The notes under the pieces are model-generated. The model was not told where the DNA came from. It did not search any database and was given only the letters and a program-made list of their open reading frames with translations. Below, one piece after another: positions 1 through 35,015 of a stretch of DNA of 35,015 nucleotides; position 1 is the first letter of the stretch, and each line of letters opens with the position of its first letter. Where the stretch lies: the NCBI GenBank assembly GCA_028293565.1, contig JAQGON010000008.1, positions 1 through 35,015 of the forward strand, in the 5' to 3' direction. The DNA comes from Verrucomicrobiota bacterium (lineage in GTDB: Bacteria; Verrucomicrobiota; Verrucomicrobiia; Opitutales; Opitutaceae). The translations under genes were made by a program, and so were the position numbers.

Positions 1-619
1 CCGACACGGTCAGGTAGGCCTGCTTCCCGAAGAAGTCCTTGGTGTAATCGACCGCGCCCTCTTTCGTCCTGGGCGGCGACAGCGGGTCGAGGGTGGAAAC
101 GCGGAACAGCTCGCCCGCGCCCTCGCAATCGCTGGCGGTGATGATGGGTGTGTGCACATAATGGAAGCCCCGTTCCTGGAAAAACTGGTGGACGGCATAC
201 GCGAGGCGGCTGCGCACGCGGAAGACGGCGCCGAAAAGATTCGAGCGCGGACGCAGGTGCGCGATTTCCCGGAGAAATTCCAGCGTGTGCCCTTTTTTCT
301 GGAGCGGGTAGGTGGCGTCGGCTTGGCCGATGACGGTGATTTTTTCGGCGACGACCTCCCATTTCTGGCCCTGGCCCTTTGATTCGACCAGCCGGCCGCT
401 CACTTCCAGGGCGGCTCCGGTGTTGGCCTGCGCGATGTTGGCATAATCCGGCAGGGTGGCGTCGGCGATGATCTGGATCCCTTTGAGCGAGGAGCCGTCG
501 TTGAGCTCGATGAACGAAAAGGCCTTGGCGTCGCGGCGGGTCCGAACCCATCCCTGGAGAAAAATCGCGTCCCTTGGCGCCGTCGCACCCAAGGCGTCTT
601 TGATGAGCGTGCGTGACAT
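1..619 (-). CDS. asnS: Asparaginyl-tRNA synthetase, N-terminal part (runs off the window)
   Basis: Charges tRNA-Asn with asparagine in the cytosol. The 206 codons visible read as the N-terminus of a class IIb synthetase. An OB-fold anticodon-binding domain covers about residues 15-115, with the segments [20 protein letters not shown] and [12 protein letters not shown]. It is followed by the class II entry with [17 protein letters not shown] and [16 protein letters not shown], then the ECEGAGE-like stretch [10 protein letters not shown]. The stretch [19 protein letters not shown] is the linker typical of AsnRS rather than AspRS. The ATG at 617-619 fits the usual N-terminus. No Shine-Dalgarno is visible; the leader is C-rich. 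The catalytic C-terminal half lies outside the window. Confidence 0.93.
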
Positions 620-793
620 GGTGTGTGGCCGGGAAGCGAAGCGGGCGGCCTGCGGCGTGGCAAATCCGGAAACTCCGCCGCCCTTCGTCCGGGAAATCCC
701 CGATGAATCCGGCGGGAGTTTTTCCCCGCGGCGAACGCGCCTTTGTGAGGCCTCCCGAGAACCAACCTTCGAATCACCGGTCTGCTGGAATGT
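620..793. other. Divergent intergenic region, asnS / lipoprotein
   Basis: This 174-base spacer lies between two divergently transcribed genes and should hold both promoters. I could not pick convincing -35/-10 pairs on either strand, and the plus-strand gene has only a weak purine stretch (GGA) before its ATG. Open frames crossing it are GC-rich shadows. Confidence 0.4.
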
Positions 794-1261
794 ATGAAAA
801 CGAAGATTCCCGCCCCCACAGGCCGCGCGACGCTGCGATTCGTCCCGACCTTCGCCATACTCGGCGCGATTGCACTCGCGGCCGGCTGCTCAGGCCCCGA
901 TTCGCACGTCGTCTCCGCTCCGCCGCCGCCAAACCCGACGGTCGTGCAGACGCCGACGGTGGTTCAGACCACCACCACGCAGACCCAGCCGGTGTCACAG
1001 AGCTATGTGACGACGACTTCGACCCCTGCGAACACGATTTATGTCACGCAGGCTCCGCCGGCGATGCAGCAGGAGGTCGTCCTGGCGCGTCCGTCATCGA
1101 GCCACGTTTGGGTGCCCGGTTATTGGACCTGGCGGAACGACCGTTACGAATGGATGGCCGGTCACTGGGAAATTCCCCCGACCGTGAACGCCACGTGGGT
1201 CGCTCCCCGCTGGGAACGCGAGGGCAATGCGTACAGATTTTACGAGGGCTATTGGGACTGA
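794..1261 (+). CDS. Small YXWGXW-type outer-membrane/periplasmic lipoprotein
   Basis: Predicted lipoprotein of 155 residues and unknown function. The signal peptide covers about residues 1-32, with a basic/polar start, a hydrophobic core (FAILGAIALA) and the lipobox LAAGC. The mature part begins with a Pro/Thr/Gln-rich low-complexity linker (about 40-95, with repeated PTVVQT and TTTQTQ). It ends in a repeat domain containing WVPGYWTW, YEWMAGHW, TWVAPRWER and YRFYEGYWD. This spacing of aromatic residues and glycines is that of the YXWGXW repeat family, found in small envelope lipoproteins of Verrucomicrobia and Proteobacteria. It is monocistronic, with a strong terminator downstream. A role in the envelope is inferred only from the signal and repeats. 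Confidence 0.8.
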   Translation: MKTKIPAPTGRATLRFVPTFAILGAIALAAGCSGPDSHVVSAPPPPNPTVVQTPTVVQTTTTQTQPVSQSYVTTTSTPANTIYVTQAPPAMQQEVVLARPSSSHVWVPGYWTWRNDRYEWMAGHWEIPPTVNATWVAPRWEREGNAYRFYEGYWD

Positions 1262-1315
1262 GCGGTAACTCCGGACTCTCTTAATCCCCTCTCGGCGTGA
1301 AGCACTTCGCGCCGT

Positions 1316-1361
1316 AACGAAAAACGGGGCGGGGTCTTTGACCCCGCCCTGCTTCGTTTTT
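1316..1361 (+). terminator. Rho-independent terminator after the lipoprotein gene
   Basis: A perfect 10-base-pair stem GGGCGGGGTC (1327-1336) / GACCCCGCCC (1340-1349) with a TTT loop is followed by TGCTTCGTTTTT. Flanking AAAAACG / CGTTTTT can lengthen the stem. It lies 65 bases after the lipoprotein stop codon. A-rich sequence on its left also allows function on the minus strand. Confidence 0.85.
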
Positions 1362-1391
1362 ATTCATCGGCATTCACCCGAATGGCTCAGA

Positions 1392-1406
1392 CAGGTGGGA
1401 CGCCTG
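1392..1406. repeat. Short palindrome CAGGTG-GGA-CGCCTG (REP-like)
   Basis: This six-base inverted repeat has one G-T pair and a GGA triloop, and lies in the spacer between the lipoprotein and membrane-protein genes. Its architecture (GC-rich arms around GGA) matches the two hairpins near 8026-8154. It may be a dispersed repetitive extragenic palindrome, but only one copy of this version is seen in the window. Confidence 0.3.
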
Positions 1407-1514
1407 CGCAACAGCCGGCACGTCTCCGCCAAGCTTGTTAGGGTGCGGGGGTTTCAATAGTTGTCACGGGTCCGCCACCCACGGCGGATTCAACCCCAGA
1501 CCCCGATTATCCCA

Positions 1515-1952
1515 ATGAAGAAGCAGTTCGTCATCTCAGTGATCGTGATGTTTCTCGTTTCGATGGCGCTCGGATTTGCCGTGCACGCCGTTTTGCTCAA
1601 GGACGATTACCTCAACATTCCCGCGCTAATGCGCAAGGAGGCGGACGCCCGCCGCCACTTCCCGGCGATGATCCTGGCGCACGTGTTTCTCGCGATCGGA
1701 GTGACGGCGATCTATCGGCGGGGGCGCGAAGCGGGGAAGGGAACCGCCGGACAGGGTGTTCGTTTCGGAATCCTCCTCGCGCTGTACTCCACGATCCCGA
1801 TGTACCTGATTTATTATGCGGTCCAGCCGATGCCGCTCAACCTGGTGGAGAAGCAGCTGGTATTTGATTCCATCGCCACGGTGATCCTCGGGATCGTGGT
1901 CGCGGCGCTGAACTGTCAGCCCGTCGAAACCGCCGGCGCGGCGGCAATCTGA
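1515..1952 (+). CDS. Small integral membrane protein, function unknown
   Basis: A 145-residue polytopic membrane protein. Four hydrophobic segments are visible: about residues 4-25 (FVISVIVMFLVSMALGFAVH), 50-65 (MILAHVFLAIGVTAIY), 80-100 (FGILLALYSTIPMYLIYYAV) and 115-135 (DSIATVILGIVVAALN). A polar loop, LLKDDYLNIPALMRKEADA, follows the first segment. The layout resembles small DUF1761-like bacterial membrane proteins of unknown function, but I cannot assign a family firmly. The ATG at 1515 was chosen over the upstream start at 1461, because the extra 18 residues are basic and unlike a membrane-protein N-terminus. No Shine-Dalgarno is visible; the leader is C-rich. No cofactor or catalytic motif was seen. 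Confidence 0.7.
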   Translation: MKKQFVISVIVMFLVSMALGFAVHAVLLKDDYLNIPALMRKEADARRHFPAMILAHVFLAIGVTAIYRRGREAGKGTAGQGVRFGILLALYSTIPMYLIYYAVQPMPLNLVEKQLVFDSIATVILGIVVAALNCQPVETAGAAAI

Positions 1953-1973
1953 CACTCCGGCATCCGGGCTGTC

Positions 1974-2002
1974 ATCCGCGTCGTACACCCTGCGACGCGG
2001 AT
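1974..2002. terminator. Possible bidirectional terminator hairpin between convergent genes
   Basis: A perfect 10-base-pair inverted repeat, ATCCGCGTCG / CGACGCGGAT, with a 9-base loop lies in the 83-base gap between the membrane-protein gene and the convergent hydrolase gene. There is no T-tract on either side, so intrinsic termination is uncertain. It could instead protect the 3' ends of transcripts. Confidence 0.4.
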
Positions 2003-2035
2003 CACGGCGGGATCGGCCGGCTCAGTCTTCGGGCG

Positions 2036-2902
2036 CTATCCGCGCAGCCTGGCCGCCACCTCGACCAGCTTCGCGGTGCTCATTGAAAGATGGGCCTCGT
2101 GTTCGCACACGACGAGGTTGGCTCCGGGAATTGCCGCGGCCGCCCGGCGGGCCGCCGGCAACGGATAGTTGGCGTCGTCGGCGCCGTGAAAAAGCGTCAG
2201 CGGAATGCGCACGTCGCCCAGGTCGAAATCGAAGGCCCGCGCATAGAGCCGCATGTCCCACGCGGCCCCGCGGGTGCCCGGGCGAATCGCCTCCCGGATG
2301 ATGTCGCTGAGGGTCCGGAACCTTCCCGGTTTCCCGAACCACGCGAGATCCGGCGGAGCGACCCGGTTTTTCATTTGCGCCAGCTCCTTTTCGTGAGCGC
2401 CGCGTCCCATCGCGGCCATCGCCTTGAGCACCGCGCCGAGCAGGAACGGCGCGCGTCGCGCGATCCACCAGATGATCCGGTTAGGCAACGGAAGAGCGGC
2501 CGTGACCTCGGGCCAGTCGACGCGCCAGCCGCCGGAAACGATGACGCCGGCGTGAATCCGTTCCGGAATGCGCGCGGCGCACGCGGCGACATAGGGGGCG
2601 CCGCCGGAATAGCCCCACACGCTGAATTTTTTCCAGCCGAGCGAATCGGCGAGCGCGGCGACGTCCGCAGGCCAGTGCGAAAATCCGCGCCGCGGCATGA
2701 AATCGGAGCCGCCGATTCCCGGCCGGTCGGGCGAGATCACGCGCAGCCCAAGCTGGGCGAGAGCCTCGTCCCCGATCAACAACGGTTCGAGACGCGAGGA
2801 GGGCGACCCGTGAAAATAAATCACCGGATGCCCGTCGTCGCTTCCGAATTCCGCGTAGGCCAGCCTGCGTCCATCGGGAAGGGTCAAATGGCGTTCGAGC
2901 AT
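2036..2902 (-). CDS. Alpha/beta hydrolase, last gene of the prp operon
   Basis: Serine hydrolase of about 288 residues with the alpha/beta-hydrolase fold and no signal peptide. The visible signature is the oxyanion-hole motif YFHGSPSS (about residues 29-36), then the nucleophile elbow GYSGG with Ser near residue 99. A late Asp follows in FHGADDANYP, and the catalytic His is in CEHEAHLS close to the C-terminus. ATG at 2902 was chosen; an in-frame TTG at 2914 would add four residues. The gene begins 21 bases after the prpD stop on the same strand, so it is probably the distal gene of prpBCD. Its substrate is unknown. An acyl-CoA thioesterase or ester hydrolase role linked to propionyl or methylcitrate intermediates is only a guess from position. 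Confidence 0.85.
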   Translation of the reverse strand: MLERHLTLPDGRRLAYAEFGSDDGHPVIYFHGSPSSRLEPLLIGDEALAQLGLRVISPDRPGIGGSDFMPRRGFSHWPADVAALADSLGWKKFSVWGYSGGAPYVAACAARIPERIHAGVIVSGGWRVDWPEVTAALPLPNRIIWWIARRAPFLLGAVLKAMAAMGRGAHEKELAQMKNRVAPPDLAWFGKPGRFRTLSDIIREAIRPGTRGAAWDMRLYARAFDFDLGDVRIPLTLFHGADDANYPLPAARRAAAAIPGANLVVCEHEAHLSMSTAKLVEVAARLRG

Positions 2903-2923
2903 CTTGTCCGCCAAGGGCCCGCT

Positions 2924-4402
2924 CTATTTGACGAATCGACTGACGAATTCCCGCACCGGGGTCGCCGCAAGCGCCGCGCGGTCGGCAAACAGGGACATGA
3001 GCGGGTCGGCTTTGTCCGGGCCGAAGTGGGCAACGAAGGCGTCCCGGGCTTTTTTATGCAGCAGCGGAATGCCTTCCGCCCGGCGCCGCCGGTGGCCGAC
3101 GGGATATTCGACCACGACCTTTTCGGTCTTCGTGCCATCGTGAAAGACGATCCGGACCGCGTTGGCGATCGAGCGCTTGTCCGGGTCGAGGTAGTCCTTC
3201 GAGTACTCCTTGTCCTCGACGACGGTCATCTTCGCCCGCAGGGCGTCGATCCGCGGATCCGCCGCGATCCCGTCTTCATAATGTTCCGCGGTCAGCGCGC
3301 CGAAGATCAGCCCGATGGCCGTCATGTACTGCAGGCAGTGATCCCGGTCGGCCGGATTGTGAAGCGGGCCCGACTTGTCGATGATCCTGAGGGCGGACTG
3401 GTGGGTCGTCAGCTCGACGCGCTCAATTTCCTCGAGCCGGCCTTTGATCCGCGGGTGGAGCTGGAGGGCGCACTCGACCGCGGTCTGGGCGTGAAACTCG
3501 GCGGGGTACGAAATCTTGAACAGGACATGTTCCATCACGTAGCTCCCGAGCGGACGCGCGAGCTTGACCGCATTCCCCTTGAATGAAACGTCCTGGAACC
3601 CCCACGTCTTCGCCGTCAGCACCGACGGGTAGCCCATCTCGCCCGTCATTGCGATCAAGGCCAGCCGCACGGCCCGGCTGGCGGCGTCGCCGGCCGCCCA
3701 CGATTTCCGCGAGCCGGTGTTGGGCGCGTGACGGTAGGTCCGGAGAGCCGAGCCATCGAGCCAGGCGTGGGAAATCGCGTTCATGACCTGTTCGCGGGTT
3801 CCGCCGAGCATGGCCGTGACGACGGCGGTCGAGGCCACGCGGACCAGCAGCACGTGGTCAAGGCCGACGCGGTTGAAGGAATTCTCGAGCGCGAGCACGC
3901 CCTGGATTTCGTGGGCCTTCACCATGGCCACGAGCACATCCTGCATCGCGATCGGGGACCGTCGCGGAGGAATCGTGGCGTGAAAGGCGGCCGCCGGGCG
4001 CCCGGCGCCTTCGTTTTGGGAAATCCAGTCGGCGGTCGCGAGAATCGCCCCGAGGTTATCCGACGGATGACCCCATTCCGCCGCCAGCCACGTGTCGTTG
4101 AAGTCGAGCCAGCGGATGATCGTCCCGATGTTGAAGGCGCCTTGGACCGGATCGAGTTCGTAGCGTGTGCCCGGGACGCGTGAGCCATGCTCGATCGACG
4201 TGCCGGGGACGACGGGCCCGAGCAGTTTTGCGCAGGCCGGAAAACCGAGCGCCATGATCCCGCAGGCGAGCGTGTCGGCAAGGCACCAGCGCGCCGTGTC
4301 CATCGCCTCGGTGCTGCTGATTTTCGCCGACAGCGCATAGTCGGCAAGGTCGGCGATCAAATGATCGGGAGGAGGGCGCACGTTGCTGATCGGGGAGCTC
4401 AT
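2924..4402 (-). CDS. prpD: 2-Methylcitrate dehydratase (MmgE/PrpD family)
   Basis: Dehydrates 2-methylcitrate to cis-2-methylaconitate in the cytosolic methylcitrate cycle for propionyl-CoA. The protein is 492 residues, close to the 483 of E. coli PrpD. Family landmarks include LADYAL near the start, the segment [20 protein letters not shown] (about 100-120), and KMT/ATTH-like stretches such as VELTTHQSA. The C-terminal PrpD segment holds DRDHCLQYM and YPVGHRRRR. The ATG at 4402 gives a normal N-terminus. The open frame extends upstream to 4675 but overlaps the prpC 3' end and has an Arg/Pro-rich non-native sequence. It lies 44 bases after prpC, in operon order prpB-prpC-prpD. No acnD/prpF pair is present, so PrpD is the expected dehydratase of this pathway. 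Confidence 0.92.
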
Positions 4403-4446
4403 GGGAAAAAATCGACCGGGCGCGGGGCGTGCCTGGCGAGAAAAAG

Positions 4447-5622
4447 TCAGGGACGCTGGGCGAGCGGGATGAACGGCCGGTGATCCGGGCCGGTGTAGTG
4501 GGCGCCGGGCCGGATGATTTTGCCGTCGACGCGCTGCTCGACGACGTGCGCCGACCAGCCGGCGATGCGCGCCATGACAAACAGGGGCGTGAACATGAGG
4601 ATCGGCACGCCGAGCCGATGGAAGGCGACGGCGCTGAACCAATCGAGGTTGGGAAACATTTTTTTCTCGGACCACATCAGCGCCTCGATCCGCTCGGCGA
4701 TCGCGTACAGCCCGGGTTCCCCGTCATCCGCGGAAAGTTTGTGGGCGATCGCCTTGATGATCGGGTTTCGCGGATCGCCGGTGGTGTAGACCGGGTGCCC
4801 GAAGCCGATGACGATCTCCTTTTTGGCCAGACGTGCGCGCAGGTCGTGCTCGGCCTCGTCGGGGTCCTGGTAACGGCGCTGGATCTCGAGGGCCGCCTCG
4901 TTCGCTCCGCCGTGCTTGGGTCCCCGCAGCGCGCCGATGGCCCCGGTGATGCAGGAATAAAAATCGGAGCCGGTGCCGGCAATCACGCGCGCGGTGAACG
5001 TCGAGGCGTTGAACTCATGCTCCGCATAGAGAATCAGCGAGCGGTCCAGGGCGCGCGCATGCGCCGGGCTCGGCGCGCGCTGGTGGAGGAGGTGCAGGAA
5101 ATGCGCGGCCACGGTCGGATCCGCGGTCTCGACCGGAATCCGTTTTCCCGTGGCGGTGAAGTGATGCCAGTAGAGCAGCATCGAGGGAAAGCAGGCGAGC
5201 AGCCGGTCGCCGATGGCGCGAGCGCTGTCGACCGTGCCGGCATTTCCCCCGGCGGCGGGAAGCGGCTCGGATTCCAGCTGGCCGAGCATCGAGCATCCGG
5301 TCCGCAGGACGTCCATGGGATGCGCCGTCGCAGGAATCTGTTCCAGGACGTTGCGGAGAGCGGCTGGCAGGCCCCGGAGCTGGACGAGGCGCGCGCGGTA
5401 GGCGCCGAGCTCGGCGTGATTCGGGAGGCGTTCGTGAATCAGCAGGAACGCGACCTCCTCGAACGTGGCCTGGGCGGCGATCTCGGAAATCTCATATCCG
5501 CGATAGTGCAGGTCGTTGCCGGAGCGGCCGACGGTGCAGATTGCCGTGTTGCCGGCGATGACGCCGGAAAGCGCCACGGATTTTTTGGCCTTGAAGCCGG
5601 GGGCGGTGGCGGGATCGGACAT
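4447..5622 (-). CDS. prpC: 2-Methylcitrate synthase (citrate synthase family)
   Basis: Condenses propionyl-CoA with oxaloacetate to 2-methylcitrate. The 391-residue product matches the short type of bacterial citrate/2-methylcitrate synthases. The N-terminal stretch [20 protein letters not shown] with DLHYRGYEI is the PrpC-type signature. The catalytic triad of the fold is present: His237 in PKHGGANEA, His276 in [13 protein letters not shown] and Asp327 in PNLDWFSAV. The ATG at 5622 was preferred to the start 11 codons upstream, which overlaps prpB's 3' end. It is 29 bases downstream of prpB and upstream of prpD, so assignment as methylcitrate rather than citrate synthase rests on both sequence and operon context. 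Confidence 0.94.
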
Positions 5623-5651
5623 GGGTGAAAGTCGAAGGGGGGGGTGGCGGA

Positions 5652-6512
5652 TCAACGCGGGCGCGAGGGTGTCTCCGGCGGCCGGTACCCGAGGACGTCG
5701 TAGAGCGCGGCGCGAGTCTGCATTTTTTCGACGACGTTTTGCTGGGTGCCTTCGCGGCGAAGGGCGGCGTACACCTCGAGCGAGGCGGCGGCGGCGGCGC
5801 GCGACGCCGACAGCGGATAAAGCACAAGCGCGACGCCGGCCGCGCGAAGTTCGGCGACGGTGAAGAAGGGAGTTTGTCCAAACTCCGTCAGGTTGGCCAG
5901 GACCGGGACCGCGACCGCCGCCGTGAATTTGGCATAGTCGGCCAGCGTGTGCAGCGCTTCGGGGAAAATCATGTCCGCGCCGGCGGCGACATAGGCCTTC
6001 GCCCGCGCGATGGCGGCGTCGACGCCCTCATTGGCGGCTGCATCCGTGCGCGCCATGACCACGAAATCCGGCGAGGGTTTTCCTGCGACCGCCGCCTTCA
6101 CGCGGCCGGCCATCTCGTGGACGGGAACAATCTGCTTGCCGGGGAGGTGTCCGCATAATTTTGCCGGCACCTGGTCCTCGAGGTGCACCGCGGCCGCGCC
6201 GGCTTCGGCCATCGCGCGGACGGCGGCCGCAGGATCGTCCCAGCCCGTGTCGATGTCCACGAGCAGCGGCAAATTGACGCGGCCGGTGATCCGCCGGACG
6301 TCGATCAGCACGTCGTTCAACTCGGTGGTGCCATTGTCCGGGATGCCATACGAGTGGTTGGCGACGCCCGCGCCGGAAAGGTAAAGGGAGCGGAAGCCGG
6401 CGCGGGCCGCGAGCAATGCGGCGTAGGCGTTGATCGCTCCAGGGATCTGGAGCGGGCGTTCCTCGGCGAGTGCTGCCCTGAAACGGGCGCCGGGCGCGTC
6501 GACGGTGCTCAT
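5652..6512 (-). CDS. prpB: 2-Methylisocitrate lyase (ICL/PEP mutase superfamily)
   Basis: Cleaves 2-methylisocitrate to pyruvate and succinate, the last step of the methylcitrate cycle. The 286-residue TIM barrel shows the Mg-binding acidic motif DIDTGWDD (about 86-92) and the HLEDQ strand. The catalytic loop KLCGHLPGK places the active-site Cys at 120; this matches KRCGH of characterised lyases with Leu in place of Arg. The conserved MARTDA follows at about 163. It is first in the operon prpB-prpC-prpD-hydrolase. The 157 bases upstream should contain the operon promoter. No PrpR or GntR-type regulator gene is adjacent, unlike enterobacterial prp operons. Confidence 0.93.
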
Positions 6513-6669
6513 CCCTTCACCATGAAGCCGCTGCGGCGAAGTGTCCAGTATCCCCCTGCCAGCGCAGTTTCACGGCATCCTGCCGTCTTTGGCTTTTTTT
6601 TCCACGCGATTGAAACGCCAGGGCGCGAAGATGCGAAGATGGGTGCACCCGGAGGGGCATCGCGGCTGA
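6513..6669. promoter_or_regulatory. Intergenic region upstream of prpB, with a repeat-like motif
   Basis: This 157-base gap lies between the aminotransferase stop and prpB, both on the minus strand, and must hold the prp promoter unless prpB is read through. A GATACT hexamer on the minus strand near 6549-6560 could serve as -10, but no good -35 partner was found. Bases 6609-6641 carry a near-tandem GCGAAGATGCGAAGATG stretch preceded by TTGAAACGCCAGGGC. It looks like a dispersed intergenic element rather than an operator. Confidence 0.35.
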
Positions 6670-7938
6670 TTACGCCAGGATCTTTCCGAGTTCCTCGCGA
6701 ATCACTTTTCCGACATGCGCGGCGTCGGCGGCAGAGAACCGTGCGCCGAGCGGGACCGACACCATCCGCCCGACCAGGTTGGACGTCCGTGGAAAATCCT
6801 CCTCGCGGTAGCCTTGCGCCGGCCACGCCCCGGTGGTGGGAAAGGGCGAAAAATTCGCCGTGTGCGTGGCGCCCGAGCGGCAATATTCGCGGGCGTATTG
6901 GCAGTAGGTCCCCGTGTGGGGGGCGAGGCTGACCCCGCGCTTCTGGGCGGCGGCCTTCAGCGCGAGGGCCTGCTCGTGGGTGGGCAGGAAAAAATAGGAA
7001 TCGAACCCGAGGTCGCCGGACGGATCGGCGATCTTTCGCCACGCCAGGCCCGGGAGGGCCCCGACCTCGCGCTGCATGATTGCTCGCAACCGGCGGAGAT
7101 GGCGGATCATGGGCAGCACCCGCGCGAATTGCGCGCATCCGACGGCGCCGGCGAGTTCCGTCATGCGGTAATTGCTTCCGGAAAAACCGACCACTTCGGG
7201 CGCCTTGATCGCGCGGTGCTCGTCGCGGTACTGCCCGATGTCGCTCATGCGCACCGCGCGCTCGTAAAGCCGGCCCTCCTGGGTCAGCACCATGCCGCCT
7301 TCGCCGGTGGTGATGACCTTTCGCTGCTGAAAGGAATAGGTCGCGATGTCGCCCATCGTGCCGACGCGCTTTCCCTTATAGGTGGCGCCGAGGCTTTCGG
7401 CGCAGTCCTCGAGGACCCACAGCTTGTTCCGTCGCGCCCGCTGCATGATTTCATCCATGTCGGCGGCGACGCCCTGGTAGTGGACGACGAGCACGCCGCG
7501 GGTCGCCGGAGTGGTGAGGCGCTCGATTTCGGCGGGATCGAGGTTGAGGGAGTCGTCGACTTCCGCGAGGACCGGTTTCGCGCCGACGCGAACGATCGCG
7601 GTGAAGCACGAGACCCAGCTCCACACGGGCAGGATCACTTCGTCGCCGGGTCCCACGCCGAGGGCGCCGAGCGCGACTTCGAGGGCGGCGGTCCCGCTGG
7701 TGACGCCGAGCGCGTACTTGCAGCGGTGCATTCTGGCCACGGCCCGTTCGAAGCGCGTCGCGAATCCCAGGCTGGGCAGGGCGCCGGGCCCGTAATACCG
7801 GAAGAGCGCGCCGTGCCGCATGACGCGCGCGACGTTGCGGGCCTCGGTCGCGCCGAGCAGGCATTCGCCAAGGCCCATCGCTGGAAGTTTCCGGATCGGT
7901 TTCGCGGCAGCGGCGGCGCGTTTGGGAGTTCGCTTCAT
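6670..7938 (-). CDS. DegT/DnrJ/EryC1/StrS-family PLP aminotransferase
   Basis: Fold-type I PLP-dependent sugar or amino-acid aminotransferase of 422 residues, cytosolic. The nucleotide/cofactor segment GVTSGTAALEVAL (about 78-90) and the PLP aspartate region LEDCAESLGATYKG (about 176-189) are both present. The Schiff-base lysine is probably Lys207 in SFQQRKVITTGEGG, the DegT-family lysine box. The C-terminal half with NYRMTELAGAVGCAQ is also typical. Members usually aminate keto-sugars for cell-surface glycans or antibiotics. No sugar-nucleotide genes lie next to it here, so the substrate is unknown. The first 20 residues are Ala/Lys-rich; an ATG at residue 21 (7878) is an alternative start. 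Confidence 0.88.
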   Translation of the reverse strand: MKRTPKRAAAAAKPIRKLPAMGLGECLLGATEARNVARVMRHGALFRYYGPGALPSLGFATRFERAVARMHRCKYALGVTSGTAALEVALGALGVGPGDEVILPVWSWVSCFTAIVRVGAKPVLAEVDDSLNLDPAEIERLTTPATRGVLVVHYQGVAADMDEIMQRARRNKLWVLEDCAESLGATYKGKRVGTMGDIATYSFQQRKVITTGEGGMVLTQEGRLYERAVRMSDIGQYRDEHRAIKAPEVVGFSGSNYRMTELAGAVGCAQFARVLPMIRHLRRLRAIMQREVGALPGLAWRKIADPSGDLGFDSYFFLPTHEQALALKAAAQKRGVSLAPHTGTYCQYAREYCRSGATHTANFSPFPTTGAWPAQGYREEDFPRTSNLVGRMVSVPLGARFSAADAAHVGKVIREELGKILA

Positions 7939-8025
7939 CCCGGAAAGGATTTCCCGCCTGAAACCGCGCGCAAGACTTTAGGTGAAGGGTCGGGAGGGGG
8001 AGCGTTGAGACGGGTTTCGGAGTGG

Positions 8026-8154
8026 CATGGGTCTCCGACCCATGGGGCTGGACGCGGCCAACCCAATCGTCGCGCTTGGGGTGCTTGCGCAGTCGGACCT
8101 GGGTGCGGACCTGTCCGGGGGCTAGAGTCCAGCTTCACGGGTCGGAGACCCGTG
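8026..8154. repeat. REP-like inverted pair of hairpins
   Basis: Two palindromes, CATGGGTC-TCC-GACCCATG (8026-8044) and CACGGGTC-GGA-GACCCGTG (8136-8154), face each other in opposite orientation. The inverted match extends inward through GGGCTGGAC (left) and GTCCAGCTT (right), giving about 28-base arms with 24 matches. The one base pair that differs between the hairpins changes on both sides (T-A to C-G), as expected of a structure-conserved element. The arrangement is that of a BIME/REP doublet placed just beyond the terminator of the receptor gene. Confidence 0.65.
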
Positions 8155-8164
8155 CTACTTGCAC

Positions 8165-8199
8165 AAAAAAAGGGCGGAGTCCGTGAGGACTCCGCCCTT
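8165..8199 (-). terminator. Rho-independent terminator of the TonB-receptor gene
   Basis: On the minus strand the perfect 13-base-pair stem AAGGGCGGAGTCC / GGACTCCGCCCTT (tetraloop TCAC) is followed directly by a run of Ts. It lies 27 bases after the receptor stop codon. Confidence 0.9.
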
Positions 8200-8226
8200 G
8201 GAGAATAAGAACGGATTGGACCGGAC

Positions 8227-11200
8227 TTAGAACTTGAGCGTGTTCGAGAACAGCCAGTTCCGCTTGGGAGCGAGAATCGGCGAACCGCTGCCGCCTTCGT
8301 TATAATCCTTGTCCGTGAGGTTATACACGGCGAAGGCACTCGTCAGCTTGTAGCCGAAGACTTCCCACGGATAGCTTACCCGCGCGTCAAACACGACGTA
8401 GTCGCCGGCCTGGTAGCCGCCCCGGAGGGGGTTCCAGTCAACATTGCGCGCCACGACCGCCTTGGACGAGTAACGCATGCCGAGACCGAAATCAGCACCA
8501 CGAGCCATGCCGTCTGTCAGGGTGTACTTCCCGAAGAAGTTGAACCGATATTCCGGCACGTTCTCCAGACGGCTGTTGTAGTAGATGTCGATGTCGCGCT
8601 TTTGCGCCGGAGTGAGGGCCGCATAGCGGGAATCGTCCGGCTTCGGACGCGTGAGGTCAACCAGGGTCTTCGCGGTCCACAGCCATGAGCCGTTGATGAC
8701 GGCCTGGAAGTTGCGGATCGGAGTCCAGATGACTTCAGCCTCGGTGCCCTCGACCCGGTTGGTCAGGTCGGTGGAGCGCCAGCGGAAGTTCACGGCGTTG
8801 TAGCCGCGGGAACCCGGAGCAAACAAGGTAGTGCTCAAGTTGAAGGGTTCCTGCAGGTTGCTCTGCTTCTGGGCGTCATCGAGTTTTTGGTTCGAGCGCT
8901 CCCCGCGGAAGACCGAGAACGTTCCGACAATCTTGTCGTCAGGCGTCGAGATCTTCGCGCCGAATTCGATGTTCTTGCCGGTCTCGTTCTTGATCTGGGC
9001 GTAGGCGCCGCGGGCGACCATGATCGCCTTGGCTTGCGCGACCGAGGTCACGAGCGTGCCCATGTAGTTGAAGGAGCCCGGGTGGGAACCTTCACCGTAA
9101 TCGAGCGCACTCTGGTAAACGCTCAGTTCGTCACTGAGGCCGGGGCCGGGGAAGAAGCCGCCGACATTGCCCGAGTTGAACTTGAACGTCTTCGACCACG
9201 AGGTGTACACGTTGATCGACTTGGTGACCGCAAAGGACGCGCCCGCCATGGCGGAACGGCCTCGGAAATCATAAGGAATCGTCTGCTGGTAGGCCTTCGA
9301 GTTACCCCAGACATCTTCAGGATACTTGTTGGGGTTCTGCGGCATATCATTCGGATAGATATACCAGGGGAAGTTGTTCGACTGGTCCTGCCAGCGCTCA
9401 TAGCGCTTTTCCTCGCGGTAACCCGCCAGGAGGGTGAGGCGGTCATCGAACAACGAAGCCTGATAATTGGCGTACAAGCTCGACAGGGTCGGACGGTAGC
9501 CATCCTGGCCGTTCGCCATATCCTGCCAGTAGACGCTGATGTCGGGCTCGATTTCCGCTCCCGGGTCCCAGTTGTTGTAGATCTGGCGGACCGGCTTGAT
9601 GTTTCCAGCGCGATCGCGAATGACCTGATTCAGTGGCACGGCGCCGAAGTCGTACTTGCCGGGATTGACGACGTAATCCGGGTTGGCAACCGGGTTGCGC
9701 GCGCCGGGCAGGAATGCCCAGTTCACGTCGCTGGCGCCCGCATGACCCCAGTACTCCTGGCGCCAATCGGCCTTCTGTCCGCCGATGAGCAGCTTGCTCT
9801 TGATGCCCCAGATGTCGGCCTTGAAGACCAAGTCGAGGGAGGACGTCTTCGTCGTGCGAAGGTAGCCTGAGCCACCGGCGCTGAGTCCGACGTTCCAGTG
9901 CACGCCGTCGGCATAGGGTAACGTGTTCGCGCTGTTGCCGAAGTTATTGAAGTACTCCCCGGCGCGAACCCAGGCGGCGCGGCCGCTGAGCCATTCGAAC
10001 GGCGTGAATTCCAACGTGGCGGTCGCGGTCTTGATTTCGTTGTCCGTCCAGTCGCCGCGACTGTTGTAGTTGAAACTTTCGTCGTGAATGAAATTGCCGC
10101 TCTTGTCGGTGTAATAGCCACCGCGCTGAACGCTCGTGATCGAGGGCAAGTAGAGATCGTTGAGTGCGACGCGTTGGTTGTTCTTATACGTCGTGTAGCC
10201 GACCGTCGGCGTCGTGGTGGTATGGACCGCCACACTTTGAATTATGGTCGGAAACGTCGCCGCTTGCCCGGCCCCTCCGGCGTTGGCCGGAATTCCAGGA
10301 ATAGTGTTCCCGAGAATGTTGGTTTGGTAAACGACACCGGCGATCGAAACGGTATTGGCGTTGAACACCTGGCGGCCGGCGCCGCTGTTGACGATGTCGG
10401 TCACCGTGGCCGTCGAAGTGCCGTAGGCACCGGTCGTGGCCGCGGCTTTCCAGCCCGCAAAATCGCTGTAGATCCAGTCGTAATCGTTATAGGCGAAGCG
10501 CTCCTTCAAGTACTCGAAGTCGAAGTTCACCTTCACCTTGCCGTTGTCGAAAGGAACGAAGGTGAACGACGGCGTGACGTTGAAGTTCTTCTTGTATTCG
10601 AACCGGCGCTGGCCGGTCGTGTCTTCCCAGCCGCCGACAAAACGGAACGCGGCTTTCTTTGAAAGCACGGTGTTTTGGTCGAACTTCACCTTGTCGCCGC
10701 CATTGTCGTCGACCATGTAGGTGAAGAGCGTCGGGAGTTTGGCAAAGGTCGCGCGCTTCGTGATGAAGTTGATGACGCCGCCAGGATAGCCTTGGCCAAA
10801 GAACACCGAGGCCGGACCCTTGACGATTTCGACGCGTTCGACGTTGTCCAAGTTCCATGCGTTGTAACGCAGGAGACCGTCGCGCATGATATTGCTCACC
10901 TGGAAACCGCGCATCGTGAAGTTGCCTTGCGGAGTCTCGGTGTTCGCCGGAACGCGCATCACGAAACGACCGTCGCCCGAGGACGCTGACGAATAACGGA
11001 ACAGGTCGGTCAGGGACCGGGCGTTGGTGTCGTCAAGGAACTCGCGTGAAACGACCGAAATGTTCAGCGGTACTTTCTGAACCTCCATGCCGATCTTCGT
11101 CGCCGTCGCGGAATTGGTCTTGAGGTAGCCGAAGTCCTTGTCGTCGCGAACCTGGAACGGCGACAGCGTCTGCACGCCGACGTCGGTCCCGAGCGAACCG

Positions 11201-11442
11201 GCCGAGGCTGCGGTCGCATCCGTGGTCCGGGTGGTGGTGGTAGTCGTGGTGGCGGTCGCATCCGCAGTGCCCTCGAGCTGAGCGAGACGTCGGCGCAACG
11301 CCGCATTCTCCTCCTGTAGCTTTTGCACGTCGTCACTGCTTGCGGCTCGCAAATTCGGAGCCGAAACAGCAACCAACGCGGCCAAACAGGCGACCAGATA
11401 CTTGCTGGGCCTGTGCATTGGATAGCTGATTTCTGATTTCAT
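8227..11442 (-). CDS. TonB-dependent outer-membrane receptor
   Basis: Large TonB-dependent transporter of about 1071 residues, expected to import glycan fragments across the outer membrane. A signal peptide (core YLVACLAALVAVSAP) is followed by a short predicted coiled coil, VQKLQEENAALRRRLAQLEG, and then a Thr-rich linker. The plug domain has LSPFQVRDDKDFGY as a possible TonB-box region and the hallmark VERVEIVKGPASVFFGQGYP. A long beta-barrel follows and ends in a C-terminal Phe (NTLKF) as barrel proteins do. The coiled coil before the plug is a feature I associate with Opitutaceae-type receptors. ATG at 11442 or 11418 are both possible, and neither has a Shine-Dalgarno. The gene lies downstream of lacI on the same strand and is the likely regulated target. 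No SusD, TonB or ExbBD gene is nearby. Confidence 0.93.
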   Translation of the reverse strand: MKSEISYPMHRPSKYLVACLAALVAVSAPNLRAASSDDVQKLQEENAALRRRLAQLEGTADATATTTTTTTRTTDATAASAGSLGTDVGVQTLSPFQVRDDKDFGYLKTNSATATKIGMEVQKVPLNISVVSREFLDDTNARSLTDLFRYSSASSGDGRFVMRVPANTETPQGNFTMRGFQVSNIMRDGLLRYNAWNLDNVERVEIVKGPASVFFGQGYPGGVINFITKRATFAKLPTLFTYMVDDNGGDKVKFDQNTVLSKKAAFRFVGGWEDTTGQRRFEYKKNFNVTPSFTFVPFDNGKVKVNFDFEYLKERFAYNDYDWIYSDFAGWKAAATTGAYGTSTATVTDIVNSGAGRQVFNANTVSIAGVVYQTNILGNTIPGIPANAGGAGQAATFPTIIQSVAVHTTTTPTVGYTTYKNNQRVALNDLYLPSITSVQRGGYYTDKSGNFIHDESFNYNSRGDWTDNEIKTATATLEFTPFEWLSGRAAWVRAGEYFNNFGNSANTLPYADGVHWNVGLSAGGSGYLRTTKTSSLDLVFKADIWGIKSKLLIGGQKADWRQEYWGHAGASDVNWAFLPGARNPVANPDYVVNPGKYDFGAVPLNQVIRDRAGNIKPVRQIYNNWDPGAEIEPDISVYWQDMANGQDGYRPTLSSLYANYQASLFDDRLTLLAGYREEKRYERWQDQSNNFPWYIYPNDMPQNPNKYPEDVWGNSKAYQQTIPYDFRGRSAMAGASFAVTKSINVYTSWSKTFKFNSGNVGGFFPGPGLSDELSVYQSALDYGEGSHPGSFNYMGTLVTSVAQAKAIMVARGAYAQIKNETGKNIEFGAKISTPDDKIVGTFSVFRGERSNQKLDDAQKQSNLQEPFNLSTTLFAPGSRGYNAVNFRWRSTDLTNRVEGTEAEVIWTPIRNFQAVINGSWLWTAKTLVDLTRPKPDDSRYAALTPAQKRDIDIYYNSRLENVPEYRFNFFGKYTLTDGMARGADFGLGMRYSSKAVVARNVDWNPLRGGYQAGDYVVFDARVSYPWEVFGYKLTSAFAVYNLTDKDYNEGGSGSPILAPKRNWLFSNTLKF

Positions 11443-11626
11443 TCTTATGGGGGTGGTTTGTAGTTTCCGGTTTTGAATCCGCTCGCGCGGACTCAAGAAT
11501 CGGGAAAGGGGGAGGGGTAAAGAACGCGCTCCGCGCGGGGGAGCGGGAACCGTGGGGGGCAGGCAGGCCTAGAAAAGAGGGCGGGGGGACTTTGGCAAGA
11601 GAGTCTTTGCAGCTATTCTTGAATGA
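11443..11626. promoter_or_regulatory. Leader region between lacI and the TonB-receptor gene
   Basis: This 184-base gap separates two minus-strand genes and should hold the receptor promoter. It contains G-rich runs and GC-rich short hairpins, for example CGCTCC / GGAGCG near 11527-11545. An imperfect direct repeat of ACTTTGGC and TCTTTGC lies near 11590-11610. No copy of the TTTCAGAA/TTCTGAAA palindrome found before lacI is present, and I could not place a promoter with confidence. Confidence 0.35.
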
Positions 11627-12667
11627 TCACACGATCAATTGCTTCGCCGGCGTCATCGTGACCAGCGTTGGCGCGACCGTAATTCCGATCCGACCGATCG
11701 CTTGGGGGTTTTCAACCCGCCAAACCAGGTGGTCCACGACTTTGCGCACCAACGTTGGCAAGTTGATGTCGAGAGCGGCGGGGAGATGATCCAGATTATG
11801 GTAGATGACCGGATTATAATTTCCCAGGACGGCTTCGAAATCGCGCTCCGATTTGAGTCCGGCTTGACGGAGCGCGCGAAACAGCGAGCCGCAGAAGTGA
11901 TCCACTGGCATGTAGAGTCCCGTCGGCCGCGGCGTCGACTGCATCAGGCGGCGCACCAAGGTGTCGCTCTCCTCGTGGAGCGGGGTGATTTCGAGAAAAC
12001 TGGTTCCAGGACGCGTCTTGCCCAAAATATTGTGCACGGTCAGCCCAAGCTCCTTCGCGCGCTCGCCGAATGCCTTCACCCGCCAGGCGACGGCGCTGTA
12101 CCCGGGATCTGTCGAAATGACCGCAAGAGTCTTGTGCCCCTTTGAATGAAGATAGTCGACGGCGAGGCGGCCATTAAGGTCGTTGTCGGGCTCGACGTAG
12201 TCGCCGGCGAAAGTCGACGTGCGGCGCGTCATGAACCAAACGTGGGGCATTTCCCCTAATTTCTGAAGGCACGCAGGGGAGGGCTCCATTCCTTGAATGA
12301 CGACTCCATCGACCTGCCGCTCGGCCAGCATCCGCGGCAAGTCGTCCGGCGTGTCGGAGAAAAGCACGCTCAATTCAATGCGCTGGCGTTCGTTCGCCGG
12401 CTGGATCTGAAGCAGGTGGTCCTGGAACCAGTTTGTGCTGGAAGTCTTTTTCGCGCCGACAAACCAGACCGCGATCTTCTTCGGAGCGGCGAGACGGGAC
12501 TTCGGTCCGCGCCGCCGATGGAGCGGCGTGGGAGTATAATTCACCGCCGTCATCACCGCCTGGACGCGGGCGAGCCGGTCCGGAGCGACCAGATGTGGCT
12601 GATTAATTACGCGGGAGACCGTGGCCGGGGAGACTTTGGCCCGGTGGGCAATATCGGCAATGAGCAT
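11627..12667 (-). CDS. LacI-family transcriptional regulator
   Basis: DNA-binding repressor of 346 residues from the ATG at 12667. The N-terminal helix-turn-helix (about 1-46) has DIAHRAKVSPATVSRVINQ, the classic LacI recognition-helix pattern, and an RLARVQAVMTAVNYTPTPLH hinge region. A periplasmic-binding-like effector domain follows (from about 65), with FSDTPDDLPRMLAERQVDGV and DYLHSKGHKTLAVISTD. Its ligand is presumably a sugar released by the neighbouring glycosidases. It lies between the isomerase-like gene and the TonB-receptor gene on the same strand. A TTG codon further upstream would extend it by 12 residues but is less likely. A near-perfect palindrome overlaps its leader, suggesting autoregulation. 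Confidence 0.92.
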   Translation of the reverse strand: MLIADIAHRAKVSPATVSRVINQPHLVAPDRLARVQAVMTAVNYTPTPLHRRRGPKSRLAAPKKIAVWFVGAKKTSSTNWFQDHLLQIQPANERQRIELSVLFSDTPDDLPRMLAERQVDGVVIQGMEPSPACLQKLGEMPHVWFMTRRTSTFAGDYVEPDNDLNGRLAVDYLHSKGHKTLAVISTDPGYSAVAWRVKAFGERAKELGLTVHNILGKTRPGTSFLEITPLHEESDTLVRRLMQSTPRPTGLYMPVDHFCGSLFRALRQAGLKSERDFEAVLGNYNPVIYHNLDHLPAALDINLPTLVRKVVDHLVWRVENPQAIGRIGITVAPTLVTMTPAKQLIV

Positions 12668-12689
12668 TGGCTGGGGGTGGGCCGTGAAC

Positions 12690-12712
12690 GTTTCAGAAAA
12701 CAATTCTGAAAC
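12690..12712. promoter_or_regulatory. Palindromic candidate operator upstream of lacI
   Basis: A perfect nine-base inverted repeat GTTTCAGAA / TTCTGAAAC is separated by five bases (AACAA) and centred at 12701, 34 bases before the lacI ATG. It is AT-richer than its surroundings. Size and position suit a dimeric regulator such as the LacI protein encoded just downstream. LacI sites often have a central CG; this one lacks it, so another regulator or an RNA hairpin is possible. Confidence 0.5.
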
Positions 12713-12772
12713 TCAGCTGTCCCCGTCAAGCAGTTTCCGGCCGGCTGACCGGCGCGTCGCGCCCGTCCTGCG

Positions 12773-13648
12773 TCAGGTGGATGATTGTTTCGCGGCGCGG
12801 CGAAGGGCGCGTTTCCAAGCTCCTGCGTATTCCTGTCGCGCCCGGATGGCATCGGGCCAGGGCGGCGGGTTGGTGCTCACGTGATAGCCGTGGCTGCAGC
12901 CGAGTTCGGGGCAGGTCCAGAGTTCGCCGCGCGGCTCGGGGCCTTGGAGCCAGAGAGTGAAAAGGTCTTCCACGAAAGCCAGGTAGTCCTCGAATTCCGG
13001 CGTCAGCCGGCCGCGGCCATTCGTCACCGGGATCTGGCAATGCTGGCTGTTGAACGGACGCAGGTGAAACAGATTGGACCGCTGGATCAGCTTCGGCCAG
13101 GCGAGAAGCCGCGCCGAATAGGAAGAGGGCAGCACGTGTTTGGAAACGGCGAAGTGCGAATGATCCCACGTCACCGGCATCAGCCGTCCCGTGGCGCGGC
13201 GGAACCGCCGGGCGATCTCCTCGAATTTCTCGGGCGTCTCCGTCGAGGTGTCGCGATGCGTCTCGATGTGCACGCCGACGCCGAGTTCGTCGGACATCCG
13301 GATCAGCTTGACGGCGAGTTTCGCCGCGACGGCCGGCGGGGTGTCATGATCCAGAAGCTGCACATTCATGTAGTGCACCCCCAGATCCCGCTGGAGAATG
13401 ATCTGCTTTCGGGCGGACGCCACGTTCGAGCCGTCAAATCCGCCCATCATGACCAGCCCGAGTTTCCGCGCGATCGCCCCGATCTCCGGATTGATCACCG
13501 CCGCGATTCCATCGAAGCCGGCCTCCTTGATCGCCTTCATTTTCCGCGCCAGCGGCCACTCGTTCCGGGCCGTGGGATAACGCATCATCGACCAAGGCGT
13601 CGCACATTGGATCAAACGCGGGGTGGGAAGATTCTTGCGGGGCTTCAT
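12773..13648 (-). CDS. Sugar-phosphate isomerase/epimerase-like TIM barrel
   Basis: Predicted cytosolic xylose-isomerase-like (AP endonuclease 2 superfamily) protein of 291 residues. The barrel strands carry the metal-ligand pattern of the family: GVGVHIETHRD with Glu, then VTWDHSHFAVSKH with Asp and His. FHLRPFNSQHCQI follows, and a late acidic stretch PEFEDYLAFVEDLF. An N-terminal ARKMKAIKEAGFDGIAAV is also typical of strand 1. The C-terminus has a Cys-rich loop, WTCPELGCSHGYHV. The product is presumed to isomerise or epimerise a sugar released by this locus. ATG at 13648 was chosen; an ATG at 13699 preceded by GAGAGAGG is an alternative start that would add 17 residues. It precedes lacI by 105 bases. 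Confidence 0.78.
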   Translation of the reverse strand: MKPRKNLPTPRLIQCATPWSMMRYPTARNEWPLARKMKAIKEAGFDGIAAVINPEIGAIARKLGLVMMGGFDGSNVASARKQIILQRDLGVHYMNVQLLDHDTPPAVAAKLAVKLIRMSDELGVGVHIETHRDTSTETPEKFEEIARRFRRATGRLMPVTWDHSHFAVSKHVLPSSYSARLLAWPKLIQRSNLFHLRPFNSQHCQIPVTNGRGRLTPEFEDYLAFVEDLFTLWLQGPEPRGELWTCPELGCSHGYHVSTNPPPWPDAIRARQEYAGAWKRALRRAAKQSST

Positions 13649-13736
13649 ATGAAAATTCAGGGAAAATGCTGATTGAAATGCTGAATAAAGCAGTTCCATG
13701 CTGGGACCTCTCTCCTCGGGAGACAACCCCTTAAAT
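13649..13736. promoter_or_regulatory. Divergent promoter region, isomerase / catabolic operon
   Basis: This 88-base, AT-richer spacer separates the minus-strand isomerase gene from the plus-strand operon. It contains two direct copies of AAATGCTGA (13664-13672 and 13676-13684) and a flanking inverted ATTCAG (13655-13660) / CTGAAT (13681-13686). The CTGAA half-site also occurs in the palindrome before lacI. TTGAAA at 13673-13678 could be a plus-strand -35, but the matching -10 is poor. Confidence 0.45.
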
Positions 13737-15665
13737 ATGCTTCTGAATCCGGTAAAGCGCCGCAGCATCATGGTTTTGATGACGCTGTTGATGGGGGTGC
13801 AGGGCACTCTCGCAGGGGCGGAGGCGGGAAGGTTATCCGACGCCGAGATTGCCCGCCGTTTTCAGGATCGGCGGCGCGAGGTCCTCGACAGTTCGGTTGC
13901 AGCCGTCAATGCCGCCGATCTGGCGAAGGGCGGCTATTTCGATGTCGCGGCATGCCTGCAGCGCGGCGAACGCGTGGATGCGGCGCTGGCCCGGTTTGCC
14001 AAAATCACGGCGCCCATGCCGACCGAGAACATGTTTTGGATGTTCCCGATGGTCTCGGTCATGATGGCGGGCGACCGGAATCTCGATGCGCGGGCGCGGG
14101 CGCGGATCGCAGAGTTGTGGCGGACCTACTGGCCGAGCCGCGGCGACACCGAGAACCACTGGGCGATGTATTATTCCACGCTCTACCTGGCCGCGCAGTC
14201 CTATCCCGGCGCCGGGCCGGAGAAGTGGTTCAACGGAAAATCCTCGGCGGAGAACATGGCGGAGGCGCGGAGTTACCTCGAGCACTGGATCTCGATCACG
14301 ACCTCGATCGGGCAGGGGGAATATGATTCTCCCAACTACCTCGAGGAATACGTCGTCGCGCTGTGCCTGCTTTCCGGCTGGGCCGACGATCCCGGGCTGA
14401 AGCACCGGGCGCACATGCTCCTTGATTATATGATCTACGACTATGCCGTGGAATCGCTGGAAGGTTATTACGGCGGGGCCCACAGCCGGGTTTATCCGAA
14501 GCAGATCATCGCGCCCGGACAGACGCCGGCGATGGCGCTCGGATGGCTCCTCTTCGGTTTTGGCGAACGGCAGGCCAACGGCACCGTGCAGCTGCTGGCG
14601 CTGAGCGGCTATGCTCCGCCGCCGATCCTGGAACGCATCGCGCGCGATCGCGATCGTCCCTATGTCGAGCGCGAGCTGAAACGAACGCGGTGGCGGATGC
14701 GCAACGCCGGCCCGGAGTCCATCGCGATCGGCGACAAGCGCACCGTGCCGGTATATAAATACAGCTATGTCGACCACGATTTCATCCTCGGCTCGACGCA
14801 GGGAGGATTGCTTCAGCCGATCCAGCAGCAGACCTGGAGCCTGATCTGGCGGACCGGCCTTCCGGCGACCAAGGCGGCGAATACTTTCTTTGGACTCCAG
14901 CCGTATTCCTCGCCGGTGGAGGGCACGATGTACTTCGGCGGGGACTGGGACACGCTCACCGACATGATCGCACGCTCCAAGCGGGATTACGACACGCCGG
15001 ACAAGCTTCCCGGCGGCTCCCCCTTCGAGCAGGTTTTTCAGCAGGGCGCGGCGCTCGTGGCGCTGTATGATATTCCCGAGGGGACGCGTTTCCCGCTCGT
15101 GACGGTTTTCTTTTCGCGGGATTTGAATAACACCGACGAGGATGCATCGGGCTGGATCTTCGCCCAGGGCGGACCGGCCTACCTGGCTTACCGTCCATTC
15201 GCAGCGGGCGAATGGAAACCCAATGACTGGACGGGATTGTTCCGATCCGGCGACGCGGGCTGGGTGGGCCCGGGTTTTTCGGAATGGGGCACGGGACACC
15301 GCTGCTATGTCAGCGGCGCCCTGCGGAACGGTTACGTCGTCCAGGTCGCGCCCGCGCGGAATTTTCCCTCCTACGAGGCGTTCAAGTCGGCGGTGCGGGC
15401 CCTGCCTTTGAAATTCGCGACGAGTCCTGCGCCCGAAGCGACGTTCACCACGCTGGACGGCACGGTGCTGCACGTGAAATACGGCGCGCCTCCGCAGGTG
15501 AACAAACGGCCGGTCGATTTTTCCGCATGGCCGCTTTTCGAAAGTCCCTTCGGCCACGCGAAGCGCGGCAGCCACCAGCTTGAAATCGTGCACCGCGGAG
15601 AGCGCCTGCTCCTCGATTTCCAGCGCAACGCGAGCGAGCAATCGGCGCTCCCGGCCCAGCCATGA
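13737..15665 (+). CDS. Secreted toroid-like protein A, uncharacterised (candidate polysaccharide lyase/hydrolase)
   Basis: Exported 642-residue protein of unknown function. The signal peptide is basic KRR, core IMVLMTLLMGVQGTLA, cleavage near AGA. The first about 330 residues are helix-rich and resemble an alpha/alpha toroid, with conserved blocks RGDTENHWAMYY (135-146), NGKSSAEN and HWISITTSIGQGEYDSPNYL. The second half is beta-rich with repeated aromatic strands, including SGWIFAQGGPAYLAYRPF. This two-domain layout resembles heparinase/alginate-lyase-type enzymes, but I recognise no named CAZy family. A paralogue lies at 24246-26156 and shares these blocks. The stop overlaps the next start by ATGA. 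A TTG or ATG nearer the signal core (13770) is an alternative start. Confidence 0.8.
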   Translation: MLLNPVKRRSIMVLMTLLMGVQGTLAGAEAGRLSDAEIARRFQDRRREVLDSSVAAVNAADLAKGGYFDVAACLQRGERVDAALARFAKITAPMPTENMFWMFPMVSVMMAGDRNLDARARARIAELWRTYWPSRGDTENHWAMYYSTLYLAAQSYPGAGPEKWFNGKSSAENMAEARSYLEHWISITTSIGQGEYDSPNYLEEYVVALCLLSGWADDPGLKHRAHMLLDYMIYDYAVESLEGYYGGAHSRVYPKQIIAPGQTPAMALGWLLFGFGERQANGTVQLLALSGYAPPPILERIARDRDRPYVERELKRTRWRMRNAGPESIAIGDKRTVPVYKYSYVDHDFILGSTQGGLLQPIQQQTWSLIWRTGLPATKAANTFFGLQPYSSPVEGTMYFGGDWDTLTDMIARSKRDYDTPDKLPGGSPFEQVFQQGAALVALYDIPEGTRFPLVTVFFSRDLNNTDEDASGWIFAQGGPAYLAYRPFAAGEWKPNDWTGLFRSGDAGWVGPGFSEWGTGHRCYVSGALRNGYVVQVAPARNFPSYEAFKSAVRALPLKFATSPAPEATFTTLDGTVLHVKYGAPPQVNKRPVDFSAWPLFESPFGHAKRGSHQLEIVHRGERLLLDFQRNASEQSALPAQP

Positions 15666-16663
15666 TCCGGCGTCTTTCCTTTTTTCTCCTGCTCGCCGCC
15701 GGCCTCCGCGCGGCTCCGGAGCCGGTTTCGACCCATCGCTTTTACGCCGCGGTGGGGATGACCAAGGCGCAGAAAAACACTTCCACGCCGCTCGATTCCG
15801 GGATCTACCTGCGGGGGGAGGATGGCAAGTGGACGCTTTTCGGCCCGCGAATTCTCGGCGTGACCAGCCTGGCAATGAGTCCCGCAGACTCCCAGGTCTT
15901 GCTGCTCGCGAGCGCCGACGGCATCGTGCGCACGAACGATGGCGGAAAGTCGTGGCGGAAAGTCACGGGCTGGGAGGTCGCCGACGTCCGCAGCATCGTC
16001 TTTGACCCGCGCGATCCGCGAAAGGTCTATGCGGCGACGACGTGGGGTCCGCTGCGGTCCGAGGATGGCGGCGACACTTGGGCGCTGGCGGAAAAGGGTC
16101 TGACCAAGCTTTATTGCCAGACGATCGTCGCGGACACCGCGCGTCCGGGCCGGGTTCTGCTCGGCACGGAGGACGGCGTCTATCTGTCGACCAACCGCGC
16201 GGCTTCCTGGCGCCGGGCTCGTTTCCCGACGGCATCGGTGCTTCGACTCGCGCAGAGCGCGGCTGATCCGAAGCTGGTGGCCGCGGTCACGCAAGGACAC
16301 GGGGCATGGCTTTCGCGGGACGCCGGGCGATCATGGAGCGCGACGGATTTGTCGACGGCCACGGCAAACCTTTATGCCCTCGCGCTCTCGCCGCACGATG
16401 CGGCGCAGATGGCGATTGGCGGGTGGGGCGCGGGCGTGCGCGTTTCGGCCGACGGTGGACAGAACTGGAGCGACCGGACCGCGGGGCTGCCTGCACGAAA
16501 CATCTTCGTCCTCGCGTTCGACCCGGACGCGAAGGGCCGCCTCTGGGCGTCCACTTTCGAGGAGGGGACATTCTATTCCGACGACCTTGGCGCGACGTGG
16601 CACGACGGCGGCCTCTATGGCGCCTACGCGTCGGATTTCGTTTTCCTTCCCGCGAGGCGCTGA
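15662..16663 (+). CDS. Secreted six-Asp-box beta-propeller protein A (BNR/sialidase-like)
   Basis: Exported beta-propeller of 333 residues with a short signal peptide (LSFFLLLAAGLRAAPE). Six Asp-box motifs of the SxDxGxxW type are spaced 37-48 residues apart: 91-98 (TNDGGKSW), 133-140, 176-183 (degenerate STNRAASW), 218-225, 262-269 and 306-313. This is the VPS10/YCF48/sialidase-like fold. No sialidase catalytic triad is evident, so a binding or scaffold role, or a glycan-lyase accessory role, is as likely as hydrolysis. Its start overlaps the toroid-protein stop (ATGA), so the two should be made together. The second propeller (23214) also has six boxes and stands beside the second toroid protein. 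Confidence 0.85.
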   Translation: MIRRLSFFLLLAAGLRAAPEPVSTHRFYAAVGMTKAQKNTSTPLDSGIYLRGEDGKWTLFGPRILGVTSLAMSPADSQVLLLASADGIVRTNDGGKSWRKVTGWEVADVRSIVFDPRDPRKVYAATTWGPLRSEDGGDTWALAEKGLTKLYCQTIVADTARPGRVLLGTEDGVYLSTNRAASWRRARFPTASVLRLAQSAADPKLVAAVTQGHGAWLSRDAGRSWSATDLSTATANLYALALSPHDAAQMAIGGWGAGVRVSADGGQNWSDRTAGLPARNIFVLAFDPDAKGRLWASTFEEGTFYSDDLGATWHDGGLYGAYASDFVFLPARR

Positions 16664-16686
16664 GCGCGTCCCCGAATTTTTTTCCC

Positions 16687-19125
16687 GTGCCCGAAAAACC
16701 TTTTGTCAATTCCGCCTCCTGGATCTGGTCCGCCGAGGGATCCCACTCGGCGCCTCCCCCCGAGGCGGCGACGCCCTCGCACTATCAGGTGCGCTATTTC
16801 CGGCGCAGTTTCGACGTCGACGAACCCGGCGCGGCGAGGCTGACGGTGCACGTGTCCGGCGACAGCCGTTATCTTTTTTTCTGCAACGGGACCCTGATTG
16901 GGCGCGGCCCGGCGAAGGGCGACGTGAACCACCATTTCTACGAGACGTTCGATCTGGCGCCGCAGCTGCGGCGCGGGCGGAACGTGCTCGCCGCGCTGGT
17001 GCTCGACATGTCGCGGGTGGCGCATCGTCCGGCGCTGCTCGGTCCGCCGTGTTCGGTGATGACCTACACCGGGGGATTCCTCCTCGAAGGAACCCTGCTG
17101 GCCTCGGGCGGCGCGGCGGCGGTTGACCTTCGCACCGACGGGACCTGGAAGGTGGCGGTCGACAAGGCGCACCGGTTTCAAAACGAAAACACCACCTTCG
17201 AGGGCTATCTCGGCTATTTCGAACACCGCATTTCGAAATTGATTCCGGCGGGATGGAATCTGGCTGAATTCGATGACTCGACGTGGCCGTCCGCCCACGT
17301 GCTGTTCAAGGCCGAGCTGCTGGAGAACCGGCGCGATCCGGCCAGCCCCTATGGATTGATGCCGCGGATGGTCCCGATGCTGGAGGAGACGGCGCCGGAG
17401 AAGTTCGCCGATGCCTTCCTCGCGGGCGGCGGACGGGTTTCTCCGGACTGGGATGCGCTACTGGAAAATCGGGGCGAGCTCACCCTGCCGGCCAATGCGA
17501 GCGTGAGCCTGGTCCTCGACGCCGGCATTCTTACGACGGCGTTTCCGCACGTCGAGGTGCGCGGCGGCGGCGGGTCGGTTGTCCGCCTCACCTATGCCGA
17601 GGCGCTGCGCCTTCCGTGGAACACCCCCGACGCGAAGCTCCTCGGGAAACAGCAGCCGCTGGCCAACCTCGCCTCGCATTTCGCCGACGAGAGCCGCGGA
17701 TGGACCTTCGACCGGCGCGGCGAGGTGACGGGCTGGTGCGACATCTGGGAGCCGTCCGGCCGCGAGGACACCTTCGAACCGCTGCACTGGCGGGCCTTCC
17801 GCTACGTCGGGCTCCAGATCAAGGTCGGCTCCGCGCCGCTGACGTTGCGGGGCGTGACGCACCGGTTCACTGCGTATCCCTATCGCATCGCCGCCACGTT
17901 CCAGTCGTCGGATGTTTCGCTCGACAAAATCTGGAACGTCGGCCTGCACACGATGCGGATGTGCTCGCACGAGACGTTCGAGGACTGCCCGCATTACGAG
18001 CAGATGCAGTATGCGGGTGACACGATGATCACGTCGAAAGTCGCGATGCTGACGACCGGAGATTATCGGCTCAGCCGGCAGGCGCTGTACCACTTCGACT
18101 GGTCGCGGCTGTCGGACGGGCTGACCCAGGCGCGATTCCCGTCGCGCCTCGTGCAGGTCATCCCGGCCTGGAGCATTCATTGGATCACGAATCTCAAGGA
18201 TTATTTCCACTGCAGCGGCGATGCGGCGACGCTGCGGGATCTGCTGCCCGGCGTGCGCGCGGTGCTGGACTGGTACCGGCGCCATGCCGACACGGAAGGG
18301 CTGCCGGCGCGGCTGCCCTATTGGAACATCACGGACTGGTGCCCCTGGTGGCCGCGCGGCGTCGTGCCCGGCGCGGACATCGGGCCGACATGCATTCATT
18401 CCGCGCAGTACATCAATGCCCTCGATGAAGCTGCGGGGCTGCTTCGCGAGAGCGGCGCAGCAGGCGAGGCGGACTCGCTGGCGCAGGAAGCCGCGGGCCT
18501 CCGCCGCCGCGCGCACGTGAAATTCTGGTCCGAGACCGAGGGACTTTATTTCGACCGGCCGGGCGGACCGGAGGTGAGTCAATATGGGAACGCCTGGGCG
18601 ATTGTCGCCGGTCTCGCGGGAGAACGGGAGCGCGCGATCATGCTCAAACGTTTTCCCCACGACGGGAAACTGGCGCCCGGCTCCTTTTTCTGGTGGCACA
18701 CCGGCTTTGCGGCGCTGGCGAAATGCGGCCGGGCGGACGAGATCCCGAAATATCTCGGCCCGTGGCACGAATCGATCGGGTATGGCCTGTCGACGTTCGT
18801 CGAGGAGAACAGCTACTGGCGCTCGCTCTGCCATGCGTGGAGCGCGCATCCGGTGCTGGAGTTCCAGCAGCGCATCCTCGGCGTCACGGCCACCGCGCCC
18901 GGATTCGCGAAAGTTCGCATCGCGCCGAACCGCTGCGGACTGGCGCACGCCGCGGGCAGCGTCTGCACGCCGCACGGGCTGATCGAGGTGGCGTGGCGTG
19001 TCGACGCGGGAAAATTCCACCTGAAGGTTTCGGCGCCGGCCGGGATCGAAGCCACCGTCGCGGGCCCCGACGGATCGGGCCGGACGTTCACCGGAAACTA
19101 CGAGGAGGCGTTTGCCCTCGCATGA
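16687..19125 (+). CDS. GH78-family alpha-L-rhamnosidase
   Basis: Hydrolyses terminal alpha-L-rhamnose. The 812-residue enzyme starts at GTG 16687, since no ATG lies between the previous gene and ASWIWSAEGS. The N-terminal beta-sandwich (about 10-200) has the rhamnosidase N-domain pattern YFRRSFDVDE and FCNGTLIGRGPAKGD. The alpha/alpha-barrel follows from about 410. Its catalytic block DCPHYEQMQYAGD places Asp433, Glu438 and Asp445 with the same spacing as the acidic residues of characterised GH78 enzymes. The later FVEENSYWRSL (Glu706/707) is the likely base. A C-terminal beta domain has ILGVTATAPGFAKVRIAP. There is no signal peptide, so the cytosol is expected. The stop overlaps the next start by ATGA. 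Confidence 0.92.
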   Translation: MPEKPFVNSASWIWSAEGSHSAPPPEAATPSHYQVRYFRRSFDVDEPGAARLTVHVSGDSRYLFFCNGTLIGRGPAKGDVNHHFYETFDLAPQLRRGRNVLAALVLDMSRVAHRPALLGPPCSVMTYTGGFLLEGTLLASGGAAAVDLRTDGTWKVAVDKAHRFQNENTTFEGYLGYFEHRISKLIPAGWNLAEFDDSTWPSAHVLFKAELLENRRDPASPYGLMPRMVPMLEETAPEKFADAFLAGGGRVSPDWDALLENRGELTLPANASVSLVLDAGILTTAFPHVEVRGGGGSVVRLTYAEALRLPWNTPDAKLLGKQQPLANLASHFADESRGWTFDRRGEVTGWCDIWEPSGREDTFEPLHWRAFRYVGLQIKVGSAPLTLRGVTHRFTAYPYRIAATFQSSDVSLDKIWNVGLHTMRMCSHETFEDCPHYEQMQYAGDTMITSKVAMLTTGDYRLSRQALYHFDWSRLSDGLTQARFPSRLVQVIPAWSIHWITNLKDYFHCSGDAATLRDLLPGVRAVLDWYRRHADTEGLPARLPYWNITDWCPWWPRGVVPGADIGPTCIHSAQYINALDEAAGLLRESGAAGEADSLAQEAAGLRRRAHVKFWSETEGLYFDRPGGPEVSQYGNAWAIVAGLAGERERAIMLKRFPHDGKLAPGSFFWWHTGFAALAKCGRADEIPKYLGPWHESIGYGLSTFVEENSYWRSLCHAWSAHPVLEFQQRILGVTATAPGFAKVRIAPNRCGLAHAAGSVCTPHGLIEVAWRVDAGKFHLKVSAPAGIEATVAGPDGSGRTFTGNYEEAFALA

Positions 19126-19982
19126 GCACGCTGCGACTCGAACACGACGCGGGAAAGGCGGTGGGCGTGTTCGCGGACAATTCCCTGCTCTGCCGTTACG
19201 TGTATGTCTCGGCCGAGGAGCCGAAGGAATCGCCGCGGCCCTATTTTCATCCGCTGAATTCGCTCGCCGGCGACACGCTGACGAATTTCCGCCCCAACGA
19301 TCATCCGTGGCACCACGGGCTCTCGTTCACGCTGACCCACGTTTCAGGGATAAATTTCTGGGGAGGCCCGACCTGCCGGCGCGAGGATGGCTACCAGCTC
19401 CGGGACGACCACGGCGAGCAGCGGCACACGGCATGGACGGAATGCAGCGCCGGTGGCAGCCGCGCGACGCTGGCCCATGCCCTGGAATGGCGGACGCCGG
19501 CCGAGAAAATTTTCCAGGAGGAACGCGAGATCGCGATCGCGGCGGATTCATCCGCGGGAACGTGGTCCTTGCGCTGGAAGGCCCGGCTGCGGAATGTCAC
19601 CGGCCGTGAGCTTTCACTCGGGAACCCGCACTCGTTCGGCGGCCTGCCGGGATCGCATTACACCGGGCTGCAGTTTCGCGGCGCGCGCGAGCTGCTCGAC
19701 GACCATCTCGATCCGACCATCCGGATTGTCGCGGAAGGCGGACTCGAGGGCGACAAGGCCGTGCACGGCGCCTCCGCGCGCTGGATGGAATGGCACGGGC
19801 AGCTGGATGAGACCTTGCACCGAGTGGTCCTGCGGTTTGAAAATAACCCGGGTCCGCTGCATTGGTTTGTCCGCCGCGGCTATCCGCTCGCGGCGTTTCC
19901 GCTCCAGTTCGACCAGGACCTGAAGATCGCGCCCCGCGCGACGCTCGAAGTCGATCACACGCTCACCTTCACCGCGGCATGA
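19122..19982 (+). CDS. PmoA/DUF6807-family protein
   Basis: A 286-residue cytosolic protein of the PmoA-like family (DUF6807), whose reaction is not established. Typical landmarks are RPYFHPLNSLAGD (about 40-52), the His-rich DHPWHHGLSFT (about 60-70), and NPHSFGGLPGSHYTGLQFRG (about 168-187). A C-terminal HWFVRRGYPL follows. Members of this family frequently accompany glycosidase genes in Verrucomicrobia and Bacteroidetes and may act on sugar or lactone intermediates. Start and stop are both ATGA overlaps with its neighbours, placing it firmly within the operon behind the rhamnosidase. Confidence 0.82.
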   Translation: MSTLRLEHDAGKAVGVFADNSLLCRYVYVSAEEPKESPRPYFHPLNSLAGDTLTNFRPNDHPWHHGLSFTLTHVSGINFWGGPTCRREDGYQLRDDHGEQRHTAWTECSAGGSRATLAHALEWRTPAEKIFQEEREIAIAADSSAGTWSLRWKARLRNVTGRELSLGNPHSFGGLPGSHYTGLQFRGARELLDDHLDPTIRIVAEGGLEGDKAVHGASARWMEWHGQLDETLHRVVLRFENNPGPLHWFVRRGYPLAAFPLQFDQDLKIAPRATLEVDHTLTFTAA

Positions 19983-21271
19983 ACGTCAACCGGAAGACCT
20001 TTCTCCGCCGCCTCGGCGCCGGCGCCCTCGGGTTGATGGCGACGCGCGGGTGGGCGGAGAGGGACGACGGATCCCCGTCGGCGGCGACGCCGGTCTGGAA
20101 CGGCGAGGATCCGGAGAGATTCTGGCGGCAGGTGCGCGCGCAGTTTCCGATGACGCCCGAGCGGATTTATTTCAACACGGGCGGGCTCGGCCCGGCGCCG
20201 CGGCGGGTGCTGGACATGCTGACCGTCGCCGGCCGGCAGCTGCAGGAGCGGGTCGAGACCGGGCACGATTCCTTTTCGCCGGCGCGCGCGATTGTCGCGG
20301 ATTACCTCGGCGCCAAGCCGGAGGAGATCTGTTTCGTCCGCAACACCACCGAAGGCACCAACATCGTGGCGAGCGGGCTGGCGCTGCAGGCGGCCGACGA
20401 GGTCATCTTCGAGTCCCATGCCCACCCCGGCGGATCGTTTCCCTGGCTCAACCGCCAGCGCGCCGACGGGATCGCGGTGAAGACCTTCGAGCCGGATCCG
20501 CAGAACGCCGCGGCCAACGTCGCGCGCATCGAGGCGCTGATCACGCCGCGGACCCGCGTGATCCAGGTTTCGCACGTGACGTCCCCGACCGGCATCGTCC
20601 TGCCCGTGCAGGCGATCGGGGAACTCGCGCGCCGTCACGATCTTTGGTTTCACGTCGACGGCGCCCAGTCCGCGGGGATGATTCCCGTCGACCTCCGCAC
20701 GCTCGGCTGCGACTCGTTCGCCACCAGCGGTCACAAGTGGATGGGCGGGCCGCACGAGACCGGCGTGCTGTGGATCCGGTCGGACCGGATCGAGCGGATC
20801 ACTCCGCGGCAGGTCGGCGCTTATTCGAGCGAGGACATGAATCTCCGGAATCCGGGCCCGTTCGTCTACAGCCCCGGGGCGCACCGCTACGAATACGGCA
20901 CGCGCAACGCCGCCTCCGTGCTCGCGCTGGCCGAGGCCGTCCGGTTCCAGAACGAGATCGGACGCGAGCGGATCGCGGCACGCGGCCACGCCCTGGCGGA
21001 ACGCGTCCGGGCCGGGCTGGAAAAAATCGACGGCGTGGACGTGCTGACCCCCAGGGATCCCGCGTCCCGCGGGTCGATCATCACGTTTCGCACGGCGAAG
21101 GTCGGCTACCAGGCGCTCTTTGGACGGCTGCTCGGAGATTACCGCCTTCGCTGCCGGCCGGTCTCGGAGGTCGGGCTCGATGCGACGCGGGTTTCGACCC
21201 ATCTCTTTAATTCCCCCTCGGAATGCGACCTCCTCATCGGGGCGCTCGATGAAATCCTGAAAAAAACCTGA
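19979..21271 (+). CDS. Tat-like-exported class V aminotransferase-fold PLP enzyme 1
   Basis: Fold-type I PLP enzyme of the class V group (isopenicillin-N-epimerase/cysteine-desulfurase-like), 430 residues. The N-terminus NRKTFLRRLGAGALGLMA is a twin-arginine-like signal (RK rather than RR) with cleavage near GWA. The catalytic core shows VRNTTEGTNIVASG (phosphate site), ESHAHPGGS, the PLP-ring aspartate in FHVDGAQSAG and the Schiff-base Lys253 in TSGHKWMGG. All key residues are intact. Its nearest functional precedent is PvdN, a Tat-exported class V enzyme of Pseudomonas, which supports a periplasmic PLP reaction. It starts by ATGA overlap and is followed after 42 bases by a paralogue. Confidence 0.87.
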   Translation: MNVNRKTFLRRLGAGALGLMATRGWAERDDGSPSAATPVWNGEDPERFWRQVRAQFPMTPERIYFNTGGLGPAPRRVLDMLTVAGRQLQERVETGHDSFSPARAIVADYLGAKPEEICFVRNTTEGTNIVASGLALQAADEVIFESHAHPGGSFPWLNRQRADGIAVKTFEPDPQNAAANVARIEALITPRTRVIQVSHVTSPTGIVLPVQAIGELARRHDLWFHVDGAQSAGMIPVDLRTLGCDSFATSGHKWMGGPHETGVLWIRSDRIERITPRQVGAYSSEDMNLRNPGPFVYSPGAHRYEYGTRNAASVLALAEAVRFQNEIGRERIAARGHALAERVRAGLEKIDGVDVLTPRDPASRGSIITFRTAKVGYQALFGRLLGDYRLRCRPVSEVGLDATRVSTHLFNSPSECDLLIGALDEILKKT

Positions 21272-21313
21272 CGCCTCCGGCCGTTTCTCCTACCGCGGCC
21301 GCGCCTCCCCATC

Positions 21314-22606
21314 ATGCCCTTCGATCGCCGGACTTTTCTTCAAAACGCGGGCGTCGCCGCATTCGCGGCGGTTGCGATCCGCCGCCTTGGCGCGGCTCCG
21401 GTCCCGACCTCGCTGGTGCCGGCGCTGCCCCGCTTCGATGCGTCGCATCCGGACGCTTTCTGGGCGGCCGTCCGCGCGCAGTATCCGCTGCGCGACGATC
21501 CCGTCTATTTGAACTGCGGCGGGCTGGGGCCGACGCCGCAGCCCGTATTGAACACGGTGTTCGAGACGATGACGGCGATGCAGCAGCATTCCGAGCCGGA
21601 GCATCCACAGCATGTCGATCCGGCGCGGAAAACCATGGCGCGCTTCCTGGGCGTGGAACCCGCGGAGATCTGTTTCGTGCGCAACACGACCGAGGGAAAT
21701 TCAATCGTGGCCGCCGGACTCCGACTTCAGGCCGGCGACGAAGTCATCTTTGAATCCCACGCTCATCCCGGCGGATCCTACCCGTGGTTCAACCAGGCGA
21801 AACAGCGCGGGATCGTCGTGCGGCTGTTCGAGCCGGACCACGAGCACGCGGAGGGCAACGTGGAGCGGATCCGGACGCTGATCACACCGCGCACGAAGGT
21901 GATCCAGGTCAGCCATCTCACCTGCACCACCGGCCTGGCGATGCCGGTGCGCGCGATCGCGGCGCTCGCGCAGGCGCACGGGATCTGGTTCCACATCGAC
22001 GGCGCCCAGTCGGTCGGGATGATTCCGGTGAACATCGACGCGATCGGCTGCGATTCGTACGCGACGAGCGGTCACAAGTGGCTCGGGGGCCCGCATGAAA
22101 CCGGGATATTCTATCTGCGGCGCGCGCGGCTCGAGGAAGTCGCCGTCCCCGAGATCGGCTCCTATTCGGGCGACCTCCCTTTTCTCCCAGGAACCATCGC
22201 GCTCGAGCCGTCCGCGACGCGCTTTGAATACGGCACGCGCAACCTCGGTCTCATCGCCGGCCTCGAAACCGCCGTGCGTTTCCAGGAGGAGATCGGGCGG
22301 GAGCGGATCGCGGCCCATGGCCATGAGCTCGTGTCGCGGCTGATCGACGGAATTTCCGGCGTCGACGGAATCGAGATCCTGACGCCCCGCCTCGATGCGA
22401 TGCGCGGGTCGATGGCGACGATCCGCCACGCGCGCGCGAACCCCGGCCGGCTCACGGGTTACCTGCAGAAAAAACACCGCCTTCGCTGCCGGCCAGTCGG
22501 CGAACAGAAACTCGAGGCGGTGCGGATCTCGTTCCACGTGTTCAATTCGGCCGCCGAATGCGACCGGGTGATCGCCGCCGTCCGCGCTTCGGCGCGCGAT
22601 CTCTGA
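21314..22606 (+). CDS. Tat-exported class V aminotransferase-fold PLP enzyme 2 (tandem paralogue)
   Basis: Second class V PLP enzyme, 430 residues, clearly homologous to its upstream neighbour (roughly half the residues identical by eye). Its N-terminus FDRRTFLQNAGVAAFAAVAI is a good twin-arginine signal (RRTFL, hydrophobic core AAFAAVA, cleavage near LGA). The active-site blocks are present: VRNTTEGNSIVAAG, ESHAHPGGSYPW, FHIDGAQSVG and Schiff-base Lys255 in TSGHKWLGG. The two enzymes differ in the middle loop (the PLP-distal region after HKW) and at the N-terminus, so they may recognise different substrates. It is the last plus-strand gene before the convergent ridA-like gene, 15 bases away. 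Confidence 0.87.
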   Translation: MPFDRRTFLQNAGVAAFAAVAIRRLGAAPVPTSLVPALPRFDASHPDAFWAAVRAQYPLRDDPVYLNCGGLGPTPQPVLNTVFETMTAMQQHSEPEHPQHVDPARKTMARFLGVEPAEICFVRNTTEGNSIVAAGLRLQAGDEVIFESHAHPGGSYPWFNQAKQRGIVVRLFEPDHEHAEGNVERIRTLITPRTKVIQVSHLTCTTGLAMPVRAIAALAQAHGIWFHIDGAQSVGMIPVNIDAIGCDSYATSGHKWLGGPHETGIFYLRRARLEEVAVPEIGSYSGDLPFLPGTIALEPSATRFEYGTRNLGLIAGLETAVRFQEEIGRERIAAHGHELVSRLIDGISGVDGIEILTPRLDAMRGSMATIRHARANPGRLTGYLQKKHRLRCRPVGEQKLEAVRISFHVFNSAAECDRVIAAVRASARDL

Positions 22607-22621
22607 ACGATGACGCCGACC

Positions 22622-23152
22622 TCAATCCGCCACTTCGGCGACCAGCTCGATTTCCACCGGTGCGCCGCCGGGCAGGGACGCGACCCCGACCGACGCGCGC
22701 GCGTGCCGGCCCCGCTCGCCGAAGACGGCCACGAAAAGGTCCGACGCGCCGTTCACCACCTTCGGCTGGGCGCCGAATTCCGGAGTGCAGTTGACGAACC
22801 CTCCCACCCGGACGATGCGCGTGACCCGCGAGAGCTCTCCGATCTCGGCCTTGAGCGCCGCCAGGAGCTGCAGTGCGCACAGGCGCGCGGTGTTCGCGCC
22901 CTCCGCCTCGGTCATGTCGCGCCCGATCCGGCCCGCGATGATTTTTCCATCGGGTCCGCGCGCAATCTGGCCCGCCAGGAACACCAGCCGGCCGGAGCGC
23001 ACGGCGGGCACGTAATTCGCGATGACCGCGGCGGGCGCGGGCAGGGCCAGGCCGAGCTCCTGCAGTTTCCGCTCGGGCGAAACAGTTTCAGCGGCGGCCG
23101 CGAAGGACGCCAGCCCTCCAGCCAGCCACAGGGCGATCAGGATGTTTTTCAT
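22622..23152 (-). CDS. RidA/YjgF-family protein with signal peptide
   Basis: RidA-family imine/enamine deaminase or binding protein of 176 residues. RidA normally works in the cytosol, hydrolysing 2-aminoacrylate and similar products of PLP enzymes. Here ATG 23152 is followed by MKNILIALWLAGGLASFAAAAE, a clear signal peptide with an Ala-x-Ala cleavage site, so the protein should be exported. The RidA core has LVFLAGQIARGPDGK, GRDMTEAEGANTARLCA and the conserved ARASVGVASLPGGAPVEIE. The Arg before SVGV is the expected substrate-binding Arg. It is convergent with two Tat-type PLP enzymes, the natural partners for an exported RidA. The ORF extends upstream to 23248 but the basic 32-residue extension would bury the signal. 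Confidence 0.88.
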   Translation of the reverse strand: MKNILIALWLAGGLASFAAAAETVSPERKLQELGLALPAPAAVIANYVPAVRSGRLVFLAGQIARGPDGKIIAGRIGRDMTEAEGANTARLCALQLLAALKAEIGELSRVTRIVRVGGFVNCTPEFGAQPKVVNGASDLFVAVFGERGRHARASVGVASLPGGAPVEIELVAEVAD

Positions 23153-23213
23153 GGGGTGATCGAATAAACCCGCTCCTCTCTCCCGCCGCAATTCCCGAAC
23201 CGTTTCCTTTTTC
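23153..23213. promoter_or_regulatory. Divergent promoter region, ridA-like / second operon
   Basis: This 61-base spacer between the minus-strand ridA-like gene and the second plus-strand run must carry both promoters. No clear -35/-10 elements or palindromes were seen. Confidence 0.3.
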
Positions 23214-24230
23214 ATGCGCAAACTTTCATTCGTGTTCCTCGCCCTCATGTCGGCCGCCGCCGTGCGCGGCGCCAGTCCCGCGGCCCGGCATGACCTTTAT
23301 CTCTGCGCGGCGGTCAACAAGGGCTACGTCATCGGCTCGGCGATCGTGACGATGAACGGATTGTTCCTTCGGGACGAAGCCGGCGGGTTCCGGCACATCG
23401 GGAACAACGACACGAGCGTCCGCGGCGCGGCCTTCGATCCCCGCGACCGCCGGGTGATTTATCTCGGGGCCAACAACGGCTGCTGGCGGAGCCTCGACGG
23501 CGGGGAGAGCTGGCGCATCACGACGAGCTGGGACATGACCGAGCCTCCGGACGTCGAGGTCGACCCGAACGCGCCCGACCATGTTTACCTGGCGCTTCCG
23601 GACGGCGTTGCCGTCTCGTCGGACCGCGCGCAAACCTGGCAGCGGCGCGAAACGGGCCTCCCGGCGCGCGGCAAGTACACGCAGGTCATCTCGGTCGACC
23701 GCACGCGGGCCGGTCGCGTGCTGGCGGGCTGCGAATCGGGAATCTATCTGACCAACGACGGGGGGGAGCGCTGGCGGCGGGTTCTGCCCACGGAAACGAC
23801 GGTCAACGACCTTCAGCAATCGCCCCACGATCCGCGGCTCTGGCTGGCGGCGACCCAGAGCAACGGCGCCTGGTTTTCGCGCAACGGCGGCAAGGCCTGG
23901 GAAAAAATCGCGGCCTTCCAGGGCGGCGAGACGCTTTACAACGCGGCGTTTGATCCGACCAATCCGAAACGGCTCGCCATCGGGAGCTGGGCGCTGGGGG
24001 TGGTGACTTCCGAGGACGCCGGCCAGACCTGGGTGGCCCGCAATGCCGGCCTCCCGGAGTCGCACCACGTGTGGCGAATCGCGGTCGATCCGGATTCCGG
24101 CCGGCTGTACGCGAGCGTGCTCGAGGAGGCGCTCTATTGCTCCGACGATTTTGGGCGCACGTGGAAATCGGGCGGGATGGAAGGCTCGGTCGTCAGCCGT
24201 TTCGTGTTCAGGCCGGCGGCGGCGAAATAA
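23214..24230 (+). CDS. Secreted six-Asp-box beta-propeller protein B (BNR/sialidase-like)
   Basis: Exported propeller of 338 residues, signal peptide KLSFVFLALMSAAAVRGA. Asp boxes lie at 93-100 (SLDGGESW), 135-142 (degenerate SSDRAQTW), 180-187, 222-229 (SRNGGKAW), 266-273 and 310-317. Their number, spacing and degenerate position match propeller A at 15662-16663, so the two are paralogues with the same layout, though the sequence has diverged. Shared segments include RNAGLPE versus RTAGLPAR and SDDFGRTW versus SDDLGATW. No catalytic triad is evident. It precedes the second toroid-like protein by 15 bases, the reverse of the order in the first module. Confidence 0.85.
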   Translation: MRKLSFVFLALMSAAAVRGASPAARHDLYLCAAVNKGYVIGSAIVTMNGLFLRDEAGGFRHIGNNDTSVRGAAFDPRDRRVIYLGANNGCWRSLDGGESWRITTSWDMTEPPDVEVDPNAPDHVYLALPDGVAVSSDRAQTWQRRETGLPARGKYTQVISVDRTRAGRVLAGCESGIYLTNDGGERWRRVLPTETTVNDLQQSPHDPRLWLAATQSNGAWFSRNGGKAWEKIAAFQGGETLYNAAFDPTNPKRLAIGSWALGVVTSEDAGQTWVARNAGLPESHHVWRIAVDPDSGRLYASVLEEALYCSDDFGRTWKSGGMEGSVVSRFVFRPAAAK

Positions 24231-24245
24231 TCCGGATCTCCCGCC

Positions 24246-26156
24246 ATGAAAAAACTCGTTTTTCTTCTCCTCGCCGCTTCGCTGCTGCCCATCGCGGCCC
24301 ACGCCCAGCCGGCCTTCAGCGGGCCTCCACCATCGCGGGCGGTGGTCCAGGACGCCGACCGGCGCCGCGAGGAATATTTCAGCCGGATCGACGAAGCGCT
24401 CGCCTGGAAGGCCGCGTCCGTGAAATTGGACACGCCCGAGGCGATCATGAAGATGAAGGACATGAGCGCGATCGCGGCGAAGCTCGTGCGTCGCGAGGAC
24501 GTGGCGGGCTGTTCGGCGGCGGTCATCGAAATCATGAAGACGCCCTCGACCGGCCCCTTCTGGATGTTTCCGGTCGCCTGCGTCGCGTACACCGGCCGCG
24601 ACCTGCTTTCGCCCGAGGCGAAGGCGGCGATCCGCCAGGCGTGGCGCTCGACGATGCAGCTGCGCGGGGACACGGAAAATCACTGGGCGATGTATTACGC
24701 GTCGCTTTACCTGATGTCGGAACTTTATCCGAACGAACCCGGCGACACCTGGTACACCGGCAAAAGCTCCGAGGAGAATCTCGCCGAATCGCGGGACTAC
24801 CTGATCCACTGGATGGACCTGATGACGACGGTCGGGCAAGGCGAATTCAACCCGACGGGATACCTCACGGAGTACGCGATTCCAATGGGGTTGATGGCGA
24901 CCTGGGCGAAGGACCCGGCGATGCGGCTGCGCGCGAGGATGACGCTCGACTGGCTGTTCGCGGACCTGGCGGCGAACAGCTTGAACGGCGTGCTGCGCGG
25001 CCCGCATGCGCGCACGACCGAGGATCCGGTGATGCAGCGCTGGAACGATCATGCGTCGTTCTACAACTGGCTCCTTTTCGGGAACACCCCGCCACCCGCG
25101 GGCTACGGCGGATTCGGAATCTATTTCGCGACAGTGGCCCGCAACTACGCGGTGCCCGAGGTGATCTACCGCATCGCCGTCGATCGTGATCGCGACTACG
25201 TGCAGCGCGATCTCAAGCGCTCGCGCCGGAGATGGCGGTACAGCGACGTCGAGATGGCGCCGATCTACAAGACGAGCTACCTGCGCCGCGATTATGCGGT
25301 CGGCTCTTACCAGGGCGGACGCGCCGATCCGATCCAGACCCATGTCTGGGACGTCACGTGGGCGGTCCCGGATCCGCGCGGCGCGCACAACACGATGTTT
25401 TCGAATCATCCGCATTCGTCGCCGGTGGACATGCAGATGTCGTTCACCGCGTATCCGGAGGCGATGATCCCCAATCTGGCGCGCGAAGGAAAACCGTCGT
25501 ACGACGAGCCCGACAAGATTCTTGGCGCCTCGCCGTACGAGCAGGTGTTCCAGGATCTCGATACGGTCGTCGCGCTTTACGACATCCCCGCCGGGGCGCG
25601 GCATCCCCAGGTCAATGGCTTCCTTTCGAAGGACCTGGTCGATCGCGAGGAGGACAAGTCGGGCTGGATTTTCGCGCGAGGCGGGAATGCCTTCCTGGCT
25701 TACCGGCCGCTGGCGGATTACACGCTGACGCCTTTTCGCGGCTACCATCAGCTGCCGTCTCCGGTCGGCTACAAATGGGAGCGCGTCGTCACCGGCGACA
25801 CGCTGCTCCAGAGCTTTCACCGGAAAAACGGCACCATCGTGCAGGCGGCGAGCGCGTCGGAGTTCGCGAGCTTCGATGCGTTCAAGCGGGCGATCCGCGC
25901 GCTTCCCCTTGAATTCAAACTTGAGCCGACCCCGACCGTGCGCATGAAAACCCTCCGCGGCAAACAGATCGAGGTCACCTATGGGAAAGCTCCCGTGATC
26001 GACGGCCGGCCGCTCGACTACGCGAAGTGGAAGCTGTTTGAAGGGCCGTATCTCAACGCCGAGAAAGGCTCGCGACGCCTGACCATCACCCACGGCCGGC
26101 TGAAGCGCGTTCTGGATTTCGCCACGCTGGCGGTGACGGATTCGGTCAGCCCCTGA
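24246..26156 (+). CDS. Secreted toroid-like protein B, paralogue of protein A
   Basis: Exported 636-residue protein of unknown function. A clean signal peptide (KKLVFLLLAASLLPIAAHA, cleavage near AHA/QP) is followed by a helix-rich domain with RGDTENHWAMYY (140-151) and GKSSEENLAESRDYLIHW. The stretch GQGEFNPTGYLTEY ends this set. A beta-rich half follows, with VVALYDIPAGAR, SGWIFARGGNAFLAYRPL and a C-terminal TITHGRLKRVLDF. The same blocks occur in protein A in the same order. The most distinct block is TENHW, a candidate active-site or glycan-binding motif. It is not a copy: many loops differ and a GG/PHARTT stretch replaces the GGAHSRVY of protein A. It precedes the GH51 gene, in the same operon. 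Confidence 0.82.
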   Translation: MKKLVFLLLAASLLPIAAHAQPAFSGPPPSRAVVQDADRRREEYFSRIDEALAWKAASVKLDTPEAIMKMKDMSAIAAKLVRREDVAGCSAAVIEIMKTPSTGPFWMFPVACVAYTGRDLLSPEAKAAIRQAWRSTMQLRGDTENHWAMYYASLYLMSELYPNEPGDTWYTGKSSEENLAESRDYLIHWMDLMTTVGQGEFNPTGYLTEYAIPMGLMATWAKDPAMRLRARMTLDWLFADLAANSLNGVLRGPHARTTEDPVMQRWNDHASFYNWLLFGNTPPPAGYGGFGIYFATVARNYAVPEVIYRIAVDRDRDYVQRDLKRSRRRWRYSDVEMAPIYKTSYLRRDYAVGSYQGGRADPIQTHVWDVTWAVPDPRGAHNTMFSNHPHSSPVDMQMSFTAYPEAMIPNLAREGKPSYDEPDKILGASPYEQVFQDLDTVVALYDIPAGARHPQVNGFLSKDLVDREEDKSGWIFARGGNAFLAYRPLADYTLTPFRGYHQLPSPVGYKWERVVTGDTLLQSFHRKNGTIVQAASASEFASFDAFKRAIRALPLEFKLEPTPTVRMKTLRGKQIEVTYGKAPVIDGRPLDYAKWKLFEGPYLNAEKGSRRLTITHGRLKRVLDFATLAVTDSVSP

Positions 26157-26174
26157 CCATCGAGCTTCTTCCCC

Positions 26175-27674
26175 ATGCCCCGCCTCACCCTCCACGCCAA
26201 CGAAGCCGGTCCGGTCATCGACCGCCACATCTTCGGGCACTTTGCCGAGCATCTGGGACGGTGCATCTACGACGGGCTCTGGGTGGGCGAGACATCGGCC
26301 GTGCCGAATGTCCGCGGCTGGCGCGCCGATCTGGTCGCGGCGCTGAAGCAGATCCGCGTTCCGAACCTGCGGTGGCCGGGCGGCTGTTTTGCGGACGATT
26401 ACCACTGGCGCGACGGGATCGGTCCGAGGGACAAGCGCCCGCGCCGGATCAATGCGCACTGGGGCGGCGTGCTCGACGACAACGCGGTCGGGACGCATGA
26501 GTTCCTCGACCTCTGCGAGCAGATCGGGTGCGAGCCCTACCTCGCGGCGAACGTCGGCAGCGGCTCGCCGCGCGAACTCCGCGAATGGGTCGAATACTGC
26601 AACGCTTCCGCCGGCACGCTCGCCGACGAGCGCGCCGCCCACGGGCGTCGCCTGCCATGGAAGGTCCGCCTCTGGGGCATCGGCAATGAGGCGTGGGGCT
26701 GCGGCGGCAACATGACCGCCGAATACTACGCGGGCGAATACCGCCGGTTCGCGACGTATGCCCGCGATTTCCCCGAGGCGCCGCTGTACCGCATCGCCAG
26801 CGGGGCGGTGAATGACGATTTTCGCTGGACCGACGTCGTGATGCGCGATGCCTACAAGGGCCCGTTCAGCGGCACGGCCATGATGCAGGGACTTTCGCTG
26901 CATTTCTATACCGTGCCGGGGCCGTGGGAGACGAAGCCGACGGCCACGCCCTTCGATCACGCGGGCTGGAAGCTCGTGATGGCGACCGGCTGGAAAATGG
27001 ACCGGATCGTCCGCGGCCATCGCGCCGTGATGGACCGCTACGATCCGGCGGGGCAGGCCGCGCTCGTGGTCGACGAATGGGGCGCGTGGTACGCGACTGA
27101 ACCCGGGACGAATCCGGCGTTTCTTTATCAGCAACAAACCGTCCGCGACGCCGTCCTTGCCGCGCTCACCCTCAATGTGTTCATCAATCACTGCGAGCGC
27201 GTCCGGATCGCGAACCTCGCGCAGGTGGTGAACGTCCTCCAGGCGGTGGCGCTGACCGAGGAAAACGGCGGCCGGATGGTGCTGACGCCGACGTGGGAGG
27301 TGTTCGCGCTCTACGCGCCGCACCAGGGCGCGAGACGGCTCGCGCTGCACAGCGACGCAAAATTCTCGACGCACGAGGGGCTCGATTACCCGGAGGTTTC
27401 GGCCACGGCGTCTGCCGCGCCCGACGGATCGATCACGCTCACCCTGTGCAACACGGATCCCGCGGCGCCGGCGGAGATCGCGCTCGCGCTGACCGGGCGC
27501 CGGCTCGTCCTGGCCGACGCGCGCGTGCTCGCCGCGCCGGCGCTCACGGCGTGCAACACCTTCGACCAGCCGCGCGCGGTCGCGACGAAGCCCATGTCCG
27601 GCGTGCGCGTCGCGGGCGACACGGCGAGCTTTTCCCTGCCGCCGGGCGCGGTCGCGGCCTTGAGGTTCTCATGA
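26175..27674 (+). CDS. GH51 alpha-L-arabinofuranosidase
   Basis: Removes alpha-L-arabinofuranosyl residues from arabinan, arabinoxylan or arabinogalactan oligosaccharides. The 499-residue enzyme has no signal peptide, so it is likely cytosolic. The N-terminal barrel holds IFGHFAEHLGRCIYDGLWVG and NLRWPGGCFADDYHW, both GH51 signatures. The acid/base Glu172 lies in GIGNEAWGCGGN and the nucleophile Glu301 in VVDEWGAWY, as in characterised family members. The C-terminal beta domain ends after about residue 390. The stop codon overlaps the GH127 start by ATGA, linking the two arabinosidases translationally. Substrate specificity (1,2/1,3/1,5 linkages) cannot be told from sequence. Confidence 0.95.
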   Translation: MPRLTLHANEAGPVIDRHIFGHFAEHLGRCIYDGLWVGETSAVPNVRGWRADLVAALKQIRVPNLRWPGGCFADDYHWRDGIGPRDKRPRRINAHWGGVLDDNAVGTHEFLDLCEQIGCEPYLAANVGSGSPRELREWVEYCNASAGTLADERAAHGRRLPWKVRLWGIGNEAWGCGGNMTAEYYAGEYRRFATYARDFPEAPLYRIASGAVNDDFRWTDVVMRDAYKGPFSGTAMMQGLSLHFYTVPGPWETKPTATPFDHAGWKLVMATGWKMDRIVRGHRAVMDRYDPAGQAALVVDEWGAWYATEPGTNPAFLYQQQTVRDAVLAALTLNVFINHCERVRIANLAQVVNVLQAVALTEENGGRMVLTPTWEVFALYAPHQGARRLALHSDAKFSTHEGLDYPEVSATASAAPDGSITLTLCNTDPAAPAEIALALTGRRLVLADARVLAAPALTACNTFDQPRAVATKPMSGVRVAGDTASFSLPPGAVAALRFS

Positions 27675-29623
27675 CGAAAACCGCGATGAACTACCTTTCC
27701 GCCCTTCCGCTGCGCGATGTCCGCCTGACCCGCGGATTCCTCGCGGAGCGCGCGCGGCTGGTTCGCGACGTGGTGATTCCTTATCAATGGGAGGCGCTCA
27801 ACGACCGCGTGGCGGGAGCCGAACGGAGCGGATGCGTGCACAACTTCCAGGTCGCCGCCGGCGAAAAACCGGGGAAATTCCACGGGCTTTTCTGGCAGGA
27901 CTCGGATCTCGCGAAGTGGATCGAGGCTGCGTCGTACCGCCTGGCGACGCATCCCGATCCGGCGCTCGACGCGGAGCTCGACCGGCTGATTGCGACGATG
28001 GCGAAGGCGCAGGGCGAGGACGGCTATCTCAACACGTATTTCCAACTGGTCGAACCGCACAACCGCTGGGCCAACCTGCGCGATTGCCACGAGCTTTATG
28101 TGGCCGGGCACATGATCGAGGCCGGCGTCGCGCATTTTCAGGCGACGGGAAAACGCACGCTGCTCGAGGTGGTCGGCAGGTTTGCCGATCTCATCGAGCG
28201 CACGTTCGGCGTCGGGCCCGGGCAGATCCCGGGTTACTGCGGGCACGAGGAGATCGAACTCGCGCTGGTCAGGCTCGCTCGCGCCACCGCCGAGCCGCGC
28301 TATGCCCGGCTCGCGGCGTATTTCATCGACCAGCGCGGACGTTCGCCGAATTACCTGCTGGAGGAGACGCGGCGCCGCGGTGAGGACAAACTTCCGTGGC
28401 ACATGTTTTTCGACGGTCTCGCGACGCTGCAGGCCGACCGCCCCGTGCGGGAGCTGGCCGAACCCGTCGGCCATGCGGTCCGGCAGATGTACCTGCTGGC
28501 GGCGATGGCCGATCTCGCGCGCGACCTCGGCGACGCGTCGCTGCGTCGCAGCTGCGACGCGCTGTGGGAAAGCATCGTGCGCCGGCATCTCTATATCACC
28601 GGCGGCGTGGGCGCGGAGCCCTACGGCGAAAAGTTCGGCGAGCCTTTTGATCTTCCACCCGACCGCGCCTACGCCGAAACCTGCGCGGCGATCGGCGTCA
28701 TCTTCTTCGCGCGCCGGATGCTGGAGCTCGAGTTGCGCGGCGATTATGCGGACGTCATCGAACGCTCGCTGTACAACAACGTGCTCAGCGGCATGTCGCT
28801 CGACGGCACGAAATTTTTCTACGTCAACCCGCTCGAGGTCGTCCCCGCGGTCGCGAGGCGCCGGTATGACTGCCACCAGGTCAAAACCCAGCGCGTCGGC
28901 TGGTTCGGCTGCGCGTGCTGTCCGCCCAACGTCGCGCGCCTCTTTGCCTCGCTCGGCGACTATGTCGCCTCGCTGCGCCCCGACGGGCTGGCGCTTCATC
29001 TTTACGCGGAGGGCGACCTCCGGTTCACACTTTCCGGGAAGGAGGTCCGGCTGGCGGTGCGGACGGATTACCCGTGGACCGAGGAGATTGCGATCGAGGT
29101 CCGGCCTTCCGAACCCGCTGAATTCACCGTTTATCTCCGGATTCCGGCGTGGTGCCGCGGGGCGTGGGTCGCGATCAACGGGATCCGAAGCAGCGCCGGA
29201 ATTTTCCCGATCGCCAGCGGCTACCTCGTGCTGGACCGCCTCTGGCAGGCGGGCGACCAGATTGTGCTCACGCTGCCGATGCCCGTCGAACGCATGCGGG
29301 CCGACCCGCGCGTGTCGGCGGTGGCCGGCCGGGTGGCGCTGCAGCGCGGGCCCTTGGTTTACTGTCTCGAGGAAGCCGATCACGGCGCGAATCTCGCGGC
29401 GGTCAGGCTTCCGAAGGACGCCGAGCTGACGACCCGATTCGATGACGCGCTGCTCGGCGGTTGTGTCGTGATCGAAGGCCGCGCGACGCGCCTTCAGCCG
29501 GGCCGCGCGCTCTACGATGCCGGCGAAACCCAGAGCGTCGGACTTCCGTTCCGCGCCGTTCCCTACGGACTCTGGGCCAACCGCGGCGAGGGCGAGATGC
29601 GCGTCTGGCTTCACGAAGCATGA
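27671..29623 (+). CDS. GH127 beta-L-arabinofuranosidase (HypBA1-like)
   Basis: Hydrolyses beta-L-arabinofuranosyl linkages such as those on hydroxyproline-linked arabinooligosaccharides of extensins. The 650-residue protein has the GH127 N-terminal pattern LPLRDVRLTRGFLAERARLV. An alpha/alpha barrel follows with GYLNTYFQLVEPHNRW and the active-site block DRAYAETCAAIG. Glu336 and Cys338 match the Glu338/Cys340 zinc ligands of HypBA1. Cys416 and Cys417 in GCACCPPNVAR match the nucleophilic Cys417 and the zinc-binding Cys418. All catalytic and metal residues are therefore intact. No signal peptide is present. The gene is translationally coupled to GH51 upstream, and its stop also overlaps an ATG (29620) by ATGA. 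Confidence 0.94.
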   Translation: MTKTAMNYLSALPLRDVRLTRGFLAERARLVRDVVIPYQWEALNDRVAGAERSGCVHNFQVAAGEKPGKFHGLFWQDSDLAKWIEAASYRLATHPDPALDAELDRLIATMAKAQGEDGYLNTYFQLVEPHNRWANLRDCHELYVAGHMIEAGVAHFQATGKRTLLEVVGRFADLIERTFGVGPGQIPGYCGHEEIELALVRLARATAEPRYARLAAYFIDQRGRSPNYLLEETRRRGEDKLPWHMFFDGLATLQADRPVRELAEPVGHAVRQMYLLAAMADLARDLGDASLRRSCDALWESIVRRHLYITGGVGAEPYGEKFGEPFDLPPDRAYAETCAAIGVIFFARRMLELELRGDYADVIERSLYNNVLSGMSLDGTKFFYVNPLEVVPAVARRRYDCHQVKTQRVGWFGCACCPPNVARLFASLGDYVASLRPDGLALHLYAEGDLRFTLSGKEVRLAVRTDYPWTEEIAIEVRPSEPAEFTVYLRIPAWCRGAWVAINGIRSSAGIFPIASGYLVLDRLWQAGDQIVLTLPMPVERMRADPRVSAVAGRVALQRGPLVYCLEEADHGANLAAVRLPKDAELTTRFDDALLGGCVVIEGRATRLQPGRALYDAGETQSVGLPFRAVPYGLWANRGEGEMRVWLHEA

Positions 29624-29718
29624 AATCCTCCACGGCAAACGGGATTGTCTGCAGAGGCCGCGGCGGAAATCGAAACCGGAGGACGGCGCGGCTTCCCGCA
29701 TTGCGTCCGCTCGGAAAC

Positions 29719-31137
29719 ATGCGCTTTCCGAAGCACTGGCTTTTGTGCGCGTGCCTGTTCGTGGTTCCGGGGGCCCGGGCCCAGGTGTCTGCGGTGCAGG
29801 AGGCGATCTTCGCCGGCGCCAAGGCGGACAAGTCGGCGCATGAATTTCTCACCCGTCTCTGCGACGATTTCGGCGGACGGCTGACGGGATCGCCGGGAAA
29901 CCGCGCGGCGCTCGACCGCACGCTGGCCGAATTGAAGGCGATGGGGGTCGACGCGCATCTGGAGAATTTCAGGATGCCTGGGTGGGTGCGCGGCCGCGAC
30001 GAGGTGATGATGCTGGCGCCGGTGAATCGTCCGCTGCGTGTGGCGTCCCTCAGCTACACGCAGGCGCAGCGGAAATTCGAGGCGGATGTCGTGAACATCG
30101 GCGACGGCCGGGAGCAGGACTTTGCCGGACTCGACGCGAAGGGGAAGATCGGCCTGCTCGCGCCGAACACGACGGTGGCGCGGGGCCAGTATGAGGAGGC
30201 CGCGGTGAAGCACGGCGTGCGCGGCATCCTGTTCATCGATCGCGTCGCCGGGGGCCAGCTGCTCGCGCGCACGGGATCGTTCACCGGCGCGCCCTTGAGA
30301 ATCCCGGTGTACAGCATCACGCAGGAAGAGGGAAACTGGATGGCGCGGCTGCTGAAGCGCGGCGAAAAAGTGCGCGTGAGCATGCTGACCCGCTCGCATT
30401 GCGAGGAGACCGGGACGTCGAACATTGTCGCGACGTTTCCCGGCCGGACGCCGGACCTGCTCGTGGTGGGTGCGCACTTCGACTCCTGGGACCTCGGACA
30501 GGGGGCGATGGACAACGGGGTGGGCACGGCGCAGCTTTATCTCCTCGCGAAACTCCTGCAGGCGCATGCACCCCGGAACCTGCGGACGGTGCAGCTGGTC
30601 TGGTTCAACGGCGAGGAGCAGGGCCTGTGGGGTTCGAGCATCCACGCCCACGCTCTCAAGCACGAGCCGGTCGCGGCGATGATCAACCTCGACATGGTCG
30701 GATTTCCGCTGTCGGTGAACTCGCTCGGATACGACGATCTGCTGCCGTCGCTGGAGGCGTACAACGCCTCGCTCGGCGGACAGAAGCTCAAGCAGGGCGT
30801 CGGCAACATCAACTGGTTCGGCAGCGACCACACGCCGTTCCAGCTCGAGGGCGTGCGCGCGATCACCTTTGGCGGGCTCATTCCGCCGGAATCCGTCCGC
30901 TACTACCACGACTTCGCGGACACGATCGACAAGGTCGATCCGCGGATGATTCCCGAGTCGACGGCGGCCATCGCGGCGCTGGTCTATCGCCTTGCGAACG
31001 AACCCGGGCTCACCACCGTGCGGCTGGCCCCGCAGGAAACGGAGGCGCTCTTCCGGAAGTACGCGCTGGAGACGCGCATGAAGGGCGTTGGAATCTGGCC
31101 GTTTGCGGAGTCCAATGTCCCGCCGAAGAAACCCTGA
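29719..31137 (+). CDS. Secreted M28-family zinc peptidase with PA insertion
   Basis: Exported zinc amino/carboxypeptidase of 472 residues. The signal peptide MRFPKHWLLCACLFVVPGARA is followed by an N-terminal region and a protease-associated insertion (about 105-205, with GVRGILFIDRVAGGQ). The M28 catalytic domain follows. The co-catalytic zinc ligands are visible: His253 in VVGAHFDSWD, Asp265 in GAMDNG, Glu299/300 in NGEEQG, Asp325 in INLDMVG and His397 in YYHDFADT. The start at 29719 gives a clean signal peptide. An upstream ATG at 29620 overlaps the GH127 stop but adds 33 basic non-signal residues. Peptide release near glycan-degrading enzymes suggests a glycoprotein substrate. It precedes dipeptidase E on the same strand. 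Confidence 0.88.
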   Translation: MRFPKHWLLCACLFVVPGARAQVSAVQEAIFAGAKADKSAHEFLTRLCDDFGGRLTGSPGNRAALDRTLAELKAMGVDAHLENFRMPGWVRGRDEVMMLAPVNRPLRVASLSYTQAQRKFEADVVNIGDGREQDFAGLDAKGKIGLLAPNTTVARGQYEEAAVKHGVRGILFIDRVAGGQLLARTGSFTGAPLRIPVYSITQEEGNWMARLLKRGEKVRVSMLTRSHCEETGTSNIVATFPGRTPDLLVVGAHFDSWDLGQGAMDNGVGTAQLYLLAKLLQAHAPRNLRTVQLVWFNGEEQGLWGSSIHAHALKHEPVAAMINLDMVGFPLSVNSLGYDDLLPSLEAYNASLGGQKLKQGVGNINWFGSDHTPFQLEGVRAITFGGLIPPESVRYYHDFADTIDKVDPRMIPESTAAIAALVYRLANEPGLTTVRLAPQETEALFRKYALETRMKGVGIWPFAESNVPPKKP

Positions 31138-31154
31138 CCTTTATTTTTCCACGC

Positions 31155-32003
31155 ATGAACCTTTCCCGCCGATCCTTCATCAAGACGCTCGCAGCCGCCG
31201 GGGCCGTGGCCACGCTGCCGGGCTGCCTCCATTCGGACGCGCCGTCGACCAACGGACCGTTTCCGGCCAAGCCCAACTTCCACACCAGCCCGAAAACATC
31301 GGTGCTGATCAGCGGCGGCACCATCGCGGTGAACGGAAAGTTCCGTCCAGCGGTGCGGGCCGCGCACAAGGTCCACTATGGCGATCGCCGCAGGATTCTG
31401 CTCGTGCTGCACGCCTCCGAGCCCAGCCGGCGCGACGCCGAGGAAGCCAAGCTGCGCGGCCTATTCGCCGAGGATCACTATGAAGCGGTCTCGCTGCATC
31501 ATTGGGAGGGTGATGAAGCCCTGCAGAAAATCGCCTCGGCGGAGGCGTTTTTTGTCGGCGGCGGCGAGACGTTCCTGCTGCTGCGGACGCTGATCGACAC
31601 GAATCAGCTCGAAGCGATCCGTCGCCGCGTCCTCGCGGGCGTTCCTTACAACGGATCGAGCGCCGGCGCGAATATCGCCGGGCCGGTGATCGGGACGACG
31701 AACGATTTCCCCGTCGTCGACGTGCCGACGCGCGCGTCGCTCGGCGTCTTCCCCGCGGTGATCAATCCGCATCACCCCTCCGTCACGGACAAGGATTACG
31801 CGGCCCGCGTCGGGAAGGTGAAGATTTACTGCCGCCTCAATCCCACCGAGACGGTGCTCGGGATGAGCAACGGATCCGTCGCGCGGCTGCACGCGGGCAA
31901 GGTGACCGTCGAAAACGGCCCGATGTTCTATTATCACGGCGCGGAGGAACGGCAGCTGCCCGAAGGCGCGTGTCCCGAGCTCACGGCCTTGGTGCGGGCT
32001 TGA
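31155..32003 (+). CDS. Dipeptidase E-like (S51) with Tat-lipoprotein signal
   Basis: Peptidase of 282 residues in the PepE/alpha-aspartyl-dipeptidase branch of family S51. The N-terminus LSRRSFIKTLAAAGAVATLPGC combines a consensus twin-arginine motif with a lipobox (LPGC), so it is predicted to be a Tat-exported lipoprotein. PepE itself is cytosolic, which makes the location unusual. The catalytic pattern is intact: Ser169 in NGSSAGANI, Asp in TTNDFPVVD, and His in VINPHHP. The C-terminal block GPMFYYHGAEERQLPEGA matches the PepE end. It would hydrolyse Asp-X dipeptides outside the cytosol. It lies 17 bases downstream of the M28 peptidase, with the threonine dehydratase next. Confidence 0.84.
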   Translation: MNLSRRSFIKTLAAAGAVATLPGCLHSDAPSTNGPFPAKPNFHTSPKTSVLISGGTIAVNGKFRPAVRAAHKVHYGDRRRILLVLHASEPSRRDAEEAKLRGLFAEDHYEAVSLHHWEGDEALQKIASAEAFFVGGGETFLLLRTLIDTNQLEAIRRRVLAGVPYNGSSAGANIAGPVIGTTNDFPVVDVPTRASLGVFPAVINPHHPSVTDKDYAARVGKVKIYCRLNPTETVLGMSNGSVARLHAGKVTVENGPMFYYHGAEERQLPEGACPELTALVRA

Positions 32004-32146
32004 GCCGGCGCCGGGCTTTCGGAGGCTCCGCAAATCGCGCGGAGGAACCTCGGAAGCCAGTCCTGAACAGCGGCGGCAGACGACAAGCCGGGGGCGGGGA
32101 GACGCGGCGGGTTGCGTTCGATGCGTCGCCGCGTGAGGATTTCCGC

Positions 32147-33109
32147 ATGGATCTGCCCGGACTCCCCGATTTGGAGAAAGCCGCCGAGCTGGTCTATTCG
32201 GCGATGCCGGAGACGCCGCAGATCTCGTGGCCACTGCTGAATCAGCGGACGGGAGCCGAGGTGTGGGTGAAGCACGAGAATCACACGCCGCTCGGCGCCT
32301 TCAAGGTGCGCGGGGGTTTGGTTTATTTCGACCGCCTGAAACGCGAGCAGCCGAACCTGCGCGGGGTGGTCGCGGCCACGCGCGGCAATCACGGGCAGAG
32401 CGTCGCCTTCGCCGCGAAACGCAACGGACTCGGCGCGTTGATCGTCGTGCCGCATGGCAACAGCCGGGAGAAGAATGCGGCCATGCGCGCGCTGGGCGCG
32501 GAACTCGTGGAGCAGGGGGATGATTTTCAGGCGGCGTTCGAGCATGCGGTTAAACTGGCGGGTGAGCGTGAGCTGCACCTCGTGCCTTCCTTTCACCGCG
32601 ACCTCGTTGCCGGCGTCGCGACCGGCTACCTCGAGCTGCTGCGCGCCGTGCCGGCTCTGCGCGTGGTTTATGTGCCGATCGGGATGGGGTCCGGGATTTG
32701 CGCGGCGATTGCGGCGCGAGACGCGTTGGGATTGAAAACCGAGATCGTCGGAGTCTGCGCCGCCAGCGCACCCGCTTACGCCGAATCCTTCGCGGGGGGA
32801 AAACCGGTGACCGTTGCCGTTACCCCGACGATTGCCGACGGCATGGCTTGCCGGACGCCGATTCCGGAGGCGTTGGGAATTATCCGGGCCGGAGCCGCGC
32901 GCGTGGTCGTCGTCGGGGAGGAGGAGATCCGCTCGGCGATGCGCGATCTTTTCACCGACACCCATAACGTGGCCGAAGGCGCCGGCGCGGCGGCCCTGGC
33001 CGCACTGATGCAGGAACGCTCACACTCGGGAGGTCAGCGCGTCGCGATCATGGTGACCGGCGGCAATGTCGATCGCGAGGTCTTCGCTCGCGTGCTCACG
33101 GAGGTGTGA
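32147..33109 (+). CDS. Threonine/serine dehydratase-like PLP enzyme (fold type II)
   Basis: Cytosolic fold-type II PLP enzyme of 320 residues that deaminates threonine or serine to 2-oxobutyrate or pyruvate. The Schiff-base Lys53 lies in GAFKVRGGLVYF. The substrate-binding ATRGNHGQSVAFAA is followed by the phosphate-binding loop PIGMGSGICAAI. The catalytic C-terminal VVVVGEEEIRSAMRDLF is typical of TdcB/IlvA-type enzymes without the ACT regulatory domain. ATG 32147 is preceded by GAGGAT, one of the few Shine-Dalgarno-like sequences in this window. It could alternatively be a threo-3-hydroxyaspartate dehydratase or serine racemase. The 2-oxobutyrate produced would feed propionyl-CoA. Confidence 0.84.
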   Translation: MDLPGLPDLEKAAELVYSAMPETPQISWPLLNQRTGAEVWVKHENHTPLGAFKVRGGLVYFDRLKREQPNLRGVVAATRGNHGQSVAFAAKRNGLGALIVVPHGNSREKNAAMRALGAELVEQGDDFQAAFEHAVKLAGERELHLVPSFHRDLVAGVATGYLELLRAVPALRVVYVPIGMGSGICAAIAARDALGLKTEIVGVCAASAPAYAESFAGGKPVTVAVTPTIADGMACRTPIPEALGIIRAGAARVVVVGEEEIRSAMRDLFTDTHNVAEGAGAAALAALMQERSHSGGQRVAIMVTGGNVDREVFARVLTEV

Positions 33110-33986
33110 GGCCGGACGGAGTCGCTGCGCCTGCCTGCTCCAGCTCGTAGCGCAGCGTCCAAGCGCGATGCGTTCCGGGCGCCAGCTCAGTCTCGAGGTA
33201 CGGCTCGATCGACCACGTGTTGTTGTTTCCCCACACCGGACACCAGTCGGGGACGAAATCCGTGGAAAAGATGATGCGGCTCAGTTTCGGGTGGGAGAGG
33301 ATTGCGCGCAGCGGGGTCGATGCGCCCACTTTCAACCGCTCGAAGTGCCCGTCGTCGATGTTTTCGAACCGGCGGCGGAAGGAAAGGCGGTGCGCCGGGT
33401 CCAGGGTATAGCCGACGTTCTCATTCATTCCCCAGGTCGCCGGCAACTCACACGTCAGCAGGCGATCCGTCAGCGCAAAGAAGGGATGGGCGAACCAGTG
33501 CAGCGGCAGGGGTCTCGTTCCCACGTTCGCAATCGACGTGGTGGAGCTGACCGTTGCCCCGTCGATCATCACCCGGCGCGTGACCTGGCAGGTGTAACCG
33601 TTGCGGGATTGGGCAGTGCAGAATTCGATCGCCGAGGGAGCGTGGGTGATGGACCACTCGCACGGACGAACAACGACGACGTCACCGTCGGGGCCGGGAG
33701 CGACATCGCCGATGCCAATGATGAAGCCGTGACCCTGTTCCAGCATCAGCGGGCGGCCGCTGCCGAATTGCGCGTGCCGAAACGATTCGGGCAATCCCTG
33801 CCCGTTGAATGGCTTCGGCTTGGCTTCCGGCCATTCGGGGCCGGTGAAGACCGGCCCGGCCTCGCGGTGCGTCACCTGCCAGATGTAGCCGCCCCAGCAG
33901 TAGCGGGTGCCTTGCCGCTTCCGGTCCTCCGCGTCGGCGGGATCGAGGAGGGCGACGCTGATGCGGGAGTTCCCGAGGAAGAGCAC
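33096..33986 (-). CDS. Aldose 1-epimerase-like protein (galactose mutarotase fold)
   Basis: Predicted 296-residue galactose-mutarotase-fold protein, converting alpha and beta anomers or binding sugars. Landmarks include GTRYCWGGYIWQV near the N-terminus and EQGHGFIIGIGDV. The His of LHWFAHPFFALTD and the Glu of WSIEPYLETELAPG fill the usual catalytic His/Glu positions. The start is uncertain: the open frame reaches 34196 but its first 70 codons are Arg/Ser-rich and unlike this family. GTG 33986, giving VLFLGNSRISVALLD, is the best guess. The 3' end overlaps the convergent dehydratase gene by 14 bases. Its role, likely mutarotation of sugars released by the locus, is inferred. Confidence 0.72.
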   Translation of the reverse strand: MLFLGNSRISVALLDPADAEDRKRQGTRYCWGGYIWQVTHREAGPVFTGPEWPEAKPKPFNGQGLPESFRHAQFGSGRPLMLEQGHGFIIGIGDVAPGPDGDVVVVRPCEWSITHAPSAIEFCTAQSRNGYTCQVTRRVMIDGATVSSTTSIANVGTRPLPLHWFAHPFFALTDRLLTCELPATWGMNENVGYTLDPAHRLSFRRRFENIDDGHFERLKVGASTPLRAILSHPKLSRIIFSTDFVPDWCPVWGNNNTWSIEPYLETELAPGTHRAWTLRYELEQAGAATPSGLTPP

Positions 33987-34104
33987 GAGGGAAAAAATCC
34001 GAAGGGCAAAAATTCCGAAAGCCGAACGACGCGCGGCGAAGCTGAAAGCCGAAATCCGGCTCCGACCCTTCGGATCCGGATTTCTTCTTCGTGCTTCCGT
34101 TCGC

Positions 34105-34623
34105 CTACTTGATCCGGTGGACGCGGATGGTCGTGTTCTGGCCGTCGACGGCGAGGGCGAAATTTCCGGCAGGGCGCGACTGGATTTCCACTTCACGATT
34201 CGTCAGCTCCATCGGGATCGGCTCGAGCCCCTCCCAGACCTGTCCGTTATCCAGCTTGAAACTGTTGCCGCCGGCCCAGCCGGTGCATTTCGCCTTGAGA
34301 TTCGGGACGTCGCGCCACTCCTGGCTGAAGCTCAGGTCGGGCATTCCGAACCGCTCGAGAAATCCGCGTTTCTGCTCCGTGTTCTGCTGCTGGACGATCT
34401 GCGTCGCCTGCTGGTTCGCCGCGGTCGCGACGGTGCGGGCGTAGTGCCGGATGACCGCCGCATCGATGAGCCCGAGCTGGTCGGGACTCAGTCCGGAAAG
34501 TCCGGCGCGCGCGAACTCCTCGGGACTCATGACGGTCTTGATGCCGGGAAACATCGAGGGCGGCGGCAACTGCGCGAGAACCAGCGCGCCGGTGGCCAGA
34601 AAAAGTGCGAGTAAGGATTTCAT
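34105..34623 (-). CDS. Small secreted hypothetical protein
   Basis: A 172-residue protein with a signal peptide (KSLLALFLATGALVLAQ, then LPPPS). The mature part has a helical stretch with RTVATAANQQATQIVQQQN, followed by a small beta domain (GQVWEGLEPIPM, VEIQSRPAGNFALAVDGQ, NTTIRVHRIK). I do not recognise a family. The start at ATG 34623 gives the clean signal; the frame is open further upstream. A C-rich leader (ACTTCCCCCC) directly precedes the ATG and no Shine-Dalgarno is seen. It is not obviously part of the carbohydrate locus. Confidence 0.68.
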   Translation of the reverse strand: MKSLLALFLATGALVLAQLPPPSMFPGIKTVMSPEEFARAGLSGLSPDQLGLIDAAVIRHYARTVATAANQQATQIVQQQNTEQKRGFLERFGMPDLSFSQEWRDVPNLKAKCTGWAGGNSFKLDNGQVWEGLEPIPMELTNREVEIQSRPAGNFALAVDGQNTTIRVHRIK

Positions 34624-34773
34624 GGGGGGAAGTGCGTGAATGATGGCTGGGACCGCGCGCGGGTCAACCGGTGCCGTGCTTCGGCAGCGGGGTCTTAAAC
34701 GGGTGGAACGCGTCGCCCTCAACGCGTTGGACGCTCCGATAAACCTTAGCGCCAGCTCAACTCTCCAGCGCAT

Positions 34774-34807
34774 TGAGTCCGTTCGACAAGCTCAGGCTCT
34801 GCGACAG
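34774..34807. repeat. Short dispersed-repeat-like motif
   Basis: The sequence GTTCGACAAGCTCAGGCTC, in the gap before the ABC transporter fragment, resembles a widespread intergenic motif (TTCGACAAGCTCAGG) that occurs in many bacterial genomes near gene ends. Only one copy is in the window. The rest of the 200-base gap (34624-34823) shows nothing convincing beyond the short palindrome AACGCGTT. Confidence 0.3.
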
Positions 34808-34823
34808 GGCGCTCCACCGTGCT

Positions 34824-35015
34824 TCAGGCCTTCAGGAATTCGGAGTCGCCGGCCTGCGCGGAGATCAGCCCGGCGAACACGCCGCCATGCTTGACCAGCG
34901 CCTGGTACGAGCCCTCCTCGACGATGTCCCCGTCGTGGAGGACGATGATGCGGTCGGCATTCCGGATCGTGCTGAGGCGGTGGGCGATCGTGATGACGGT
35001 GCGCCCTTCCGCGAG
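34824..35015 (-). CDS. ABC transporter ATP-binding protein, C-terminal part (partial)
   Basis: The 63 codons visible are the C-terminus of an ATPase of the ABC-exporter type. [21 protein letters not shown] contains the H-loop His in IAHRLS, and [20 protein letters not shown] is the usual end of the nucleotide-binding domain. The upstream Walker motifs and any membrane domain lie outside the window. The IAHRLSTI form is typical of MsbA/lipid-exporter-like permease-ATPase fusions, so an exporter is likely. The gene ends with TGA at 34824-34826; no terminator was identified. Confidence 0.9.

Follow-up and report, generated by a model that had tools for sequence, protein, structure and literature searches.

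Genetic Context of the Two Modules

The window, the whole stretch of 35,015 nt analysed here, probably from a member of the Opitutaceae, harbors two genes for predicted secreted lyase-like proteins, TOR_A and TOR_B, each placed beside a gene for a predicted secreted Asp-box β-propeller, PROP_A and PROP_B, among genes for glycosidases, a regulator and a TonB-dependent receptor (Table 1). The longest TOR_A ORF begins at 13698, and the ATG at 13737 lies inside it; the N-termini were signal-peptide-like as judged by eye. Since the GH127 ORF overlaps the GH51-like gene, its true start is probably later.

In the first module, the TOR_A stop codon (15663-15665) overlaps the PROP_A ATG at 15662, which corresponds to the ATGA coupling reported in the preliminary description of this DNA. 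In the second module the order is reversed, with PROP_B ending at 24230 and TOR_B starting after a gap of 15 nt. This reversal, also reported earlier, is real and was found to be the rule in relatives, so that a simple tandem copy was ruled out. No unsaturated-uronyl hydrolase (GH88/105) was found at the window locus; one weak-to-moderate GH88 match was observed elsewhere in the genome.

Table 1. Coordinates and assignment of the features discussed in the window.
Feature	Coordinates	Strand	Basis or remark
TonB-dependent receptor	8227..11496	-	Pfam Plug; neighbours in relatives
LacI-type regulator	11627..12703	-	Pfam; neighbours in relatives
TOR_A, predicted secreted α-toroid + β-domain lyase-like protein	13737..15665	+	Gln at the position of TOR_B His366
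PROP_A, predicted secreted Asp-box β-propeller	15662..16663	+	ATGA-coupled to TOR_A
GH78-type α-L-rhamnosidase	16306..19125	+	Pfam Bac_rhamnosid6H; neighbours in relatives; true start probably after 16663
PROP_B, predicted secreted Asp-box β-propeller	23214..24230	+	Directly upstream of TOR_B
TOR_B, predicted secreted lyase-like protein	24246..26156	+	Candidate site Asn145, His146, Tyr206, Arg256, His366
α-L-arabinofuranosidase, GH51-like	26175..27674	+	Pfam Alpha-L-AF_C; neighbours in relatives
GH127 β-L-arabinofuranosidase	27293..29623	+	Pfam; neighbours in relatives

Homology and Predicted Fold of the TOR Proteins

The two TOR proteins shared 243 of 598 residues (41%, E 1e-141) over ~600 aa, nearly their full length, and the blocks RGDTENHWAMYY, GKSSxEN, GQGE and SGWIFAxGG were present in both in the same order, within the ORFs originally proposed. 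Judged by alignment, their likeness is a near full-length homology that goes beyond common motifs. Neither protein had a Pfam, NCBIfam or PDB sequence match: a Pfam scan gave nothing meaningful among 21 members and no match for 5 proteins in another scan, a TOR profile compared with all PDB sequences by a single method retrieved no lyase at E ≤ 10, and profile and Pfam searches detected no sequence relationship to PL8, 12, 15, 17, 21, 33, 35 or 39. In viral contigs, 19 stretches fitted a sequence pattern and none was confirmed as a relative.

The AlphaFold (AF2) model of TOR_B (pLDDT 93.6, pTM 0.92) presented an N-terminal α toroid followed by a C-terminal antiparallel β domain, the arrangement of toroid lyases, and the name toroid given in the preliminary description was thus borne out by the predicted structure and the PDB fold search. 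All 15 Foldseek matches in the PDB at E ≤ 0.001 were toroid lyases (heparinase III, alginate, xanthan, GAGase, PL33 and an apo chondroitinase) or dermatan sulfate epimerase 1, with modest TM-scores of 0.23-0.42 by query length. The 50 VIA matches listed contained the same kinds of structures, the top one with Z 10.8 over 423 residues at 6.7 Å; among them Z ranged from 8.6 to 10.8, below the value of about 13 advised by the tool for mostly helical models.

Conserved Residues and Candidate Active Site

Asn, His, Tyr, Glu and Arg were the most deeply conserved TOR residues. In an alignment of 45 rows including distant relatives, which comprised 43 distinct proteins (those of loci L071 and L072 stand twice; L181, the second L186 protein and a short L185 piece were left out), Asn145, Tyr206 and Arg256 were found in every row, Glu200 in 44 and His146 in 42. 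The spacing between Asn and Tyr was 61 residues and that between Tyr and the β-domain His 160, and residue positions in the published descriptions consulted give distances of 53-63 and 130-180 for known lyases. The TOR profile aligned weakly (probability 31%, E 5e-4 calculated for a single comparison) with a profile of Hepar_II_III_N relatives built on 11 proteins from 20 fetched loci, pairing Asn145 and Tyr206 with a template Asn and Tyr 54 residues apart, which is the PL12 spacing; this alignment suggests a remoter family link. A motif-based pick of heparinase ORFs found none.

A single position separates the two types: the β-domain residue at position 366 of TOR_B was His in all 101 TOR_B and Gln in all 27 TOR_A, as well as His in TOR_C and mixed in distant relatives. 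As this switch is fixed, the proposal that the two modules serve two related substrates is plausible. The histidine of the AHSR motif was also considered as a catalytic residue and was dropped because 7 of 11 TOR_B rows have Asn at that position.

Features of the Propellers

PROP_A and PROP_B were identical at 130 of 337 positions (39%, E 1e-70), and Pfam BNR and Sortilin-Vps10 scored above their cut-offs in both. NF045728 (F510_1955 family glycosylhydrolase) gave 113.9 and 97.3 bits on the two propellers, below its curated cut-off of 175. The count of exactly six Asp boxes proposed for each propeller held for PROP_A under a loose pattern but not strictly for PROP_B, in which an extra box (DPDSGRLY), taken as a chance occurrence, accompanied the six; a strict pattern found five in each. 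The L095 propeller, which has an internal stop, was left out of one analysis (A4).

Pairing of TOR and PROP across Genomes

Among 150 sampled genomes of the host's bacterial family, PROP was found directly upstream of 86 of 90 TOR_B and directly downstream of 43 of 48 TOR_A, counting only a PROP on the expected side. When a PROP on either side was accepted, whereby a TOR in a tandem array may be credited with its neighbor's propeller, TOR adjoined 129 of 131 PROP genes, the remaining two lying next to a fragment of TOR where the contig ends, and A/B-type TOR was present in 67 of the 150 genomes. These adjacency counts leave aside seven partial TOR rows, distant TOR rows of about 30% identity, and two PROP fragments and generic Asp-box proteins that scored below about 320 bits; both source lists end below these levels. 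In this neighborhood count, which the preliminary description had proposed, TOR and PROP are kept together across much of the bacterial family, and they are sometimes fused: TOR_A-PROP_A fusion proteins were observed in four genomes, all of type A, which may represent one event. The propeller is a dedicated partner of TOR. However, the term "obligate" was slightly too strong for the enzyme, because 7 of 138 full-length TOR_A/B genes lacked their own propeller even though the flanking sequence was available, and no PROP-type propeller was found in 19 fetched loci of the more distant TOR relatives, which occur elsewhere in the phylum in 58 of 387 genomes.

The pairing was also specific to type. 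In 156 pairs, representing 128 distinct modules, 127 were B-B, 29 were A-A and none was crossed; since these pairs were picked by the expected side, they test type matching and not order, and the A pairs are undercounted because an overlap filter hid PROP_A behind an over-long GH78 query (window, L036 and L043). Loci L073-L146 share some contigs with the genomes of the expected-side count, so that analyses of the two sets are not independent. The PROP tree grouped the 27 partners of TOR_A in a clade of their own, which contained no other sequence. The TOR and PROP distances correlated at 0.82, against a mean of 0.58 for within-locus partner shuffles, none of 1000 reaching 0.82, a signal that linkage and co-duplication alone could produce.

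Proposed Function and Alternative Explanations

The suggestion of a possibly new polysaccharide lyase with a propeller partner is supported computationally by the fold, the conserved Asn, His, Tyr, Glu and Arg, the neighborhood counts and the fusions. On this basis, we consider it rather probable, with moderate confidence, that TOR is a new family of uronate-glycan lyases, that the propeller is its dedicated subunit, and that A and B are paralogous units for different linkages. TOR would be exported and act as a polysaccharide lyase, its family lacking a Pfam model. Asn145, with His146, would neutralise the uronic acid carboxylate, Tyr206 would be the acid, probably doubling as the base in TOR_A, and His366 would be the base in TOR_B, the glycan chain being cut by β-elimination. 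The Asp-box propeller, which probably has no catalytic role, would bind TOR as a subunit and serve to present or clamp a branched glycan. The two pairs, A and B, may be paralogous units of ancient origin, adapted to different linkages of uronate in a rhamnose-/arabinose-containing glycan, with the GH78, GH51-like and GH127 enzymes encoded nearby trimming its side chains.

PROP might instead be a second enzyme, either a glycosidase or a propeller lyase, that acts sequentially with TOR and is not its subunit, which we regard as unlikely. By sequence and fold it was closest to GH74 xyloglucanases and to a putative BNR glycosyl hydrolase. Propeller lyases as well as rhamnosidases of family GH145 are known from the accounts consulted, and the near-invariant residues, which include Arg101, Arg168, Arg276, Tyr125, Tyr155, Tyr242 and Glu174, would be compatible with a catalytic role. 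However, the columns fully invariant in 49 PROP sequences were restricted to Gly (10), Trp (5) and Asp (2), and none contained His, Tyr, Arg or Glu; the protein-binding propellers Ycf48 and DAIP were also close, although weaker by sequence; and the type-specific one-to-one pairing and the fusion favor a subunit. The active site of GH74 enzymes sits between two tandem propellers, whereas the 338-aa chain of PROP_B was modelled as one propeller only, and a GH74-like reading of PROP was rejected.

A role of PROP outside the working enzyme, as a factor that helps TOR to fold, be exported or assemble in the way Ycf48 serves photosystem II, appears improbable. Ycf48 is among the nearer structures and a private chaperone would match the one-to-one pairing, but the propeller stays attached in the fused TOR_A-PROP_A, and the seven TOR_A/B genes and 19 distant-relative loci mentioned above manage without it.

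Regarding TOR itself, it is quite improbable that it is a uronate C5-epimerase acting at the polymer level, or some other enzyme of the same fold that is not a lyase, with PROP as a binding subunit. Human dermatan sulfate epimerase 1 was the second-best Foldseek match, and its published His205-Tyr261 spacing of 56 is near the 60 residues between His146 and Tyr206; against this stand the surrounding glycosidases and TonB receptor, a catabolic context, and the invariant Asn before the His, as described for PL39 and PL15 exoHep in the sources consulted. The hydrolase half of the original lyase-or-hydrolase proposal looks less likely than the lyase half, and a glycoside hydrolase on an α toroid scaffold is very improbable: GH127 and GH146 structures did appear at Foldseek ranks 22 and 40, but their E values (8.2e-3 and 0.27) were far weaker than those of the lyases, and a GH127-like reading of TOR was rejected; the acids in columns conserved to at least 85% were Glu200, Asp223 and Asp624, of which only Glu200 is near-invariant, leaving no invariant carboxylate pair.

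Returning to the lyase with a propeller subunit, a further version can be put forward tentatively, in which PROP makes up part of the substrate cleft or gates it and neither chain fully works alone. The unit would have arisen once, by recruitment of a propeller no later than the base of the A/B clade, followed by divergence into a His-type (B) and a Gln-type (A) that differ in acid/base chemistry and in uronate specificity, with the B pair multiplied up to three times in one locus. Both the subunit hypothesis and the chemistry can be put directly to the test through the His/Gln switch and the naturally fused proteins. As the unnamed lyase-like TOR family has no Pfam entry, glycan loci of the phylum are left without annotation for a possible key depolymerase.

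The neighborhoods of three isolated or rearranged pairs showed no common substrate. L062 was accompanied by a Hepar_II_III_C protein and a glucosamine-6-phosphate isomerase-like protein, L054 by GH39 and GH43, and L048 by a GxGYxYP protein, and none of these five was found beside L067.

Comparison with Known Systems

In its predicted structure, TOR shares with the PL12, PL15, PL17, PL21, PL33, PL35, PL39 and PL40 lyases the α toroid followed by an antiparallel β domain, and it has candidate counterparts, at similar spacing, of the Asn (Asn-His in several), the Tyr and the β-domain His given for these enzymes in the descriptions consulted; the PL39 tyrosine, numbered 239 in one paper and 259 in another, is given here as 239. 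Unlike these enzymes, TOR lacks a sequence-level match and has an invariant Arg 50 residues past the Tyr, a Gln replacing the β-domain His in TOR_A, and a dedicated propeller partner. The PL8 lyases (chondroitin AC, hyaluronate and xanthan) belong to the same VIA fold class, with Z of about 9-10 among the matches listed, and have a comparable Asn-Tyr spacing (59 versus 61 in TOR) in the accounts consulted; in contrast, the PL8 His that these place nine residues before the Tyr is Gly in 42 of 45 TOR rows, and TOR has no Pfam match. Dermatan sulfate epimerase 1 resembles TOR in fold and in Tyr and His positions, but is an epimerase of glycosaminoglycan synthesis. The PL27 rhamnosyl-glucuronate lyase, which acts on gum arabic, also combines an α barrel and a β-sandwich, although in the order β then α, whereas TOR has α then β and falls outside PL27.

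Literature searches found no description of a TOR-PROP pair in the texts they reached. From these searches and to our knowledge, no other lyase has a dedicated one-to-one propeller subunit, and we know of no propeller partner for the PL8 lyases or for dermatan sulfate epimerase 1. The propellers themselves resemble Ycf48 and DAIP, single Asp-box-type propellers of about 310-340 aa that bind a protein partner; they differ from these in the partner, in their location in glycan loci, and in that they can be fused to an enzyme.

Type-Specific Pairing of Toroid Proteins and Propellers

The fold and probable chemistry of TOR, the predicted secreted, lyase-like alpha-toroid proteins, are already known, and the new element is a dedicated propeller (PROP, predicted secreted, with Asp boxes) showing type-specific pairing. 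No description of TOR-PROP was found in the literature searched, which is not proof of absence. The four ORFs of the preliminary description were found again in the window, whose host genome comprises 239 contigs and 4.16 Mb. The relatedness claimed for TOR_A and TOR_B held over a near full-length alignment (243/598 identities, E 1e-141), and PROP_A and PROP_B were likewise aligned nearly end to end (130/337 identities, E 1e-70). It was also confirmed that an ATGA overlap couples TOR_A to PROP_A, and that the order is reversed in the second pair, in which 15 nt separate PROP_B from the following TOR_B. Six Asp boxes had been counted in each propeller, a number recovered with a loose pattern (with one additional match in PROP_B) and not with a strict one, which gave five in each.

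Features of the window, in gene order from TOR_A to the M28 peptidase, and of loci of relatives
Feature	Location	Position	Strand
MmgE/PrpD, citrate synthase-like, PEP mutase/isocitrate lyase-like genes	window	2924-6512	-
TonB receptor (Pfam scan)	window		-
LacI regulator (Pfam scan)	window		-
Protein with weak TIM-barrel match, under cut-off	window		-
TOR_A	window	13737-15665	+
PROP_A	window	15662-16663	+
GH78-type rhamnosidase	window		
Two class-V aminotransferase-like PLP proteins	window	19862-22606	+
RidA/YjgF protein	window	22622-23248	-
PROP_B	window	23214-24230	+
TOR_B	window	24246-26156	+
GH51-like arabinofuranosidase	window		
GH127	window		
M28 family peptidase	window	29461-31137	+
Tandem TOR array	L051	~12813-19995	
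Tandem TOR array	L068	7828-13539	
TOR_A-PROP_A pair and neighbours	L062	5228-16161	

The proposed link between the two families was borne out by neighbourhood counts of full-length TOR in 150 genomes of the family, in which PROP was found directly upstream of 86 of 90 TOR_B and directly downstream of 43 of 48 TOR_A. With either side allowed, PROP lay beside 132/138 TOR and TOR beside 129/131 PROP, the two PROP exceptions (G070 and G143) lying next to TOR fragments cut off by the contig end. Nine TOR were left without PROP on the expected side, including two in G132, one starting 120 bases from a contig end and one next to a partial PROP with which its contig begins. The other seven truly lacked a PROP of their own: three were second copies in tandems (one in G021 and two in G099, of which one carries a stop), three were TOR_A arranged in tandem in G094, and G020 had a solitary TOR_B. 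Among the named loci, PROP_B stood directly upstream of 94 of 100 TOR_B, and of the six misses, two were at contig ends and four were within tandem arrays. L051 and L068 departed from the pairing rule with their arrays, one of TOR_B, in which one gene is broken across two frames, and one of TOR_A, three genes that have no propeller.

All 156 adjacent pairs were matched in type (127 B-B and 29 A-A), and one clade of the PROP tree held exactly the 27 TOR_A partners. Distances of TOR_B and PROP_B correlated at 0.82, against a mean of 0.58 (SD 0.06) when partners were shuffled within the 21 multi-module loci, and none of 1000 such trials reached 0.82; linkage and co-duplication account for part or all of this correlation. 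A single reading frame encoded both TOR_A and PROP_A in L060, L066 and L067 (three of the 156 pairs tested) and in L217, so that the fusion is present in four genomes. L218, considered as a further fusion, was rejected, as the two genes are not fused.

In the TOR tree, TOR_A and TOR_B formed a clade (support 1.0), joined in a further clade by TOR_C, a type outside A and B. A PROP-family propeller was absent from 19 of the 20 loci fetched beyond the family-level A/B set, with TOR_C or more distant TOR, and the remaining locus, L177, held a TOR_A-like protein with such a propeller. Recruitment of the propeller was therefore probably a single event, which took place no later than the base of the A/B clade.

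Fold and Candidate Active Site of TOR

No notable match to TOR was found in Pfam, NCBIfam or PDB sequences, nor was TOR placed by sequence in any PL family with a PDB entry. Judged by sequence, TOR is left outside the existing PL families, a separation that applies to those with a PDB entry only. Of 387 genomes sampled from the phylum, 58 contained relatives (E<=0.001). TOR_B, as modelled by AF2 from 70 aligned sequences (pLDDT 93.6, pTM 0.92), was helical up to about residue 312 and mostly formed of strands thereafter. At E<=0.001, the 15 PDB chains recovered by Foldseek were without exception toroid lyases or belonged to dermatan sulfate epimerase 1. VIA gave heparinase III as the best match (Z 10.8, 423 residues, rmsd 6.7 A); 60 of 993 chains reached Z>=8, and the best 50 listed were lyases or the epimerase. 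The TM-scores of the Foldseek matches were modest (0.23-0.42) and the VIA Z was below the level that the tool advises for mostly helical models, so the modelled fold is of the same class as the toroid lyases, at a large distance.

The deep TOR alignment comprised 45 rows from 43 distinct proteins; Asn145, Tyr206 and Arg256 (TOR_B numbering) were each present in 45/45 rows, Glu200 in 44/45, and His146 and Gln436 in 42/45. A comparison of the TOR profile with 11 Hepar_II_III_N relatives, weak overall (probability 31%, E 5e-4 for a single comparison), paired Asn145 and Tyr206 with residues of the same kind that lie 54 apart in the template, which is the spacing of the PL12 catalytic pair. In published work (PMC12088678, PMC11848413, PMC12915356), a neutralising Asn is given for PL8 AC lyase, PL12, PL15 exoHep, PL17, PL23, PL33, PL35, PL39 and PL40, with Asn-to-Tyr spacings of 53 to 63, compared with 61 in TOR, and other neutralisers are given for PL21, PL15 3A0O and PL8 ABC lyase II. 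The distance from Tyr to the beta-domain His was 160 in TOR_B (His366), compared with 130 to 180 in those of the listed lyase families that have one. This column held His in 101/101 distinct TOR_B modules and Gln in 27/27 TOR_A modules, and was mixed among distant relatives. Despite its Gln, TOR_A could by analogy still be a lyase, because Tyr is described as both acid and base on D-GlcA in PL12, PL21 and PL33 (PMC11848413).

Fold and Role of the Propeller

The AF2 model of PROP_B (pLDDT 92.4) was all-beta except for a signal-like helix, and in fold searches it matched the propellers of GH74 domains, a putative BNR glycosyl hydrolase, Ycf48 and DAIP; by sequence, GH74 was closest, and Ycf48 and DAIP were weaker. 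The invariant columns of 49 PROP sequences comprised 10 Gly, 5 Trp and 2 Asp, a set required by the Asp-box scaffold. We infer a binding role for PROP; given the near-invariant Arg, Tyr and Glu residues in the alignment, a catalytic role is conceivable.

Gene Company and Candidate Substrates

The gene order of the window was seen again in many relatives. Companions of TOR_B were counted in the 37 of 74 named loci with at least 6.5 kb flanking it on both sides, a limit that undercounts outer genes: PROP_B was present in 37, GH78 in 26, M28 in 26, GH127 in 17 and GH51 in 12. The propeller is therefore the constant companion of TOR_B. TOR-PROP pairs were also found in loci lacking these glycosidases (L054 and L059-L067), with an M28 match in L061 and L062.

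The rhamnosidase and the alpha- and beta-L-arabinofuranosidases of the locus suggest a glycan of plants or green algae that contains Rha and Ara and in which cleavage would occur at uronate; arabinogalactans and the side chains of pectin are candidates. Among the window genes scanned, none matched GH88/105, and one GH88 match occurred elsewhere in the host genome (33.4 bits, cut-off 26.6). The recurrence of the M28 peptidase, which has a signal-like stretch, may point to a glycoprotein substrate. In L062, the TOR_A-PROP_A pair lies near Hepar_II_III_C, glucosamine-6-phosphate isomerase-like, S51 peptidase and BNR_2 proteins, which hints at a polymer of amino sugars and uronate in this lineage.

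The N-termini of the two aminotransferase-like proteins resemble, by eye, twin-arginine export signals (RKTFLRRLG, RRTFLQNAG), and that of the neighbouring RidA/YjgF protein is signal-like; a putatively exported PLP enzyme with a putatively exported imine deaminase is odd for a glycan locus, and these genes were found again in many relatives. The row of MmgE/PrpD, citrate synthase-like and PEP mutase/isocitrate lyase-like genes resembles a methylcitrate cycle, a route for propionate, which may act downstream of the breakdown of rhamnose.
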